A DNA stretch of 64,000 nt, from contig NZ_JACNMM010000005.1 in the NCBI RefSeq assembly GCF_020529025.1, positions 248,001 to 312,000 on the forward strand, in the 5' to 3' direction. Positions 1 through 64,000 of this stretch are shown here, piece by piece. A program made the position numbers and the translations under genes. The notes under the pieces were generated by a model. It saw only the letters and a program-made list of their open reading frames with translations, had not been told where the DNA came from and ran no database searches. The stretch comes from Oceaniglobus trochenteri (GTDB lineage: Bacteria; Pseudomonadota; Alphaproteobacteria; Rhodobacterales; Rhodobacteraceae). Each line of letters begins with the position of its first letter. Within the stretch, counting starts at the first letter, position 1.

Positions 1-3000
1 CGATCCGCGTGCGCCTGATCCAGCTGGCGGACAGGTCTGCGCCCACAGCGCGCAACGTCAGATGCACAGGCGCATAGGGGCGCAGGCCAACACCATCGAA
101 GGCCCGCTGGCGTTCGACAAAGGTCGGATCGTCCAGATGACGGGCCGCCGGACCAACACGATAGAACCGCGACAACCCCCGATTGGCGGACTCGAGGCTC
201 AACTGACCGACCGCAGCATCCAGAAGCACGACACGGCTGCCTGCCGGCCACTCATGAGGCATCAAGGCGTCAGTTCCGGCCTGGCCACGCAATCGCTGCG
301 TCAGGTCATAGGTACGCTCTCCCACAAGGTCGGCCTGTCCGAACTGGAAGACCTCCCAAGTGTCGTCATTCCCTGTCCCAATGGCCATTGCGTTGCTTCC
401 GGCAAGCAGCCGCGCGATCGAGACCGACTCGAGCGCCCCGCTCAGCAATCGCACCCTCAGCGAAGGGCCGTTGTCGAACATTCCGGGATTGGCCGCGAAA
501 AGCGTCGTCTCGGTGACACCGATGGTGGCCTGCCGACTGATCAGGCGATTCAGGACAAAACCATCCTCAAGCGCCGAGTCGTAAACCGCGACCGACCCGG
601 GCCAGGGCCGGCCGGCAACCGCGATATGGGGCGCATGGGGCACCTCTGCGCCGGTCAGAAGCGGCAGATTCAGGAACACCGGCAGCACGGGCACCGGCGC
701 CACGAAGGGGGCAAGCCGCACAGCAGTGTCCACGGCATCGCTCGGCTCGTAAAGCTCGGGTTCAATGCGGACCGCCTCGATCATCTGCTGTCCGGCCTGC
801 TCCACATGGTCCACGCGATATAGCCCGCCATGAACGCCCAGAACATCGCCCGCCCCGTACCGCATCTGCGACAGTGGCAGCGAAAATTTCAACCGGTCGC
901 GGGCAACGCGGGATTCCGCCAGCCAGCGCTCGACGATGCCGGTTGCCTCGGCCCGGGTCAGCACAAGAGGGAACTCGGATTGCGACACGCCGAAGCTCTG
1001 TTCGCTTGGGAATATCGCCTCGGCGGCCTGCACCTCGAAATCGCCATCGGCGGCGACGAAGTTCAGCCGCAAGCGACCGACCGTATCCGCCTCGGGCTGG
1101 CGCAGTGCGTCGATATCCCCGTCAAGGTCGTCAGTGACAGCCACGCGCGCCGGGTCGATCTCGCCCATCGGGCGCCCATCCCGCGTCTGGAAGATCAATT
1201 GGCCCTCGCGCTCGATCGCGTCGAACCCGTAAGCCATCATCAAGGGCTGCAACCGCGCTCTTGCGCCACTGACATCACCGACCACATAGCCCCGCACCAC
1301 ATCGTAGAGCCTGCGGACATCGACATCGCGTACCCCGGATTGCGCGTAGATCTCGCGCACCACCGATGAAAGGGCCCGCGCCGTCGCCCGCCCCGTGATC
1401 CAATGCCCCCGCGCATAGTTCGCGCCATCGCTCCACAACCCGGAATTGCCCGGAAAGAACGGATAGGGCCGCGCATCCCAGGCCCAGACATGGCCGCGCG
1501 ACATGTCCACCATTGGCCCGCCATAGATCTCGGAAACCGGGTTGTGCTCCGCGTCCGACCAATAGGATTGCATCGCCCGCAGATACTGCATCTGCATCAG
1601 ATCGTCGCGCCGCCCGCTTGAATGCCGGGGCAGATCGCTTTCGCTGGATTTGGGGTCAAGAAACTTGTTGGGCTGGTTCGCGCCCTTGTCGATTGCGGCA
1701 CAGCCGTATTCGGTGAACCAGATCGGCTTGCTTCCGGGCACCCATGCCGTCGCCATCGGATCGCGCACCCCACCCTTGCGGTCATGATGCGCGTTCGACC
1801 ACCACCCCTTCAGATCCTTGTAGCGAAACACCCAAGGCTCTCCATGGGCGCCATCCGTGATCGGTGTGCGCAGTTGGATCGCCTCGGCTTCGGGGGCGTG
1901 ATAATACCAATCGTACCCTTCGCCGCCCGCGATGTTGGCTTTCAGATACTCAAGGTCATGAATCGAACCCCAGGCACCATCGGCATGTTCGAAGCCATCG
2001 CGCCAATCGGCCAGGGGCATGTAGTTGTCGATCCCGATGAAATCGACCGCATCATCCGCCCAAAGCGGATCGAGATGGAACAGCACATCCCCCGAACCAT
2101 CCTGCGGATGATACCCGAAATACTCGGACCAGTCGGCGGCATACCCGATCTTGCAATCCGGCCCGACAATGGTGCGCACATCCTGCGCCAGTTGCCGCAG
2201 GGCCGCCACCGCCGGAAAGCTATCCCCGGCACCACGCACTTGGGTCAGACCGCGCATTTCCGAACCGATACAGAAGGAATCGACGCCCCCCGCCGCCACA
2301 CAAAGATGCGCATAGTGCAGGATGAAGCGGCGATACGAAAACTCCTGCGGGCCGGTGTAATCCACCCCCGCATCGGTCACCGTGAAATCCGTCGGTGCCG
2401 CCATTCCGAAGAACGCGGCAACCTCTGCTTCGGCCTGGGCGGTCTTGTCGGGCGTCCCTGCCCGCCCCGATGCGACCGAGGTTGTGATACGACCACGCCA
2501 AGGGAGTGCCGGTTGATCTTCGGCGTCTGAATAGGGATCGGGCAATCCGTTGTCGGCAAGCTGCTCCATCAGGATGAAGGGATAGAACATCACCGCCTGG
2601 CCCGCGTTACGCAGGGCCGTGATGGCCTCTTTCACCGACTGGTCGGTCGGGGTGCCGCCATAGATCACCTTGCCGTCCACTTCGGGCAGCGACATCGCCG
2701 TCCCGCGGGTCAGGCCCGAGACCGTCCAGGGCATCTCGACCCCCTCGAAATTGCCCTGCTCGACCTTCGGAGCGATCTCGCAGGTTCCGCAACGCAGATC
2801 GTTGCCGAACCACGACACCACCAGCGATGTCGCACCGCAATTGGGCAACTCGCCTGTCATCGCCTCAAGCGACGCGGCGAAGTCCGTCTTTCCAAGCGGT
2901 GAATTGATGTTGATGAAGCTGGAAACGCCCGGCTCCTGCTCGAATCTCACAGGCGTTGTCGCCAGGGCATATTCCCCGGTTCCCGGCATCAGCGCGACAC

Positions 3001-3664
3001 CACGAATGCTGCGCGCCAGGTCCGGCGTGCCCGCCTCGGCGGCCAGTTCGGGGCGCATAACCTCGAAGCTGAACTGTGGGACACGGTTGCCATAGGGCGC
3101 CAGGTCCAGATCCTCGAAGACCACATAGGCGATGCCGCGATAGGCCGGTACATTCCCGGCGCCCTCGATTGCCTCGATCCTGGGGTCGGGCAACTGATCC
3201 TGCGAACCGGGATAGACGCGCAGGTTCAGATCGTCCAAACGCGCCTCGGCCCCATCGATCCAGATGCGACCGACGCGCGAAATCTCGCCCTCACACAGCG
3301 CAATGGCAAAGGACACCGAATAGCTGAAGCTGGTCGTGCTGGGCCCCGACGGCGCGCCCTTGCCGCCACCACTGGTCGTCGCCCTCTCAAGGAAGCGCGA
3401 GGCCCAGATCACCTGCCCCGAGATCCGGCAGCGCCCGTGCACCTGGTTGATCGGCGCGCCTTCACTGGCACCCGTCAGGCGAAACCTCTCGACCTTTCCG
3501 GTTTCCACCGCTTGGGATCCGGCACCAAGGATCGACTGGTCGATGACCCGCCCCAGGGTCGCGCCCACGGCACGGCCGATCACGACCGAGGACAGCCCCA
3601 GAACACCGCCGCCCAGGCTTGCACCCGCGGCCGCACCGATTGCGGAAAGAACGATCGTGGCCAT
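1..3664 (-). CDS. GTA gp15, baseplate/host-specificity megatron protein (partial, C-terminus off left edge)
   Basis: Last gene of the gene transfer agent cluster; 1221 codons are visible and the frame is still open at base 1, so the C-terminus is missing. The N-terminus is a Gly/Ala-rich helical segment (residues about 1-40), followed by a phage-tail-like region with an early IWASRFLE sequence. The middle contains a glycosidase-like TIM-barrel region with WFTEYGCAAIDKG and DWSEYFGYHPQDGSG, as in the GTA TIM-barrel family, and then a tail-protein region. In RcGTA this protein forms the tip and host-contact part of the baseplate. The ATG shares one base with the TGA of gp14, so the two are translationally coupled. 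Family and position agree, so identity is secure. Confidence 0.93.
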   Translation of the reverse strand, partial: MATIVLSAIGAAAGASLGGGVLGLSSVVIGRAVGATLGRVIDQSILGAGSQAVETGKVERFRLTGASEGAPINQVHGRCRISGQVIWASRFLERATTSGGGKGAPSGPSTTSFSYSVSFAIALCEGEISRVGRIWIDGAEARLDDLNLRVYPGSQDQLPDPRIEAIEGAGNVPAYRGIAYVVFEDLDLAPYGNRVPQFSFEVMRPELAAEAGTPDLARSIRGVALMPGTGEYALATTPVRFEQEPGVSSFININSPLGKTDFAASLEAMTGELPNCGATSLVVSWFGNDLRCGTCEIAPKVEQGNFEGVEMPWTVSGLTRGTAMSLPEVDGKVIYGGTPTDQSVKEAITALRNAGQAVMFYPFILMEQLADNGLPDPYSDAEDQPALPWRGRITTSVASGRAGTPDKTAQAEAEVAAFFGMAAPTDFTVTDAGVDYTGPQEFSYRRFILHYAHLCVAAGGVDSFCIGSEMRGLTQVRGAGDSFPAVAALRQLAQDVRTIVGPDCKIGYAADWSEYFGYHPQDGSGDVLFHLDPLWADDAVDFIGIDNYMPLADWRDGFEHADGAWGSIHDLEYLKANIAGGEGYDWYYHAPEAEAIQLRTPITDGAHGEPWVFRYKDLKGWWSNAHHDRKGGVRDPMATAWVPGSKPIWFTEYGCAAIDKGANQPNKFLDPKSSESDLPRHSSGRRDDLMQMQYLRAMQSYWSDAEHNPVSEIYGGPMVDMSRGHVWAWDARPYPFFPGNSGLWSDGANYARGHWITGRATARALSSVVREIYAQSGVRDVDVRRLYDVVRGYVVGDVSGARARLQPLMMAYGFDAIEREGQLIFQTRDGRPMGEIDPARVAVTDDLDGDIDALRQPEADTVGRLRLNFVAADGDFEVQAAEAIFPSEQSFGVSQSEFPLVLTRAEATGIVERWLAESRVARDRLKFSLPLSQMRYGAGDVLGVHGGLYRVDHVEQAGQQMIEAVRIEPELYEPSDAVDTAVRLAPFVAPVPVLPVFLNLPLLTGAEVPHAPHIAVAGRPWPGSVAVYDSALEDGFVLNRLISRQATIGVTETTLFAANPGMFDNGPSLRVRLLSGALESVSIARLLAGSNAMAIGTGNDDTWEVFQFGQADLVGERTYDLTQRLRGQAGTDALMPHEWPAGSRVVLLDAAVGQLSLESANRGLSRFYRVGPAARHLDDPTFVERQRAFDGVGLRPYAPVHLTLRAVGADLSASWIRRTRI

Positions 3665-4110
3665 CAAAGCCTCCTGTCGGGAAATTCGAAGCGCGCCACG
3701 ATGCGGCGCTGCCATGGGGCGCTCAGCGGGCTTTCGATCACGCCATGCCCGGTATAGGCGTGGATGAACGCGGCCCGTGCACCGGCTTGCGAGATCACGC
3801 CAAGGTGCTTGGCGACCCCGCCGTCGCGCATGCGAAACAGCACCACGTCACCTGGCAGAAGCGCGCCAAGGGGGCGCTCCACCAGATGCAGCCGCGCAGC
3901 ATGCCACAGCCGCTCCTGGCGGCGCGGTTCCGACCAGTCGGGCGTGTAGGGCGGCACCGCCGCCGGTTCCTCGCCGTTCAGACCGCGCCAGATGCCCCGA
4001 ACCAGGCCAAGGCAATCCGCCCCCGCCCCAAGACATGACGCCTGGTGAAGATAGGGCGTGCCGATCCATTGCCGCGCGATGGCCACAGCCGCCGGGTTGC
4101 CATGGCTCAT
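3664..4110 (-). CDS. GTA gp14, NlpC/P60-family cell wall peptidase
   Basis: 148-residue NlpC/P60 peptidase of the GTA tail tip, expected to cut the peptide part of peptidoglycan as DNA enters the recipient. The nucleophile Cys is C33 in GADCLGLVRG; the second catalytic residue is likely H102 in AKHLGVIS, with H117 a further candidate. There is no signal peptide, as expected for a particle component. The start overlaps the end of gp13 by four bases (ATGA), and the stop shares one base with the gp15 ATG. Position between gp13 and gp15 is canonical. Confidence 0.93.
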   Translation of the reverse strand: MSHGNPAAVAIARQWIGTPYLHQASCLGAGADCLGLVRGIWRGLNGEEPAAVPPYTPDWSEPRRQERLWHAARLHLVERPLGALLPGDVVLFRMRDGGVAKHLGVISQAGARAAFIHAYTGHGVIESPLSAPWQRRIVARFEFPDRRL

Positions 4111-5012
4111 CCCTGCCGCCTCCGCACCGAAAGCGACCCGCCCGAGTTGTCGTCACCGCTTGACGGATAGGCCATCAGCCAATCTTCGCCGGGAATGTCG
4201 GGAAAGCCGCGAAAATTCAGGATGTTGTCGAACTTCAACCGGCAGGTCGCAACCCGTTTGTCGCATCCCGCCTCCAGCCGGATCAAATCTCCGGGCCGGA
4301 TATCCAGCCGCAGCACTTCCCAGACCTCGATGGTGCGGCCCTTCGCACTCAGGCGGTCGTTTTTGATCGCCGCCACGATCCCCTTGGCCGCCCCCGTTTC
4401 GACAATCAGCCGGCCGCGCTCGAACCACCGGTCGTCGAACCCTTCAAGCGCTGCAAAACGAAAGAACTTGCGCCCCTCGACCGTTTCAACCGCGCGCTTT
4501 TCGCAATATCCGGGCGTGCTCAGGTCAAACCCGCAGGCCCGATCCCCCAAGACGGCGGCACAGGGCGCCTGATAGACCCGCCCCTGAGGCTGGTTCAGCG
4601 CCTCGGTCAGGCCACGCAGCTCGGCGCGGAAAGCGCCGCCGGTGCGCTGGATCTCCCCAAGGGTGCCGCGAAACTGCAGGATCCGCTGATCGGTATCCGC
4701 CCAGTTCACCAGCCAGGCCATCACCTCGGCCCCGTCAAACAGCCCCGCGCGAATATCGGCCTCGCTGACCGACGCATCGCTCAGAACGCCCAACGCTTCC
4801 GAGTTATCGACGGCAAGCCCGGTGGTCTGCTCAAGCGCGCGCGCCGACATGCCCTCGGATGCCAGGAAAACCCTGCTGTCAAAGCGCAGGGTGTCATCGT
4901 GATCGGTGAAGCCGAAGGTCCGGCCATCCCGTCGCACCACCAGCCAGCAGCGGCAAACGGTGGTGGCACCGCTGTCGAGGTGCGATTGAAACGCCTCGGA
5001 AATGCCCATCAT
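4107..5012 (-). CDS. GTA gp13, baseplate hub protein (DUF2163 / BR0599 family)
   Basis: 301 residues matching the phage BR0599-type hub proteins (DUF2163 N-terminal region plus C-terminal hub domain). Four conserved cysteines are visible, two in CGFDLSTPGYC near residue 165 and two in CDKRVATCRLKF near residue 255. In RcGTA the hub protein has been reported to hold an iron-sulfur cluster, and these Cys are the obvious ligands; metal binding here is inference. The C-terminus ends with the PGEDWLMAYPS type sequence usual for the family. It overlaps both gp12 and gp14 by four bases. Confidence 0.9.
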   Translation of the reverse strand: MMGISEAFQSHLDSGATTVCRCWLVVRRDGRTFGFTDHDDTLRFDSRVFLASEGMSARALEQTTGLAVDNSEALGVLSDASVSEADIRAGLFDGAEVMAWLVNWADTDQRILQFRGTLGEIQRTGGAFRAELRGLTEALNQPQGRVYQAPCAAVLGDRACGFDLSTPGYCEKRAVETVEGRKFFRFAALEGFDDRWFERGRLIVETGAAKGIVAAIKNDRLSAKGRTIEVWEVLRLDIRPGDLIRLEAGCDKRVATCRLKFDNILNFRGFPDIPGEDWLMAYPSSGDDNSGGSLSVRRRQG

Positions 5013-5641
5013 ACCCGCACCTCCACGATTGGCACATTGGGCACATCGCCAGCCTTGAAGCTGGCCACGGAAACCTGGATCAGGTCGGTGTCGAACCGCA
5101 CCGGCACGTCGAATTCGAACCCCGCCGTGATTTCGGCGCCCGCCGGGGGCACTTTGTAAAGGGTGACGACGCCCGTGGTCACATCCAGGTCGAAATGCAC
5201 CGCCTCGCGCAGCAGATCCCCTTCAAGGCCCAGGGTCACCGTGCCTGCAACGGGCTTGCTCACCGGGCGGACATAGGGATTTGTTCCTGCCTCATAGGTC
5301 TTGCTTAGCCGGAATGCGGCGTTCACACCGTCGCCATGGCCGATAACCTGGTCGTTGTAATCGGGGCTGCGTGACGCCGGGCAGGATTTGAAATCGGCCC
5401 AATCCTTCCAGCGAAAGGCGTGCAACTGCCCCCGCCGCGCCTCGAAGAAGGCCAGCAAAAGCTCCACATCGTCCAGCGACCGCATCCCCAGCCCCGCGTC
5501 ATAGCGGCGGCGCGAATGGGACCAGGGCGTGTTGCGCTCCTCAAAGCCATTGGCAAGGGTCACGATCTCGGTGCGCCGTTCCGGGCCGCCCACCGATCCG
5601 AACGACAGGTTCGCCGGGAACCTTATTTCATGGAATGACAT
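5009..5641 (-). CDS. GTA gp12, distal tail protein (DUF2460)
   Basis: 210-residue distal tail protein of the DUF2460/TIGR02217 family. The start at 5641 (MSFHEIRFPANLSFGS) is preferred over an upstream in-frame ATG at 5734 because GAGGAG lies just upstream of it and the extra 31 residues look non-coding. The sequence keeps family blocks such as RRYDAGLGMRSLDDV and FRWKDWADFKS. It links the tail tube to the hub gp13. The gene overlaps gp13 by four bases and starts ten bases after gp11. Confidence 0.9.
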   Translation of the reverse strand: MSFHEIRFPANLSFGSVGGPERRTEIVTLANGFEERNTPWSHSRRRYDAGLGMRSLDDVELLLAFFEARRGQLHAFRWKDWADFKSCPASRSPDYNDQVIGHGDGVNAAFRLSKTYEAGTNPYVRPVSKPVAGTVTLGLEGDLLREAVHFDLDVTTGVVTLYKVPPAGAEITAGFEFDVPVRFDTDLIQVSVASFKAGDVPNVPIVEVRV

Positions 5642-5651
5642 GCTCTTCTCC

Positions 5652-6311
5652 TCAACGGTTGCGCTGGCCCTGTCCCAAAGCACGGCCCATGCGGGCGGCG
5701 ATCTGGCTTTGACTGCGCCGGAACCCCTGAACATCGGGGGTGGTGATGTTCATCACCACGGTCACGGGGCCACCCCCGCCCGCCGCCCGCACCCCAAGGC
5801 GTCCGTCGGCGCCGCGCGCCAGCGGCATGATCGCCTCGGGCCCCGCCTCGCCCATCAACCCGGTGCCGCCGCGCATGGGAAAGGCCACGGGCCCCGATAC
5901 GACGCCCCCCCTGGCAAAGGGCATCACCCGCCCGTGGGCAAAGGTGCCGCCCTTCTCGAACGGCATCATGCCCCCGATCAGCCCCTCGACTCCGCTGGCC
6001 AGCATGCCGCCCAGGTGGTTCGAAACCGGCCGGATCGCGGCGTTATAGGCCGCATCCACCATCGACTGCGCGACGCCCTTCAAGGCGTCCGACAGCTTCA
6101 TGCCGTCGAAGATCAACCCATCGAACGACCGGCGCAGCCCGCGCGATATCCCTCCCGACAGCACGTTCACCTCGCGACCGGCATCGGCGATGGTCGATTG
6201 CATACGCCGCAACTCACCATCAAAGGCGGCGGCCATGGTGCTTGCCCCGCCAAGGGTCTGTTCAAGCGTGATGATCTGATCCTCAAGATCCTCGATCTGC
6301 GCCGTTTCCAT
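5652..6311 (-). CDS. GTA gp11, tail tape measure protein
   Basis: 219-residue tape measure protein, short like its RcGTA counterpart because the tail is short. The N-terminal half is helical and probably coiled coil (METAQIEDLEDQIITLEQ onward). The C-terminal half is Gly-rich with repeated motifs such as FEKGGTFAHGRVMPFARGG and GEAGPEAIMPL, the usual end of phage tape measure proteins. The start at 6311 gives the family length; it lies inside the 3' end of the chaperone gene upstream, a 29-base overlap. Confidence 0.88.
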   Translation of the reverse strand: METAQIEDLEDQIITLEQTLGGASTMAAAFDGELRRMQSTIADAGREVNVLSGGISRGLRRSFDGLIFDGMKLSDALKGVAQSMVDAAYNAAIRPVSNHLGGMLASGVEGLIGGMMPFEKGGTFAHGRVMPFARGGVVSGPVAFPMRGGTGLMGEAGPEAIMPLARGADGRLGVRAAGGGGPVTVVMNITTPDVQGFRRSQSQIAARMGRALGQGQRNR

Positions 6312-6510
6312 CACTCGTTCCTCCGTCAATGTCGGGATAAAGCGCCGCCAGCGCCTCCAGGCCTGCCCGCCCCATAGGCGCGGCACCCCCGCCGCGCCCC
6401 AGCATCAGCATCAGTTCGGCCGGGGTCAGCGCCCAGAACTCGCGCGGCAGCAATCCACGTTCGGCGATCCCCGCCCGCATCAGGGCGGGCCAGTCAAAGC
6501 GCACCGTCAC
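6283..6510 (-). CDS. GTA small tail assembly chaperone (TIGR02216-like, gp10.1 position)
   Basis: 75-residue protein with the family core FDWPALMRAGIAERGLLP followed by FWALTPAELMLMLG. Small proteins of this type sit between gp10 and the tape measure gene in RcGTA-like clusters and are taken to be tail assembly chaperones. It overlaps gp10 by 17 bases and gp11 by 29 bases, an arrangement that resembles the G/T chaperone genes of phages. I see no obvious slippery heptamer in the overlap by eye. Confidence 0.82.
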   Translation of the reverse strand: MTVRFDWPALMRAGIAERGLLPREFWALTPAELMLMLGRGGGAAPMGRAGLEALAALYPDIDGGTSDGNGADRGS

Positions 6511-6829
6511 GCTCCTGCGGCAGGGCGAAGGCCCGCGCCAGAAGCGCCCCGGCGACCCGCGCCGCCTCGATGGGGCCGCCGGCGATCTCGCCGCTCAGCA
6601 GGTCGGCGGCACTGCCCCGCCAACCGCCCCCGCGCAGCCCCGCCACCACAAGCGACAGAACATCCCGCGTCGAGAACCGCGCATTCTCAAAGCGCTCCAC
6701 CAGGTTCATCAGGCTGTCTTCGCCCAAGTCGGCCTCAAGCTCGGCCAAAGCGCCAAGGGTCAGGCGGGCCTGCAACACCTCGCCGTTCAGCCGCAAAGAT
6801 ACCTCCCCGGCCCAGGGGTTCCCGCTCAT
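6494..6829 (-). CDS. GTA gp10, tail assembly chaperone-like protein
   Basis: 111-residue GTA family protein (DUF3356-type). It begins with MSGNPWAGEVSLRLNGEV and has the characteristic LTLGALAELEADLGEDSL block around residues 25-42. This matches the tail tube chaperone that precedes tape measure synthesis. The gene overlaps gp9 by four bases and the next small gene by 17 bases. Confidence 0.87.
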   Translation of the reverse strand: MSGNPWAGEVSLRLNGEVLQARLTLGALAELEADLGEDSLMNLVERFENARFSTRDVLSLVVAGLRGGGWRGSAADLLSGEIAGGPIEAARVAGALLARAFALPQERDGAL

Positions 6830-7248
6830 AGCGCGACGAAATCCAGCGCCCCGGCCGAGGCCAGCGAAATCTCATAACTGGCCTCGCCATTGTGCGCCCC
6901 GGCATATTCAAGCGATGTCACCTGAAAGGCGCCGGACACGATGCCGAAACTGGGGATGATCACCTGAAAATCCGGCGTCAGCCCGTCAAAGAAGATCTGG
7001 CGCGCCCGGGCGTCGGTATCGGTATCCTTGAAGATCCCCGACCCCGAGATCGACGCCGATTTCACTCCTGCGCCCGACAGCAACTCGCGCCATCCGCCCT
7101 GGGATTCCAGCGATGTCACGTCCACGCTCTCGGCGTTGAAGGAAATCCGCGTGGCGCGCAGGCCCGCGATGGTCTCGAATTGTCCGGCCCCGGTCAGGTC
7201 CAGCTTGATCAACAGGTCTTTGCCATTCTGCGCAGCCATTTCCGTCAC
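6826..7248 (-). CDS. GTA gp9, major tail tube protein (TP901-1 family)
   Basis: 140-residue major tail protein of the TP901-1 type (TIGR02126). Recognisable stretches are MAAQNGKDLLIKLD at the start and the LRATRISFNAESVDVTSLES block near residues 29-48. It polymerises into the tail tube around the tape measure. A 15-base gap separates it from gp8, and its stop overlaps the gp10 start by four bases. Confidence 0.9.
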   Translation of the reverse strand: MTEMAAQNGKDLLIKLDLTGAGQFETIAGLRATRISFNAESVDVTSLESQGGWRELLSGAGVKSASISGSGIFKDTDTDARARQIFFDGLTPDFQVIIPSFGIVSGAFQVTSLEYAGAHNGEASYEISLASAGALDFVAL

Positions 7249-7263
7249 TCCGTCTGGTTAAGT

Positions 7264-7674
7264 TCAGTTGTCCTGCGTCTGCACCCGAAAGCGCAGATCG
7301 ATACGGCGCTGATCGCCGCTGCCCACGCGCCGGGCACGCGCCTTCAGAAACCAAAGCCCGACAATCCGCCCCCGGCTCAGCACCGGCACCCAATCCAGCA
7401 GCGCGTCGGAAACGGCCCCCGCCGCCGCCTTGGCCGTGGCAAAACCGGCGGCGCTGGTGATCACGCTGACCGTCAGATCATGCAGCGCGCCGCCCTCGTC
7501 CCTGTCCGACCGGTCGCGCACGTCCTCGTCACCAAGGACCACATAGTTGGCGGGCAGTGCACCCGGCGGCAGGGCGTCATAGATATCGCTGCCCACGATG
7601 GCCCCAAGGGCGGCATCGCCCTGCAACCTCTGGAACACGGCGGCCTGCAACGATGCGGAAACTCCATAACTCAC
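7264..7674 (-). CDS. GTA gp8, tail terminator (DUF3168)
   Basis: 136-residue DUF3168 protein. It begins MSYGVSASLQAAVFQRLQGD and keeps the family block SDIYDALPPGALPANYVVLG. Members cap the growing tail tube and join it to the head connector. Start and stop fit tightly between gp7 (four-base overlap) and gp9. Confidence 0.88.
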   Translation of the reverse strand: MSYGVSASLQAAVFQRLQGDAALGAIVGSDIYDALPPGALPANYVVLGDEDVRDRSDRDEGGALHDLTVSVITSAAGFATAKAAAGAVSDALLDWVPVLSRGRIVGLWFLKARARRVGSGDQRRIDLRFRVQTQDN

Positions 7675-8009
7675 AGCGCAACCTCCTCGTGGGCGTGGCA
7701 GATCAGATAGGCACCGCCCGGCAGCACTTCGCTGACCGCATCGATGGAAAAAACCCGCGCACCGTCGCGAAACCGCTGGCCGGGCACGGGGCGCGACGCG
7801 GCCCCCTGCGGCGCCGCACGCACCGTGATGCGAAAGGTCTGGCGCGAAAGGGCGCCCGCTTCGCCCCCCGTGGTGCGCCCGCTGCCCATCCGCAGATCGG
7901 CCCAGAGCGTGCCCAGCGCCTGCCAGCTGCTCAGCGCACCGCCCGCACCATCGGGCTGACGCACCGCGCCCTCAAGCACCAGCTTCCGGCTCAACTGCAC
8001 ACCGCTCAT
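7671..8009 (-). CDS. GTA gp7, head-tail adaptor/stopper
   Basis: 112-residue phage head-closure protein. The fold family shows in LSRKLVLEGAVRQPDGAGG, in ALGTLWADLR and in the C-terminal FSIDAVSEV. It sits between the connector gp6 and the tail terminator gp8 and is overlapped by four bases on both sides. Function follows from family and order. Confidence 0.87.
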   Translation of the reverse strand: MSGVQLSRKLVLEGAVRQPDGAGGALSSWQALGTLWADLRMGSGRTTGGEAGALSRQTFRITVRAAPQGAASRPVPGQRFRDGARVFSIDAVSEVLPGGAYLICHAHEEVAL

Positions 8010-8596
8010 GCCCCTGCCCCCCGCGACATCCGCAGGCTGCGATAGCGGGTCAGCAGGCCCGCCACCGCCCCGGGCAAGGCGCCTGCGCCGGCGGCATCGC
8101 GGTTCTCGTAATAGGCCGCCGCCAACATCAGCACCGCCTGCGCCATGTCGCCGGGCACGTCGCCCCAGGCCCCGTATCCCGCCGTGAACGAAACCTCGGC
8201 CTGCCCGGCCAGCGGAATGCGCGGCAGCATGTAGCCGCTTGAGATGACGATCGGCGCGTGGGTGTCGCGGATCAGCCGGTAACGCGACGGGTCAACCAAC
8301 TCCTGCGCACCCGTCCGGTCGGAAATCACCACGGCTGTCACCGCGCGCACCGGCGCCAGGGGCAGAACCAGCCGCGAATGATCGCGCCACTCCCCAAGGC
8401 GCAGCACAAGGTCGCGCTCCAGGATCACCTTGCCGCAGTGCCCCTCGATACGCGCCAGTGCCCCGCGCAGACAGGTTTCCAGAACACCGTCCTGCAAACT
8501 GTCCTCACCGAACCCTGTCCCAAGGCGAAGATGCGCACGCAACTGCGCAATCGGCAGAGCGGCAGCCGCCACTGATGTCACTTCGACGATATTCAT
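8006..8596 (-). CDS. GTA gp6, head-tail connector protein
   Basis: 196-residue connector of the phiE125 gp8 type (TIGR02215). The start at 8596 (MNIVEVTSVAAAALPIAQL) is chosen because GGAG lies about eight bases upstream and the next in-frame ATG upstream at 8677 adds residues of poor quality. The sequence includes LRAHLRLGTGFGEDS, the typical start of the helical adaptor domain. A 186-base gap separates it from the capsid gene; I found no gene or clear terminator in that gap. Confidence 0.88.
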   Translation of the reverse strand: MNIVEVTSVAAAALPIAQLRAHLRLGTGFGEDSLQDGVLETCLRGALARIEGHCGKVILERDLVLRLGEWRDHSRLVLPLAPVRAVTAVVISDRTGAQELVDPSRYRLIRDTHAPIVISSGYMLPRIPLAGQAEVSFTAGYGAWGDVPGDMAQAVLMLAAAYYENRDAAGAGALPGAVAGLLTRYRSLRMSRGAGA

Positions 8597-8782
8597 GGAA
8601 AACACTCCGAATTTCCGAACCCTTGCCGAACCGAGAAGGCCGCCAAGGCCCGGAACGGTCGAATGATGGACGCGCACCTCCGCGTCGCACAGACGGAGGG
8701 AAGGCAGCTAGACGACGCGAAATCGTGCGGCACGCGCCCATGCCGGGCCAGACAGGCACCCCCCGCCCGGCCCGCCCAGCCC

Positions 8783-9961
8783 TTACGAGGCCGAGAACTT
8801 CAACAGCTTGATCGCGGCGAAATCGCTCACATCGCCGCCAACGCGCTTGGTGGCATAGAACAGGACATGGGGCTTGGCGCTGAACGGATCGCGCAGGATG
8901 CGCAGGTCGGGGCGCTCGGCGATGGTATAGCCGGCGCCGAAATCACCGAAGGCCACCGCATGGGAACCGCTGGCAATATCGGGCATGTCCTCGGCGATCA
9001 GAACGGGATAGCCCAGAAGGCGGGCAGGCTCACCGGCGGCCAGACCGTCGGACCACAGGAACCGCCCGTCGTTGTCCTTCAGCTTGCGCACCACACCGGC
9101 GGTCTTGCTGTTCATCACGAACGACCCGTTGGCGCGGTACTGCGCGCCCAGCGCATAGACCAGATCGACCAGCGAATCCGCACCGTCAAACGCCCCATCG
9201 GCCCCCGAGGCGACATAGCCCAGGGTGTCCCAGACCCAGACGTCATTGTCGACGGTGGTATGGGTCAGGAAACCGCGCGGCTTGTCCACACCGTCGCCGC
9301 CGACGAATGCCGCCGCCTCGGCGCGTGCGAACTTGTCGGCGATGCGCCCGGCCAGCCATCCCTCGATGTCGAAGGCCGCATCGTCCAGCAGACGCTGGCT
9401 CGCCTTCGGCAGCGCCGAAAGCTCGTGCAGCGGAATGACGATCCGGTCGATGGTCGGGGTGCCCGTCTCGCCCTGCGATCCGGTTTCGGTCGCCCAGCCC
9501 GCACCGATATCGGTGGTGTCGATCAGCACGTCATAGGAGGTCGCCTCGACATTCACCACATTGGCCACGGCCCGGATCGACGCGGTGGCGCGCAGAACCG
9601 ACTGCACGCTGGCGCTGGTCACCGGATCGACCAGGTAGCCGCCATCGCCGTTCACCGCGGTGTTCAGCGACTTGCCGTCCAGCTCCAGCCCGCGGAACCC
9701 GTCGTCATCGCCCGAGCGGACATAGGCCTCGAAGGCCTTCTGGTGCGGGGCTTCGGTTTCGGCCGTGCGCGCCAATGCGGGGCGGCCCGCCAACAGTGTC
9801 TTACGATCCAGCATGTTCACTCGCTCTTCGGCTTGTTTCAGTTTCGTCTCGATGCCGTCCTGAAATCGCTTCAGGTCGCCCACCAGCCCGTTCAACGCCC
9901 GGGCCACGGTCTCTTCGGGCAGATCTTCTCTGACCCCGGACTTCGTCTCGGTCTTGCTCAT
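8783..9961 (-). CDS. GTA gp5, major capsid protein (HK97 fold)
   Basis: 392-residue HK97-family major capsid protein. The first roughly 110 residues form a charged helical region (for example EETVARALNGLVGDLKRF) that corresponds to the scaffold/delta domain removed by the prohead protease. The shell domain follows, with GDGGYLVDPVTSASVQSVLR, WATETGSQGETGTPT and FFxVKRVGGDVSDFAAIKLL-like C-terminal sequence (FYATKRVGGDVSDFAA). A 28-base gap separates it from the protease gene upstream. Confidence 0.93.
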   Translation of the reverse strand: MSKTETKSGVREDLPEETVARALNGLVGDLKRFQDGIETKLKQAEERVNMLDRKTLLAGRPALARTAETEAPHQKAFEAYVRSGDDDGFRGLELDGKSLNTAVNGDGGYLVDPVTSASVQSVLRATASIRAVANVVNVEATSYDVLIDTTDIGAGWATETGSQGETGTPTIDRIVIPLHELSALPKASQRLLDDAAFDIEGWLAGRIADKFARAEAAAFVGGDGVDKPRGFLTHTTVDNDVWVWDTLGYVASGADGAFDGADSLVDLVYALGAQYRANGSFVMNSKTAGVVRKLKDNDGRFLWSDGLAAGEPARLLGYPVLIAEDMPDIASGSHAVAFGDFGAGYTIAERPDLRILRDPFSAKPHVLFYATKRVGGDVSDFAAIKLLKFSAS

Positions 9962-9989
9962 CGCAGTTCCTTTTCGGTGATGTGCGGAG

Positions 9990-10538
9990 TCAGCCCCGCG
10001 TCAACAGCCCGCGTGCGTCCTCGAGGGCCGCCGCCAGACCGCGCAGGGTGTCGGCCTCGGGCGCATCGCCCTTTGCCCCCACCCGCGCCTCGGGAAGCAT
10101 GGGGAAGGTCACCAAGGACACCTCCCACAGCTCCAACTCGTGCAGATGCCGCTTGCCGCCCGCATCCTTGCTTGCCTTCTTGGTGCGATACCCGATCGAC
10201 AGCCCGTCGATGGCCCCGGCATTGATCAACGCGATCGCCTCGCGCCCCTTGGCCACATCCGCCAGAATGCGGCCCTTGACGTAGAGGCCCCGCGCATCCT
10301 CGCGCACCTCGTCCCACACACCGATGGGCTGGGCCGGGTCGTGCTGCCACAGCATCTTGACCTTGCCACCCCTGGCGCTTAGCCCGGCCAGACAGGCCGC
10401 ATAGGCCCCCGCCGCCACCACGTCGCCGCCCTGATCGGGTGCGCCGAACAGGCTCGCATAGCCCTCGATCACCGATCCGTCGCTCACCGACACCTCGCCG
10501 CCGATCCGGCAGAACTTGCGCTCCAAATCGAATTCCAT
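9990..10538 (-). CDS. GTA gp4, prohead protease
   Basis: 182-residue HK97-type prohead serine protease (peptidase U35 family). The catalytic His lies in LWQHDPAQPIG and the Ser in GLSIGYRTKK. I chose the ATG at 10538 over one at 10544 because GGAGGA sits six bases before it, while it nearly touches the earlier ATG. The gene starts two bases after the portal stop codon. No separate small gene corresponding to RcGTA g3.5 is present between portal and protease. Confidence 0.9.
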   Translation of the reverse strand: MEFDLERKFCRIGGEVSVSDGSVIEGYASLFGAPDQGGDVVAAGAYAACLAGLSARGGKVKMLWQHDPAQPIGVWDEVREDARGLYVKGRILADVAKGREAIALINAGAIDGLSIGYRTKKASKDAGGKRHLHELELWEVSLVTFPMLPEARVGAKGDAPEADTLRGLAAALEDARGLLTRG

Positions 10539-10540
10539 GC

Positions 10541-11710
10541 TCATTCCTCCTCCAGCTTCGGCAGACCCAGCAGCGCCCGCTTTTCCCCGTCCGTCAGGAA
10601 GTCGGCCGCCGCCACCCGCGCCCATTGCGCATCGCGCTCGCCGCTCAGCGCGCTCACCTGATCCAGGTCGTATTTCAGCTCCACCGCCTCGCCGGTGAAC
10701 CCGGCCAGCCAGTGCGACACCGACGCACAGACCCGCGCCGCCAGCGGCAACACCGTCAGGCGGTAAAACGCCCGGTGCGCCTCGGCATAGTTGGCATAGG
10801 TCGCGTCACCGGGAATCCCCAACAGCATCGGCGGCACCCCGAAGGCCAGCGCGATCTCGCGCGCCGCCGCCTCCTTGGTCTTCTGAAATTCCATATCGGA
10901 TGGCGAAAACCCCATGGGTTTCCAGTCCAATCCACCTTCCAGAAGCATCGGCCGCCCGGCATTGCGCGCCCCCTGGTGGTGCGCCTCCATCTCGCTCACC
11001 AACCGGTCGTACTGATCGGCGCCCAACTGCCCCTGCCCATCGGTCCCGCGATAGACGATGGCGCCCGAAGGCCGCGCCGCATTGTCGAGCAGAGCCTTGC
11101 TCCACCGCGACGCCGCCGTGTGCACGTCCAGCGCCTGCGCGGCGGCCTGCATGGGCGACAGCCCGTAATGGTCGTCCTGCGGATGGAAGGATTTCACGTG
11201 GCAGACCGGGCTCACCCCGTCCTCCACCGTGAACCGGTGCTTCCTGCCCCCCACGGCATACTCGTACCCCACCGGCCAGCCATCGGCCCCGGGGATCAGG
11301 GTCATGCGATCGCTGCGCAGCACATGCAGCTCCAGCGGCACGCCGCCGGCACCCACCGCCTCAAGATACCCGTTCCCCGACAGCAGGATCTGACCGTAAA
11401 GCGCCTCGAACAACTCCGCCCGCCCCTGCCCGGCATTGGGCCGGTTCACCAACGACAACAGCGGATGCACGGCATAGCGCGTCCCGGCATCCTGCAACAC
11501 CAGCGGCAGGGCCGCCGCCGCCTCGGAGATCAGCCGCACACAGCGAAACCCCACCGGATTGCCCGCGAACCCGTTGCGCGTCAGCGACGTGGTGTCGCGC
11601 GCGCTCCAGGCCACGCGCCCCGACCCGCCCCAGGCCACGACCGGCCCGGTGGCCGATGCCTTGGCCTCGGGCGCCGCCGGGGCAGATCGCTTCAGAAAGT
11701 CAAACGCCAT
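10541..11710 (-). CDS. GTA gp3, portal protein
   Basis: 389-residue HK97-family portal protein that forms the DNA entry ring of the head. Family blocks include LTRNGFAGNPVGFRCVRLIS, LLSGNGYLEAVG, VCHVKSFHPQDDHYGLSP and IALAFGVPPMLLGIPGDATY. The start at 11710 (MAFDFLKRSA) has GAGGAG just upstream; an in-frame ATG at 11752 lies in poor-quality sequence. The gap 11711-11900 before it shows no convincing gene. Confidence 0.93.
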   Translation of the reverse strand: MAFDFLKRSAPAAPEAKASATGPVVAWGGSGRVAWSARDTTSLTRNGFAGNPVGFRCVRLISEAAAALPLVLQDAGTRYAVHPLLSLVNRPNAGQGRAELFEALYGQILLSGNGYLEAVGAGGVPLELHVLRSDRMTLIPGADGWPVGYEYAVGGRKHRFTVEDGVSPVCHVKSFHPQDDHYGLSPMQAAAQALDVHTAASRWSKALLDNAARPSGAIVYRGTDGQGQLGADQYDRLVSEMEAHHQGARNAGRPMLLEGGLDWKPMGFSPSDMEFQKTKEAAAREIALAFGVPPMLLGIPGDATYANYAEAHRAFYRLTVLPLAARVCASVSHWLAGFTGEAVELKYDLDQVSALSGERDAQWARVAAADFLTDGEKRALLGLPKLEEE

Positions 11711-11900
11711 GTTCCGCTCCTCTGTCGGCCCCCTGGGGCCACGTTCAGGCAACAGACAACCGGGCCACCGCCCGCATGGGGCGCAACCTGGTCTCGTACT
11801 GTCACCGCTTTCGGGGTCTTCCGGCCCCCCCTGGCCGGATGCCGCAGGGGGGCCACGTCAACTCGTGGGATCACTTTCCCATAAAGGTTTAACCACCACG

Positions 11901-13229
11901 CTAACGCAGCGTACGCACCTTGGGTGCCATCCGCGCAACACCCGGTTCCAGGATCAGATCGTGCAGCGCCCAGACCAGAGCATCCACACGGTCGGGGCTG
12001 CCCGCGCCCTCGTATCCGGCGGTCGTCATGCGGCACATCTGCTCTTCCAGGGCACCAAGGCCGGGCATATGCGCCACGCGCCCCTGCTCATAGAGCGCCG
12101 CCGCAGGCTCGGCCCGGGCCACCTTGCCGCGCGTGGCGTGAACGCCCCGATAGGCGATCAGCGGGTCCACCTGCCGAACGACGGTTTCCACCAGATCGCC
12201 GCCCTGATTCACCTCGGCCACCAGCCGGTCGGCCTTCCACCGCCGCGCCGCCGCCACCGCCGCGCTCGCCCACTGATGGGGCGAGGCCGCCGATACGCTG
12301 GCATCCTCCAACACCACGGCGCGCCACTCCTTCGGCTCACCCGTGGTGATCGCGCCCACCACGACGATGCCGCAATCGTCGCTGGCCTTGCCGCCCGTCA
12401 CCGGCGGATCCACCGCCACGACGATGCGCGACACCTCAGGCCGTTCGGCCACCTTGCAGGCCTCCAGCGCACCGATGGACCACAGCGCCCCCTCGGCATC
12501 CTCCAGCAACAGCCCGTCCAACTCCTGCCGCCCCAGCCGGGTGTCGTGATACCGCGCCACCACCTCGTCCAGAAACGACCGCGCCAGGTTGGCCCGGTTC
12601 GCGCTGGTGGGCGCATGGGTCTGCACGGTCGACGGATTGGCCAGAATGTCCTTCAACACCGCCACGTTGCGCGGCGTCGTCGTCACGCACTGACGCGGAT
12701 GATCGCCCAGCCGCAGGGCGAACTGCAGCATGTCCCAGGCCTCGCCGCCCTTCTTCCACTTGGCCAGCTCGTCCACCCAGGCCGCGTCGAACTGCGGCCC
12801 GCGCAGCCCCTCGGGCTCATGGGCGGAAAACACCTGCGCCACCGCACCGTTGGGCCAGACCAACCGCTTGCGCCCCGCCTCCCAGACGGGGCGGCGATCA
12901 GGCGGCGAACAGGCGAGAATGCCCGATTCACCGAAAATCATCACCTCGCGCACCTGGTCCTGGGTTTCCCCGATCAGCGCCACGCGCCGTGATCGCCCCG
13001 GGTCCAGCGGCATGTTGCCCTCGACCTCGGCGCGCACCCATTCGGCCCCGGCGCGCGTCTTGCCCGCCCCGCGCCCCCCCATGATCACCCAGGTGCGCCA
13101 ATCGCCCCCGGGGGGCAACTGATGCTCCATCGCCCAGAATTCAAAGAGGTACGGAAGGCCCAACAGGGCCTCCTCGCTTAAGCCATCCAGAAACTCAGAC
13201 TGGGCCGCGATGGGCGCGGAGGCGATCAA
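11901..13229 (-). CDS. GTA gp2, terminase large subunit
   Basis: About 442 residues: the packaging ATPase-nuclease. The Walker A motif GGRGAGKT is at about residues 51-58, the Walker B region is FDAAWVDELAKW, and the C-terminal RNase H-like nuclease starts at VVAVDPPVTGGK. No ATG gives a clean N-terminus. A TTG at 13229 (IASAPIAAQSEFLDGLS follows) has GGGAG five bases upstream and gives the normal family length. The nearest upstream ATG (13334) would extend 35 residues through the gp1 coding region in another frame. With the TTG start the overlap with gp1 is 35 bases. Confidence 0.88.
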   Translation of the reverse strand: MIASAPIAAQSEFLDGLSEEALLGLPYLFEFWAMEHQLPPGGDWRTWVIMGGRGAGKTRAGAEWVRAEVEGNMPLDPGRSRRVALIGETQDQVREVMIFGESGILACSPPDRRPVWEAGRKRLVWPNGAVAQVFSAHEPEGLRGPQFDAAWVDELAKWKKGGEAWDMLQFALRLGDHPRQCVTTTPRNVAVLKDILANPSTVQTHAPTSANRANLARSFLDEVVARYHDTRLGRQELDGLLLEDAEGALWSIGALEACKVAERPEVSRIVVAVDPPVTGGKASDDCGIVVVGAITTGEPKEWRAVVLEDASVSAASPHQWASAAVAAARRWKADRLVAEVNQGGDLVETVVRQVDPLIAYRGVHATRGKVARAEPAAALYEQGRVAHMPGLGALEEQMCRMTTAGYEGAGSPDRVDALVWALHDLILEPGVARMAPKVRTLR

Positions 13230-13536
13230 GCGCGCTCCCGATCTCACCGCGCACGGCGTCGAAGTCGATGGCATAGTCATGGACGATTCCGCGGTTGCGC
13301 CGCTCAAGCTCTTCAACTTTTTTCCTTTCGTCAAAAAGGGTCTGCGTGGCGCGGGTATAATTGCCCGTCACCCGCTTGATCTCGGCCTCGGAAATCTCGG
13401 TCCGATCCCGAAAATAAAGGCGCATGGCGATCAGCTCTTCCAATGCGCCGGCATAGTGTTCCTCGGCCTCCCGCAGCAAAAGCTGGGACGACTCTCGTTC
13501 TGTCTTGTCGGCGTTCGCCATTCTGTGGGCACCCAT
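13195..13536 (-). CDS. GTA gp1, small terminase-like protein
   Basis: 113 residues, strongly charged and helical (SQLLLREAEEHYAGALEEL; KVEELERRNRGIVHDYAIDF), fitting the small terminase role given to gp1 in RcGTA. Two ATG starts are possible, 13536 and 13521; neither has a good Shine-Dalgarno sequence, so initiation may be weak. It is the first gene after the promoter and leader terminator described at 13568-13658 and overlaps gp2. Confidence 0.8.
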   Translation of the reverse strand: MGAHRMANADKTERESSQLLLREAEEHYAGALEELIAMRLYFRDRTEISEAEIKRVTGNYTRATQTLFDERKKVEELERRNRGIVHDYAIDFDAVRGEIGSALDRLRAHRGPV

Positions 13537-13567
13537 TTGCTAAGGAACCCCCCGTCCGATCGGGCAT

Positions 13568-13603
13568 AAAAAAAGCGACGCAGGGCCGCTGGCCCCCGTC
13601 GCT
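13568..13603 (-). terminator. Intrinsic terminator in the GTA leader
   Basis: On the minus strand AGCGACG, a GC-rich inner stem (GGGGCC / GGCCCTG) and CGTCGCT form a hairpin followed directly by seven T. It lies upstream of gp1 and downstream of the sigma70-like boxes at 13630-13658, so it should also cut transcripts that start at that promoter. It would additionally stop read-through from mltG. Confidence 0.82.
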
Positions 13604-13629
13604 CTCGTCATGTCCGTCACTGCCTGACC

Positions 13630-13658
13630 GGTATATCCCAATAGGCCGCGAAAGTCAA
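13630..13658 (-). promoter_or_regulatory. Putative sigma70-type promoter for the GTA cluster
   Basis: Minus strand TTGACT (13658-13653), a 17-base spacer and TATACC (13635-13630). The surroundings are AT-rich compared with the rest of the window. The start point would be near 13622, about 85 bases before gp1. Assignment is by eye from consensus only. Confidence 0.55.
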
Positions 13659-13687
13659 TATTTTCCGTTATATATCAGATACCTGCG

Positions 13688-13722
13688 CACGGTCCGGTTA
13701 ACAAATCGCTAACCGGACCGTG
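13688..13722. repeat. Perfect 13-bp inverted repeat between mltG and GTA promoter
   Basis: CACGGTCCGGTTA and TAACCGGACCGTG pair perfectly around a 9-base loop. The repeat starts ten bases after the mltG stop and ends about 30 bases upstream of the -35 box of the GTA promoter. There is no T run after it on either strand, so it is either a U-less terminator/3' stabiliser of the mltG mRNA or a protein-binding site for GTA control. Confidence 0.7.
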
Positions 13723-13731
13723 GCAAAGGCC

Positions 13732-14883
13732 TCACTCCGCGCGCTCGGCCTCGATCTTGCGCCAGCGCGCGACGTTCTCGTTATGCTCGGCCAGGGTGCG
13801 GGCAAAGGCATGGCCGCCCGTGCCATCGGCGACGAAGAACAGGAACTCGCTCGTCGCGGGGTTGACCGCCGCCTTGATGCTGGCAAGGCCAGGGTTGGCA
13901 ATCGGCGTCGGCGGCAAACCATCGATGCGATAGGTGTTATAGGGCGTCTCGCGGTCCAACTCGCTGCGCCGAAGCCCGCGCCCCAGCACACCCTGCCCCT
14001 TGGTGATGCCATAGATCACCGCCGGGTCGGTCTGAAGCCGCATTCCCTGGCGCAGACGGTTGACGAAAACAGCCGCCACCTCCTCGCGTTCCTCCGGCAC
14101 ACCGGTTTCCTTCTCGATCAGCGAAGCAAGGATCAGCGCCTCTTCCGGCGTGGCCACGGGAAGATCGTCGTCGCGGTTGCGCCAGGCCTCGGCCAGGCGC
14201 TCTTCCTGCCTGGCAACCATCCGCGCCACCAGCTCACCACGGTCGGCCCCCGGACGCACCTCATAGCTGTCGGGCGCCAGCGTGCCCTCGGCGGGAAGGT
14301 CATCCACCTCGCCGGTCATGAACTCGGCCGCTTTCAGCCCCTCGATCACCTGCCAGCTTGTCACGCCCTCGGCCATCGAGATGCTGAACCGCGTGTCGGC
14401 CTTGTCGCGCACGTTCAGGTACTCCGCCGGTTCCTCGCCGCTGACCGGGTCGAACTCGGCCTTGTTGACGAAACGGTTCGTGGCGGGGTCAAGCTCGCGC
14501 ACCCGCATCTCAAGGGCGGTCACACCGATGTTCAGAACCACCGCGACACCACAGGTCGACGCGCCGCCGCGGGTGACGATTTCGACGATCTGCTCCATCG
14601 ACGCACGTTCCGGCACAAGAAAGCTCCCGGCCTTCAGCGCGCTCGACTTGTCGGAATAATCGGCCCCGATGCGAAAGATCTGCGGGCTGCTCACCGCGCC
14701 CTGTTCGGCCAGGTCTTCGGACACGCGGCTCATGGTCGAACCGCTTTCAACCCGCAGGCAGATCGCCTGTTCCAGCGGGCCCTCTTGCGTGTACTGGGCC
14801 TTGCCCCAGGCCACCAGCCCGCCAAGCGCCACCAGCACCACGATGAAAAGAGACAGGAAATTCGAGGCGATATGGCGCCACAT
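13732..14883 (-). CDS. mltG: Endolytic murein transglycosylase MltG
   Basis: 383-residue inner-membrane enzyme that cuts nascent glycan strands and so sets their length. One N-terminal membrane helix (about residues 8-26, NFLSLFIVVLVALGGLVAW) anchors a periplasmic domain. The YceG/MltG catalytic block LIEKETGVPEER (about residues 255-266) holds the catalytic Glu, probably E257; further family blocks are LQTDPAVIYG and TPYNTYRIDGLPPTPIANPG. The ATG shares one base with the fabF stop, which is the usual coupling in Rhodobacterales. Confidence 0.95.
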   Translation of the reverse strand: MWRHIASNFLSLFIVVLVALGGLVAWGKAQYTQEGPLEQAICLRVESGSTMSRVSEDLAEQGAVSSPQIFRIGADYSDKSSALKAGSFLVPERASMEQIVEIVTRGGASTCGVAVVLNIGVTALEMRVRELDPATNRFVNKAEFDPVSGEEPAEYLNVRDKADTRFSISMAEGVTSWQVIEGLKAAEFMTGEVDDLPAEGTLAPDSYEVRPGADRGELVARMVARQEERLAEAWRNRDDDLPVATPEEALILASLIEKETGVPEEREEVAAVFVNRLRQGMRLQTDPAVIYGITKGQGVLGRGLRRSELDRETPYNTYRIDGLPPTPIANPGLASIKAAVNPATSEFLFFVADGTGGHAFARTLAEHNENVARWRKIEAERAE

Positions 14884-16145
14884 CAGGTCTTGACCCGTCG
14901 CATGATCAGCGCCGCGTTGGTGCCGCCGAACCCGAAGGAGTTCGACAGGACAACGTCGATCTCACGCTCGACCTTGGCATTGGGCGCCAGGTCGATCTTC
15001 GTCTCGGCATCGGGGTTGTCCAGGTTCAGGGTCGGCGGCGCCACCTGATCGCGCATGGCAAGGATGCAGAAGATCGCCTCGATCGCGCCGGCCGCACCCA
15101 GAAGGTGCCCGGTCGAGGATTTGGTCGACGACATCGTGACCTTGCCCGCCGCATCGCCCACCAGGCGTTCAACCGCGCCCAGTTCGATGGTGTCGGCCAT
15201 GGTGCTGGTGCCGTGGGCGTTGACGTAATCGATCTCGCCCGCGTCGATCCCGGCCCGCGCAACGGCGGCCTTCATCGCCCGCTCGGCGCCCTCGTGGTTG
15301 GGGGGCGGGGCAGTGATGTGGTGGGCGTCGCCCGACAGCCCGTAACCGATGACCTCGCCATAGATCTTCGCACCGCGCGCCAGGGCGTGTTCGTATTCCT
15401 CAAGAACGACGACACCCGCCCCCTCGCCCATGACGAAACCGTCGCGGTCCTTGTCCCAGGGGCGCGACGCCTTCGTCGGATCGTCGCCCCGCCCGGTCGA
15501 AAGCGCCTTGCAGGCGTTGAACCCGGCAATCCCGATTTCCGAGATCGGGCTTTCGGCACCGCCCGCGATCATCACGTCGGCGTCGCCCCACTGGATCAGC
15601 CGCGCCGCATCCCCGATGGCATGGGCCCCGGTTGAACAGGCCGTGACAACGGCGTGGTTCGGCCCCTTGAAGCCATAGCGGATGGAAACCTGGCCGCTGA
15701 TCAGGTTGATCAACGCGCCGGGAATGAAAAAGGGCGAAACGCGCCGCGGCCCCCTTTCGTGCAACAGAACGGCGGTGTCGGCGATGGATTGCAGCCCGCC
15801 GATGCCCGAACCGATCATCACACCGGTGCGCACGCGGTCTTCCTCGTCCTTGGGCATCCAGCCCGAATCCTCGACCGCCTGCTGCGCCGCCGCCATCCCG
15901 TAAAGAATGAAGTCATCGACCTTGCGCTGCTCTTTCGGCTCCATGAAATCGTCGGGGTTGAAGGTGCCATTGCTGCCGTCGCCGCGCGGCACCTCGCAGG
16001 CGTAACCGGTCGCAAGGCGCCCGGCATCGAACCGCGTGATCGGGCCCGCGCCCGATTCCCCGGCCAGAAGTTTGCTCCATGTGGCTTCGACACCGCTGGC
16101 CAGAGGGCTGACCATGCCCAATCCCGTGACAACAACTCGACGCAT
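14883..16145 (-). CDS. fabF: 3-oxoacyl-ACP synthase II
   Basis: 420-residue condensing enzyme of fatty acid elongation. The catalytic triad is visible as C170 (VVTACSTGAH), H311 (NAHGTSTMADT) and H347 (KSSTGHLLGA). I start at 16145 (MRRVVVTGLGMVSPLA), which has GGAG eight bases upstream; an ATG six codons earlier lacks a site. The gene is separated from acpP by an intrinsic terminator and runs into mltG. Confidence 0.96.
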   Translation of the reverse strand: MRRVVVTGLGMVSPLASGVEATWSKLLAGESGAGPITRFDAGRLATGYACEVPRGDGSNGTFNPDDFMEPKEQRKVDDFILYGMAAAQQAVEDSGWMPKDEEDRVRTGVMIGSGIGGLQSIADTAVLLHERGPRRVSPFFIPGALINLISGQVSIRYGFKGPNHAVVTACSTGAHAIGDAARLIQWGDADVMIAGGAESPISEIGIAGFNACKALSTGRGDDPTKASRPWDKDRDGFVMGEGAGVVVLEEYEHALARGAKIYGEVIGYGLSGDAHHITAPPPNHEGAERAMKAAVARAGIDAGEIDYVNAHGTSTMADTIELGAVERLVGDAAGKVTMSSTKSSTGHLLGAAGAIEAIFCILAMRDQVAPPTLNLDNPDAETKIDLAPNAKVEREIDVVLSNSFGFGGTNAALIMRRVKT

Positions 16146-16255
16146 ATGTTTGTCTCCGCTCATCTCTTTGCCGAAGTGATACACCGCCCCTTGCGACGGT
16201 GAAAGAGGCGCCGCACCGGGCGGCATCACCCCGCCGGGGCCGTCCCCAAAAATGG

Positions 16256-16287
16256 AAAAAGCGGTGAATCCCATCGGAAACACCGCC
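16256..16287 (-). terminator. Intrinsic terminator after acpP
   Basis: On the minus strand GCGGTG and CACCGC form a 6-bp stem with a 14-base loop, followed by five T (bases 16260-16256). It separates acpP from fabF, which suggests that acpP has its own abundant short transcript. Confidence 0.6.
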
Positions 16288-16326
16288 TTACTTCAATTTG
16301 TCCGGCCCGCAGCCCGGAACGTCCGA

Positions 16327-16560
16327 TCAGGAAGCTTCGGAAATGAACTTCACGGCATCGCCAAAAGTCTGGATCGTCTCGGCGGCGTCGTCCGGGATCT
16401 CGATACCGAACTCTTCTTCGAAGGCCATGACCAGTTCGACGGTATCCAGGCTGTCGGCGCCCAGATCGTCGATGAACGAAGCGTTCTCGGTCACTTTTTC
16501 TTCTTCAACGCCCAGATGCTCGACGACGATCTTCTTAACGCGATCTGCGATGTCGCTCAT
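16327..16560 (-). CDS. acpP: Acyl carrier protein
   Basis: 77-residue acidic ACP that carries growing acyl chains on phosphopantetheine attached to S37 in [12 protein letters not shown]. Length and the [20 protein letters not shown] segment are typical. It lies between fabG and fabF with a candidate promoter upstream (16684-16711) and a terminator downstream, so it is probably transcribed alone. Confidence 0.97.
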
Positions 16561-16683
16561 GTCACTTCCTCTTAGGTTCCTCGGGGCGATGCCCCGCTGT
16601 CAGTACGGCCCTGCGGCCATGATCCCTACCATATGGCAGTCTTCGGCGGGTTCGCCAAGCGTTCCCGCAAAATTCGTGCGCCG

Positions 16684-16711
16684 CCTATATCATACCATCT
16701 GGATAAGGCAA
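16684..16711 (-). promoter_or_regulatory. Putative acpP promoter
   Basis: Minus strand TTGCCT (16711-16706), 16-base spacer, TATAGG (16689-16684). It would start transcription about 115 bases upstream of acpP, just after the hairpin that follows fabG. Consensus match only. Confidence 0.45.
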
Positions 16712-16722
16712 TCGCTTTCACC

Positions 16723-16742
16723 CCGGGGCAAAGCGGCCCCGG
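16723..16742 (-). terminator. GC hairpin just after fabG, possible terminator
   Basis: CCGGGGC and GCCCCGG form a perfect 7-bp stem around a 6-base loop, starting seven bases after the fabG stop. There is no T run, so termination is uncertain; it may instead protect the fabD-fabG mRNA end. Confidence 0.4.
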
Positions 16743-16748
16743 CAATGC

Positions 16749-17486
16749 CTAGTACATCGACATCCCGCCGTTCACATGCAGGGTCGCGCCGGTGACATAG
16801 GCCGCCTCGTTGCTGGCCAGGTACAGTACCGCCGCGGCGATCTCGTCGGCCTCGCCCATGCGCCCCGCGGGCACCTGCGCCAGAAGGGATGCCTTCTGAT
16901 CGTCGTTCAGCGCGGCGGTCATGTCGGTGGTGATGAAACCGGGTGCCACGGCGTTCACCGTCACCCCCCGGCTGGCAACCTCCTGGGCCAGGGATTTCGA
17001 CATCCCGATCATCCCGGCCTTGCTGGCGGCATAGTTCGCCTGCCCGCCGTTCCCCGAGGCCCCGACGATGGACGAGATGTTGACGATCCGCCCCCAGCGC
17101 GCCTTCATCATGCCCCGCAGCACCCCGCGCGACAGCTTCATGGCGGCGGTCAGGTTCACCTCGATCACCTTGTCCCACTGCTCGTCGCTCATGCGCAGCA
17201 TCAGGCCATCGGCGGTGATCCCGGCATTGTTGACCAGGATATCCACAGACCCCATGGCTTTGGCCGCCTGCCCCGGCAGCGCCTCGACGGCGGCACGGTC
17301 CGACAGGTTGCAGGGCAGGACATGCGCCCGTTCGCCCAGGGTTTCGGCCAGCGCCTGCAGGGGCGCCTCGCGGGTGCCCGACAGCGCCACAGTGGCACCG
17401 GCATCATGAAGAACCTTGGCGATGGCACCGCCCAGCCCCCCGGAAGCCCCGGTAATCAGGGCGCATTTTCCTGTCAGATCAAACAT
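16749..17486 (-). CDS. fabG: 3-oxoacyl-ACP reductase
   Basis: 245-residue SDR that reduces 3-oxoacyl-ACP with NADPH. The nucleotide-binding motif TGASGGLGGAIA is at residues 12-23, NNAGI at 86-90, and the catalytic residues are in NISSI (about 138-139) and Y152/K156 of NYAASKAGMIG. It lies between fabD and acpP, the standard fab order. Confidence 0.96.
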   Translation of the reverse strand: MFDLTGKCALITGASGGLGGAIAKVLHDAGATVALSGTREAPLQALAETLGERAHVLPCNLSDRAAVEALPGQAAKAMGSVDILVNNAGITADGLMLRMSDEQWDKVIEVNLTAAMKLSRGVLRGMMKARWGRIVNISSIVGASGNGGQANYAASKAGMIGMSKSLAQEVASRGVTVNAVAPGFITTDMTAALNDDQKASLLAQVPAGRMGEADEIAAAVLYLASNEAAYVTGATLHVNGGMSMY

Positions 17487-17537
17487 CTTGGCTTTGCCTC
17501 TTGTCCTGTTTTCATCGTTCCGGCCCGCAGCGGCCGT

Positions 17538-18467
17538 TCAGCCCAGCCGCGCCGCCACATCCTCGGGCGTGGCGACATTCACCACCTCGGCTTCCTTGAC
17601 GATCCGTCGAATCATCCCCGAAAGGGCTTTGCCCGCGCCGACCTCCCAGAAACTGTCGACACCCGCGTCGGCCATGTTCACCACGCTTTCGCGCCAGCGC
17701 ACCGTACCGGTGATCTGCTGCACCAGAAGCCCGCGAATCTGGTCGGGGTCGCTGACCGGGGCGGCCGTCACGTTGCTGACCACCGGCACCTTCGGCGCGG
17801 CAATCGTCACCTCGGCCAGGGCCGCTTCCATGGCCGTTGCGGCCGGGGCCATCAGCGCACAGTGGAACGGGGCCGATACCGGCAACAGCAGCGCGCGCTT
17901 GGCGCCCTTACCCTTGGCCATGTCGACCGCCCGCTGCACCGCCTCGGCCTCGCCCGAGATCACCACCTGCGCGGGGTCATTGTCGTTTGCCGCCTGGCAA
18001 ACCTGGCCCTGCGCCGCCTCGGCGGCCAGTTCGGTGACACCGGCCAGGTCAAGCCCCAAAATCGCCGCCATGGCACCCTGCCCCACCGGCACCGCCGCCT
18101 GCATCGCCTCGCCCCGCAGCCGCAACAGGCGTGCCGCGTCGCTCAGGGTCAGGGCGCCCGCCGCCGTCAGCGCCGAATACTCGCCAAGGGAGTGGCCGGC
18201 CAGAAAGGCAGCGCTTTCCACCCCGATCCCCTCGGCCTCCAGCGCGCGCATGGCCGCGATCGAGGTGGCCATCAGCGCCGGCTGGGCGTTGGCCGTCAGG
18301 GTCAGATCCTCGGCCTGGCCTTCCCAGATCAGCGCCGACAGGTCCTGGCCCAATGCGTCGTTCACCTCGTCGAAAACGGCGCGCGCTGCGGGATATGCCT
18401 CGGCCAGCGCGCGGCCCATGCCGATGGCTTGGGCGCCCTGGCCCGGAAACACGAATGCACGGCTCAT
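17538..18467 (-). CDS. fabD: Malonyl-CoA:ACP transacylase
   Basis: 309-residue enzyme that loads malonate on ACP. The nucleophile is S93 in GHSLGEYSAL; the oxyanion glutamine lies in FPGQGAQ at the start; the catalytic His is in SAPFHCALM. The start at 18467 has GGAGG eight bases upstream. It heads the fabD-fabG unit and is divergent from the b561-YceI gene across a 175-base gap. Confidence 0.96.
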   Translation of the reverse strand: MSRAFVFPGQGAQAIGMGRALAEAYPAARAVFDEVNDALGQDLSALIWEGQAEDLTLTANAQPALMATSIAAMRALEAEGIGVESAAFLAGHSLGEYSALTAAGALTLSDAARLLRLRGEAMQAAVPVGQGAMAAILGLDLAGVTELAAEAAQGQVCQAANDNDPAQVVISGEAEAVQRAVDMAKGKGAKRALLLPVSAPFHCALMAPAATAMEAALAEVTIAAPKVPVVSNVTAAPVSDPDQIRGLLVQQITGTVRWRESVVNMADAGVDSFWEVGAGKALSGMIRRIVKEAEVVNVATPEDVAARLG

Positions 18468-18642
18468 CCCGTGGCCCTCCTTGTGAAATTCCAATCTGTT
18501 TCAAAGGCTGACGGATACAGTGCAATGACCCGGCGCGCAACTCGGGGCTGCCCCTGCGCACAGCGCCCCTGCGCCCGCTGCGATTGCCCCGCCACGGCGC
18601 CCTGCCTAGTTTCGCGCGATCCACAGTTGCAAAAGGTTCACG

Positions 18643-19827
18643 ATGCCCCGCTCAAACACGCCGCTTCTTTACGGTTCGGTCACCAAGACCTTCCACTGGC
18701 TGACCGCCCTGCTGATCCTCACCGCGATTCCGCTGGGGCTGATCGCCAACCGCCTGCCCCATGAGACGGCGGCGGAACTGGCGCTGAAGGCGCAGCTTTT
18801 CAGCCTGCACAAGACGGTGGGCATCGCCGCATTCGCCGTTGCACTGTTGCGCATTCTCTGGGCCCTGACCCAGCGCAAACCGGCGCCGCTGCACCCCGAG
18901 CGGCGCGGCGAAACCCTGCTGGCCGAGGTGGTGCACTGGTCGCTTTACGGCGCGATGGTGGTGGTGCCGTTGTCGGGCTGGCTGCACCATGCGGCCACCT
19001 CGGGCTTTGCGCCCATCCTCTGGCCCTTCGGGCAGTCTCTGCCGCTGGTGGCGCAATCCGAAAGCCTTGCCGCCTTTTTCGCCGCGGTGCATTTCGTCTT
19101 CACCAAGGTGCTGATCCTGTCGATCCTGCTGCACATCGCCGGGGCCATCAAGCACGCCCTGATCGACCGCGACGCCACGCTGGCGCGGATGCTGCCGGGC
19201 ACCCCGGCGTTGCAACGCGACGCCACCCCGCACAACCACACCCGCCCGGCCATGATCGCGGGGGCGATCTATGCCGCCGGCTTCGCGCTCTCGGTGGCCT
19301 TGGCCCCGCCGACGCCGGGCCAGGCCAGCGGCCCCGCCCTGACCGAAAGCGGCGGCGAATGGCAGGTGCAGGCGGGCAGCCTGTCGATCAGGGTGCAACA
19401 GTTCGGTTCCGAGGTCGAAGGCCAGTTCTCGCGCTGGTCGGCCGATATCGCCTTCGACGAAAACGCCCCCTCGCCCCATGGCGCGGTGGATGTCGAGATC
19501 GACATCAACTCCCTTACCCTGGGGTCGGTCACCGAACAGGCCATGGGCCCGGCCTATTTCGACGCCGAGACCTTCCCAACCGCGACCTTCCGAGGCGATA
19601 TCCTGTCGACCGATGGCGCCTATCGCGCCGAGGGCACCCTGACCCTGAAAGGTGCCGAAGTGCCCGTGACCCTGCCCTTCACCCTGACGCTGGAGGGTGA
19701 TCGGGCCGAGATGCGCGGCCAAACCACGGTCGACCGGCTGAATTTCGGCATCGGGGCCGACCAGACTGACGAGGCGACGCTGGGCTTTGCGGTGGTGATC
19801 GACGTGGCCCTGACCGCCAGCCGCTGA
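18643..19827 (+). CDS. Cytochrome b561 / YceI-domain fusion protein
   Basis: 394 residues with two parts. Residues about 10-185 are a four-helix diheme cytochrome b561-type membrane domain, with candidate heme ligand histidines in KTFHWLTALL, SLHKTVG, LHHAATSG and LLHIAGAIKHAL. A further hydrophobic segment near 205-222 leads to a C-terminal YceI domain (about 225-394) with EFGxEVEGQFSRW-like and PVTLPFTLTLEG sequence, a lipocalin-like fold that binds polyisoprenoids. This suggests a quinol-related electron carrier with a periplasmic lipid-binding partner in one chain. It faces a second, free-standing YceI gene. Confidence 0.88.
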   Translation: MPRSNTPLLYGSVTKTFHWLTALLILTAIPLGLIANRLPHETAAELALKAQLFSLHKTVGIAAFAVALLRILWALTQRKPAPLHPERRGETLLAEVVHWSLYGAMVVVPLSGWLHHAATSGFAPILWPFGQSLPLVAQSESLAAFFAAVHFVFTKVLILSILLHIAGAIKHALIDRDATLARMLPGTPALQRDATPHNHTRPAMIAGAIYAAGFALSVALAPPTPGQASGPALTESGGEWQVQAGSLSIRVQQFGSEVEGQFSRWSADIAFDENAPSPHGAVDVEIDINSLTLGSVTEQAMGPAYFDAETFPTATFRGDILSTDGAYRAEGTLTLKGAEVPVTLPFTLTLEGDRAEMRGQTTVDRLNFGIGADQTDEATLGFAVVIDVALTASR

Positions 19828-19835
19828 ACATGAAA

Positions 19836-19863
19836 AGGGCCGCCGGATCTCTCCGGCGGCCCT
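19836..19863. terminator. Shared hairpin between two convergent YceI-type genes
   Basis: AGGGCCGCCGG and CCGGCGGCCCT form a perfect 11-bp stem with a 6-base loop. On the minus strand it is followed by TTTT, fitting termination of the yceI gene; on the plus strand no T run follows. Confidence 0.7.
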
Positions 19864-19886
19864 GTCAGGCGTTCGTCAGGCCCGCG

Positions 19887-20483
19887 TCACTCGGCGGCGA
19901 TGGCTTCGATCGACAGGTCAATCTGCACCTCGTCGCTGACGAAGGGCGCGAACATGCCAAGGTTGAAATCGCTGCGCACCACGGTGCCGGTGGCGTTGAA
20001 ACCGGCGGCCGCCTTGCCCTGATGCGGCGGGAAGGGATATTCACCCGACTTGGTCATCTCGGCATCCAGAACCAACGGCTTGGTCACGCCGTTCAGCGTC
20101 AGATCGCCCGTGATGCGGGCGGTCGTTTCGCCCATCAACTCGATGGAGGTCGATTCGAAGGTGACCTCGGGAAATTCGCCCAGCTTGAAGAAATCGCCCG
20201 ACTGCAGAAAGTGGTCGCTGCGCGGCTGCCAGCCGGTGATCATCGTATCGGCCGGAAAGCTGACCGAAACGGACGACGCAGCGGGATCTTCGCTGTCGAA
20301 CTGGATCTCGCCCTCGAAGCCCGAGAACATGCCGTGGCTGGTGGAGAATCCGGCGTGGTTATAGCTGAACACGATCTGGCTGTGGCTCGGGTCCAGCATG
20401 TAGGTCTGCGCCTCGGCCAGGGCAGCACCGCCAGAAAGGGTGACTGCGGTGCCAAGGATCGCGGGAAGAAGTGTCTTGTGCAT
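19887..20483 (-). CDS. YceI family periplasmic protein
   Basis: 198 residues with a Sec signal peptide (MHKTLLPAILGTAVTLSGGA, cleavage near ALAEA). The mature protein is a single YceI domain: YMLDPSHSQIVFSYNHAGFS at its start and GDLTLNGVTKPLVLDAEM in the middle. Members bind polyisoprenoid lipids in a lipocalin-like barrel; the cellular role is not settled. It is convergent with the b561-YceI fusion and shares the hairpin with it. Confidence 0.93.
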   Translation of the reverse strand: MHKTLLPAILGTAVTLSGGAALAEAQTYMLDPSHSQIVFSYNHAGFSTSHGMFSGFEGEIQFDSEDPAASSVSVSFPADTMITGWQPRSDHFLQSGDFFKLGEFPEVTFESTSIELMGETTARITGDLTLNGVTKPLVLDAEMTKSGEYPFPPHQGKAAAGFNATGTVVRSDFNLGMFAPFVSDEVQIDLSIEAIAAE

Positions 20484-20596
20484 GAAATGCTCCGGTAACT
20501 GTGAAAAACTCTGCCCCCTTACCTGAAGCAGCAGCCTTCACCCGGCAATTCAGTGGCGTTTCACAGCGCCTGTTCGCTCATGCACTCAACTTTGTG

Positions 20597-21229
20597 TCAG
20601 GCCGCCTGCATCCGGGCCACCGCGCTGGCCTTGGCCGCCTCTTCCTGGGGCATCGGGCGCTGTGGCTGGGGCATCGTGCGGGCCTTGGCCAGATCGGCAT
20701 TGATCCGGCGGTGGATATCGCCAAGAACATCGTGGTGCGCGACGCCCAGAAGCAAAGGCTCATCCGCGCCGCAAACCTCCATGAACAGGCATGACGCCAT
20801 CGGTTCGGCCCGGTTGGGGCGTATGAACAGGCCCGTCACCTCGTCAAAACGGATACGCAGCATCAACTTTTCGATGCCGCTGGCCGCGCGCAGGATCTGG
20901 CGGAATTCGCAATGCACAAGATCGACCTGGCATTCATATTGCGGGCGTGGCCGCGCCGCCCAGAACAGCATGACCGAAAGAACCGCCAGCCCCCCCGACA
21001 GCACCAGCTTGAGCGGCAGAACCTCGGCCGAGGTCACCGCGCCGGGCCAGAACCAGAAGGCCGCAAGGAAGACCAGCGCGCCAATGGCAACGAAACGCAT
21101 CACCCTTTCCCACATCACCACGTACATCAGCGCATTGCGCCCCTGGGTCAGGACATAGCCGCTGTAGACATCGAACATCGAAAGATGCGGCTGCGGAGCT
21201 GTCGGGGAAAGTGGGGCATCTTTGGTCAT
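20597..21229 (-). CDS. Membrane protein of unknown function
   Basis: 210 residues. I do not recognise a named family. Two membrane helices are predicted near residues 45-64 (FVAIGALVFLAAFWFWPGAV) and 70-92, with a soluble C-terminal part of about 115 residues beginning RPRPQYECQVDLVHCEFRQI. The soluble part has alternating hydrophobic strands (LMLRIRFDEVTGLFIRP), as in PH-like domains placed after two helices. The start at 21229 is chosen because sequence upstream in the frame looks like leader DNA. It is divergent from rpsF. Confidence 0.75.
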   Translation of the reverse strand: MTKDAPLSPTAPQPHLSMFDVYSGYVLTQGRNALMYVVMWERVMRFVAIGALVFLAAFWFWPGAVTSAEVLPLKLVLSGGLAVLSVMLFWAARPRPQYECQVDLVHCEFRQILRAASGIEKLMLRIRFDEVTGLFIRPNRAEPMASCLFMEVCGADEPLLLGVAHHDVLGDIHRRINADLAKARTMPQPQRPMPQEEAAKASAVARMQAA

Positions 21230-21343
21230 GGTTTTCTCTACCAAGGTCGGGTTAAAAAATGGGTAAAGGGCAAAGAGGGCAGAAATGCGGCACCGCCATG
21301 CCGATTTGCCGACCGCGATTGCCCCCTGCCGGCCAAGGGGGGC

Positions 21344-21372
21344 TTGCATAGCGCGCGCCCCGCCCGTAAAAG
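21344..21372 (+). promoter_or_regulatory. Putative promoter of the rpsF operon
   Basis: TTGCAT, a 17-base GC-rich spacer and TAAAAG, followed by a GC-rich discriminator (GCGCCC). Such discriminators are typical of ribosomal promoters under stringent control. The start would fall at about 21379, right at the leader hairpin. Confidence 0.5.
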
Positions 21373-21379
21373 CGCCCAT

Positions 21380-21431
21380 CCTTCCGTGAGCAATGCATAC
21401 TGCGCAACCTCTCGTGACCGGCAACGGAAGG
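21380..21431 (+). promoter_or_regulatory. Leader hairpin of rpsF mRNA, possible S6:S18 autoregulation site
   Basis: CCTTCCGT (21380-21387) and ACGGAAGG (21424-21431) pair perfectly and enclose 36 bases that include ACCGG next to the closing stem. Bacterial rpsF leaders are known to carry a hairpin with a CCG box bound by the S6:S18 complex. Position, 48 bases before the rpsF ATG, fits; the assignment is inference. Confidence 0.45.
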
Positions 21432-21479
21432 CTCGCCGCCGGTCTTTGAAGTGCGCTTGAACATAGAACTGGAGAGCAC

Positions 21480-21833
21480 ATGCCGCTTTATGAGCATGTC
21501 TTCATTTCCCGCCAGGACCTGAGCAACACCCAGGCCGAGGGATTGATCGAACATTTCAGCACGGTTCTTGCCGACAACGGCGGCAAGGTGGTTGATCACG
21601 AATACTGGGGCGTCAAGACGATGGCCTACAAGATCAACAAGAACCGCAAGGGCCACTACGCCTATCTGCGCACCGATGCCCCCGCCTCGGCCGTCCAGGA
21701 AATGGAGCGCCTGATGCGCCTTCATGACGACGTGATGCGCGTGCTGACCATCAAGATGGACGAACTGCCCGAAGGCCCGTCGATCCAGATGCAAAAGCGC
21801 GACGAGCGCGATTCCCGCCGCGAACGCCGCTGA
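21480..21833 (+). CDS. rpsF: 30S ribosomal protein S6
   Basis: 117-residue S6. It starts MPLYEHVFISRQDLSNTQ and has the family blocks VVDHEYWGVKTMAYKINKNR and GHYAYLRTDAPASAV. The basic tail RDERDSRRERR is common in alphaproteobacteria. GGAGAG precedes the start. First gene of rpsF-rpsR-rplI. Confidence 0.98.
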   Translation: MPLYEHVFISRQDLSNTQAEGLIEHFSTVLADNGGKVVDHEYWGVKTMAYKINKNRKGHYAYLRTDAPASAVQEMERLMRLHDDVMRVLTIKMDELPEGPSIQMQKRDERDSRRERR

Positions 21834-21850
21834 ACCAGAGGAGCTAACCC

Positions 21851-22078
21851 ATGGCAACGAAACCATTTTTCCGCCGCCGCAAGGTCTGCCCGTTCTCTGG
21901 CGACAATGCACCCAAGATCGATTACAAGGACACGCGCCTTCTGCAACGCTACATCTCCGAGCGTGGCAAGATCGTGCCGTCCCGCATCACGGCCGTGTCG
22001 GCCAAGAAGCAGCGTGAACTGGCCCGCGCGATCAAGCGCGCCCGCTTCCTCGCCCTGCTGCCCTACGCCGTGAACTGA
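21851..22078 (+). CDS. rpsR: 30S ribosomal protein S18
   Basis: 75-residue S18 with [20 protein letters not shown] and the rRNA-binding [18 protein letters not shown] block. It forms a heterodimer with S6 in the 30S platform. It starts 17 bases after rpsF, with GAGGAG just upstream. Confidence 0.98.
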
Positions 22079-22089
22079 GGAGCAAGCAC

Positions 22090-22710
22090 ATGCAAGTCAT
22101 CCTTTTGGAACGTGTGGCCAAGCTGGGCCAGATGGGCGAAGTCGTGGACGTGAAGCCCGGCTATGCCCGCAACTTCCTGCTGCCGCTGAAAAAGGCGATG
22201 TCGGCGTCCGCCGCGAATATCGCCGCCTTCGAGGCACAGAAAGCCCAGCTTGAGGCGCACAACCTCGAGACCAAGAAAGAGGCCGAAGCGATGTCGGCCA
22301 AGCTCGACGGACAGCAGTTCGTCGTGATTCGCTCGGCATCCGATTCCGGTGCGCTTTACGGTTCGGTCACCACCCGTGACGCCGCCGACGCGGCAACCGA
22401 AGCGGGCTTCACCGTCGACCGCAAGCAGGTCGCGCTGACCGCGCCGATCAAGTACCTGGGCCTGCACACGGTCCTGGTCACGCTGCACCCGGAAGTCGAA
22501 GCCAAGATCGAACTGAACGTCGCCCGTTCGCCCGAAGAGGCCGAACTTCAGGCCTCGGGCAAGTCGATCCAGGAACTGGCAGCCGAGGAAGAGGCCGCGG
22601 CCGAATTCGAAATCCAGGAGCTGTTCGACGATATCGGCGGCGCTGCGAACGAAGATTTCGGCGACGGCGAAGACAGCCCCTCGCCCGTGGCGACCGACGA
22701 CGACAACTGA
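22090..22710 (+). CDS. rplI: 50S ribosomal protein L9
   Basis: 206-residue L9. The N-terminal rRNA-binding domain [20 protein letters not shown] with [12 protein letters not shown] is followed by the long helix (residues about 40-75) and the C-terminal domain. A C-terminal acidic extension of about 50 residues (beginning near [16 protein letters not shown]) goes beyond the E. coli protein and is usual in Rhodobacterales. It starts 11 bases after rpsR, with GAGGAG upstream, and a strong terminator follows. Confidence 0.98.
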
Positions 22711-22731
22711 TCGTCGAAAACCAGAAAAAAG

Positions 22732-22763
22732 AAAGGCCGCGCAACATCTTGCGCGGCCTTTTT
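22732..22763 (+). terminator. Terminator of the rpsF-rpsR-rplI operon
   Basis: AAAGGCCGCGCAA and TTGCGCGGCCTTT form a 13-bp stem with a CATC loop, followed by T residues. The complementary A run makes it likely to work on the minus strand too, but the cyclase-FHA gene ends just downstream at 22779, so it may serve both genes. Confidence 0.85.
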
Positions 22764-22778
22764 CATGCCTTTCACGGC

Positions 22779-23651
22779 CTAGACGCGCTCCAGCGCGCCG
22801 GTGCGAAATCCGATCACGTTGTCCTTCTCGGGCCTGACGGCGGTGCCGATCACGATCTCGCCCGCCCCGCTCAACAGTGTGGTGCGGCGGTGCACCATTA
22901 GATCCTGCCCCTGGTCCATCCGCACCCTGCTCCCGCCCGAGCTGTGATCGGTGAACTCCAACTCGCCACTGCTGATCGTCAGAACCGCGTGGCTGCGCGA
23001 AACGCTAGGCACCTTGATCAGGATATCACTGTCGGGCGCCCGCCCGATTGTCAGCCGCCCGCCCGGCACCAACTGCCAATGGGCATCCCCCAGCGACACA
23101 TCGGCAATGGCCATGCGGTTGCTGCCGCCACGCCCGCCGGGAATCACCGTCGTCTGGGTGCCCAGCGTGGCCACCGTGCAGGAAAAAACCTGCGTCGCGG
23201 CCTCTTTTCCCCGAAGCGGAATCGCGCCGATCGCAAGGAACCTCTGCCTGTGGGACTCGTCCAGATCGTCATGACAGGCATCGCCGAACAGGATCTCTCC
23301 GGCCTTGGCAAGTGACGCCAGCCGCGCCGCCGTATTCACCGCGCCGCCGTATATGTCATTGGCATGGCTCAGGATTTCGCCGAAATAGGCACCCGCGTGA
23401 ATGGCCAGATCGTCGGGCCAGGGTTCGTTTATCATGGCCCAGGCGGCAAGGAAGGCGCCGTTGGAATCGGGGAAGAACGACAGCACGTCGTCTCCCTTCG
23501 ACTTCACGCAATGCCCCCCCGCCTCCACGATCAGCGCGCGCATGCGGGCCAGAACGCTGTCGATGCGGGCCAGCGCCTCGGCGTTGCCCATACGGTCGAA
23601 CAATCGGGTGCTTCCGGTCACATCGGACACCAGCACACAGGCCAGGGACAT
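22779..23651 (-). CDS. Class III nucleotide cyclase-like protein with FHA domain
   Basis: 290 residues. The N-terminal cyclase homology domain (about 1-165) has a metal-binding Asp in SDVTGSTRLFDR (D10), a second in SKGDDVLSFF (D54/55) and the NTAARL transition-state region. The substrate-specifying lysine of true adenylate cyclases is not obvious by eye. A C-terminal FHA domain (about 195-285) shows LTIGRAPDSD and VSRSHAVL, the GR...SxxH phosphothreonine-binding signature. Together this suggests a soluble signalling protein linked to Ser/Thr phosphorylation. The start at 23651 is the first Met that begins the domain. Confidence 0.85.
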   Translation of the reverse strand: MSLACVLVSDVTGSTRLFDRMGNAEALARIDSVLARMRALIVEAGGHCVKSKGDDVLSFFPDSNGAFLAAWAMINEPWPDDLAIHAGAYFGEILSHANDIYGGAVNTAARLASLAKAGEILFGDACHDDLDESHRQRFLAIGAIPLRGKEAATQVFSCTVATLGTQTTVIPGGRGGSNRMAIADVSLGDAHWQLVPGGRLTIGRAPDSDILIKVPSVSRSHAVLTISSGELEFTDHSSGGSRVRMDQGQDLMVHRRTTLLSGAGEIVIGTAVRPEKDNVIGFRTGALERV

Positions 23652-23743
23652 GGGAAAACAAGCTCCTGATAGGAAAATGGGTCGGTTGAAAATATGCGCG
23701 CAACCTATCGCGCCCGGGGACGCGGGCGCAACCGCCCGGCCAC

Positions 23744-23772
23744 AAAAAAGGCCGCCCCAGGGGCGGCCTTTC
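23744..23772 (-). terminator. Terminator of tig
   Basis: AAAGGCCGCCC and GGGCGGCCTTT pair around a short loop, with six T on the minus strand. It lies 20 bases after the trigger factor stop. Confidence 0.85.
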
Positions 23773-23792
23773 ACAACGCCAAAAGCGTCTGA

Positions 23793-25121
23793 TTACTCGT
23801 CGGTGTCCAGCGCTTCGACAGCGGCCTCAAGCTCGGCCTTGGTGGCGGGCTTTTCGGTCACATTGGCCAGTTCGAAGACATAATCGACAACCTTGTCTTC
23901 AAAGATCGGCGCCTGAAGCTGCTGGCGCATCTGGGCGTTTTGCTGAACGAATTCAAAGAACTGGCGTTCCTGACCGGGGTACTGACGGGCCTGGTTCATC
24001 ACGGCCTGGGTCATCTCGGCGTCGGTCACGCTGATTTCGTTCTTGCGGCCCAGTTCGGCCAGAAGCAGGCCAAGACGCACGCGACGCTCGGCCAGCTTCT
24101 GATGCTCGTCGGTCGGCTCGATCTCGGGGTGATCGTGGCCTTGGACGTCGGGGTTGTCCTCGTGCCACAACTGATGCGCGATCTGGTCGGCCTCGGCCTT
24201 GACCAGCGACGGCGGCAGCTCAAAGCTAACCTTCTCGTCCAGTTGGTCCAGCAGCGCGCGCTTCATCACCGCACGGGCGGCGCCCGAGTATTCGGCGGTC
24301 AGACGCTCGCGGATCTGGTCCTTCAGGGCGTCCAGGCTTTCGGCGCCGAACCCCTTGGCCAGTTCATCGTCGATGGCGGTTTCGCCGGGCTTCTTCACTT
24401 CCTTCACGGTCACCGCGAACGAGGCTTCCTTGCCCTTCAGATGCTCGGCCTGATAATCGTCGGGGAAGTTCACCTTCACCTCAAGCTCGTCACCGGCCTT
24501 GGCACCGACCAGCTGATCCTCGAACCCCGGAATGAAGGATTTCGAGCCCAGCACCAGCGGATAATCCTCGGCGGCGCCGCCTTCGAACTTCTCGCCGTCG
24601 ATCGAGCCGACAAAATCGATCACGATCTGGTCGTCGTTCTTGGCCTTGCCCTTTTTCGTCTCATAGGACTTGCGGCTGTCGGCCAGCGATTTCAGCGCCT
24701 CGTCCACCGCTTCCTCGTCGGGGGAAACGACCATCTTTTCCAGCGTGATCGACGAGGCATCCAGATCGGGGATCTCGGGCAGCGCTTCGTAGGACATCGA
24801 AACCTCGATATCGTCGCCCTCTTTCCAGTCGTCCTTGGTCATCTTCACTTCGGGCTGCATGGCCGGGCGGTCGCCGCTGTCCTCGAAATGCTTGGACATG
24901 GCGCCATCGACGGTTTCCTGCATCGCTTCACCCAGAAGCCGCGGGCCGAACTGCTTTTTCAGCAGGGCCATGGGCACCTTGCCCTTGCGAAAGCCCTTCA
25001 TCTCGACTTCGGGCTGAGCCTCTTTCAGCTTCTCGTTCACCTTGTCGTCCAGCTCCGAAGCGGGAACGGTGATCTGATAGGCGCGCTTGAGGCCCTCGTT
25101 CAGGGTTTCAGTGACCTGCAT
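23793..25121 (-). CDS. tig: Trigger factor, ribosome-associated chaperone and prolyl isomerase
   Basis: 442-residue trigger factor. The N-terminal ribosome-binding domain has the signature [17 protein letters not shown]; the FKBP-type isomerase domain is near residues 160-245 ([19 protein letters not shown]), and the C-terminal helical chaperone arms follow. The start at 25121 ([15 protein letters not shown]) has AAGGA seven bases upstream; an ATG five codons earlier is a less likely alternative. It is a single gene with its own terminator. Confidence 0.97.
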
Positions 25122-25453
25122 CTCAATTCCTTTCATGGTCCGCCAACCCCCGGCGCGCCCCGTGGCGCAATTCTCCCGAGGGCAAGCGGAGACAACCTTT
25201 GGCGCCAGCCATCCGCGCTGCCGCAATCCGTGACCGCATAACAAAAGAAAATAGGGTGTTCTAGGAGAAAATGACACCACGGGCGCCGGACCGCCACGCC
25301 ACGGCACGATCGCCAAATCCGGCGGCATTCGCAGGCCCTTCGCGCGCCTGTCGCAGGGCATCGGCAAGGGGCGCGCATCTGCGCGGCTGTCCCCTTCTCG
25401 GCCTGATGCCCCCGCCCGCGTGCGCGGACGGGCCGCTCTGCGCCCCTGCGCCC
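25122..25453. other. 332-bp intergenic region upstream of tig, no gene seen
   Basis: This holds the untranslated leader and presumed promoter of tig and the 3' region of the dehydrogenase gene. An AT-rich patch at about 25236-25272 stands out, but no convincing -35/-10 pair is seen. A GC-rich stretch at about 25410-25435 could fold after the dehydrogenase stop, without a T run. Confidence 0.5.
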
Positions 25454-26533
25454 TCAGCCGCCGCAGATCGCATCCAGAATCGGACGCGGCGCGCTATCGC
25501 CATGTCCGGCCGCCCACATGCGAAAGCCATCAATCCGCCGGGCAACCTTTTCATCGTGGTTCTGGGCAATATCGGCAATCCGGTGGGCCAGGAAGGGGTT
25601 GGCGAACCGCTCCATCGTGGTGGCGACATAGGCGTCGAAGGCCTCGGCCATGCCCGCGGCGGCGAAACCCGGCCGCACCTCGTCGCGGTAAAGCGCGCTC
25701 AGCGCGGCGGCACGCTCGGGGTCGGCCATGGCGCGGGCCACCGTATCTTCGGGGTCGCCCCCCGCGACCTGCCAACGGTCGGCAAGGTAGGTATGCCCGA
25801 GGTTCAGCACGAAAAGCTTCAGGGCCGCGATGGGCGCCAGATCACCAACCACCTCGACAGCGGGATGGGTGCAGGGCAGGCGCAGACCCGGCTGATCCTC
25901 GATCGCCCAAAGCGCATAGGGTTCGGCTACTGCACCTGCCGGCTCAAGCGGGGCCGAAACGATCCGGTCGACCAGGGAATTGACCCACAGAACTCCGGTT
26001 TCCAGATAATCCCGAAAGGCGCCATCATCACCGGCCAGTTCAAGAACCCTGTCCCGCAACACCGCGCCATTGTCGGTAATCAATTCGGTCGGCATCACCT
26101 GGATCGGCGCGGCCCCCGCATCGAACCGCGCCTTCAACAGCAGCATCAGCTTGGCCGGATAGGACATGGCCTGGTCGAAAGCCGCACTGCCGTCTGCGGG
26201 CTGCGGCGCGAACCCCTTGTCGCCGGTGTTCGACAGGATGATCTCGGCCTCCTCGCAGGCGATGCGCGTGATCTCGTCCCAGTCGGTGGCGCTTGAGGCG
26301 GTGCGCGCCACGCTGTTGACCCACACCTCGCGTTGAACGGTCTCGCCCTCGGAAATACCCTCGATCCGCACCGGGAATCCCTCGGCCAGGGCCGCCAGGC
26401 GATGGGCGCGCGCCGGATCGCCCGAGCTTTGCACGACAGTGATCGGCCCCGCCCCCGCCTCGGAGATGAACAGATCGGCATGAGCCTGAAGAAACCGGCT
26501 GGTGCCGAATTGCAGGATCGGAGTATGCGCCAT
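25454..26533 (-). CDS. Mannitol/altronate-type long-chain dehydrogenase
   Basis: 359 residues of the polyol-specific long-chain dehydrogenase family (mannitol dehydrogenase, mannonate and tagaturonate reductases). The family catalytic signature Lys-x4-Asn-x2-His is K239, N244, H247 in [16 protein letters not shown]. The N-terminus [17 protein letters not shown] is the NAD-binding start of the uronate-reductase-like branch. The protein is shorter than classical mannitol dehydrogenases. Substrate cannot be set from sequence. It is divergent from the reductive dehalogenase across 140 bases. Confidence 0.85.
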
Positions 26534-26673
26534 GATCGGCCTTTCACGCCTGGGGGACTGAGGGTTCACCCCGTCCTTACGGACAGCGCGCCGGAACTGT
26601 CAACGCCACGACCTGCGCCGTTGATCTTGGGCCGCACCTGCCCCATTCTGCCGCGAGGTGGATCGGGGGGATC

Positions 26674-29600
26674 ATGGGACTGCGCTTTTTTTCGGACAAG
26701 GATCGGCCTGTTCACCTGGGCCCCTACCCGCTCGAGCGGCTGGCCCGCGGGCCGATGCCCGACCTGAAGTCGGCACCGCCCTTTCGCCAGCTTGATTTTC
26801 GGCGCGCCGAAACGCCCGAAAGCATCGTCAACGCCATGGGCGAATACCAGGCGATGCTTGACGCGATCCGCGATGGCCTGGTCAACCGCGCCAGGGCCGA
26901 GGCCCCCGAAGACCCGAGCGAACGCGCCAACCACCTGAAGGCCTTCGGGTATTTCTCGGATGCAGCGATGGTCGGCATTTGCGATCTTCCGGCTGCGGCG
27001 CGGCTTACCACGCCCTTTCAGAACCCCGATATCGCGCGCCTGGCCGACGACCTGCGCCACCGCCAGACCCGCACCCTGGCCTCGGGGATCGATGTCATCA
27101 TGGCCGACCTGCGCGATTCCATGGAGGCACCGCCCGCAGGCATCGACACCCATTCGCAGGCGATCGTTTTCCTCTACGAACATCCACGCGACCCGAAACC
27201 GGATGAAACCGGCACCGACTGGATCAACGATGCCCAGGCCCATCGCGCCGCCCTGCGCGCCAGCGAAACGGCCGTGGTCATCGCCAACTACATCCGCTTG
27301 CTGGGCCATGATGCCACGGCCCATACCGCCACCTCTTCGGATGTCGATCTGCATCGCCTCACCCTGGCTGCGGGCCTTGCGACGCTTGAGAACGGTCAAC
27401 TGGTTGCGCCCTATGTCGGCACCGGATTCGGCGTCGCGGCCATCACCACCACCTTCGCAATGACGCCCGACGCCCCCCTTGCCGCCATGGCGCAACAGCC
27501 AAGGTTCAAGACGCGCGGCCCGGCCTGGTGGCTGGGCAAGGGCTTTGCGAAATCCGCGCTGAACCGCGACCCCTTCGCGCGGCGCCGCTTCGTGGATGGC
27601 GCGCATCCCTTCGAAACCCTGAAACGGGTCGATACCCCCACCACCTATATCGACGAACCCAACGTCGCCCGCGTGCCCAAACGCGCCGACATGTTCGCCC
27701 GCGCGCAGTTCGGGGACATGGGCAAAGCGGTGCAGGACGGCGCGAAAGGCGGCCACTATGCCCGCAAGGCCGCGCCTTCGATGGCCCAGCGCCGCGCGCT
27801 CGGGGCCTTCGTGCTGATCCAGGACGGCCCCGCCCTGCCCGGGCCCCGTCCGGATGACGCCACGCGCAACGCCGCCAATGTCAAGGCGGCCTCCTATTGG
27901 CTGGGGGTCGATGCCGTCGGCATTTCGCGCTGCCCCGACTGGGCCTGGTATTCGCATGACGCCACCGGCGCGCCGATCACGCCGCCCCACGACCAGGCGA
28001 TCAGCATGATCATCGACCAGGGCCGCGAAACCATGGAGGGATCGTCTGGCGACGACTGGATCGGCGTAGCCCAGAGCATGCGCGCCTATCTGCGGTTTTC
28101 GCTGCTGGGCGGGGTCATCGCGAAACAGATCCGCAATCTCGGTTATTCGGCCAAGGCGCATACGGTGATGGATGGCGAGGTGCTGCAGCCGCCGCTCCTG
28201 CTGCTCTCGGGGCTGGGCGAGGTGTCGCGCATCGGCGAGGTGATCCTGAACCCGTTCCTTGGCCCGCGCCTGAAGTCGGGGGTCGTGACCACCGACATGC
28301 CGCTTGCCCACGACAAACCGGTGGATTTCGGGCTTCAGAGGTTTTGCCAAAGCTGCAACAAATGCGCGCGCGAATGCCCCTCCGGCGCCATCACTGCCGG
28401 CCCGAAGCTGATGTTCAATGGCTACGAGATCTGGAAATCCGACAGCCAGAAATGCGCCACCTACCGGATCACCACGCCGGGCGGGGCGATGTGCGGGCGC
28501 TGCATGAAGACCTGCCCCTGGAATCTTGAGGGGCTTTTTGCCGAGAAACCCTTTCGCTGGGCCGCCATGAACCTGCCCGCCAGCGCCCCTCTTCTGGCCC
28601 GCCTTGATGACACCATGGGAAATGGCGGCCTGAACCCGGTAAAGAAATGGTGGTGGGATCTGGAACTGGAGAAGGACGGCGCATATCGCCCGACGCGCCA
28701 TCCGGTGAACGCGCGCGATCTGCAAAAGGATCTGGTGCTGAACCACGCGGATCAGACCCTGGCCGTTTACCCCGCGCCCCTTGCGCCGCCGCCTTACCCC
28801 TATCCCTTTCCAATGGACCGCGAGGCCGGTATCCGGGCCTATGGCACCATGATCTCGGCGCAGGAACACAAGGCCCGCCGCGCAAGGGGCACCCCGCCCG
28901 AACATGTCTACAACCCGCCGGGCGATGCCCCCGTGATCCGGGTCGAGGTTGCACGCGCCGAACGGCTTAGCGCGGATGTCACGCTTTACGATTTCGTGCC
29001 GCTTGACACCGACACCCTGCCCGCGTGGACGGCCGGGGCCCACCTTGATATCGTCGTCGCGCCCGAATTCCTGCGCCAGTATTCGATGTCTGGTGACCCG
29101 GCGGACAGGGCGAAATACCAGATCGCCGTGCTGCGCGAAGACGCCGGGCGCGGAGGATCGGCGCTGATGCACCGCATCTTCACCCCGGGCCGCAAGGTCT
29201 TTGTCTCGCGCCCGATCAACCACTTTGCCCTGGATGAAACCGCGCCGCACAGCCTGCTGATGGGCGGTGGCATCGGGGTCACGCCGATGATCGCCTTTGC
29301 CCACCGTCTTCACGCCATCGGCGCATCCTTCGATCTGCATTACTCCGTCCCCAGCCGCAATCGCGCCGCCTTTCTTGAAAAACTGTGTTCCATGCCCTGG
29401 GCCAACAGGGTTCATCTGCATGTGTCCGATGAATCAAGCCGCGCCGACCTGTCCCATATCCTGCGCACGCAACCGGAAGGCACCCATGTCTACACCTGCG
29501 GCCCCGATCCTTATATGGGCGCCGTGATGCAGGCCGCGCAGAGCGCCGGTTTCCCCGACGACCACTGCCATCTTGAGTATTTCTCGGTCCCCGACCTGCC

Positions 29601-29880
29601 CGAGCGTGAGAATTTCGCCTTCACGCTCAGGCTGGCCGCATCGGGGCAGACCATCCCGGTCGCCGCCGATCAGAGCGCGACCGACGCCCTGGCCGCCGCC
29701 GGCATCAAGGTTGATGTCAAGTGCAGCGATGGCCTTTGCGGTGTCTGCAAATGCGGTTTGCGAGAGGGTGCGGTGGACCACCGCGATTTCGTTCTTTCCG
29801 CCGCCCAACGCCGCACGACGATGATCCTGTGCCAGTCCCGCGCCGCCGAGCCCGGTGGCGTGATCGAAATCGACCTCTGA
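26674..29880 (+). CDS. Self-sufficient reductive dehalogenase fused to an FMN/NAD/2Fe-2S reductase
   Basis: 1068 residues. Residues about 1-700 are a cobalamin-dependent reductive dehalogenase (RdhA) core: a Tyr at 426 in AWYSHDAT, then two ferredoxin-type cluster motifs, C558-C561-C564-C568 in FCQSCNKCARECPSG and C594, C607-C610-C614 in CGRCMKTCPW. Residues about 754-1068 match phthalate-dioxygenase-reductase-type proteins: RQYS (801-804) for FMN, GGGIGVTPM for NAD(P)H, and a plant-type 2Fe-2S site C1017, C1022, C1025, C1053. There is no Tat signal, so it is cytoplasmic. This is the layout of aerobic catabolic dehalogenases such as BhbA and NpRdhA, which act on halogenated hydroxybenzoates or phenols. 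K494 and R556 are candidates for the other catalytic residues. Substrate is unknown. Confidence 0.9.
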   Translation: MGLRFFSDKDRPVHLGPYPLERLARGPMPDLKSAPPFRQLDFRRAETPESIVNAMGEYQAMLDAIRDGLVNRARAEAPEDPSERANHLKAFGYFSDAAMVGICDLPAAARLTTPFQNPDIARLADDLRHRQTRTLASGIDVIMADLRDSMEAPPAGIDTHSQAIVFLYEHPRDPKPDETGTDWINDAQAHRAALRASETAVVIANYIRLLGHDATAHTATSSDVDLHRLTLAAGLATLENGQLVAPYVGTGFGVAAITTTFAMTPDAPLAAMAQQPRFKTRGPAWWLGKGFAKSALNRDPFARRRFVDGAHPFETLKRVDTPTTYIDEPNVARVPKRADMFARAQFGDMGKAVQDGAKGGHYARKAAPSMAQRRALGAFVLIQDGPALPGPRPDDATRNAANVKAASYWLGVDAVGISRCPDWAWYSHDATGAPITPPHDQAISMIIDQGRETMEGSSGDDWIGVAQSMRAYLRFSLLGGVIAKQIRNLGYSAKAHTVMDGEVLQPPLLLLSGLGEVSRIGEVILNPFLGPRLKSGVVTTDMPLAHDKPVDFGLQRFCQSCNKCARECPSGAITAGPKLMFNGYEIWKSDSQKCATYRITTPGGAMCGRCMKTCPWNLEGLFAEKPFRWAAMNLPASAPLLARLDDTMGNGGLNPVKKWWWDLELEKDGAYRPTRHPVNARDLQKDLVLNHADQTLAVYPAPLAPPPYPYPFPMDREAGIRAYGTMISAQEHKARRARGTPPEHVYNPPGDAPVIRVEVARAERLSADVTLYDFVPLDTDTLPAWTAGAHLDIVVAPEFLRQYSMSGDPADRAKYQIAVLREDAGRGGSALMHRIFTPGRKVFVSRPINHFALDETAPHSLLMGGGIGVTPMIAFAHRLHAIGASFDLHYSVPSRNRAAFLEKLCSMPWANRVHLHVSDESSRADLSHILRTQPEGTHVYTCGPDPYMGAVMQAAQSAGFPDDHCHLEYFSVPDLPERENFAFTLRLAASGQTIPVAADQSATDALAAAGIKVDVKCSDGLCGVCKCGLREGAVDHRDFVLSAAQRRTTMILCQSRAAEPGGVIEIDL

Positions 29881-29913
29881 CTGTTCCTGTCCCTCCCTCG
29901 CTCACGCATCGTT

Positions 29914-29940
29914 TCACTGCGCCCACGCTGGGCGTGAAGG
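29914..29940. terminator. Weak hairpin between convergent dehalogenase and SDR genes
   Basis: CGCCCA and TGGGCG pair around a 3-base loop, and flanking TTCAC/GTGAA could extend the stem across a small bulge. There is no T run. The 136-base gap 29881-30016 shows nothing else. Confidence 0.3.
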
Positions 29941-30016
29941 GTGAACATTTCATGAACAGATCAGGGAAATCCTCGCAACTTCGATCTTTGTACGCCCAAG
30001 CGACATTAACACCTTC

Positions 30017-30796
30017 TCAATAGGTGCCGGGATAGCTTCCCCCATCGATCAGAAGATTCTGACCGGTGATGAACCCCGCGTGGGCGCTGCAGAGAAAGGC
30101 GAAATATGCCCCGATTTCCTCAACCCGGCCATAGCGGCCCGCCGGAATGCCCCGGGCGCGGGCCTGCCAGACTTCGTCAAAACTCTTGCCCATCTCGTCA
30201 AGCATGCCTTCGATATGTTCGCGCTGGCCATCGCTGTCGAAGATGCCGGGAAGCAGGTTGTTGATGGTCACGCCCCGCGCCACCGTCTGGCGGGCCAGGC
30301 CGGCGGTGAAGCCAACCAGCCCCGACCGCGCCCCGTTGCTGAGCCCCAGTTCAGGCTGCGCGATCTTCACGCTGCGCGAAGCGATGTTGACGATCCGGCC
30401 GAAACCGCGCTCCATCATGCCATCGACGGTCGCGCGCATCATCATGATCGGCGGCAACATCATCTGTTCCACCGCCGCCACCCAGACATCGGAACCCCAG
30501 TCGCGAAAATCGCCCGGCGCGGCCCCACCCGCATTGTTGAGAAGGATGTCAGGGGCGGGACAGGCGGCAAGGGCCGCCGCGCGCCCCTCTTCCGTCGTGA
30601 TGTCTGCGGCCACCCATTGCACAGTTGCGCCCGTATCGGCACGGATCGCCTCGGCCGCCTGTTCCAGCGTATCGGCCGTGCGCGCCACGATCGTCACTTC
30701 GGCGCCTTCCTGCGCCAGGCGATGGGCGCAGGCCCGCCCCATGCCCTTGCTCGCTCCGGTCAGAAGTGCGCGTTTTCCTGTCAGTCCAAGGTCCAT
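30017..30796 (-). CDS. SDR-family protein lacking the catalytic Tyr and Lys
   Basis: 259 residues with a Rossmann start LLTGASKGMGRACA (residues 11-24), NNAGG (87-91) and NIAS (137-140). Where FabG-type enzymes have Tyr-x3-Lys, this one has S153 and R157 (LSNGARSGLVGF), so the usual proton relay is absent. A subgroup of SDR-like proteins with such degenerate tetrads is known. It begins inside the last codons of the molybdopterin gene (16-base overlap) and ends the operon. It may be non-catalytic or use another mechanism. Confidence 0.85.
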   Translation of the reverse strand: MDLGLTGKRALLTGASKGMGRACAHRLAQEGAEVTIVARTADTLEQAAEAIRADTGATVQWVAADITTEEGRAAALAACPAPDILLNNAGGAAPGDFRDWGSDVWVAAVEQMMLPPIMMMRATVDGMMERGFGRIVNIASRSVKIAQPELGLSNGARSGLVGFTAGLARQTVARGVTINNLLPGIFDSDGQREHIEGMLDEMGKSFDEVWQARARGIPAGRYGRVEEIGAYFAFLCSAHAGFITGQNLLIDGGSYPGTY

Positions 30797-32997
30797 TCCG
30801 TTTCCTTTTCGATCTTCACCAGCGTGCTCAGCGCTGCACAGGCCTGCGCCAGTGATGATGTCTGCCGCCAGGCGGTCAGAACATTCGGGTTTCCATTGCG
30901 CTCGCCCGCCTTGTCCGGCGCAAACCAGGCGCCCGTGGCCATCACCACGACACCCCGGCGCAGGCCGGCGTCTGCCACCAGCCGCGCGAAACAGGCCCCG
31001 CGATGGTTGAACAGGCGCACCCCGTCCCCATCGCGCAGGCCCCGCGCCGCAGCATCCTCGGGGTTCATGTGCACCGGCTGCGGCGCCTGATCCCCCACCT
31101 GCCAAAGCTGGCTGTGCAACTGGCGCGCCGGCTGGTTGGTCACCAGGTGCAGGTCGTCCGCTGCGGCGGCGCCCAGCCATTCGACCGGCTCAAGCCAGGC
31201 GGGATGGCCGGGGCAATCGGCAAGGCCGAAACCTGCAATGGTCTGCGAGGAAATCTCGATCCGCCCCGATGGCGTTGCCAGGGGATGGGCCAGAGGATCG
31301 TCGCGGAAATCCTGCAACAAGACCTCGGGGCGCGCCTCGGGCGGAACGGGCCATGGGCCATTTGCGAAGAACTCGTCAAACTCAGCCACCTGCACGCCTT
31401 CGGTGATGCCCCGCGCCTGGCTGCGCGCCCACATATGGCGCAGCCAATCCATCTCATCCCGCCCGTCATCGAAGGCCGCGCGGCACCCCAGCCTGTCGGC
31501 CAATGCGCCGAAGGTGGCGAAATCGTCACGCGCCTGCCCCACCGGCGCGATGACCCGGGGCATTGGGATGACGAAAAGATCGCGCGAGGTGCCGCCAATG
31601 TCGTTGCGCTCCAGCGTCGTTGTCGAGGGAAAGACGATATCGGCGCGCTGAGCGGTCGGAGTCCACCATGGGTCGTGAACGATCACGGTTTCCGGCCGCT
31701 GCCAGGCCTTTTCAAGCGCGTTCAGGTCCTGCGCATGGTGAAACGGGTTGCCCCCCGCCCACCAGATCAGCCGGATATCGGGGGCGATGACCGTGGTGCC
31801 ATTGAAGGCGAAGCGGCGGCCCGGATTGGCCAGCGCCTCGGGGAAACAGGCGACGGGTATCGGTGTTCCGACCGGGTTGGGCAGCCCCTCCATCGCGGGC
31901 ACGAATCCGCGCCGCCCGGCCGCCCCGACACCGTTCATCGACCCGTAACCAAAGCAAAACCCGCCCCCCGGCAACCCGATCTGGCCCAGCATCGCGGCCA
32001 AGGCCACCAACGCCCAATAGGGTTGTTCGCCATGGTCGGCCCGCTGGAGCGACCAGCTTGCCGTCAACATCACGCGGCCCGTGGCGATCCTGTTCCACAG
32101 CGCTTCAAGCTGGGTCAGCGGCACATCCGCCAGGCCGGCCGCCCATTCCAGCGTCTTTTCGGTGCCGTCATCGCCACGCAGGTAAGCGATGAAAGGCTCG
32201 GCCCCTACGGTGAAGCGGTTCAGGAAAGCGCGGTCGGCGCGGCCGGTGATCACGGCCTTGTGGCACAGCGCAAGAATGATCGCGGTATCGCTGCCCGGGC
32301 GCGGCTGAACCAGCGCCGCATTCAGGCCCGGCGGAACGTCCTGCGCCAGGGGCGAGACGACGGTGAAGGACACGCCGTTGTCGGCCGCCCTGCGCACCGC
32401 TTCCGGCAGGTGATGCGCCACCGCGCCGCCCGATGTGACGCGCCAGTTCTTGGGGTTCAGCCCGCCGAAGGCCACCACCGTATCGGCATGATCGGCGACC
32501 GTGGCCCAATCGGTCGCGGCCGAGGATACCGCGCTGTCATCGCCCAGCACATGGGGCAGGATGAACTGTGCCGCACCCCAGGAATAGTTGCCGCTGACAT
32601 CGGTGAACCCGCCCGCCGCCGCCAGGAAGCGGCGCACCTGAGTGCGGGCATGGTGGAACCGCCCGGCACTGGACCAGCCGTAGGAGCCGCCGAAAACCGC
32701 CTGCGCTCCATGCTCGCGGTGTACCCGGGCAAGCTCGGCCGCTGCCAGGTCCAGCGCCGTGTCCCACGCGACGGGCACCATCTCATCGGTCCCGCGCCCG
32801 GCCCCGCCTGCGCCGTGGCCCTTTTCAAGGAACCCGCGGCGCACGTGCGGTTGGGTGATGCGGCTGTCGGAATAGACAAGATCGGGCCACTTCCCGATCA
32901 TCTGCGGATTGGCCCCGCCCAGGGGGTGCGCTGCGACAAGGCGGCCGTTTTCGACGACCGCCTCGAACGCCCCCCAATGGCAAAGCGATACCACCAT
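30781..32997 (-). CDS. Molybdopterin oxidoreductase, BisC/DMSO-reductase type
   Basis: 738 residues, a full bis-MGD molybdoenzyme of the DMSO/TMAO/biotin sulfoxide reductase branch. The Mo-ligand Ser is expected at S110 in GGSYGWSSAGRFHH. Other family blocks are GGLNPKNWRV, WWAGGNPFHHAQD and the C-terminal cofactor domain with NQPARQLHSQL. There is no N-terminal 4Fe-4S cysteine motif and no Tat signal, so it resembles cytoplasmic BisC rather than periplasmic DorA/TorA. The start codon directly follows the stop of the DapA-like gene. Substrate (an S-oxide, N-oxide or a hydroxylation) is not known. Confidence 0.88.
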   Translation of the reverse strand: MVVSLCHWGAFEAVVENGRLVAAHPLGGANPQMIGKWPDLVYSDSRITQPHVRRGFLEKGHGAGGAGRGTDEMVPVAWDTALDLAAAELARVHREHGAQAVFGGSYGWSSAGRFHHARTQVRRFLAAAGGFTDVSGNYSWGAAQFILPHVLGDDSAVSSAATDWATVADHADTVVAFGGLNPKNWRVTSGGAVAHHLPEAVRRAADNGVSFTVVSPLAQDVPPGLNAALVQPRPGSDTAIILALCHKAVITGRADRAFLNRFTVGAEPFIAYLRGDDGTEKTLEWAAGLADVPLTQLEALWNRIATGRVMLTASWSLQRADHGEQPYWALVALAAMLGQIGLPGGGFCFGYGSMNGVGAAGRRGFVPAMEGLPNPVGTPIPVACFPEALANPGRRFAFNGTTVIAPDIRLIWWAGGNPFHHAQDLNALEKAWQRPETVIVHDPWWTPTAQRADIVFPSTTTLERNDIGGTSRDLFVIPMPRVIAPVGQARDDFATFGALADRLGCRAAFDDGRDEMDWLRHMWARSQARGITEGVQVAEFDEFFANGPWPVPPEARPEVLLQDFRDDPLAHPLATPSGRIEISSQTIAGFGLADCPGHPAWLEPVEWLGAAAADDLHLVTNQPARQLHSQLWQVGDQAPQPVHMNPEDAAARGLRDGDGVRLFNHRGACFARLVADAGLRRGVVVMATGAWFAPDKAGERNGNPNVLTAWRQTSSLAQACAALSTLVKIEKETEWTLD

Positions 32998-33933
32998 CTA
33001 TTCGGCGGCAAGCGACGGACGGTTCAGCCCGTATTTCTCGGCCAGGCCCAGCTTGTCGAAGGCCGCCAACCCCTTGGCCAGAACGGCGCCCGAGGCCGGT
33101 TGCAGCGGCTTGCGCAGCGGACCGGAGGGCAGACCCACCGCCTGCATCAGGGTCTTGATGCTGACCGGGTTCACCGCCGCATAGGCGAAATGCAGCATGT
33201 CGAGGTTTTCCAGCCAGGCCGCACGGTGGTTGAAGGCGTCTTCCCCCGTTTCCCAAGGCTTGGAGATCACCGCCATCTCGCGCGGGATGATGTTGCCGGT
33301 CATGTTGGCCGTGCCGTGCCCACCCAGGGCCATCATCGGCACCACGAGGCCGAGGTTGGGGGAACAGCAGCACATGATCGACATGTCGGGCTTGGCCGCA
33401 CAGATCTGCGCCACCTGCCCCACCCGCGTGGTGGATTCCTTCAGCACCACCATGTTGGGGTGCGGTGCCAGCTTCAGCAGGTCGTCCCAGTGCAGATCGG
33501 TCTTCACCCGGGGCGGGTTGTTGTAGAACCCCATGGCCAGGTCGGTGCTGTCCAGCACCTCGAGCATGTAGTCGGTGATCGCCGCATTGTCGGCGCAGAT
33601 ATACGCCGGCGCGGCGATGATTGCGCCATCGGCACCCTCGGCCTTGGCGAAGCGCACATAGTTGATGGTCGTTTCGGTGTTGTTGCCGGTACAGCCATAA
33701 TACATCAGCATATTGCCCGGCTTCATCTTCGCCGTTTCGCGGATGATGGCGCGGCGTTCCTCGGGCGACAGCATCGAAACCTCACCGGTGGATCCCATGA
33801 TCAGCACCGCTTCGGTGCCGTTTTCGGCGTGCCAGTTCAGAAGCGTGCGGAAGCCTTCAAAATCAATCGAACCATCGGCGTTCATCGGGGTGACAAGGGC
33901 CACGAAAGACCCCTTCGGCTTGATATGAGACAT
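32998..33933 (-). CDS. DapA-family aldolase/lyase
   Basis: 311 residues, class I pyruvate-type aldolase family (dihydrodipicolinate synthase/NAL superfamily). The Schiff-base lysine is K165 in VVLKEST, the catalytic Tyr is Y137 in GFYNNPP, and GSTGE (48-52) binds the carboxylate. In a TRAP transporter operon it is more likely a catabolic lyase or dehydratase for an imported acid than the lysine-biosynthetic enzyme. It lies 12 bases after dctM. Confidence 0.87.
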   Translation of the reverse strand: MSHIKPKGSFVALVTPMNADGSIDFEGFRTLLNWHAENGTEAVLIMGSTGEVSMLSPEERRAIIRETAKMKPGNMLMYYGCTGNNTETTINYVRFAKAEGADGAIIAAPAYICADNAAITDYMLEVLDSTDLAMGFYNNPPRVKTDLHWDDLLKLAPHPNMVVLKESTTRVGQVAQICAAKPDMSIMCCCSPNLGLVVPMMALGGHGTANMTGNIIPREMAVISKPWETGEDAFNHRAAWLENLDMLHFAYAAVNPVSIKTLMQAVGLPSGPLRKPLQPASGAVLAKGLAAFDKLGLAEKYGLNRPSLAAE

Positions 33934-33945
33934 TTTCGGTCCTCC

Positions 33946-35253
33946 TCAGAAGAATTGCGGAACAAGAAGTTTTGGCAGCCAAAGCATGATCCCCGGCACC
34001 CAAAGCGACAGGACACCGACCGTGATGGTCAGCAGGCAGATCGGCGCGGCGGCCCACATGGCGCGCCCAAGGGGGACGTCTCCGATGCGCGATGCGATCA
34101 GCAGGCAGATGCCATAGGGCGGCGTGATTAGCCCCACCGACAGCGTGACGGTGGACAGCACCCCCAGGTGAACCGGGTTCATGCCGGCCGTGTCGCCCAG
34201 GCCCTGGATGATCGGCAGGAAGATCAGCGTGGCGGAAATGGGGTTCAGAACCATGCCCACCAGCAGCAGGAAACCCATGAGAAGCAGCATGATACCGAAC
34301 CGGTTTGCCGTGACGCCCAGGATGAAATCGACGACGATCTGCGCGGCCCCGAGGTAGGCGATCATCCAGCCGAAGATCCCCGCGCTGGCGACCGTGAACA
34401 TGGGAATGGCGAAATCCACGACCGCCGCCTGCAGGATGCCGGGCAAGAGGCGCAGCGGAATGTCGCGATAGACAACAAAGGTGAGGAACAGCGCCCAGAG
34501 CACGGCGATGATGCCGCCCTCGGTAGGCGTGAAGAACCCGCCCACGATCCCCCCCAGCACCAGCACCGGGATCATCAGCGGCGCCGATCCGCGGGCCACG
34601 GCGACCCCCATGCCGCGCACGCCCGGAAACGGGTTGGCCGGGTATCCGTGCCGCAGCGCCAGCACATAGGTATAGCCCATCATGAAGGCCCCCACCAAAA
34701 GGCCCGGCCCCACGCCCCCCAGGAACAGCGCGCCGATGCTGACGTTGCCGAAGGCGCCGTAGACGATCAGGATGATGCTGGGCGGAATGATCACGCCCAG
34801 CGTCGAACTGGCGGCCGTCAGGGCCACGGCGAAGGCCGGATCGTAACCCGCCTTCTTCATCGCCGGAATCAGGATGCTGCCCACACTGGCCGTATCCGCC
34901 GCCGCCGACCCCGAAAGCGAGGCAAAGATCATCGAGACGAACACATTCACATGGCCAAGCCCGCCGCGTACATGGCCCACGGTGGCATCGGCCACCGCAA
35001 GAAGGCGTGTGGTGATGGAGCCGGCGTTCAGGATGCGGCCCAGCAACATGAAGAAGGGCACCGCCAGCAGGGTGAAACTGTCGATCCCCGCATACATCTG
35101 GTTGACCACCGAGGTCAGCGGCAGATCCTCGATCAGCATGACCAGAACCGACGACAGGATCAGCGAAAAGCCGATGTTCACGCGCAGGGCGATCAGCACG
35201 AAGAACGAGCCGAGAAGAACGACAAGTGGGTTCAAAAGGTCTCTCCCCGCCAT
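33946..35253 (-). CDS. TRAP transporter large permease subunit DctM
   Basis: 435 residues with about 12 hydrophobic segments, typical DctM family (VPFFMLLGRILNAG, SLSGSAAADTASVGSILIPAM, LGVIIPPSIILIVYG). It is the ion-coupled channel of a tripartite solute importer for organic acids. The ATG at 35253 overlaps dctQ by 22 bases. A TTG at 35235, overlapping the dctQ stop and preceded by GGGGAG, is a serious alternative start and would remove six residues. Confidence 0.93.
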   Translation of the reverse strand: MAGRDLLNPLVVLLGSFFVLIALRVNIGFSLILSSVLVMLIEDLPLTSVVNQMYAGIDSFTLLAVPFFMLLGRILNAGSITTRLLAVADATVGHVRGGLGHVNVFVSMIFASLSGSAAADTASVGSILIPAMKKAGYDPAFAVALTAASSTLGVIIPPSIILIVYGAFGNVSIGALFLGGVGPGLLVGAFMMGYTYVLALRHGYPANPFPGVRGMGVAVARGSAPLMIPVLVLGGIVGGFFTPTEGGIIAVLWALFLTFVVYRDIPLRLLPGILQAAVVDFAIPMFTVASAGIFGWMIAYLGAAQIVVDFILGVTANRFGIMLLLMGFLLLVGMVLNPISATLIFLPIIQGLGDTAGMNPVHLGVLSTVTLSVGLITPPYGICLLIASRIGDVPLGRAMWAAAPICLLTITVGVLSLWVPGIMLWLPKLLVPQFF

Positions 35254-35702
35254 TGTTTCAGGGCGATTTCAACAAGGAACAGCGCCATCATCACGCCGCT
35301 GACCGGGATCGGCAGATAAAGCCACATGCGCGAGATGCCGATGCTCTGGATTTCGCCGCGCGCCCGGGCCATCGACAGCGCCCAGCCGTTTGAGACCAGG
35401 ATGAACACCACCACCACGCTGACCAGGATGCCGAACCAGGAGATCGCACGGCGGGCGGGGCTGTCGCCTGCGGGCCAGAGATCGACGAAGTAATGCGCCC
35501 CCTGGCGCAGGCCGATCGCCGCGCCCACGAAGATCAGCCAGGAAAACAGCAGTTGCGCCACGTCGCTGGTCCAGAGCATGGGCAGCGACAGTATGTTGCG
35601 CGCGATGACCTGAAGCGCAACGGCACCGATCAACCCGAAGAACAGGATGCCCGAGACGACTTCGGCGGTGCGCATGACCGCCTGGCATAAACGTCGATAC
35701 AT
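35232..35702 (-). CDS. TRAP transporter small permease subunit DctQ
   Basis: 156 residues with four membrane helices, as usual for DctQ. Family features are VALQVIARNILSLPMLWTSD near residues 27-46 and FSWLIFVGAAIGLRQGAH. It pairs with DctM. It starts 52 bases after dctP, beyond a hairpin. Confidence 0.9.
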   Translation of the reverse strand: MYRRLCQAVMRTAEVVSGILFFGLIGAVALQVIARNILSLPMLWTSDVAQLLFSWLIFVGAAIGLRQGAHYFVDLWPAGDSPARRAISWFGILVSVVVVFILVSNGWALSMARARGEIQSIGISRMWLYLPIPVSGVMMALFLVEIALKQWRGETF

Positions 35703-35723
35703 GATCTATCCACCGTGACGGCA

Positions 35724-35748
35724 CGCCCCCGGGTCAGACCCGGAGGCG
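35724..35748 (-). repeat. Intercistronic hairpin between dctP and dctQ
   Basis: A 25-base near-perfect inverted repeat, CGCCCCCGGGTC against GACCCGGAGGCG, with one mismatch. It lies seven bases after the dctP stop. Such hairpins commonly stabilise the binding-protein mRNA so that it is made in excess over the permeases; that role is inferred. Confidence 0.6.
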
Positions 35749-35754
35749 CGAAAA

Positions 35755-36750
35755 TCACTTGCCTTTCAGAAGCTTGTATTCGGCTTCAAGGTCAAGCTGG
35801 GCGGCAAGTTCGGACTGGATCGGTTCCAGCCGGGTGCTGAAGGCCGCCTTGTCGGGCTGCGAAACGGTCACGCCGTGGTCCTTCTTCAGGGTTTCCACCA
35901 GGGCGCCGTCGTATTCCTCGGCCTTTTCCAGCCCGTGCAGGTTGGCCTCGCGCGCGGTGTCAACCACCAGTTGCTGCAGGTCTTCGGGCATCTTGTCGAA
36001 GGTCCGCTGCGAGATCGAGATATGGTGGATCTGCACCTGGTGCTGGGTCAGGGCGAGGTTCGGCGCCACTTCGTAAAGCTTCGAACCGCTGTAGCCGGGA
36101 AGCGAGCTTTCCATGGCATCGGCAACGCCGGTCTGCATGGCGGCGTAAAGTTCACCCCAGGCCACTGACACTGGCAACATCCCCAGCGCCGACCATGTCG
36201 CGGCGTCCATGGGCGATTGCGTGGTGCGCATGCGCAGCCCGTCCAGTTGGTCGGGCGTGGTCACCGAAACATCGACCGCCGCCATGTTCCGCGTACCCGC
36301 CGGACCAAGCGCGAGAAGCTTGACCCCTGTGCCACGGTCGGCAAAGGCGGCGGCGAAGTGATCGTGCGCCGGCGTGCCGGGTTCGAGGATGGCAAGCGCC
36401 TCGTCCATACCGGCGAAAAGATAAGGCATCGTGAAGATCGACAGTTCGGGCACCTCGCCCGCGGCGTTGCTGGCGGTGGAAACCATCATGTCGATGGTGC
36501 CAAGGCCGACCTCGCCGATCACCGCCGGATCCTGGCCCAACTGCCCGGAATCAAACACCTTCACGGCGATGCGGCCCTCGCTCTTTTCTTCAAGCGTTGC
36601 CTTAAGATAGTCCGCCATGTCATTGTAAGGATGCGGAGATTTTACCAGCGTGTGAATGCGCAGGTTCACATCGGCGGCCCAGGCGCCAGTGGTTCCGGCC
36701 AGCAAGGTGCCAAAGGCAAGGGCCAGGCTGGCCCGTCGGTTGATCTTCAT
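35755..36750 (-). CDS. TRAP transporter substrate-binding protein DctP
   Basis: 331 residues with a Sec signal (MKINRRASLALAFGTLLAGT, cleavage near AWAAD). The mature protein is a TRAP binding protein: LVKSPHPYNDMADYLK near the start, the conserved Arg region LRMRTTQSP, and GVADAMESSLPGYSGSKLYE. The start at 36750 has GGAGA upstream. First gene of the operon dctP-dctQ-dctM-dapA-like-molybdoenzyme-SDR, divergent from a LysR gene. The ligand is probably an organic acid. Confidence 0.93.
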   Translation of the reverse strand: MKINRRASLALAFGTLLAGTTGAWAADVNLRIHTLVKSPHPYNDMADYLKATLEEKSEGRIAVKVFDSGQLGQDPAVIGEVGLGTIDMMVSTASNAAGEVPELSIFTMPYLFAGMDEALAILEPGTPAHDHFAAAFADRGTGVKLLALGPAGTRNMAAVDVSVTTPDQLDGLRMRTTQSPMDAATWSALGMLPVSVAWGELYAAMQTGVADAMESSLPGYSGSKLYEVAPNLALTQHQVQIHHISISQRTFDKMPEDLQQLVVDTAREANLHGLEKAEEYDGALVETLKKDHGVTVSQPDKAAFSTRLEPIQSELAAQLDLEAEYKLLKGK

Positions 36751-36857
36751 CTCGCGTCTCCCCGTTCTGATGGCGATATCCATCATTGGGACTCGGACTT
36801 GCGATAAAATCAAATAGAATTAACGTGGCACCTTATGCGGCAATGTTATGGGGCGCG
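36751..36857. promoter_or_regulatory. Divergent LysR/TRAP operon control region
   Basis: 107 bases between dctP and lysR, AT-rich from 36796 to 36825. GATGG-N6-CCATC (36769-36784) is a small inverted repeat close to the dctP start that could be part of a LysR-type operator. No unambiguous promoter boxes were found. Confidence 0.4.
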
Positions 36858-37784
36858 ATGAACGACCGTCAGATCAACGCCTTTCGCCAGGTGATGCGCC
36901 TTGGGTCGGTGACGGCCGCCGCCCGTGCGCTGGCCGTGTCACAGCCCGCCGTCAGCCGGTTGATCGGCGATCTTGAGAGCGACCTTGGCTTTGCCCTGTT
37001 CGACCGGCGGGCGGGCAAGCTGTTTCCCACCCCCGAGGCGCGCAATTTCGCGTCAGAGGTCGAGCGGATGTTCTATGGCCTGGCACGGTTGGAGCGTTTC
37101 GCCCGCGACATGCACAACCTGCGCCAGGGCAGCCTTTCGGTGGCCACGCTGCCCATGGTCAGCTTCCAGATCCTGCCCCGCGCCCTTTCCGCATTCCTGA
37201 AAGATCACAATGGCTTGCGCGTCACTCATAATGTCCACACCTCACCCCGGGTCGCCGATCTGGTCGCCGCTGGCCAGGCCGATCTGGGCATCGCGCAGAC
37301 AGCGCCGGGGCGCAGCGATGTGCGCCATCTTCAGTCGTGGCGCACCGATTGCGTGGTGGCGCTGCCGGTCGGCCACCCCCTTGCCGGATATGCGCAGATC
37401 ACACCGCAGGATCTGAAGGGTGTGGCCATGGTGGCGCTGTCGTTCCAGACGGTGACGGCGGGCTATGCGACCGAACGCTTTGCCGAGGCCGGCATCGCCC
37501 CGGAGATCGTGATCGAAAGCCAACCCTCCTATTCGGCCTGCGCGCTGGTGGCCGAAGGGCTGGGCGCTGCGATTGTCGATCCGCTGACCCCGCGCCAGTT
37601 TCCGCCAACCGCGCTTTGCACCGTTCCCTTTGCCCCGGCGATTCCCTTCGATCTGCACCTGCTGGCCCATGCCGACCAGCCCCTGTCGCGGCCCGCGGCG
37701 GCCATGGCCACCACCCTGGCCGAAACCATGGACGCCACGCCGGGCGTGCGGCGTCTGCGCGATGTTGCCGGTGCGCCCGACTGA
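36858..37784 (+). CDS. LysR-family transcriptional regulator
   Basis: 308 residues. The N-terminal winged HTH is INAFRQVMRLGSVTAAARAL followed by SQPAVSRLIGDLESDLGFAL; the C-terminal co-inducer domain spans about 90-300. The start at 36858 (MNDRQINAF) is preferred; the Shine-Dalgarno sequence is weak and an ATG at 36843 is possible. Divergent position makes it the likely regulator of the TRAP/DapA/molybdoenzyme operon. Confidence 0.92.
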   Translation: MNDRQINAFRQVMRLGSVTAAARALAVSQPAVSRLIGDLESDLGFALFDRRAGKLFPTPEARNFASEVERMFYGLARLERFARDMHNLRQGSLSVATLPMVSFQILPRALSAFLKDHNGLRVTHNVHTSPRVADLVAAGQADLGIAQTAPGRSDVRHLQSWRTDCVVALPVGHPLAGYAQITPQDLKGVAMVALSFQTVTAGYATERFAEAGIAPEIVIESQPSYSACALVAEGLGAAIVDPLTPRQFPPTALCTVPFAPAIPFDLHLLAHADQPLSRPAAAMATTLAETMDATPGVRRLRDVAGAPD

Positions 37785-37848
37785 CCTTTGCCCAGGGCCG
37801 CGCTTCCGCTAGACTGTGTCAAACGACCTATAAAAAAGGGGTGAGCAG

Positions 37849-39000
37849 ATGCAGGCGACACGACGAAACTTTACCTTCGGGGCCATGGCGGCGCTTCTTT
37901 CGGGCTGCGGCATGGGGGCATCCGGCGGGTTTTCCGCGCCGGTGCGCCGGGCCGATGCGGCGATGCCATCGGTGCCCAACGCGGGCTGGGATGCCTGGGT
38001 GGCATCCTTCAAGGGGCGCGCGGCGGCCCAGGGCATTTCCCCCGCCGTCATCGAAAGCGCCTTTCGCGGCGCGGGCTTCCTGCCCGGCGTGATCGAACGC
38101 GACCGCAACCAGACCGAGTTCAAGCGCAGCCTGGAAGATTACCTTTCCATCGCCGCCTCGGACGAACGGGTTGCCAAGGGGCGCAGCTATTTCGCCCAGC
38201 AGCGCAGCACCCTGGCGCGGATCGAACAGCGTTACGGCGTCGAGGCGCATGTCGTCGCGGCCATCTGGGGGCTTGAGAGCTTTTACGGCGAGCGGCGCGG
38301 CAGCATTCCCATCGTATCATCCACCTCGACCCTGGCCTACGAGGGGCGGCGCGGCGCCTTCTTCGAAAAACAGCTGATCGCGGCGCTGCAGATCCTGCAA
38401 AACGGCGACACCACGCCGGCGAACATGACCGGAAGCTGGGCGGGCGCCATGGGCCACACCCAGTTCATTCCCACGTCTTACGAACTTTTCGCCGTCGATT
38501 TCACCGGCGACGGGCGGCGCGACATCTGGTCGGACGATCCCACCGATGCCCTGGCCAGCACCGCCGCCTACCTGGCGAAATCGGGCTGGCAACGCGGCCA
38601 GTCCTGGGGCGGTGTCGTCGGGACGCCGGGGGCAAATGTGCCGGGTGGGCGGCAGTTGCAGCCCGAGGTCGGCGGGCCGGTCTTTGTCGTCGGGCGCAAT
38701 TTCGACGCCATCAAGCGCTACAACAACTCGGACAGCTATGCCATCGGCGTCGGGCACCTGTCCGACCGCATCCTGGGCGGCGGGCCGATCGAAGGCCCCT
38801 TCCCGCCCGATCAGTACGGCCTGCGCAAGGATGACCGGATCGCGCTGCAACGGCGGCTGACGGCGGCGGGTTTCGACACCCAGGGAGCCGACGGCGTGAT
38901 CGGGCCGAACACCCGGTCGGCCATTTCCGCCTACCAGGGGCGCATGGGCCTTCCCGTCACGGGCGAACCGTCCCAGGCGCTGCTGTCGCGACTGGGCTGA
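37849..39000 (+). CDS. MltB-like lytic murein transglycosylase with peptidoglycan-binding domain
   Basis: 383 residues. The N-terminus MQATRRNFTFGAMAALLSGC has a twin-Arg pair and a lipobox ending in C20, so it may be a Tat-exported lipoprotein. The catalytic Glu is E143 in IWGLESFYG; AMGHTQFIPTSY and DDPTDALASTAAYLAKSGW are typical of the MltB family. A C-terminal peptidoglycan-binding domain (about 325-383) ends with DGVIGPNTRSAISAYQ. Single gene. Confidence 0.93.
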   Translation: MQATRRNFTFGAMAALLSGCGMGASGGFSAPVRRADAAMPSVPNAGWDAWVASFKGRAAAQGISPAVIESAFRGAGFLPGVIERDRNQTEFKRSLEDYLSIAASDERVAKGRSYFAQQRSTLARIEQRYGVEAHVVAAIWGLESFYGERRGSIPIVSSTSTLAYEGRRGAFFEKQLIAALQILQNGDTTPANMTGSWAGAMGHTQFIPTSYELFAVDFTGDGRRDIWSDDPTDALASTAAYLAKSGWQRGQSWGGVVGTPGANVPGGRQLQPEVGGPVFVVGRNFDAIKRYNNSDSYAIGVGHLSDRILGGGPIEGPFPPDQYGLRKDDRIALQRRLTAAGFDTQGADGVIGPNTRSAISAYQGRMGLPVTGEPSQALLSRLG

Positions 39001-39110
39001 GGGCATGACGCAGGGTAACATTTTGCGCTGACATTCCCGCACCGGGGCTGGACATGGGGCGGCAAATCCTGATTGTGCGGCCCATCAACCGCATTGCAAG
39101 GAACCGCGCC

Positions 39111-39854
39111 ATGACCAGTGAACTCACCGACCGCACCGCCATCGTCACCGGAGGCGCGCAGGGCATCGGCGGCGCCGTCGCTGCCCGCCTGGCCGAGGGC
39201 GGCGCGCGCGTGGCCCTGTGGGACATGGACGAGGACCTGGCGCGCGAAACCGCCGAAAAGTTGGGCAATGGCGCCATCGCGGTGAAATGCAACGTCGCCG
39301 ACTGGGCCAACGTTCAGGCCGCCTTCGACACCACGCTGGACACCTTCGGGCGGGTCGATATCCTGGTGAATTCCGCCGGGATCGCGGGCAGCAATGCCCC
39401 CGTGGCCGATTACGACGTGGCCGAGTTTGCGCGGATCGTCGATATCAACCTGAACGGCACCTTCCTGGTGAACAAGGCCGTGGTCAAACAGATGACCACG
39501 CAGAATTACGGGCGGATCGTCAATATCGCCTCGGTCGCAGGCAAGGAAGGCAACCCCAACGCCAGCGCCTATTCCGCCTCGAAGGCGGGGGTCATCGGCT
39601 TCACCAAATCGCTGGGCAAGGAACTGGCAGGGCACGACATCGCCGTGAACTGCGTCACACCGGCCGCCGCACGCACCCGGATCTTCGATCAGATGGCGCA
39701 GGAGCATATCGACTACATGCTGTCGAAAATTCCGCGCGGGCGCTTCCTGGAACTGGACGAGGCGGCGAAGATGATCGTCTGGCTTTGCAGCGCCGACAAC
39801 AGCTTTACCACCGGGTCGGCCTTCGACCTGTCGGGCGGGCGCGCCACCTACTGA
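39111..39854 (+). CDS. SDR-family NAD(P)-dependent oxidoreductase
   Basis: 247-residue classical SDR. TGGAQGIGGAVAARL is the cofactor motif, D36-type acidic residues in ALWDMDE after strand 2 favour NAD over NADP, and the tetrad includes NSAGI, NIASV and YSASKAGVIGF. The start at 39111 has AAGGA upstream. No pathway partner is visible, so the substrate is open. A terminator follows. Confidence 0.88.
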   Translation: MTSELTDRTAIVTGGAQGIGGAVAARLAEGGARVALWDMDEDLARETAEKLGNGAIAVKCNVADWANVQAAFDTTLDTFGRVDILVNSAGIAGSNAPVADYDVAEFARIVDINLNGTFLVNKAVVKQMTTQNYGRIVNIASVAGKEGNPNASAYSASKAGVIGFTKSLGKELAGHDIAVNCVTPAAARTRIFDQMAQEHIDYMLSKIPRGRFLELDEAAKMIVWLCSADNSFTTGSAFDLSGGRATY

Positions 39855-39872
39855 CCCTGCCCCGCAAAGACC

Positions 39873-39896
39873 AAAGGCCGCCCCCGGGGCGGCCTT
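39873..39896 (+). terminator. Terminator after SDR gene
   Basis: AAAGGCCGCCCC and GGGGCGGCCTTT form a 12-bp palindromic stem with practically no spacer, so a small loop must open. Only three T follow on the plus strand. Same core sequence as other terminators in this window. Confidence 0.65.
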
Positions 39897-39964
39897 TCGC
39901 CATCGTCATCAACGACGCAACAGCATCTTGCACCCGCCGCCGCGGCGCGCTATCTAACCCTTGT

Positions 39965-40038
39965 GCGGCTATGGTGTAATGGTAGCGCCCCAGCTTCCCA
40001 AGCTGGTCGTGAGGGTTCGATTCCCTCTAGCCGCTCCA
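39965..40038 (+). tRNA. tRNA-Gly (anticodon CCC)
   Basis: 74-base cloverleaf: acceptor GCGGCTA pairs with TAGCCGC, the anticodon stem CCAGC/GCTGG holds the loop TTCCCAA (anticodon CCC), the T arm is GAGGG-TTCGATT-CCCTC, and CCA is encoded at 40036-40038. It reads GGG codons. It stands alone, with no integrase or att-like repeat nearby. Confidence 0.96.
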
Positions 40039-40050
40039 ACCTCTCTCCTC

Positions 40051-41592
40051 TCACAGCAACCATTCGACCGGCAGCCAGCCGATGATCGTGATCGCAAGGC
40101 CGTTCAGCGTGCTTGCGCCCGGTTCCTCCGTGGTTTGCGTGCCCTCGGCAGCATTGCGCCAGACCAGGTCGCCCTCTTCCAGCGTGACTTTCCAGGCCAG
40201 GCCGTCCAGGCCGTTGTCAAAGGCCCGGTGCATTTCTCCTGCCATGCTCTTGCTGTCGATCAGCAGGCCCATTTCCGTGTTCAGCGTGGTTGATCGCGGG
40301 TCGAAGTTGAACGACCCGATGAAGATGCGTTCACCATCGACGGCGAAGGTCTTGGCGTGCAGGCTGGCCCCGGACGATCCGAAGGGTCCGACGCGGTCTT
40401 CGGGGATTTCGAGCGTCGACTGACGCTGAAGCTCGAACAGCTCCACCCCGGATTTCAGCATGTCGCGTCGGCGTTTGGAATACCCGGCATGCACCGGCAG
40501 AACGTCCGTCGCCTCAAGCGAATTGGTCAGCATCCGCACATCGACGCCCCGCTTTTCCAGCGTGGCAAAGGCATCGACCCCCGCCTTGCCCGGCACGAAA
40601 TAGGGCGAAATGCCATCGAAGCGCGATTTCACCTCGCCCACTGCCTGGGTCAGCCGGGTCGCCAGAAGGTCTTCGCGCGGCACCGCGCCCAGCCCCTTGA
40701 CCGGATCGTCGCTGACCAGCACGACGTCTGTCCACTCCAGGTCAAGCTTGCCCTGGGCCAGGCCCGTCACAAGGCCCGACTGCGCCAGGATCTCGCGGTA
40801 TTCGGCAAGCTGCGGGTCGCCTTCATAGCGGCGCACCGCATCGCCCACCGGGTCGCCCTCGGGCGCCGGGCCGACGATGGGCCCCGCCGGATGCACGGCC
40901 TTCGCGGCCCAGTAACGATCGAAATCGCTGGCAACCTCCTGAACGATATCCCCGACCGCGAGGACGTCCAGATCAACGTAAAGCGCGGTGGGGCCGGTAT
41001 CGAAGTATTCGTCGCCCACGTTGCGCCCGCCCAGGATGGTGGCGGTGCCGTCCACGGTGAAAGACTTGTTGTGCATCCGCCGGTTCAGGCGGAAGAAATC
41101 GAACCCATAGGACAGCATCTTGGGGCTGCGCAGGTTGAAGGGGTTATACAGCCTCACCTCGGCGTTCTCATGAGCGTTCAGTGCGGCAAGTTCGCGGTCA
41201 AGCCCGGCGGTGCCGTTGTCATCCACCAGCAGCCGCACCCGCACGCCGCGGTCGGCCGCCCGCTTCAGCGCATCCAGCAGAAGCGAACCGGTCAGATCGC
41301 CGTGCCAGATGTAATACTGCGCGTCGATGGAGGACACCGCCGCATCGGCCAGAAGCATCCGCGCGGCAAAGGCATCGGCCCCCGTGCGCAGGGGGCCGAC
41401 TCCGGTCTTGCCGGGATGGTCGGCCCATTGCTCCAGAACCGCGCGGCCCAGGGGCGAATCCTCGGGCGGGGGCAAGGCCGTGCTGTCGGTGCGGTTTTCG
41501 ACCGCGGGCAGCGGAAAAAGAAGCCGCGCCGCGATGATGGCGATGGCCCCGATGCAGAGGACGATAAAAAGAAACTTGATAACCTTGATCAT
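40051..41592 (-). CDS. Phospholipase D-like / cardiolipin synthase family protein
   Basis: 513 residues with one N-terminal membrane helix (about 6-25) and two HKD motifs, H174-K176-D181 in RMHNKSFTVDG and H412-K414-D419 in SLHAKTFAVDG. This is the YmdC/ClsC-like branch of the PLD superfamily; likely reactions are cardiolipin synthesis or phosphodiester hydrolysis at the membrane. It overlaps the DUF2955 gene by four bases (ATGA) and is probably the last gene of that operon. Confidence 0.9.
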   Translation of the reverse strand: MIKVIKFLFIVLCIGAIAIIAARLLFPLPAVENRTDSTALPPPEDSPLGRAVLEQWADHPGKTGVGPLRTGADAFAARMLLADAAVSSIDAQYYIWHGDLTGSLLLDALKRAADRGVRVRLLVDDNGTAGLDRELAALNAHENAEVRLYNPFNLRSPKMLSYGFDFFRLNRRMHNKSFTVDGTATILGGRNVGDEYFDTGPTALYVDLDVLAVGDIVQEVASDFDRYWAAKAVHPAGPIVGPAPEGDPVGDAVRRYEGDPQLAEYREILAQSGLVTGLAQGKLDLEWTDVVLVSDDPVKGLGAVPREDLLATRLTQAVGEVKSRFDGISPYFVPGKAGVDAFATLEKRGVDVRMLTNSLEATDVLPVHAGYSKRRRDMLKSGVELFELQRQSTLEIPEDRVGPFGSSGASLHAKTFAVDGERIFIGSFNFDPRSTTLNTEMGLLIDSKSMAGEMHRAFDNGLDGLAWKVTLEEGDLVWRNAAEGTQTTEEPGASTLNGLAITIIGWLPVEWLL

Positions 41593-42656
41593 TGAACTTC
41601 CAATTTCTGGGGGTCCGGAGGGGTGGGCGTACTGCCCGGGTCGCGGCGGATGTCGTCGAACCAGCCGGTAGCCGCATCCAGCAGCGCAACGGCAAAGGCC
41701 GCCGAAAACGCCCCGGCCAGCGTCAGGACAAGCCGGGTAAAGGCGGCGTAGCCCGGATCCTGTGTCGACAGTGCCCCGGCGACAAGCGACAGCGTGACCG
41801 AGAAGGCATATTGATAGACCATGCTGGGGTGACGCCCGGTGAACATCTTCGAGCCGAAGTAGGCCCCGGCCAGAAAGATCAGGCCCAAGAGCGTCAGCAG
41901 GTGCGCCGACATGGTGAACAGCCCCAGCACCACGAAGGCCACGCCGGTGCCATAGAAGGTGGCGCGCACCCTCTGGCGGGCCTCCCACCAGACGGCGTGG
42001 CGGGTCGGAAAGACGATGACCATGGCGGCGATCATTGCCATCATCATGTCCGAAGGCTGCATCACCGAGTAAAGCCAGAAACTGAGCGCCAGAAGAACCG
42101 TCGCCCGGATTGCCGCGCCCATTTCGAGATTGCCGGTGGTGGGCACCGGTTCATCGACATGCTGTTCGCGGGTGCGGGCGGGCAGCACCAGATAGACCAG
42201 AGGCCCGATGACCAAGGCCACCAGCGCCGCCTGCACGAAGCCGTCGCGCATCGCCTCGACCGTGGCCGTGCCGTGCATGCCCATCACCGACATGAGGACG
42301 GCAACGATGACGATCAGCATGCCGAAGGGCGCGCCGGTTTGCAGGATGACCCGGAAGGCCAGGAAATAGGTCGCCCACATCGCACCGACATAGACCACCG
42401 GCAGGGGGCGGAGTTGTTCGACGAACCAGGTCATGACATAGACCAGCACGATCACCACGATGGGCGCGGCAAGGGCGCGCACCGGGTTGAAGGCCTTGCG
42501 CTGTGCGGCGATCAGGCCAAGGGGCAATGCGGCGATGATCGGCGGCAGCGCCGGATCAAGCAGCGGAATCGCCGCATAGGCCAGCATTCCCGTCAGGCCC
42601 AGGCGCACCGCGTAAAGCGGATCCTCCGAAACCTGTGGGCGGGGCATGACATACAT
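41589..42656 (-). CDS. DUF2955 multi-pass inner-membrane protein (FUSC/aromatic acid exporter-like)
   Basis: 355 residues with about ten hydrophobic helices in two halves separated by a hydrophilic loop near residues 155-180 (LPARTREQHVDEPVP). It matches the DUF2955 type, which accompanies HlyD-like adaptors in aromatic-acid or fusaric-acid-type efflux systems. The HlyD gene is nine bases upstream, which supports a bipartite exporter. No outer membrane factor is encoded here. Confidence 0.8.
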   Translation of the reverse strand: MYVMPRPQVSEDPLYAVRLGLTGMLAYAAIPLLDPALPPIIAALPLGLIAAQRKAFNPVRALAAPIVVIVLVYVMTWFVEQLRPLPVVYVGAMWATYFLAFRVILQTGAPFGMLIVIVAVLMSVMGMHGTATVEAMRDGFVQAALVALVIGPLVYLVLPARTREQHVDEPVPTTGNLEMGAAIRATVLLALSFWLYSVMQPSDMMMAMIAAMVIVFPTRHAVWWEARQRVRATFYGTGVAFVVLGLFTMSAHLLTLLGLIFLAGAYFGSKMFTGRHPSMVYQYAFSVTLSLVAGALSTQDPGYAAFTRLVLTLAGAFSAAFAVALLDAATGWFDDIRRDPGSTPTPPDPQKLEVQ

Positions 42657-42665
42657 GGCGTGCCC

Positions 42666-43760
42666 TCAGTGCAGGTAGGTCACGAAGGACCGGATCCGCT
42701 GAATTGCGCGGGCCATCCAGGCGATGGGGTTGGTGGTGCCATCGGCAAAGACGACGGCATGCACCTTGCCCCCTACCCGCACCTGGCGGGGCCAGTTCTC
42801 CATCCCGCCGTTCAGTTCCACCCGCACCGGGATCTGGCGGGCCGGTTCGAACCAGCGGTTTGCCGGCTGGTTCACCACCAGCCCGCCCTGCACGTTGCGC
42901 CCCGGATTGATGCCCCAGGCGATGCTCTGCACCCTGCCCTCGTATATCTGGCCCGGCAGGGCATCGAACAGCAGGTGCACCGGGTCGCCCGGCTCCACGT
43001 TCTGCAACTGGTTCTCGCGCAGATCCACCGTGATCCAGGCGGCATTGGCGTCGATGAAGGTAAGGGCCGGGTTGCCGGCACCGATGAACTGGCCTTCCGA
43101 AAGCACCACATTGGTGACGACCCCGAAATGCGGCGCATGAACCGTGGTCGAGGCCAGGTCGTATTGTGCGCGTTCAAGCTGGGCCTGGGCGGCCAGGATG
43201 GCGGGGTTTTCGTCGCCCTCGGGGCCCAGTTGGGTGCGGGCGCTTTCAAGGTTGGCCTGGGCCGAGGCCAGGCGCGCCTCGGCGTCGGCCACCGAGGCGC
43301 GGGCACTGTCGCCCTGCGCGGTCGAGGCGATTCCGCGTTCCTCAAGCCGCAGCGTGCGATCGGCCTGTTCGCGCGCGTTGTCCAGCGCCACCCGCGCCTG
43401 TGTCACCGCCGCCTGCGCCGCGACAAGCGAGGCGCTGGAGGCATCTATGCCCTGAGTGGTCGAGGCCAGGTTCGCCTCGGCCTGGCGCAGGGCCAGGTCG
43501 AAGGCCAGGGAATCGAGCGAGAAGAGCGGATCGCCCGCCTGCACCACCGCGTCGTCGTCGACATGCACCCGGGTCACTTCGCCCGACACCCTTGGCGCGA
43601 TCTGCACCACATGGGCCGAAACGATCCCGCGCGAGGTTGAGGGCGCCATCCGGTCACTGAGCGCGTAGAGAACCGTGAGGACCAGCAGCAGGACCACGAC
43701 GATGAGGGCGATCTTCATCGCCGGATTGCGGGCCGGTGGTGTTTCGGTCGTGTCGCTCAT
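42666..43760 (-). CDS. HlyD/EmrA-family membrane fusion protein
   Basis: 364 residues. One N-terminal helix (about 16-36, IALIVVVLLLVLTVLYAL) is followed by a biotinyl-lipoyl-like region (VVQIAPRVSGEVTRVHVDDD), a long alpha-helical hairpin (about 80-180) and beta-barrel sequence such as VHAPHFGVVTNVVLSEGQF. It is the periplasmic adaptor for the adjacent DUF2955 protein. The start at 43760 has GGAAGGG upstream; the EamA gene ends 22 bases before it. Confidence 0.9.
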   Translation of the reverse strand: MSDTTETPPARNPAMKIALIVVVLLLVLTVLYALSDRMAPSTSRGIVSAHVVQIAPRVSGEVTRVHVDDDAVVQAGDPLFSLDSLAFDLALRQAEANLASTTQGIDASSASLVAAQAAVTQARVALDNAREQADRTLRLEERGIASTAQGDSARASVADAEARLASAQANLESARTQLGPEGDENPAILAAQAQLERAQYDLASTTVHAPHFGVVTNVVLSEGQFIGAGNPALTFIDANAAWITVDLRENQLQNVEPGDPVHLLFDALPGQIYEGRVQSIAWGINPGRNVQGGLVVNQPANRWFEPARQIPVRVELNGGMENWPRQVRVGGKVHAVVFADGTTNPIAWMARAIQRIRSFVTYLH

Positions 43761-43782
43761 GTCGGGTCCCTTCCTGTCGTTC

Positions 43783-44736
43783 TTATCGCACGATGCGCTT
43801 GCGGCGCGGCGCCTCGGTGTCGCGGATACCTTCACGGTGAAAGATATAGAGCCCGGAGCCAAGGATTATCGCAACACCGATCCAGGTTGCGGCATCGGGG
43901 AAATCGCCGAAGATCACGAATCCCAGCGCCGTCGCGGTCAGAATCTCGAAATACTGGAACGGTGCCAGGGTGGTGGCATCGCTGGTGCGGAAGGCCTCGG
44001 CGATCAGTACGAAACAGGTGGCCGCCACCGCCCCGGCACACAGGATCGCCCCCCAGGGCCAGATCGCCTCGCCCCGCGGCACCGCCGAAAGCACGCCGCC
44101 AAGATGCAGCCCGCCCACCGCAATGCCCAGCCAAAGCGCGGCAAAGACGGTGGCCCCGCATTGCACCGTCAACGCCGAGCGCGTGAGAGAGGCGCGTTTC
44201 AGCACGATCATGTTCAACGCATAGGCCAGGGCCGACAAAAGCGGCAGAACCGTCACCCAGCCATAATCCGCAAAGCCGGGGCGGATGACGATCATCGCGC
44301 CCACAAGCCCCACCAGAACCGCCAGCAACCGGCGCGGCCCCGCCCTTTCGCCCAGCAAGGGGCCGGCCAGCAGCGTCAGGATCAGCGGCTCGACAAAGAA
44401 GATCGCGATGGTCGTGGCGATGGGCATGACCGAGAAGGCAAGGATCAGACTGCTGAGCGATGCCGCCAGAAGCCCGCCGGAAAAAGCCACCAGCGGCGAA
44501 AACATCGCGCCACGCAACCGGCGGCGCAGGAAGAAGGCCACCGGCACCAGGAACAGCCCCTGCGCGATGACGCGCCACATGGTCACCGCCAGCGGGTCAA
44601 GCACGCCGGTCAGCAGCTTTGCAAAGGTATCGCCCAGCGGCAAAAGCAGCATGGCGATCATCATCAGGATCATGCCGGGGCGCGCCTGGCGCCGTGCGGT
44701 CATGGCCGCGACCTGAAGGGGGATGGTCTGCATCAT
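43783..44736 (-). CDS. EamA/DMT-family transporter
   Basis: 317 residues with ten membrane helices in two EamA repeats (about 20-150 and 160-300). The first repeat includes LLPLGDTFAKLLTG and ends with IAIFFVEPLILTLLAGPLLG; the second includes LAPFQYFEILTATALGFVIF. The start at 44736 is supported by GAGG eight bases upstream; a GTG at 44745 is less likely. Substrate is unknown; the family exports metabolites such as amino acids. It may be the first gene of the HlyD-DUF2955-PLD run. Confidence 0.88.
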   Translation of the reverse strand: MMQTIPLQVAAMTARRQARPGMILMMIAMLLLPLGDTFAKLLTGVLDPLAVTMWRVIAQGLFLVPVAFFLRRRLRGAMFSPLVAFSGGLLAASLSSLILAFSVMPIATTIAIFFVEPLILTLLAGPLLGERAGPRRLLAVLVGLVGAMIVIRPGFADYGWVTVLPLLSALAYALNMIVLKRASLTRSALTVQCGATVFAALWLGIAVGGLHLGGVLSAVPRGEAIWPWGAILCAGAVAATCFVLIAEAFRTSDATTLAPFQYFEILTATALGFVIFGDFPDAATWIGVAIILGSGLYIFHREGIRDTEAPRRKRIVR

Positions 44737-44897
44737 TCCAGACACCTCGCAAATCTGCGGCTGCAGGTCGTGCAGCCTTGATCCGGGCGTTCAGGATTGA
44801 TTTCGGGGGGCCGATGCCATGCGACGCCATCGCAGGTCTGGCCGGGCCACAGGAATAGCCCTGCAAGGCCCCCCGGTCAAGATCGCTGGCGCAACCC

Positions 44898-44929
44898 CGC
44901 CATGCCCGCCCTTCATGGCAGGCATGGCG
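44898..44929 (-). repeat. Hairpin after aldo/keto reductase gene
   Basis: CGCCATGCC and GGCATGGCG form a perfect 9-bp stem with a 14-base loop, ten bases after the stop at 44939. There is no T run. It is a plausible mRNA end or weak terminator. A second 7-bp inverted repeat (GGCTGCA/TGCAGCC, 44759-44777) lies just upstream of the EamA gene. Confidence 0.5.
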
Positions 44930-44938
44930 CGGCCTGGG

Positions 44939-45967
44939 TCACGGCGTGGGCGCATCCGCGCGCAGCAGGCCCTCGGATTTCAGATCGTGCCACAGGGCAT
45001 CGGGAATCTCGGCGCGGGCGGCCTGAAGGCTGCCTTGCACTTCCTTTGCCCCCTGCCCGCCGGGAATGACCGAAACCACCGCGGGATGCAGCAGCGGAAA
45101 CTGGAAGGCCGCGTCGATCAGCCGGGTGCCATGGGCGGCACAGACCTTTTCGATCTTCGCCACGCGGTCGAGGATTTCCTGCGGGGCGGGGTCGTAATTG
45201 TAATAGGCGCCGGGTTTCGCACCGGTGGCCAGGATGCCCGAGTTGTAGGCCCCGCCAATCACCAGGCCGATGCCACGCTCTTGCGCGAGGGGCAGGAAAC
45301 TGTCTAGCGGCGTCTGCTCCAGAAGGGTATAGCGCCCGGCCAGCAGGAAGATGTCGAAATCGCCCCGCTCGGTCAGCCACTGGCAGCTTTCCCATTCGTT
45401 CACGCCTGCACCGAAAGCCTTGATGACACCCTGGTCACGCAACTCAAGCAGGGCGCGATAGCCCCCCTCGATAAATTCGTTCAGCGCTGCATCCAGCACC
45501 TGCCGATCACCGCGCGAGAACATGTCAAGGTCATGGGCATAGAGGATATCCACCCGGGCGACCCCCAGCCGTTCGAACGAGAATTCGAGGCTGCGCATCA
45601 CGCCGTCATAGGTATAGTCGAACATCTCGGTGCGGTCGGGCACGTCGATCCACTTGTCGGGGCCGTCGCGTTTTTCGGGCGTCGTGGGCACAAGCAGCCG
45701 GCCCACCTTGGTGGACAGGACATATTCATCGCGCGGCTTGTCGCGCAGGAACCGGTTCAGCCGGGTTTCCGACAGGCCCAGCCCGTAAAGCGGCGCGGTG
45801 TCGAAATAGCGCACCCCGGCATCCCAGGCGGCCTGAAGGGTGGCCTGGGCATCGTCATCGCTGATCGCCCGGATCAGGTTGCCAAGGGGGGCCGTACCGA
45901 ACCCCATTTCGGTCAGGGTAAGGCCGCCGTTGCCCAGGCGGTCGAAATGGCGGGTTTTCAGGGACAT
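44939..45967 (-). CDS. Aldo/keto reductase
   Basis: 342 residues, aldo/keto reductase barrel. The tetrad is visible: Asp and Tyr in YFDTAPLYGLG, Lys in VLSTKVGR and His in ILYAHDLD. The sequence is of the galactose/fucose dehydrogenase and pyridoxal dehydrogenase branch (LGFGTAPLGNL-like start MGFGTAPLGNLIRAI). The start at 45967 has AAGGAG nine bases upstream. Substrate is not certain. Confidence 0.9.
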   Translation of the reverse strand: MSLKTRHFDRLGNGGLTLTEMGFGTAPLGNLIRAISDDDAQATLQAAWDAGVRYFDTAPLYGLGLSETRLNRFLRDKPRDEYVLSTKVGRLLVPTTPEKRDGPDKWIDVPDRTEMFDYTYDGVMRSLEFSFERLGVARVDILYAHDLDMFSRGDRQVLDAALNEFIEGGYRALLELRDQGVIKAFGAGVNEWESCQWLTERGDFDIFLLAGRYTLLEQTPLDSFLPLAQERGIGLVIGGAYNSGILATGAKPGAYYNYDPAPQEILDRVAKIEKVCAAHGTRLIDAAFQFPLLHPAVVSVIPGGQGAKEVQGSLQAARAEIPDALWHDLKSEGLLRADAPTP

Positions 45968-46213
45968 GTCGGTTCTCCTTGTCTGGCTGTACCGGCGCAT
46001 GGGGTGACAGGCGCCCTGCCCCCGCGCTCTGCCCGCCCGGCAGGCGGCTGCGCCACGGCGGGGATCATGGCGCGACAATTCCCATGGTGGGCGCAGGGGT
46101 CAAGCGGTTAGTTTCCCGCCCCGGTGCGCCATGGGGCATGGCACGCCCGCGCGACAGCCCTGTCCTTTGCCCGCCGTCGCGCTATGGTCGGCGCCAGTTC
46201 ACCAGGAGACACC

Positions 46214-47584
46214 ATGGCACGCCGCGATCTGACCACCGGTTCCATCCCAGGGCATTTCCGCGCCCTGGCCATTCCCACCGCCATCGGCATGGTGTTCACC
46301 ACGCTTTACAACGTGGTGGATGTCTATTTCGCGGGCATGCTTTCCACCGATGCCCAGGCAGGGCTGGCGATTTCCTTCCAGGTGTTCTTCGTGCTGATCG
46401 CGCTGGGGTTCGGGCTGTCCACCGCCATGAGCGCGCTGGTGGGGAATGCCCTGGGTGAACGTTCGCTGCGCGAGTCGGTCATCGCGTCACAGGGGCTGTC
46501 CTTTGCGCTGATCGTTTCGGTGCTGGGGGTGATCCTGGGCTGGTTCTTTTCGCCCTACCTGATCGGGCTGATCTCGGAACCGGGGGATTACCGGGATGCG
46601 GCGAACCAGTATCTTGACGTGCTGATCTTCGCCGCCCCGGCCTTCCTGATCGCCTTCGGGGCCAACGGAATCCTGACCGCGCAGGGCGACACCAAGTCGA
46701 TGCAATACGCCAATATCGCCGCCTTCTTCGCAAACGTGGTGCTGAATCCGCTGTTCATCTTCGGCCTTGGCCCCTGGGAGGGGCTGGGCTTCAACGGTAT
46801 CGCGCTGTCAACGCTGGTGTCGCAATCGGGGGTGATGGTCTTCATCCTTTACCGGGTCTTCACCTCGGAGGCGATGCAGGGCGAACGCCAGTATCGCCCC
46901 CGGCCGGAGGTCTACGGGGAGATCGCCGCACAGGCCCTGCCCGCCAGTTTCGCCATGATGGTGATGATGATCGCGGGTTTCGTGGTGCAGTATTTCCTGA
47001 AGGGCTTCGGCGGGTCGGCCGTGGCGGCCTATGGCGTGGCCCTGCGCATCGAACAATTGCTGCTGCTGCCGGCCTTCGGGCTGACCGGCGCGCTTCTGCC
47101 CATCGTATCGCAGAACTATGGGGCGCGCGATTTCGACCGGGTGCGCGCGGCGGCGATGTTCTGTTTCAAGGCAGGGGTGATCCTGATGCTGGGGGCGGCT
47201 TGTGTGCTGTGGTTCGCCGCCGGTCCGGCCCTGGCGGTCTTCACCGACGACGCCCGGGTGATCGAGATCGGCAAGAGCTATCTTCACGTCGATGGCTTCA
47301 TCCTGCCGGTCTATGTGATGCTCTTTGCCATCAACTCCATGCTGCAGGCCTTCAAGAAGCCGATCTATACCCTGTGGATCGGCATCTACCGCCAGGGGAT
47401 CGGCGTGGCGCTTTTTGCCTGGCTTTACGTCGTCGTCTTCGACTTCGGCTATTTCGGGGTGTGGATCGGCATCGCCACGGCGGTGACCAGTGGCTTTATC
47501 CTGTCGCTGGTGCTGGTGGAGATGCTCGCGCGGCGCCTGATCGGCGGCCTGTTCACCCGGGTGGGCGAACGGGTGCCTGCCTGA
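46214..47584 (+). CDS. MATE-family multidrug/metabolite exporter
   Basis: 456 residues with 12 membrane helices, MATE type (NorM/DinF). The first helix pair includes LAIPTAIGMVFTTLYNVVDV and YFAGMLSTDAQAGLAISFQ; the second half repeats this pattern with LLLPAFGLTGALLPIVSQNYG. It uses Na+ or H+ to export cationic or other small molecules. The start at 46214 has AGGAG five bases upstream; the upstream in-frame extension looks non-coding. Divergent from the aldo/keto reductase gene. Confidence 0.93.
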   Translation: MARRDLTTGSIPGHFRALAIPTAIGMVFTTLYNVVDVYFAGMLSTDAQAGLAISFQVFFVLIALGFGLSTAMSALVGNALGERSLRESVIASQGLSFALIVSVLGVILGWFFSPYLIGLISEPGDYRDAANQYLDVLIFAAPAFLIAFGANGILTAQGDTKSMQYANIAAFFANVVLNPLFIFGLGPWEGLGFNGIALSTLVSQSGVMVFILYRVFTSEAMQGERQYRPRPEVYGEIAAQALPASFAMMVMMIAGFVVQYFLKGFGGSAVAAYGVALRIEQLLLLPAFGLTGALLPIVSQNYGARDFDRVRAAAMFCFKAGVILMLGAACVLWFAAGPALAVFTDDARVIEIGKSYLHVDGFILPVYVMLFAINSMLQAFKKPIYTLWIGIYRQGIGVALFAWLYVVVFDFGYFGVWIGIATAVTSGFILSLVLVEMLARRLIGGLFTRVGERVPA

Positions 47585-47616
47585 GAGGTCGGACCGGGGC
47601 GCTGCCCCGGACCCCG

Positions 47617-47638
47617 GGATATTTCAGGACCAAAGATG
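47617..47638 (+). repeat. Intergenic repeat element copy 1
   Basis: A 22-base sequence beginning GGATATTTC and ending GGACCAAAGATG. It matches the copy at 59338 at 20 of 22 positions. It lies between the MATE stop and the following terminator. Confidence 0.75.
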
Positions 47639-47649
47639 GGCGGATGTGG

Positions 47650-47686
47650 AAAGCCCCCGGCGATCATGCCGGGGGCTTTTGTTTTT
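47650..47686. terminator. Bidirectional terminator between MATE gene and pntB
   Basis: AAAGCCCCCGGC and GCCGGGGGCTTT form a 12-bp stem with a 6-base loop; on the plus strand TGTTTTT follows, on the minus strand a short T run lies after TTTCC. It directly abuts the pntB stop. Confidence 0.85.
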
Positions 47687-49119
47687 CAGGTGATCCGGGT
47701 CAGCAGATCTTCGAGCGACTTCTTGGCGTCGCCGTAGAACATCCGCGTGTTGTCCTTGAAGAACAGCGGGTTCTCGATCCCCGAATAGCCGGTGCCCTGA
47801 CCACGCTTGGAGACGAAGACCTGTTTGGCCTTCCAGCATTCCAGCACCGGCATGCCGGCGATGGGGCTGTTGGGGTCGTCCTGGGCGGCGGGGTTCACGA
47901 TGTCGTTCGACCCGATGACGATGGCCACGTCGGTGCTGGGGAAATCGTCGTTGATCTCGTCCATTTCCAGCACGATGTCATAGGGCACTTTCGCCTCGGC
48001 CAAGAGAACGTTCATGTGGCCGGGCAGACGGCCCGCCACCGGGTGGATGGCGAAGCGCACGTTCTTGCCCTTGGCGCGCAACCGGCGGGTCAGTTCGGCC
48101 ACGTTCTGTTGCGCCTGCGCCACCGCCATGCCGTAGCCGGGGATGATGATGACGCTGTCGGCATCTTCAAGCGCCGCTGCCACGCCATCGGCGTCGATGG
48201 CGATCTGTTCGCCCTCGACCTCCATCGCCGGGCCCGCGCTGCCGCCGAAGCCGCCCAGGATCACGCTGATGAAGGACCGGTTCATCGCCTTGCACATGAT
48301 GTAGGACAGGATCGCCCCGGACGAGCCCACCAGCGCGCCCACCACGATCAGCAGGTCATTGCCAAGGCTGAAGCCGATGGCCGCCGCCGCCCAGCCCGAG
48401 TAGCTGTTGAGCATCGAGACGACGACGGGCATGTCGGCGCCGCCGATGCCCATGATCAGGTGATAGCCGATGAAGAGCGCCGCCAGCGTCATCAGGAACA
48501 GCGGGAAGAAACCGCCGGTGTTGAAGTACCAGATCAGGCAGAGCACGGCGAGCGCAGCGGCGGCGGCGTTGAGCATGTGGCCACCGGGCAGCTTTTTCGC
48601 GGCCGAGTTCACCTTGCCCGCCAGCTTGCCATAGGCCACGACGGAACCGGTGAAGGTGACGGCACCGATGAAGATGCCGAGGAAAAGCTCGACCCGCAGG
48701 ATCGAGATTTCGACGCCGTCCTTCTTGGCCAGCAGGGCGGCAAAGCCGTCAAGCGCGGCGCGCTGTTCGGCGTCCATGGCCAGGACGCGGCCCAGTTCGA
48801 TATGGGCGATCAACCCGACAAAGACCGCCGCCAGGCCGACGAGGCTGTGCATGGCCGCGACAAGCTCGGGCATCTGGGTCATCTGAACCCGGGTGGCCAG
48901 CTGATAGCCGATGATGGCGCCGCCCGCGATCAGCAGCAGCGACAGAAGCCAGAGCCCGGCACCGGGCCCGATCAGCGTGGCCGCCACGGCCAGGGCCATG
49001 CCCGCGATGCCGTACCAGACCGCGCGCTTGGCGCTTTCCTGGCCCGAAAGCCCGCCCAGCGATAGGATGAAGAGAACTGCCGCGACGACATAGGCCGCTG
49101 TTGTGAAACCGTATTCCAT
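47686..49119 (-). CDS. pntB: NAD(P) transhydrogenase subunit beta
   Basis: 477 residues. The N-terminal half has about eight or nine membrane helices (proton channel); the C-terminal domain III binds NADP(H), with [32 protein letters not shown] and the [20 protein letters not shown] block. Together with PntA it uses the proton gradient to drive NADPH formation from NADH. It starts 12 bases after pntA. Confidence 0.97.
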
Positions 49120-49131
49120 GTCTTGCGCCCC

Positions 49132-50706
49132 TTACGACTTCTGGAACATGGCGAGCATGCGCCGTGTCACGAGGAAGCCGCCGAATATGTTGATCCCGGC
49201 CATGAAGACCGAAAGCGCGGCCAGCAGGATGACGAGGAACGAGCCCGAGCCGATCTGCATCAGCGCGCCGAGAATGATGATCGACGAGATGGCGTTGGTG
49301 ACCGCCATCAGCGGCGTGTGCAGCGAATGTGCGACACCCCAGATCACCTGGAAGCCGACGAAGACGGCCAGAACGAAGACGATGAAATGCTGCATGAAGC
49401 TGGCCGGCGCGACAAGCCCGACCCCCAGCAGAAGCAGCGCCCCCACGGCCAGGAGCGTCACCTGGTTGCGGGTCTGGGCCTTGAAGGCGGCCAGTTCATT
49501 GGCCTTCTTCTCTTCGGCGGTCAGTTCGCGCGGCTTTTCCTTTTTCGGAGCGGCGGCGATGGCCTTGACCTTGGGCGGGGGTGGCGGCCAGGTGATTTCG
49601 CCCTTGTGAGTGACGGTCGCGCCGCGGATCACGTCGTCTTCCATGTTGTGATCGACCACGCCGTCCTTCTTGGGGGTCAGGTCGGTCAGCATGTGACGGA
49701 TGTTGGTGGAATAGAGCGTGGAAGCCTGCGAGGCCATGCGCGACGGGAAATCGGTATAACCCACGATTGTCACGCCATTGTCGGTGACGATCTTCTCGTC
49801 CGGCACGGTCAGCTTGCAGTTGCCGCCCTTTTCGGCCGCCAGATCGACGATCACGCTGCCCGGTTTCATGGCCTTCACCATGTCCTCGGTCCAAAGCTCC
49901 GGCGCCTCGCGGTTCGGGATCAGCGCGGTGCAGATGACGATGTCGATATCGGGGGCCAGTTCGCGGAACTTCTCAAGCTGCTTCTCGCGGAACTCGGGGC
50001 TGGACGGGGCGGCATAGCCGCCGGTCGCCGCGCTGTTCTGGCTGCTTTCCTCGAAATCGAGGTAGACGAACTCGGCGCCCATGCTTTCGATCTGTTCGGC
50101 CACTTCGGGGCGCACGTCGAAGGCAAGGGTGATCGCGCCAAGCGATGTCGCGGTGCCGATGGCGGCCAGACCGGCCACACCGGCGCCGATCACCAGAACG
50201 CGGGCCGGGGGCACCTTGCCCGCCGCCGTCACCTGACCGGTGAAGAAGCGGCCAAAGTTGTTGCCCGCCTCGATCACCGCACGGTAGCCGGCGATATTGG
50301 CCATGGAGGACAGGGCGTCCATCTTCTGGGCGCGGGAAATGCGCGGCACCATTTCCATGGCGATGACGCTTGCGCCCTTGTCGCGGGCCTGCTCCATCAG
50401 CGCGTCGTTGCCCGCCGGGTTGAAGAAGGAAATCAGCGTCTGCCCTTCGCGCATCTGCGCCAATTCGCCCTCGCTGGGCGGGCGCACCTTGGCAACGATG
50501 TCGGACTTGCTCCAGACGACGCCGGCATTCTGCACCACCTCGACGCCCGCTTCGGCGTAGGCGGCATCGGAAAATCCGGCCTCTACCCCTGCCCCGCTTT
50601 CGATCAGGGCGGTATGGCCCAGCTTGGCCAAGGCGCGCGCGCTTTCGGGCGTCAGCGCCACGCGACGCTCGCCCTTGATCTGCTCTTTCGGTGTCCCGAT
50701 CAGCAT
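49132..50706 (-). CDS. pntA: NAD(P) transhydrogenase subunit alpha
   Basis: 524 residues: the NAD(H)-binding domain I of alanine-dehydrogenase type (MLIGTPKEQIKGERRVALTP, VLVIGAGVAGLAAIGTATSL) plus a C-terminal membrane part with four helices. This is the fused E. coli-like alpha chain; many alphaproteobacteria split it in two. GGGGGA lies six bases before the ATG. A 90-base gap separates it from the phasin gene and contains an imperfect inverted repeat (GCCTGTGCGCG/CGCGTGCAGGC). Confidence 0.96.
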   Translation of the reverse strand: MLIGTPKEQIKGERRVALTPESARALAKLGHTALIESGAGVEAGFSDAAYAEAGVEVVQNAGVVWSKSDIVAKVRPPSEGELAQMREGQTLISFFNPAGNDALMEQARDKGASVIAMEMVPRISRAQKMDALSSMANIAGYRAVIEAGNNFGRFFTGQVTAAGKVPPARVLVIGAGVAGLAAIGTATSLGAITLAFDVRPEVAEQIESMGAEFVYLDFEESSQNSAATGGYAAPSSPEFREKQLEKFRELAPDIDIVICTALIPNREAPELWTEDMVKAMKPGSVIVDLAAEKGGNCKLTVPDEKIVTDNGVTIVGYTDFPSRMASQASTLYSTNIRHMLTDLTPKKDGVVDHNMEDDVIRGATVTHKGEITWPPPPPKVKAIAAAPKKEKPRELTAEEKKANELAAFKAQTRNQVTLLAVGALLLLGVGLVAPASFMQHFIVFVLAVFVGFQVIWGVAHSLHTPLMAVTNAISSIIILGALMQIGSGSFLVILLAALSVFMAGINIFGGFLVTRRMLAMFQKS

Positions 50707-50796
50707 TCAGTATCCCCCAGACTGTATGGCAAGGCCTGCACGCGATCTTGTCCGCGCACAGGCCCGATAGGTAATAAACTTACGTTGCGTGACGGT

Positions 50797-51258
50797 TTAC
50801 TTTTTCTTCTTGATCTCTTCAACCGCTTCGCTGACCTGGCCCTTCACCTGTTCATAGGCCTGCTCGTTGGCCTCGCGGGTGGCATCGGCCAGCTTCTTCA
50901 TCATGGTCAGCGCCTCTTCGACCGCGTCGTTCATCGCGGTCTGCTTGGCCTTGAGCGTGTCGGGGCCGGCGTTGTCCTCGGCCCACTGGTATTGCTCGCG
51001 CACGGTCTTGGTCATCTGGCCGAAGACTTCCATCTGCTTGTCCAGCATGTCCTTGTAGGCCTCGGCGGCCGACTTGTTGGCCTTTTGCAGGGCCTCGAAG
51101 TTGCGCTTGTTGGCCTTCACGATGCCGTCGAGATCGAACATCGACTGCTGTTGCGGCTGGAACATGGCGAACATGTTCTGGGGCTGGAACATCTTCTGCA
51201 TCTCGGCCGGATCGAAGGCCTTGAACATCTCACTCATGTCGAACGGATTCTTGGTCAT
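50797..51258 (-). CDS. Phasin family protein
   Basis: 153-residue, highly helical and amphipathic protein. A Met/Phe/Gln-rich start (FDMSEMFKAFDPAEMQKMF) precedes the phasin_2-type core FDLDGIVKANKRNFEALQKA and a charged coiled-coil tail ending in EEIKKKK. Phasins coat polyhydroxyalkanoate granules. It lies 11 bases after lpdA, inside the pyruvate dehydrogenase block, with phbB upstream of that block, which supports the PHA role. Confidence 0.85.
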   Translation of the reverse strand: MTKNPFDMSEMFKAFDPAEMQKMFQPQNMFAMFQPQQQSMFDLDGIVKANKRNFEALQKANKSAAEAYKDMLDKQMEVFGQMTKTVREQYQWAEDNAGPDTLKAKQTAMNDAVEEALTMMKKLADATREANEQAYEQVKGQVSEAVEEIKKKK

Positions 51259-51269
51259 CGCGGTCTCCT

Positions 51270-53018
51270 TCAATGGCGTTTCTTGGGTGGCATCAGATCG
51301 GTGATCGTACCCTCGAACATCTCGGCGGCAAAATTGACCGTTTCGGACAAGGTGGGATGTGGGTGGATGGTATGGCCCAGGTCGACGGCATCAGCGCCCA
51401 TTTCGATGGCCAGTGCAACCTCGGCGATCAGATCGCCCGCATTGGTGCCCACGATGGCGGCGCCGATCACCCGGTCGTCGGCCGGGTCGAACAGCACCTT
51501 GGTGATGCCTTCGCTGCGCCCATTGGCCAGCGAACGGCCCGAGGCAGCCCAGGGGAAGACGCCCTTGGCATATTTGATGCCCTTGGCCTTCGCCTCGGTT
51601 TCGGTGACGCCGACCCAGGCGACCTCGGGGTCGGTATAGGCGACCGAGGGGATCACCCGGGCGTCGAAGAACCGCTTGTGGCCGGCGACGACCTCGGCCG
51701 CGACCTTGCCTTCATGCACCGCCTTGTGCGCCAGCATCGGCTGGCCCACCACGTCGCCGATGGCGAAGATATGCGGCACGCCGGTGCGCTGCTGGTTGTC
51801 CACGGCGATGAAGCCCCTCTCGTCCACCGAAACCCCGGCCTTGTCGGCATCGATCAGCTTGCCATTCGGGCGGCGGCCGACGGCCACCAGAACCCGGTCG
51901 AAGGTGTCGGTGCTGGTTTCGCCCTTGTCATCCTCGAACGTGACCTTGAGACCCTTCTTCTGGGCCTCGACCGCGGTAACCTTGGTTTTCAGCTTGATCG
52001 CGGCCAGACGCTTTTCCATCCGCTTTTGCAAGGGCTTGATGATGTCCTTGTCGCAGCCGGGAATGATCTGATCCATCAGTTCCACCACCGTCACATCCGC
52101 ACCCAGCGCGTCGTAGACCGTGGCCATTTCGAACCCGATGATCCCGCCGCCCAGCACCAGCAGCTTATTCGGGATATCGCGCAGTTCCAGCGCCCCGGTG
52201 GAATCGATCACCCTTTCGTCGTCATGGGGCACGAAGGGCAGCTTTACCGGCTCGGACCCCGCGGCGATGATGCAGTTGTCGAAACTGACGGTTTTGGTGC
52301 CGTCATCGCCCGTGACCTCGATCATGTTGGGGCCGGTGAATTTGCCGTACCCCTGCACTGTCGTCACCTTGCGCGCCTTGGCCAACCCGCCAAGACCGCC
52401 CGTCAACTGGCTGACGACGCTGTCTTTCCAGTCGCGCAGCTTGTCGAGGTCGATCTTCGGCTTGCCGAAGCTGACCCCGTGATCGCCCATCTCCTCGGCC
52501 TCGGTGATGGCCTTGGCCGCGTGCAGCAGCGCCTTGGAGGGGATGCAGCCGACGTTCAGGCAGACACCGCCAAGGGTGGGGTACTTTTCGATCAGGATCA
52601 CGGATTTGCCAAGATCGGCCGCGCGGAAGGCGGCGGAATATCCGCCGGGACCCGAGCCCAGGACCACCAGTTCGGCGTGCAGGTCGCCCTTGCCCTTTGC
52701 GGTGCCGCTGGCGGCCACCGATTTCGGGGCCTCGGGCGCGCGCTCTTCGGTTGCTTTCGCGCCCTCATCGCTGTCGCCACTGTCGCCGCCTTCGGCCTCG
52801 ACCACCATGATCACGCTGCCCTCGGACACCTTGTCGCCTTCGGAAACCTTGATCTCCTTGATCTTTCCGGCGGCGGGGCTGGGCACTTCCAGCGTTGCCT
52901 TGTCGGATTCAAGTTCGATCAGGGGGTCTTCCTTGGCCACGGTATCGCCCACCGCCACCAGGATGGTGATGACGGGAACGTCCTTGAAATCGCCAATGTC
53001 GGGTACCTTGATTTCCAT
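51270..53018 (-). CDS. lpdA: Dihydrolipoyl dehydrogenase (E3) with N-terminal lipoyl domain
   Basis: 582 residues. Residues 1-80 are a lipoyl domain with K40 in ELESDKATLEVPS; a Ser/Gly/Glu-rich linker follows; the E3 part starts near residue 113 with ELVVLGSGPGGYSAAFRAA and has the redox cysteines C153 and C158 in GGVCLNVGCIPSK. The catalytic His-Glu pair lies in the C-terminal HPHPTLSETV. It reoxidises lipoamide of PDH with NAD. The lipoyl extension is shared by some PDH-specific E3 proteins. Third gene of aceE-aceF-lpdA. Confidence 0.95.
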   Translation of the reverse strand: MEIKVPDIGDFKDVPVITILVAVGDTVAKEDPLIELESDKATLEVPSPAAGKIKEIKVSEGDKVSEGSVIMVVEAEGGDSGDSDEGAKATEERAPEAPKSVAASGTAKGKGDLHAELVVLGSGPGGYSAAFRAADLGKSVILIEKYPTLGGVCLNVGCIPSKALLHAAKAITEAEEMGDHGVSFGKPKIDLDKLRDWKDSVVSQLTGGLGGLAKARKVTTVQGYGKFTGPNMIEVTGDDGTKTVSFDNCIIAAGSEPVKLPFVPHDDERVIDSTGALELRDIPNKLLVLGGGIIGFEMATVYDALGADVTVVELMDQIIPGCDKDIIKPLQKRMEKRLAAIKLKTKVTAVEAQKKGLKVTFEDDKGETSTDTFDRVLVAVGRRPNGKLIDADKAGVSVDERGFIAVDNQQRTGVPHIFAIGDVVGQPMLAHKAVHEGKVAAEVVAGHKRFFDARVIPSVAYTDPEVAWVGVTETEAKAKGIKYAKGVFPWAASGRSLANGRSEGITKVLFDPADDRVIGAAIVGTNAGDLIAEVALAIEMGADAVDLGHTIHPHPTLSETVNFAAEMFEGTITDLMPPKKRH

Positions 53019-53031
53019 ATCCGCGGCCCCC

Positions 53032-54306
53032 TTACAGCATCAGCCGCCGGGCATCGCCCAGCAGGTATTTCAGGTGCGCACAGAACCGTGCGGCCAGCGC
53101 GCCATCGACGGCGCGGTGATCATAGGACAGGGACATGGGCAGCATGTTGCGCGGTTCGAATTCGCTGCCGTTCCAGACCGGCGCCATCTTGGAGCGCGTC
53201 AGGCCCAGGATCGCCACCTCGGGCGCGTTGACGATGGGCGTGAACGAGGTTCCGCCGATCCCGCCCAGCGACGAGATGGTGAAGGTCGCGCCCTGCATGT
53301 CCTGGCTTTTCAGCTTGCCTTCGCGGGCCTGGCCGGAAAGTTCGCCCAACTCTTTGGAAATCTCGACGATGCCCTTGCGGTCGGCGTCCTTGATCACCGG
53401 CACCATCAGCCCGTTGGGCGTGTCGGCAGCAAAACCGATGTTGTAGAAAGATTTCTTGATCAGCTTGTCGCCGTCGGGATGGATCGAGCTGTTGAATTCC
53501 CAGTGCTTTTTCAGCGCGCTGACCGATGCCTTGACGATGAACGACAAGAGCGTGACGCGATAGCCATCCTTCTTGGCCTCAGTGTCCAGTTCCTTGCGGT
53601 ACTGGTCAAGCTCGGTGATGTCGGCCTCTTCGTTGTGGGTGACATGGGGAATGTTCAGCCACGAGCGGTGCAGCGCGGGGCCCGAGATCTTCTTGATGCG
53701 CGACATCTCCACGTCTTCGACCGGGCCGAACTTGGAGAAATCCACGGCCGGAATCGGCGGAATGCCCATGCCACCCTGCGCCGGCGCGCCACCCGAAGCC
53801 GCGGGGGCCGAGGCGGATTTGAACATCGCGGTGATGTCTTCGCGCAGGATGCGGCCCTTGCGGCCCGATCCGTTGACCTGGGCCAGATCGACGCCCAGGT
53901 TGCGGGCAAAGGCACGCACCGAAGGCGAGGCATGGGCCTTGGAAAAGCCGCTGTCGGTGAAGGCGGGCGCCGGAGCGCTGGGTGCGGATTTCGCTTCTTC
54001 CCTCGGCGCCTCTTCCTTTGGCGCCTCGGATTTCGCGGGGGCCTCATCGGGCGCTTTCGCTTCCTCTTCGCCCGCGCCTTCCAGCACCATGATCAGGCTG
54101 CCTTCCGACACCTTGTCGCCCTCGGAAACCTTGATTTCCTTGACCACACCCGCGGCCGAGCTTGGCACTTCAAGCGTCGCCTTGTCGGATTCCAGCTCGA
54201 TCAGCGGATCTTCCTTGGCGACTGTATCGCCCACCGAGACCAGGATGGTGATGACCGGCACATCCTTGAAATCGCCGATATCGGGTACTTTAACGTCTAC
54301 ACTCAT
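53032..54306 (-). CDS. aceF: Pyruvate dehydrogenase E2, dihydrolipoamide acetyltransferase
   Basis: 424 residues: one lipoyl domain with K42 in ELESDKATLEVPS, an Ala/Pro/Glu linker (about 80-125), an E3-binding domain (ASPSVRAFARNLGVDLAQVN) and the acetyltransferase core with SYDHRAVDGA near the C-terminus. It transfers acetyl groups to CoA. The single lipoyl domain and E1 of the aceE type fit the homodimeric-E1 PDH found in some alphaproteobacteria. It lies 21 bases after aceE. Confidence 0.96.
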   Translation of the reverse strand: MSVDVKVPDIGDFKDVPVITILVSVGDTVAKEDPLIELESDKATLEVPSSAAGVVKEIKVSEGDKVSEGSLIMVLEGAGEEEAKAPDEAPAKSEAPKEEAPREEAKSAPSAPAPAFTDSGFSKAHASPSVRAFARNLGVDLAQVNGSGRKGRILREDITAMFKSASAPAASGGAPAQGGMGIPPIPAVDFSKFGPVEDVEMSRIKKISGPALHRSWLNIPHVTHNEEADITELDQYRKELDTEAKKDGYRVTLLSFIVKASVSALKKHWEFNSSIHPDGDKLIKKSFYNIGFAADTPNGLMVPVIKDADRKGIVEISKELGELSGQAREGKLKSQDMQGATFTISSLGGIGGTSFTPIVNAPEVAILGLTRSKMAPVWNGSEFEPRNMLPMSLSYDHRAVDGALAARFCAHLKYLLGDARRLML

Positions 54307-54327
54307 GTCTATCTCCTGATCTCCGGC

Positions 54328-56982
54328 TTACACCAAGCGGGGGTTCGGCTTGTCGCCGTCGATGTCGTATTTGGAAATGGCCTTTTCCATCTCGGCCTTG
54401 CTCACGGCCTTGAGCTTGTAAAGCTCGACCATGGCGGCGGCCGCGATGTGGTTCGCGTCCACCTCGAAGAAGCGGCGCAGGTTGACCCGGCTGTCGGACC
54501 GTCCGAAGCCGTCGGTCCCCAGGATGCTGACCGGTTGTTCCATGAAGCCGCGCACCTGTTCGCCATAGTTCTTCATATAGTCGGTGGCGATGATCACCGG
54601 GCCCTTCGCATCCTCCAGCGTCCTGGTGATGTAGGGCACCTTGGGGTCGCTGAGCGGGTTCAGGCGGTTCCAGCGGGCGCAGTCCTGGCCGTCGCGGGCC
54701 AGTTCGTTGAAGCTGGTGGCGCTCCAGATGTCGGCGGTGACACCGAAATCCTCCTTCAGCATCTCGGCGGCCTTCATCGCCTGCACCAGGATCGTGCCCG
54801 ACCCCATGAGGTTGACGTGCTTCTTGCCGGGCTTCTTGACCCGCTCAAGCGCATAAAGCCCCTTGATGATCCCCTCTTCGGCGCCCTTGGGCATCTCGGG
54901 ATGGGCGTAGTTTTCGTTCATCAGGGTGAGGTAGAAATAGACGTCGTCCTGATCGCCATACATCCGCTGAAGCCCGTGCTGCACGATCACCGCGACCTCG
55001 AAGCTGAAGGTCGGGTCATAGGTGATGCAGTTGGGGATGGTGCTGGCCAGGATGTGGGAATGCCCGTCCTCGTGCTGCAACCCCTCGCCGTTCAGCGTGG
55101 TGCGCCCGGCGGTCCCGCCCAGCATGAAGCCACGCGCGCGGCTGTCGCCCGCCGCCCAGGCCAGATCGCCGATCCGCTGGAAGCCGAACATCGAGTAGTA
55201 GATGTAGAAGGGCACCATCGGCACGCCGTGGTTGGAATAGGCGGTCGAGGCGGCGATCCAGTCGGCCATGGCGCCGGCTTCGTTGATGCCTTCCTGAAGA
55301 ACCTGACCGCTGGTCGATTCCTTGTAAAACATCATCTGGTCGGCGTCTTCGGGGGTATAGTTCTGACCCAGCGGGTTGTAGATGCCCACGCTGCGGAACA
55401 GCCCCTCCATCCCGAAGGTGCGCGATTCGTCGGGGACGATGGGCACCACCTGCTTGCCGATCTTCTTGTCGCGCAACAGGGTCGTGAGGATGCGCACAAA
55501 GGCCATGGTGGTAGAGATTTCACGCTCGCCCGTGCTTTCAAGCTGCTGCTTGAAGGCGTCGAGGGGCGGAATTTCCAGGCTGGGCGCATCGGTGAACCGC
55601 TTGGGGAATTCGCCCCCCAGCGCCTTGCGACGGTCGGCCAGATAGGCCTTTTGCGCGTTGTTCAGCGTGACGAAGGGCGCCTTGGGCAGGTCTTCGTCGC
55701 TGACCGGAATCTGGAACCGGTCGCGCATGGCGCGCAGCTGGTCCTCGACCATCTTCTTCTGCTGGTGGCTGGTGTTCATCCCCTCGCCGGCCTTGCCCAT
55801 GCCATAGCCCTTGACGGTCTTCACCAACAGGCAGGTGGGCTGGCCCTTCACCTCGGTCGCGCGCTTGAAGGCGGTGTACACCTTCTGCGGATCGTGCCCG
55901 CCCCGGCGCAGCGCCCAGATCTGATCGTCGGTCCAATCCTCGACCAGCTTGGCGGTTTCGGGATACTTGCCGAAGAAATGCTTGCGGATATAAGCACCAT
56001 CCTTCGATTTGAAGGTCTGGTAGTCGCCATCGACGGTCTCATCCATCAGCTGGCGCAGCCGGCCGGTGGTGTCCATCTCAAGCAGTTCGTCCCAGCCCTT
56101 GCCCCAGAGCACCTTGAGCACTTCCCAGCCCGCGCCGCGGAAGTTGCCCTCAAGCTCCTGCACGATCTTCGAGTTGCCGCGCACCGGGCCGTCAAGACGC
56201 TGAAGGTTGCAGTTCACGACGAAGATCAGGTTGTCCAGACCTTCGCGCGCGGCAAGTCCGATGGCGCCCAGGCTTTCGGGTTCGTCCATCTCGCCATCGC
56301 CGAGGAAGCACCACACCTTGCGGTCGCCCATGTCGATATGGCCGCGGTTGTGCATGTATTTCATGAACCGCGCCTGATAGATCGCCATCAGTGGCCCAAG
56401 GCCCATGGAAACGGTGGGAAACTGCCAGTAATCCGGCATCAGCCAAGGGTGGGGATAGGACGACAACCCGCTGCCCCCCACTTCCGAGCGGAAGTTCTCC
56501 ATCTGCTGTTCGGAAAAACGCCCCTCCATGAAGGACCGGGCATAGATTCCGGGCACGATATGGCCCTGGAAAAACACAAGGTCGCCGCCGTGATCGTCGG
56601 ACTTGGCGCGCCAGAAGTGATTCAGCCCGATATCGTACATCACCGCCGAACTGGCGAAGGACGCGATATGGCCGCCGTATTCGGAGGATTCCTTGTTGCG
56701 CCGCACCACGGTGGCCATGGCGTTCCAGCGGTTGATCGTGCGAATCCGCCACTCCATGTCCTGATCGCCCGGAACCTCCAGCAGATCATCCGAGGGAATG
56801 GTGTTCTGATAGGGTGTCGTCGCGCTGAACGGCAGGGTCGCCCCGGCGGCTCGGGCCTGTTGCACCGCCTTGTCCAGCAGAAAATGTGCGCGGTCGGCAC
56901 CATCGCGGGCGATCACATCCTCGATCGCCTCCTGCCATTCCTGGGATTCCACAGGATCGATGTCGGGGGTTCCGTCTTTCAT
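54328..56982 (-). CDS. aceE: Pyruvate dehydrogenase E1 (homodimeric type)
   Basis: 884 residues, full-length AceE. The thiamine diphosphate motif GDGEMDEPESLG lies near residue 230, with the asparagine of the motif in VVNCNLQRLDGPV. Further blocks include SGLSSYPHPWLMP and TAGRTTLNGEGLQHEDGHSH. It decarboxylates pyruvate and acetylates the E2 lipoyl group. The start at 56982 has GGAG just upstream. First gene of the operon; an inverted repeat at 57011-57027 overlaps the probable promoter. Confidence 0.97.
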   Translation of the reverse strand: MKDGTPDIDPVESQEWQEAIEDVIARDGADRAHFLLDKAVQQARAAGATLPFSATTPYQNTIPSDDLLEVPGDQDMEWRIRTINRWNAMATVVRRNKESSEYGGHIASFASSAVMYDIGLNHFWRAKSDDHGGDLVFFQGHIVPGIYARSFMEGRFSEQQMENFRSEVGGSGLSSYPHPWLMPDYWQFPTVSMGLGPLMAIYQARFMKYMHNRGHIDMGDRKVWCFLGDGEMDEPESLGAIGLAAREGLDNLIFVVNCNLQRLDGPVRGNSKIVQELEGNFRGAGWEVLKVLWGKGWDELLEMDTTGRLRQLMDETVDGDYQTFKSKDGAYIRKHFFGKYPETAKLVEDWTDDQIWALRRGGHDPQKVYTAFKRATEVKGQPTCLLVKTVKGYGMGKAGEGMNTSHQQKKMVEDQLRAMRDRFQIPVSDEDLPKAPFVTLNNAQKAYLADRRKALGGEFPKRFTDAPSLEIPPLDAFKQQLESTGEREISTTMAFVRILTTLLRDKKIGKQVVPIVPDESRTFGMEGLFRSVGIYNPLGQNYTPEDADQMMFYKESTSGQVLQEGINEAGAMADWIAASTAYSNHGVPMVPFYIYYSMFGFQRIGDLAWAAGDSRARGFMLGGTAGRTTLNGEGLQHEDGHSHILASTIPNCITYDPTFSFEVAVIVQHGLQRMYGDQDDVYFYLTLMNENYAHPEMPKGAEEGIIKGLYALERVKKPGKKHVNLMGSGTILVQAMKAAEMLKEDFGVTADIWSATSFNELARDGQDCARWNRLNPLSDPKVPYITRTLEDAKGPVIIATDYMKNYGEQVRGFMEQPVSILGTDGFGRSDSRVNLRRFFEVDANHIAAAAMVELYKLKAVSKAEMEKAISKYDIDGDKPNPRLV

Positions 56983-57010
56983 CTACGTCTCCTTTGCCAA
57001 AAGGCGCGTC

Positions 57011-57027
57011 ATAACATTCCATGTTAT
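57011..57027 (-). promoter_or_regulatory. Palindromic putative operator in the aceE promoter
   Basis: ATAACAT-TCC-ATGTTAT is a perfect 7-bp inverted repeat in the 75-base gap between phbB and aceE. On the minus strand TTGAAA (57054-57049) lies 17 bases upstream of TGTTAT, so the repeat overlaps the -10 region and would fit a repressor site. The regulator is not known. Confidence 0.6.
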
Positions 57028-57057
57028 AACAGCGGCCTTCCAGCAGATTTTCAAATT

Positions 57058-57783
57058 TTAAGCGAAGAACTGTGCGCCATTGGCGCTGATCGTCGACCCC
57101 GAGATGAAACCGGCGTCGTCACTGGCAAGGAACGTGACACAGCGCGCGATTTCCGAAGGTTCGCCCAGACGGCCGACGGGAATCTGCGGGATGATCTTTT
57201 CGTTCAGAACCTTTTCGTCGATGGCGCGCACCATTTCGGTGCCGATATATCCCGGGCAGATCGCGTTCACCGTGATCCCGGCGCGCGCACCCTCCTGGGC
57301 CAGCGCACGGGTGATGCCGATGTCGCCAGCCTTGGCGGCGGAATAGTTGGCCTGCCCCGCCTGCCCCTTCTGTCCGTTGATCGAACTGATGTTGATGACC
57401 CGGCCGAACTTGCGTTCGCGCATGCCGGGCCAGACCGGATGCGTCATGTTGAAGACGCCCGAAAGGTTGGTGTCGATAACCTCGCGCCATTGCTGGGGGG
57501 TCATGCGGTGGAACATGGCGTCACGGGTGATGCCGGCGTTGTTCACCAGAACCTCGACCGGGCCAAGGGCGCCTTCGACCTCGCCGATACCGGCGACGCA
57601 GGCGTCATAATCGGCCACCGACCACTTGAAGGTCTTGATGCCGGTTTCCTCGGTGAATTTCGATGCGGCCTCGTCATTGCCGGCATAGTTCGCGGCAACG
57701 GTATAACCGGCCTCTTTCAGCGCGACCGAGATTGCAGCGCCGATCCCCCGGCTTCCGCCGGTCACAAGTGCAACGCGTCCCAT
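57058..57783 (-). CDS. phbB: Acetoacetyl-CoA reductase
   Basis: 241-residue SDR of the PhaB/PhbB type. VALVTGGSRGIGAAIS is the cofactor site; the catalytic motif is in NISSI and YSAAKAGDIGITRAL; NGQKGQAGQANYSAAK is characteristic of PhaB. It reduces acetoacetyl-CoA to (R)-3-hydroxybutyryl-CoA for PHB. GGAGGAG precedes the start. The usual partner thiolase (phbA) is not in this window. It lies directly upstream of aceE. Confidence 0.93.
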   Translation of the reverse strand: MGRVALVTGGSRGIGAAISVALKEAGYTVAANYAGNDEAASKFTEETGIKTFKWSVADYDACVAGIGEVEGALGPVEVLVNNAGITRDAMFHRMTPQQWREVIDTNLSGVFNMTHPVWPGMRERKFGRVINISSINGQKGQAGQANYSAAKAGDIGITRALAQEGARAGITVNAICPGYIGTEMVRAIDEKVLNEKIIPQIPVGRLGEPSEIARCVTFLASDDAGFISGSTISANGAQFFA

Positions 57784-58064
57784 GTTCTCTCCTCCAGGTC
57801 TTTTATGTGGTTATTTCCGACTGCCGCAGGGTTAACGTAACACCCCCGTGATGTGGACTGCGCAAATGGCAACCCCGGTATGCAATCGCATCCAACGCCG
57901 CCTCCCCGGGTGCGCGAAGGGCGGCACATCTCTTGCAGGTTCTTTTTCACCTCTCCAGTAAGGCATGCCGCCCCGCCCCTTGCAAGCACCTTGCATCGCA
58001 CACCCTTTTCACCGAAGCCCCCCGCGCCTATAGACAGCGCGACAGCACCCCGGAGGCACCGACA

Positions 58065-58652
58065 ATGCGCAAGGCCAGCATCACCCGCACCACCGCCGAA
58101 ACCGACATCACGGTCGAGATCGACCTGGACGGCACGGGCACCTACGACAACCGCACCGGGGTCGGATTTTTCGACCACATGCTCGACCAGTTGTCGCGCC
58201 ACGCGCTGATCGACATGACTGTGCGCGCCACGGGCGATCTCCACATCGACGATCACCACACGGTCGAGGACTGCGGCATCGCTCTGGGGCAGGCCCTTGC
58301 CAAGGCCCTGGGCGACAAACGCGGCATCCGGCGCTATGGTTCCTGCACGCTGGCCATGGACGATACCCAGATCGCCACCGCGCTTGACCTCTCGGCCCGC
58401 CCCTATTTCATCTGGAATGCCGACATGCCGACCGGCAAGATCGGCACTTTCGACACAGAACTGGTGCGCGAATTCTTCCAGGCGCTCTCGACCCACGGCG
58501 GGATCACCCTGCATATCGACAAGGTGCACGGCTTCAACAGCCACCACATCGCCGAGGCGACGTTCAAATCCGTGGCCCGCGCCCTGCGCATGGCGGTGGA
58601 ACCCGACCCGCGCATGGGCGATACCCTGCCCTCGACCAAGGGTGCGCTCTAG
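58065..58652 (+). CDS. hisB: Imidazoleglycerol-phosphate dehydratase
   Basis: 195-residue monofunctional HisB. Metal-binding histidine blocks [28 protein letters not shown] and [12 protein letters not shown] are intact. It removes water from imidazole glycerol phosphate. The start at 58065 has GGAGG eight bases upstream. hisH follows after one base. Confidence 0.97.
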
Positions 58653-58653
58653 G

Positions 58654-59295
58654 ATGCTGACGGTTCTCATCGACTACGACAGCGGCAACCTGCACTCGGC
58701 GGAAAAGGCCTTCCAGAGGATGGCGCGGGAAACCGGCGCGGGTGAGGTCATCGTCTCCTCCCGCCCCGAGGACGTGGCACGCGCCGACCGCATCGTGCTG
58801 CCCGGCGACGGTGCCTTCCCGGCCTGCCGCGCCGCCCTGCTGCAGGATCACGCCGCCCTCTACGCAGCCCTGGTGGAAGCGGTGGAGACGCGCGCGCGCC
58901 CCTTCCTGGGCATCTGCGTGGGCATGCAGCTCATGGCGCGCCGGGGCCATGAATATGCCGCGACCGAGGGCTTGAACTGGGTCGATGGCGAAGTGCGCGC
59001 CATCGCGCCATCGGATCCGGCGCTGAAGGTGCCGCACATGGGCTGGAACGACCTGGTGGTAGACCGGCCGCACCCGGTGCTTGCGGGGATCGAAACCGGT
59101 GAACACGCCTATTTCGTCCACTCCTACCAGATGGAGATGGACGACCCGGCCCAACGCCTGGCCCACTGCGATTATGGTGGCCCGATCACGGCGATCGTCG
59201 GACAGGACAACCGCATCGGCACCCAGTTCCACCCCGAGAAATCCCAGGCGGCCGGGCTGCGGCTGATCGCGAATTTCCTGCGTTGGGCGCCGTAA
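58654..59295 (+). CDS. hisH: Imidazole glycerol phosphate synthase, glutaminase subunit
   Basis: 213 residues, class I glutaminase. The nucleophile Cys is in LGICVGMQLM, and the His-Glu pair in QFHPEKSQ. It feeds ammonia to HisF. It starts one base after hisB, so the two are coupled. The protein shows the normal start LTVLIDYDSGNLHSAEKAF. Confidence 0.97.
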   Translation: MLTVLIDYDSGNLHSAEKAFQRMARETGAGEVIVSSRPEDVARADRIVLPGDGAFPACRAALLQDHAALYAALVEAVETRARPFLGICVGMQLMARRGHEYAATEGLNWVDGEVRAIAPSDPALKVPHMGWNDLVVDRPHPVLAGIETGEHAYFVHSYQMEMDDPAQRLAHCDYGGPITAIVGQDNRIGTQFHPEKSQAAGLRLIANFLRWAP

Positions 59296-59337
59296 GAAAC
59301 GCCGGCGCGCGCGGCGCCCGAAGGATGCCTCCGGCGG

Positions 59338-59359
59338 GGATATTTTTGGACCAAAGATG
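59338..59359 (+). repeat. Intergenic repeat element copy 2, left arm of an inverted pair
   Basis: A 22-base sequence beginning GGATATTTTTGG and ending CCAAAGATG; it pairs at 19 of 22 positions with the inverted copy at 59397-59418, and is preceded by CTCCGGCGG. The pair lies in the 228-base gap between hisH and the DUF2147 gene. Confidence 0.75.
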
Positions 59360-59396
59360 AAAAGGAGGCTGCCCGCATTTTGCGCGGGGCATGTCC

Positions 59397-59418
59397 CATC
59401 TTTGGTCTTCAAATATCC
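59397..59418 (-). repeat. Intergenic repeat element copy 3, right arm of the inverted pair
   Basis: On the plus strand it begins CATCTTTGGTC and ends AAATATCC, the reverse complement of copies 1 and 2 apart from a few central bases. With copy 2 it can form a 22-position stem around a 37-base loop. Confidence 0.75.
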
Positions 59419-59523
59419 AATCCCAAACCGTCAGCCCGCGCCCCGCCCGTGATGGCACGCCCGGCCAGCACCGGGCGCCCGCAGGGAATGGCGTGGCGCG
59501 TCAGCGCCTCCGCCGGGTCACGG

Positions 59524-59910
59524 TTATTTCAGGCGGCGCCAGGTCTGCTTGGAGCACAGAAGCCCGCCCGCGACGCAGCCCGACAGTTTCATGGAATTGC
59601 CCGACAGTGCGATCTTGCCGATGTAGATCTTGCCGTTCGACGGGCGCAGCACCTTGCCGTCATACCGCCCGTCGCCCTTGGGCGTCATGTTGCGCACGAT
59701 CTGCAGCCCGAGGTTAGGCGATTTGTATTCCCCCCCGGCGTTGAAGGTGCGCTGGATCGTGCCACAGAAGGCCGGCCCGCAGGGGGCAATCTTCACATGG
59801 GCGTAGGCGCCGTCGTCGGCCTCGGTCTGCCAGGTGCCTTCCAGCGGGTCGGCCAGCGCGGCGGTTCCCAGCACAAGTGCGGCCCCCAGGGCGATGCAGA
59901 ATTTCTTCAT
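59524..59910 (-). CDS. DUF2147 secreted protein
   Basis: 128 residues with a Sec signal ([20 protein letters not shown]). The mature part is a DUF2147 domain: [19 protein letters not shown] at its start, CGPAFCGTI in the middle and a C-terminal [12 protein letters not shown]. Four cysteines could form disulfides in the periplasm. The function of the family is not established. The start at 59910 has GGAGA upstream. It lies convergent with hisH and divergent from hisA. Confidence 0.88.
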
Positions 59911-60055
59911 CTCGGTCTCCTCCCGAATTCTCCCGCCTTCATTGAACGCTGCGCCGCGCCTTCCGGCAACACTGACGTTGGGTCGCTGCCGGCGCTTGAG
60001 CTTGCGGGCCCTTCGGTGCAAAAGGCGCGCGAACAGTGACGAAGGAAAGCCCGCC

Positions 60056-60781
60056 ATGATCCTCTATCCAGCCATCGACCTGAAAGACGGCCAATGCGTG
60101 CGCCTTTTGCGGGGGGACATGGACAAGGCCACCGTCTTTGGCAGCGATCCGGCCGCACAGGCGAAGAGCTTTCAGGATGCGGGCTGCGAATGGGTCCATC
60201 TCGTCGATTTGAATGGCGCCTTCGCTGGCGAGCCGGTCAATGGCGCCGCTGTCGAATCGATCCTCTCAACCATTACTGTTCCCGCACAGCTGGGCGGCGG
60301 CATCCGCGACATGGCCACCATCGAACGCTGGATCAGCCGGGGCCTTTCGCGGGTCATCCTTGGCACAGTCGCGGTGGAAAACCCCGACCTCGTGCGCGAG
60401 GCGGCCCGCGCCTTTCCGGGCAAGGTGGCGGTGGGGATCGACGCGCGCAAGGGGCGCGTTGCCACCAAGGGCTGGGCGACGGAAACCGAAGTGATGGTGA
60501 CCGACCTTGCCCGCAGTTTCGAGGACGCGGGCGTGGCCGCCATCATCTATACCGACATCGACCGGGACGGCGCCATGCAGGGCCCCAATGTCGCCGCGAC
60601 CGAGGCGCTGGCCCGTGCCGTCGACATCCCCGTGATCGCCAGCGGCGGCGTGTCGTCGCTGGACGATCTGCGCGCGCTTGACGCCACCGGCGTCATCGCC
60701 GGGGCGATTTCGGGGCGCGCGCTTTACGACGGGGCCATCGACCTTGCCACGGCCCTCGCCGTTCTGCGCGGAGAAGGCTAG
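60056..60781 (+). CDS. hisA: Phosphoribosylformimino-AICAR ribotide isomerase
   Basis: 241-residue TIM barrel HisA. The catalytic aspartates are in [14 protein letters not shown] (near residue 8) and in the second half, near [14 protein letters not shown]. It isomerises ProFAR in histidine synthesis. GAAGG precedes the start. Its 3' end overlaps the convergent DUF302 gene by four bases. Confidence 0.97.
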
Positions 60782-61242
60782 TCAGCGATCGCCTTGTCGG
60801 TCAACTTGTCCAGCGCGCCGTCGATCTTGGTCAGGTATTCGGCGTCCTGCGGCACCTCAAGCCCTTCGAACAGGGCCGCCGAATTCTCGTAAACAACGCG
60901 GGTGGTGCCCTCGCCGTCAAGATATGTCAGCACCCGCAGCGGCAGCATCAGGCCCACGCGCGGATCGTCCTGCATCGGCGGAGTCCCGACCTTGGGGTTG
61001 CCGAAGATCAGCAGCTCCGACTCTGCCAGCTCCATATCGACCGAGGCGGCGCTGCCCGCATGGTCGACGCGGGCAATCACCGTTGCCCCCGCCTCTTCCA
61101 CTGCGGCGGCCAGGGCATCGACGGTTTCGCTTACCGATTTGGGCGAGGTCTTGCTTTGCAGTTCGGCCAGTACGGGACTGGCGGCCAGGGCCATCGCGAC
61201 GGTCGCACTGGCAAAGGTCAGCGGGCGGGAGTGGCGGGTCAT
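60778..61242 (-). CDS. DUF302 secreted protein
   Basis: 154 residues with a Sec signal ([20 protein letters not shown], cleavage near VLAEL). The mature protein is a DUF302 domain with [19 protein letters not shown] and [15 protein letters not shown], typical of the family. Function is not established. It is antiparallel between hisA and hisF, with a four-base overlap with the end of hisA. Confidence 0.9.
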
Positions 61243-61399
61243 GCTGGTATCTCCTGTTCAGTGATCTTCCCCGCCCAACGCGCCCGCCCCCGCCGGGTTG
61301 CACCCCTGGCGCACACATTTGCGTCAGCTTCAGTTGCGGCTGGCCTTGCGGGGCGTTCCCCGGTATCACCGCGCCAAACCACCAGAACCCGGATGTCCC

Positions 61400-62161
61400 A
61401 TGCTGAAAACCCGCATCATCCCCTGTCTCGACGTGGCCGAAGGGCGCGTGGTGAAGGGCGTGAACTTTGTCGACCTGATCGATGCCGGCGACCCGGTCGA
61501 GGCCGCCATCGCCTATGACGCGGCCGGCGCGGACGAGTTGTGCTTTCTCGACATCCTGGCCACCGAAGACAACCGCGACACCATGTTCGACCTGGTCACG
61601 CGCACGGCCGAACACTGCTTCATGCCGCTGACGGTGGGCGGTGGCGTGCGCACCCCCGAGGATGTGCGCAAGCTACTGCTGGCGGGGGCCGACAAGGTGT
61701 CGTTCAACTCGGCCGCCGTGGCCGACCCCGACGTGGTGGCCCGCAGCGCCGAGCGGTTCGGCAGCCAGTGCATCGTCGTGGCCATCGACGCCAAGACGGT
61801 CGCCCCCGGCAAGTGGGAGATCTTCACCCACGGAGGCCGCCGCCCCACCGGGATTGACGCGGTGGATTTCGCCCGCACCGTCGCCGCGAAGGGCGCGGGG
61901 GAAATCCTGCTGACCTCGATGGACCGGGACGGCACGCGCGCCGGGTTCAACCTGCCGCTGACGCGGGCAATCTCGGACGCGGTCAGTGTTCCGGTCATCG
62001 CCTCGGGCGGGGTGGGCACGCTGGATCACCTGGTGGAAGGCGTGACCATGGGTGGCGCCAGCGCGGTTCTGGCCGCGTCGATCTTTCACTTCGGCGATTT
62101 CACCATCGGTCAGGCCAAGGCCCACATGGCCGCCGCCGGCATCCCCATGAGGCTGTCATGA
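61400..62161 (+). CDS. hisF: Imidazole glycerol phosphate synthase, cyclase subunit
   Basis: 253-residue TIM barrel HisF. The catalytic aspartates are D11 in [15 protein letters not shown] and one in [11 protein letters not shown] (near residue 130). Phosphate-binding blocks include [10 protein letters not shown] and [11 protein letters not shown]. It makes imidazole glycerol phosphate and AICAR with HisH. hisE overlaps its stop by four bases. Confidence 0.97.
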
Positions 62162-62466
62162 CTGCCCTGCACCGCCTGGCCGAAACCATCGCCGCCCGCA
62201 AATCCGCCGACCCCGAATCGTCCTGGACGGCAAAGCTGCTGGCCAAGGGCCCCGGGAAATGCGCCGAAAAGTTCGGGGAAGAAGCCATCGAGGCGATCAT
62301 CGAGGCGGTGAAGGGCGATCGCGCGCGCCTGACCAGCGAAGCGGCAGACGTGCTGTATCACCTGCTGGTCATGCTGGCCGCGCACGACCTGACCCTTGAG
62401 GATGTCGAATCCGAACTGGCCCGCCGCGAAGGCACCAGCGGCATCGCCGAAAAAGCGGCGCGCTGA
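62158..62466 (+). CDS. hisE: Phosphoribosyl-ATP pyrophosphohydrolase
   Basis: 102-residue HisE, all-alpha NTP pyrophosphatase fold. Mg-binding acidic motif: [20 protein letters not shown] followed by [13 protein letters not shown]. It removes pyrophosphate from PR-ATP. Its ATG overlaps the hisF stop (ATGA). Confidence 0.96.
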
Positions 62467-62682
62467 TTCCAGCCACCTAGATCACCCGCTTTGCCGCGCC
62501 ATTCAATCCGATGGCCAATTGTAAACAATGTGTCTCTAATTGAGTTCTTCCCGGATCGAGAATTCCGTGGTACGAAATTTCGCTGCATTGCCAAACTGTG
62601 CCAAGCCATACCTTGCTGGTGAGATATTGGCGACAATTCCTTGTCCGATCCGTGACGAATACCCCTTTTCAGGAGCCAGAGC

Positions 62683-63573
62683 ATGAGCAAGGTCTTCCAA
62701 TATCAAGAAGATAACCTGTCGTATACCGTTACCATCTATGAAGAGAACGGTGCCTTTTTCGCCGATATCACCGTCAACGAAGGCGCGATGGACGTGAATG
62801 CCATCTATTATGGAGATGACGATTACTCGGGCGCCAGCGAGGCGCTCAAGGGATCGCTGAACATGAATGGCGCCGGTTCGACCTATGAGGGTGAAAAGGT
62901 CCAGTGGGACGAGGCAGTCGCGCTCAGTAAACCTGGCCTGGGCCGCGAGGGTGAAGACAAGGAAACCTTCCTGTCCGAGGGTGAGACCCTGAAGGTGTCG
63001 CTGGACATCGACAGCCTGGACAGCATCGACATATTCGGTATCCGCGCCACTTCGACCACCACCGATTCAGGTTCGATCAAGGGCGTGTCCGGCGACCCGC
63101 AAGAACCCGAGGAACCGGAAGAACCGGAAGAGCCGACTTATGACAAAGTGTTCTTTGGCTACGACTTCGACGGCAATGACAACCCTCTTGGGGGGTATTT
63201 CATCCTGGCCGACGAACCGGAAAACAACGAATACAATATTCCTGTTCTCCCGGAAGGCACCGAACCCACCTTCGAGAACTTCGCCAATTACTTCGAACAG
63301 ATCGGCGGCGATGTCACCGCGGTGGAATCGGTGGTGTTCTACCAGAATGATTACGACGGCGTGCCGCAGGAAGCATTCCGCGTCGACGCGCCCGACGAGG
63401 GTTTCGCCGACACCGACGCGATGGTCGCCGCCTACGACGATGCCATCGCGACCATGGAAGATCTGGATGCCGGCGAAGAACTGATGCTGGCCCTGATGAT
63501 CGAACGCGAAGAAGCCGACGACGTTTCCGACGAGGAGGACATGGACGAATTCGAAGACGAAGCCGTTCTCTGA
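62683..63573 (+). CDS. Very acidic protein of unknown function
   Basis: 296 residues. I do not recognise the family. It is rich in Asp/Glu throughout, has almost no Lys/Arg in the second half, and has no signal peptide or membrane helix. Two parts are joined by a proline/glutamate linker of repeated EPEEP units at about residues 138-150. Part one contains the FGIRATSTTTDSGSIKGVSGD strand-like segment; part two starts YDKVFFGYDFDGNDN and includes Asp-rich turns that could bind calcium. The C-terminus EDEDxxE-like tail (EEDMDEFEDEAVL) is extremely acidic. CAGGAG lies upstream. It is a single gene followed by a terminator. Confidence 0.8.
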   Translation: MSKVFQYQEDNLSYTVTIYEENGAFFADITVNEGAMDVNAIYYGDDDYSGASEALKGSLNMNGAGSTYEGEKVQWDEAVALSKPGLGREGEDKETFLSEGETLKVSLDIDSLDSIDIFGIRATSTTTDSGSIKGVSGDPQEPEEPEEPEEPTYDKVFFGYDFDGNDNPLGGYFILADEPENNEYNIPVLPEGTEPTFENFANYFEQIGGDVTAVESVVFYQNDYDGVPQEAFRVDAPDEGFADTDAMVAAYDDAIATMEDLDAGEELMLALMIEREEADDVSDEEDMDEFEDEAVL

Positions 63574-63633
63574 CCCTGCCCCATTCTCCGGGCGGCGTGG
63601 CTTGCCACTGCTGCGCTGCCCGAACAGGAAAAC

Positions 63634-63666
63634 AAAAAAAGCGCAGTCGAAACTGCGCTTTTTCTT
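63634..63666. terminator. Bidirectional terminator between the acidic-protein gene and rpsI
   Basis: AAAAGCGCAGT and ACTGCGCTTTT form a stem with a CGAA tetraloop. On the plus strand a T-rich run follows; on the minus strand seven T follow. It can serve both convergent genes. Confidence 0.88.
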
Positions 63667-63688
63667 TTCTCTGACCGTGGCGAATGCC

Positions 63689-64000
63689 TCAGCGCTTGGA
63701 GAACTGGAAGCTCTTGCGGGCCTTGGCCTTGCCGTACTTCTTGCGTTCCACCACGCGGCTGTCGCGGGTCAGGAAACCGGCGGCCTTCAGGGCGCCGCGC
63801 AGGGACGGATCGTAAAGCTGCAGCGCCTTCGACACACCGTGCTTGACCGCGCCGGCCTGGCCGGAAAGGCCACCGCCCTTGACGGTTGCCACGACATCGA
63901 ACTGGCCTTCGACATTGGTGACCTGGAAGGGCTGGCGCAGGATCAGGCGCAGCACCGGGCGGGCGAAGTACTCGGACTGGTCCTTGCCGTTGACGGTGAC
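63689..64000 (-). CDS. rpsI: 30S ribosomal protein S9 (partial, N-terminus off right edge)
   Basis: 104 C-terminal residues of S9; the frame is open at base 64000 and begins [18 protein letters not shown]. The family end [20 protein letters not shown] with RKSFQFSKR is complete, and the last residues reach the decoding centre. rplM would be expected upstream, beyond the edge. Confidence 0.97.

Follow-up and report, generated by a model that had tools for sequence, protein, structure and literature searches.

Within the window, that is the whole stretch of 64,000 nucleotides of Oceaniglobus trochenteri DNA analysed here, one intact gene encodes a protein with a reductive dehalogenase (RdhA) core, as stated in the initial annotation. 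Its features are listed below; conservation refers to an alignment that sets the present protein beside 112 rows of fused homologues and NpRdhA, giving 113 fused rows, or 102 distinct sequences after dropping 11 duplicates, a close set in which all rows but BhbA are 70-77% identical to the present protein.

26674..29880, + strand: rdhA-PDOR fusion gene, ATG start, 1068 aa, no internal stops
26674..27663, + strand: approximate N-terminal part (residues 1-330, boundary approximate), collinear with the N-terminal part of NpRdhA
26989..27114, + strand: 42-residue insertion (residues 106-147), absent from NpRdhA, found in fused relatives, diverged in BhbA
28075..28089, + strand: S468, M469 and the predicted catalytic proton donor Y472 (NpRdhA S422, M423, Y426), in 113/113 rows, 102/102 distinct
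28273..28275, + strand: K534 (NpRdhA K488), in 113/113 rows, 102/102 distinct
28345..28515, + strand: two 4Fe-4S cluster motifs, C558 to C614, 8/8 cysteines invariant in 102/102 distinct
28465..28467, + strand: R598 (NpRdhA R552), by analogy binding the substrate hydroxyl, in 102/102 distinct
28921..29853, + strand: C-terminal reductase module (residues 750-1060) with flavin, NAD(P)H and 2Fe-2S domains
29074..29085, + strand: RQYS motif (residues 801-804), located by alignment
29344..29358, + strand: SVPSR (residues 891-895), matching SVRSR of CYP116B46 (6laa), unlike LTRDP of phthalate dioxygenase reductase (2pia)
29722..29832, + strand: 2Fe-2S ferredoxin cysteines C1017, C1022, C1025 and C1053 (Fer2), in 113/113 rows, 102/102 distinct

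In profile searches the 1068-aa protein scored 189.6 bits with the reductive dehalogenase model TIGR02486 (cut-off 160.35) and 34.7 with Fer2 (cut-off 21), Fer4_7 and Fer4_16 being both above cut-off. By phmmer, residues from about 2 to 106 and 159 to 735 pair with residues 1-101 and 112-692 of NpRdhA (4ras), nearly the whole of that protein (E about 1e-158). The stretch between about residues 750 and 1060 matches phthalate dioxygenase reductase and the reductase portion of CYP116B-type P450s (E 1e-61 to 4e-52). A search of the host's own genome, at E 1e-3, gave a single match, the protein itself.

The two 4Fe-4S motifs originally described are formed by C558/C561/C564/C568 and C594/C607/C610/C614, each present in 113/113 fused rows. 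Equally confirmed is the fused FMN/NAD(P)H/2Fe-2S reductase, on the strength of the phmmer matches, of the four conserved 2Fe-2S cysteines and of RQYS, which we take to be the flavin-binding motif: R801, Q802 and S804 are invariant (113/113 rows; 102/102 distinct), and Y803 occurs in 111/113 rows (100/102 distinct). The SVPSR motif, whose R895 is kept in 99/113 rows (88/102 distinct), suggests a preference for NADPH. This phthalate-dioxygenase-reductase-type module, carried in the same chain, is a mark of the self-sufficient catabolic RdhA class. So is a vestigial cobalamin-domain duplicate near the N-terminus, which NpRdhA carries and which is present in the collinear part of this protein too.

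Six active-site residues of NpRdhA, F291, S422, M423, Y426, K488 and R552, correspond to F341, S468, M469, Y472, K534 and R598, each identical in 102/102 distinct sequences; alignment with NpRdhA and BhbA, which had been suggested for the catalytic Tyr-Lys-Arg, thus finds all three residues in place. The tyrosine initially singled out as catalytic, Tyr426, aligns instead with the conserved Y379 of NpRdhA, and the catalytic one is Y472. The substrate-hydroxyl role of NpRdhA R552, and the roles of the other active-site residues, are taken from PMC7565698, cited, like the other articles mentioned below, from the part of the text available. Five pocket positions differ from NpRdhA (F290 to M340, K307 to R364, F310 to A367, A419 to V465 and N452 to V498), the changes being near-universal in fused rows (96 to 101 of 102 distinct), so that the exact substrate is not fixed by alignment. 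The predicted structure is moderately confident (mean pLDDT 70.1, pTM 0.61) and, since residues 553-623, around the Fe-S clusters, fall under 50, it was left out of the pocket claims.

The core is common to class III cobalamin enzymes, and TIGR00276 does produce a weak match, so that a QueG-like or other non-dehalogenase member of that class, fused to a reductase, might be considered. The match, however, amounts to 23.8 bits and its cut-off is 200, the TIGR02486 score lies over its own cut-off, and 6/6 NpRdhA active-site residues, including those binding the substrate hydroxyl, are kept: such an enzyme is very improbable, QueG identity was rejected on the TIGR00276 score, and the placement in the QueG family, named at the outset as the outcome contrary to a dehalogenase, did not occur.

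A respiratory reductive dehalogenase would belong to the same superfamily, and BhbA is described as cell-membrane-associated in the available part of a review (PMC5316534). Against this stand the fused NAD(P)H reductase, the lack of an apparent rdhB among the flanking genes, which belong to other families, and the want of any Tat signal, already reported in the initial annotation: no twin-arginine motif was found at the N-terminus or across 46 in-frame upstream codons, nor any RRxFx[KLR] within the first 70 aligned residues of the 113 rows. A respiratory enzyme, rejected for want of the Tat signal peptide, is accordingly extremely improbable. The missing signal suggests that the present protein may be cytoplasmic, against which the membrane association described for BhbA has to be weighed.

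Judged by its architecture and by its identity to BhbA (51.6% over 1056 columns), to the NpRdhA core (44.6% over 675 columns) and to alphaproteobacterial fusions (70-77%), the product is a fused-type catabolic reductive dehalogenase. The self-sufficient catabolic class first proposed is therefore retained, on the TIGR02486 score, the fused reductase and the lack of a Tat signal. The available text of PMC10463259 distinguishes four reductive dehalogenase subfamilies. Two are catabolic, one having a reductase domain and the other lacking it; BhbA and JtRdhA are of the fused type there and NpRdhA is of a naturally "truncated" type. Naming both BhbA and NpRdhA as fusions, as was first done, is thus right for the former and wrong for the latter, which has no reductase. 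A gene tree with NpRdhA as root places L016 nearest to the present protein (support 0.95) and BhbA outside the other 112 rows (0.83); as NpRdhA is the sole unfused sequence and inner-branch support is low (0 to 0.68), the tree cannot judge membership of the fused clade.

In the mechanism we propose, NADPH would reduce the FMN of the C-terminal module, and electrons would then pass from the flavin to the 2Fe-2S domain, to the two 4Fe-4S clusters and finally to base-off cobalamin, whose reduced cobalt would take the halogen from an ortho-halogenated phenol. The phenol hydroxyl would be held by S468, K534 and R598, and Y472, with K534, would donate a proton; the dehalogenated phenol would leave together with bromide or iodide. 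Domain order and active-site residues can be read directly from the alignment and profiles; the electron path, the NADPH preference and the substrate class are carried over by analogy from JtRdhA, BhbA and NpRdhA. On these grounds a self-sufficient, NADPH-driven dehalogenation of an ortho-halogenated phenol, with release of bromide or iodide, is predicted with high confidence.

As to the halogen, bromine or chlorine had been proposed. JtRdhA, which was produced in an E. coli strain with the btuCEDFB uptake genes, removes bromine and iodine in NADPH-coupled reactions that proceed in air as well, according to the available text of PMC10463259, and is inhibited by the chlorinated compounds tested, none of which it turns over; by analogy with this enzyme, and with the TBBPA dehalogenase cited in the same article, bromine and iodine are likelier than chlorine. 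Of the original pair bromine is thus kept, chlorine becomes less likely and iodine is added: the enzyme very probably removes bromine or iodine from phenol-like molecules by means of its built-in reductase. Whether fused enzymes are limited to brominated compounds is left undecided by the authors of the JtRdhA study, in the part available (PMC10463259).

Enzymes of this kind had been presented as few, but the rdhA core (residues 1-734) is found, at E 1e-100 or better, in 150/394 sampled genomes of the host's family, Rhodobacteraceae in the GTDB sense (150/393 genera), and in 141/347 when only genomes with completeness of 90% or more and contamination of 5% or less are counted. Contigs of GTDB species hold at least 588 stretches encoding a relative, and the best 80 of these at least 588 include Rhodobacteraceae, Rhizobiaceae MAGs and one Geminicoccaceae MAG. 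BhbA homologues are described, in the accessible text, as coming mostly from marine aerobic proteobacteria (PMC5316534) and as widespread in roseobacters (PMC13101508). The gene is therefore common in the host family, neither rare nor new in kind.

The gene stands alone in the window. Both flanking genes are antisense, a divergent tagaturonate-reductase-like gene upstream and an SDR downstream, neither being an aromatic-catabolism gene, and the neighbours, including sugar-acid, SDR, BisC-type, DapA-type and TRAP genes, showed no link to halogen chemistry. No conserved operon around rdhA was found in 83 named loci and 30 kb of the window, up to 10 kb per side being searched at the loci, many of them shorter because of contig ends, with genes called by a simple GC3-based script that may miss small ones. 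The largest neighbour cluster, besides rdhA, is the 5-oxoprolinase PxpA, in 11 loci. Five other window genes reach at least 35% identity with a homologue in one or more of the loci: a lytic transglycosylase (37849-39000) in four (L032, 66%; L086, L095 and L099, about 50%), two genes of the SDR/FabG type, each in three loci (that at 16752-17486 named by eye only), a BisC-type gene in one (L098, 36%) and the upstream gene 14886-16283 in one (L103, 36%). We take such sharing to be weak or incidental. Relative neighbour positions exclude five loci (L047, L055, L078, L089 and L094), where the text motif overlooked rdhA.

Linkage to genes of aromatic catabolism is seen in some relatives. A pobA-like gene lies near rdhA, within the fetched DNA, in 6/83 named loci (L031, partial, L081, L082, L089, L097 and L100), and also in genome G197 (L019 and L120 being the same place). 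The two genes are separated by 361 bp in G197, by 89 bp in G227 and by 15 bp in G370, and in G089 and G108 some 10 kb lie between them, at least five genomes being concerned. The homogentisate dioxygenase gene hmgA is near rdhA in 2/83 named loci (L080 and L101), and in at least one sampled genome, G294 (L119), it lies 0.6 kb away, with a 161-aa ORF, MarR-like by eye only, in between.

A solitary gene with no conserved operon in the loci compared, adjoined in some relatives by a LuxR-type regulator, could serve detoxification instead of catabolism, shielding the cell against bromophenols of algal or animal origin and releasing the product. That pobA or hmgA lies close by in several relatives, and that rdhA goes with HmgA in the counts given below, suggests carbon use instead, and we consider detoxification unlikely.

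If the product is used as carbon source, its fate depends on the routes available. The host genome encodes HmgA (650.5 bits, cut-off 510.75) and HPPD (370.7, cut-off 277), as well as CobN (1577, cut-off 822); in the same genome no PobA was over cut-off, the best score being 24.6 bits against 538.7, and PcaH and HpaB gave no match. Among the routes tested, therefore, only that through homogentisate is encoded, and in this host a 4-hydroxyphenylpyruvate- or tyrosine-type product may, tentatively, fit better than 4-hydroxybenzoate. G183, the single genome of the same genus sampled, is a mirror image, with PobA and with neither rdhA nor HmgA.

Among the 394 genomes, HmgA is found in 132/150 rdhA carriers vs 136/244 non-carriers (OR 5.8, Fisher p 5e-12), PobA in 118/150 vs 145/244 (OR 2.5) and CoxL, taken as control, in 55/150 vs 47/244 (OR 2.4). 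HmgA is itself associated with PobA (OR 4.7) and with CoxL (OR 2.7), and a joint logistic model for rdhA gives an OR of 4.7 for HmgA (z 5.3), 1.5 for PobA (z 1.6, not significant) and 1.9 for CoxL (z 2.6). Counts were made at E-value limits of 1e-100 for the rdhA core, 1e-80 for HmgA and PobA, and 1e-250 for CoxL; by curated cut-off HmgA would number 263 instead of 268, PobA 253 instead of 263 and CoxL 100 instead of 102. These statistics ignore phylogeny, habitat, genome size and incompleteness, and the p-values are too small because shared ancestry is ignored; moreover, as the CoxL control also goes with both rdhA and HmgA, part of the HmgA signal (about OR 2) is background. With these limits, the association hints that homogentisate is often where the dehalogenated product ends up, as would be the case for halogenated forms of tyrosine or of 4-hydroxyphenylpyruvate as substrates.

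That pobA is the commoner physical neighbour (6 vs 2 of 83 loci) counts against the homogentisate idea and points to 4-hydroxybenzoate. The same enzyme could have this as its main natural product, as for BhbA, the host exporting it or using another route; gaps down to 15 bp, and the activity of JtRdhA and NpRdhA on 3,5-dibromo-4-hydroxybenzoate, reported in the available parts of PMC10463259 and PMC7565698, agree with such a role. The host, however, has neither a PobA over cut-off nor a PcaH match, and PobA does not track rdhA once HmgA and CoxL are adjusted for, which leaves 4-hydroxybenzoate as a possible, if somewhat unlikely, main product.

A bolder reading is that, in the host and in many relatives, the enzyme serves to make compounds of the halogenated tyrosine type, such as bromo- or iodotyrosine or 3-bromo-4-hydroxyphenylpyruvate, accessible to the HPPD-homogentisate pathway. 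It is quite doubtful as it stands, and the draining of halotyrosine-type substrates to homogentisate is a testable, unproven idea. Among the titles and abstracts listed by literature searches, from which subscription papers were mostly missing, no fused dehalogenase tied to homogentisate or bromotyrosine was found, which is weak evidence. If the idea were true, aerobic B12-dependent debromination would not be a matter of degrading pollutants but would give Rhodobacteraceae a routine side entry into tyrosine catabolism. As the gene is found in so many of the sampled genomes and tracks the homogentisate pathway, in statistics that ignore phylogeny, the question of its native substrate is open to growth and mutant experiments. 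Oxygen-tolerant, NADPH-driven debromination is also of interest for bioremediation.

Among known systems, Ros_A3X954 of Roseobacter sp. MED193 is a debrominating RDase of a roseobacter, in line with the activity predicted for the present protein, and likewise has no Tat signal; its Fe-S motifs, in contrast, lie at residues 283-294 and 337-345, positions which suggest a shorter type (available text of PMC13101508). Among the fused relatives of the present protein, one (L063, 71%) comes from this same strain, MED193. A homologue at 72% (H1) is found in Ruegeria sp. TM1040, a laboratory roseobacter.

NpRdhA, from Nitratireductor pacificus (4RAS, 6ZXU, 6ZXX, 6ZY0, 6ZY1), resembles the RdhA part and shares the six active-site residues, but differs in several pocket residues and lacks both the reductase domain and the 42-residue insertion. 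BhbA, from plasmid pBHB of Comamonas sp. 7D-2 (L031), has the same fused architecture, with catalytic residues and cluster cysteines kept; the insertion, however, is diverged, and the genes clustered with it on the plasmid comprise ligA, an extradiol dioxygenase subunit, porins and IS elements.

Jhaorihella thermophila, the host of JtRdhA, presumably belongs to the same bacterial family as Oceaniglobus trochenteri. Compared by its description in the available text of PMC10463259, JtRdhA (WP_104007082), of marine origin, is like the present protein in its duplicated cobalamin domain, two 4Fe-4S clusters, PDOR fusion and lack of a Tat signal, in the equivalents of Y426, K488 and R552, and in having an extra insertion, which is described there as specific to JtRdhA and related fusions and may correspond to residues 106-147 here.

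The fused reductive dehalogenase gene, rdhA (26674-29880, + strand), is flanked on both sides by genes for which the searches returned the following assignments:

25454-26569, divergent from rdhA: gene of the tagaturonate-reductase-like/mannitol dehydrogenase family
30017-37784, antisense to rdhA: adjoining gene cluster, containing an SDR gene, the TRAP genes DctM and DctP, and a divergent LysR regulator
37849-39000: lytic murein transglycosylase (MltB_2)

The tagaturonate-reductase-like gene and rdhA have a common upstream region. Two further members of the antisense cluster, a BisC-family molybdopterin S/N-oxide reductase (814.7 bits, against a cut-off of 1017.55) and a DapA-type aldolase, scored below their own cut-offs. 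The reading frame at 35232-35702, between DctM and DctP, had no match in the NCBIfam search, and is assigned as DctQ only by position. As a whole, the cluster looks like one for the uptake and catabolism of some substrate. Homologues of the transglycosylase are also found within some kb of rdhA in four loci of relatives (L032, L086, L095 and L099), a proximity which is probably incidental.

Elsewhere in the window, a small protein (22779-23774) has an adenylate/guanylate cyclase-type domain ahead of an FHA domain, and a pyruvate dehydrogenase cluster (51270-56982) encodes a single-chain E1, an E2 and an E3 that bears a lipoyl domain. At 47686-50706 lie the beta and alpha genes of an NAD(P) transhydrogenase, the alpha gene including the 4TM region; they are a possible source of NADPH, unconnected with rdhA.

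In some related loci, a regulator gene lies near that of the dehalogenase:

L051, 9124-10083, - strand: LuxR-type (GerE) regulator, identified by Pfam scan

Such a regulator is found near rdhA in 13 of the loci retrieved, the 12 other than L051 being tblastn matches to the L051 protein, the only one scanned against Pfam. It adjoins rdhA, in divergent orientation, in 12 of the 13 (L051, L049, L069, L045, L063, L046, L109, L027, L075, L024, L099 and L086), and lies about 5 kb away in L095. In those loci, the LuxR-type protein is a candidate regulator of the dehalogenase.

The one sampled genome of the host's genus, G183, gave no match in searches for rdhA and HmgA, while PobA was found, a pattern opposite to that of the window's genome. 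Besides its published debrominase, Ros_A3X954, Roseobacter sp. MED193 (L063) encodes an RdhA of the fused type, which shares 71% identity with the one in the window. Finally, on pBHB, the BhbA-carrying plasmid of Comamonas sp. 7D-2 (L031), a partial PobA-like reading frame (5827-6657; 278 aligned residues, 60% identity) lies directly upstream of ligA; it has no entry in the gene table of PLSDB, a table with known gaps.
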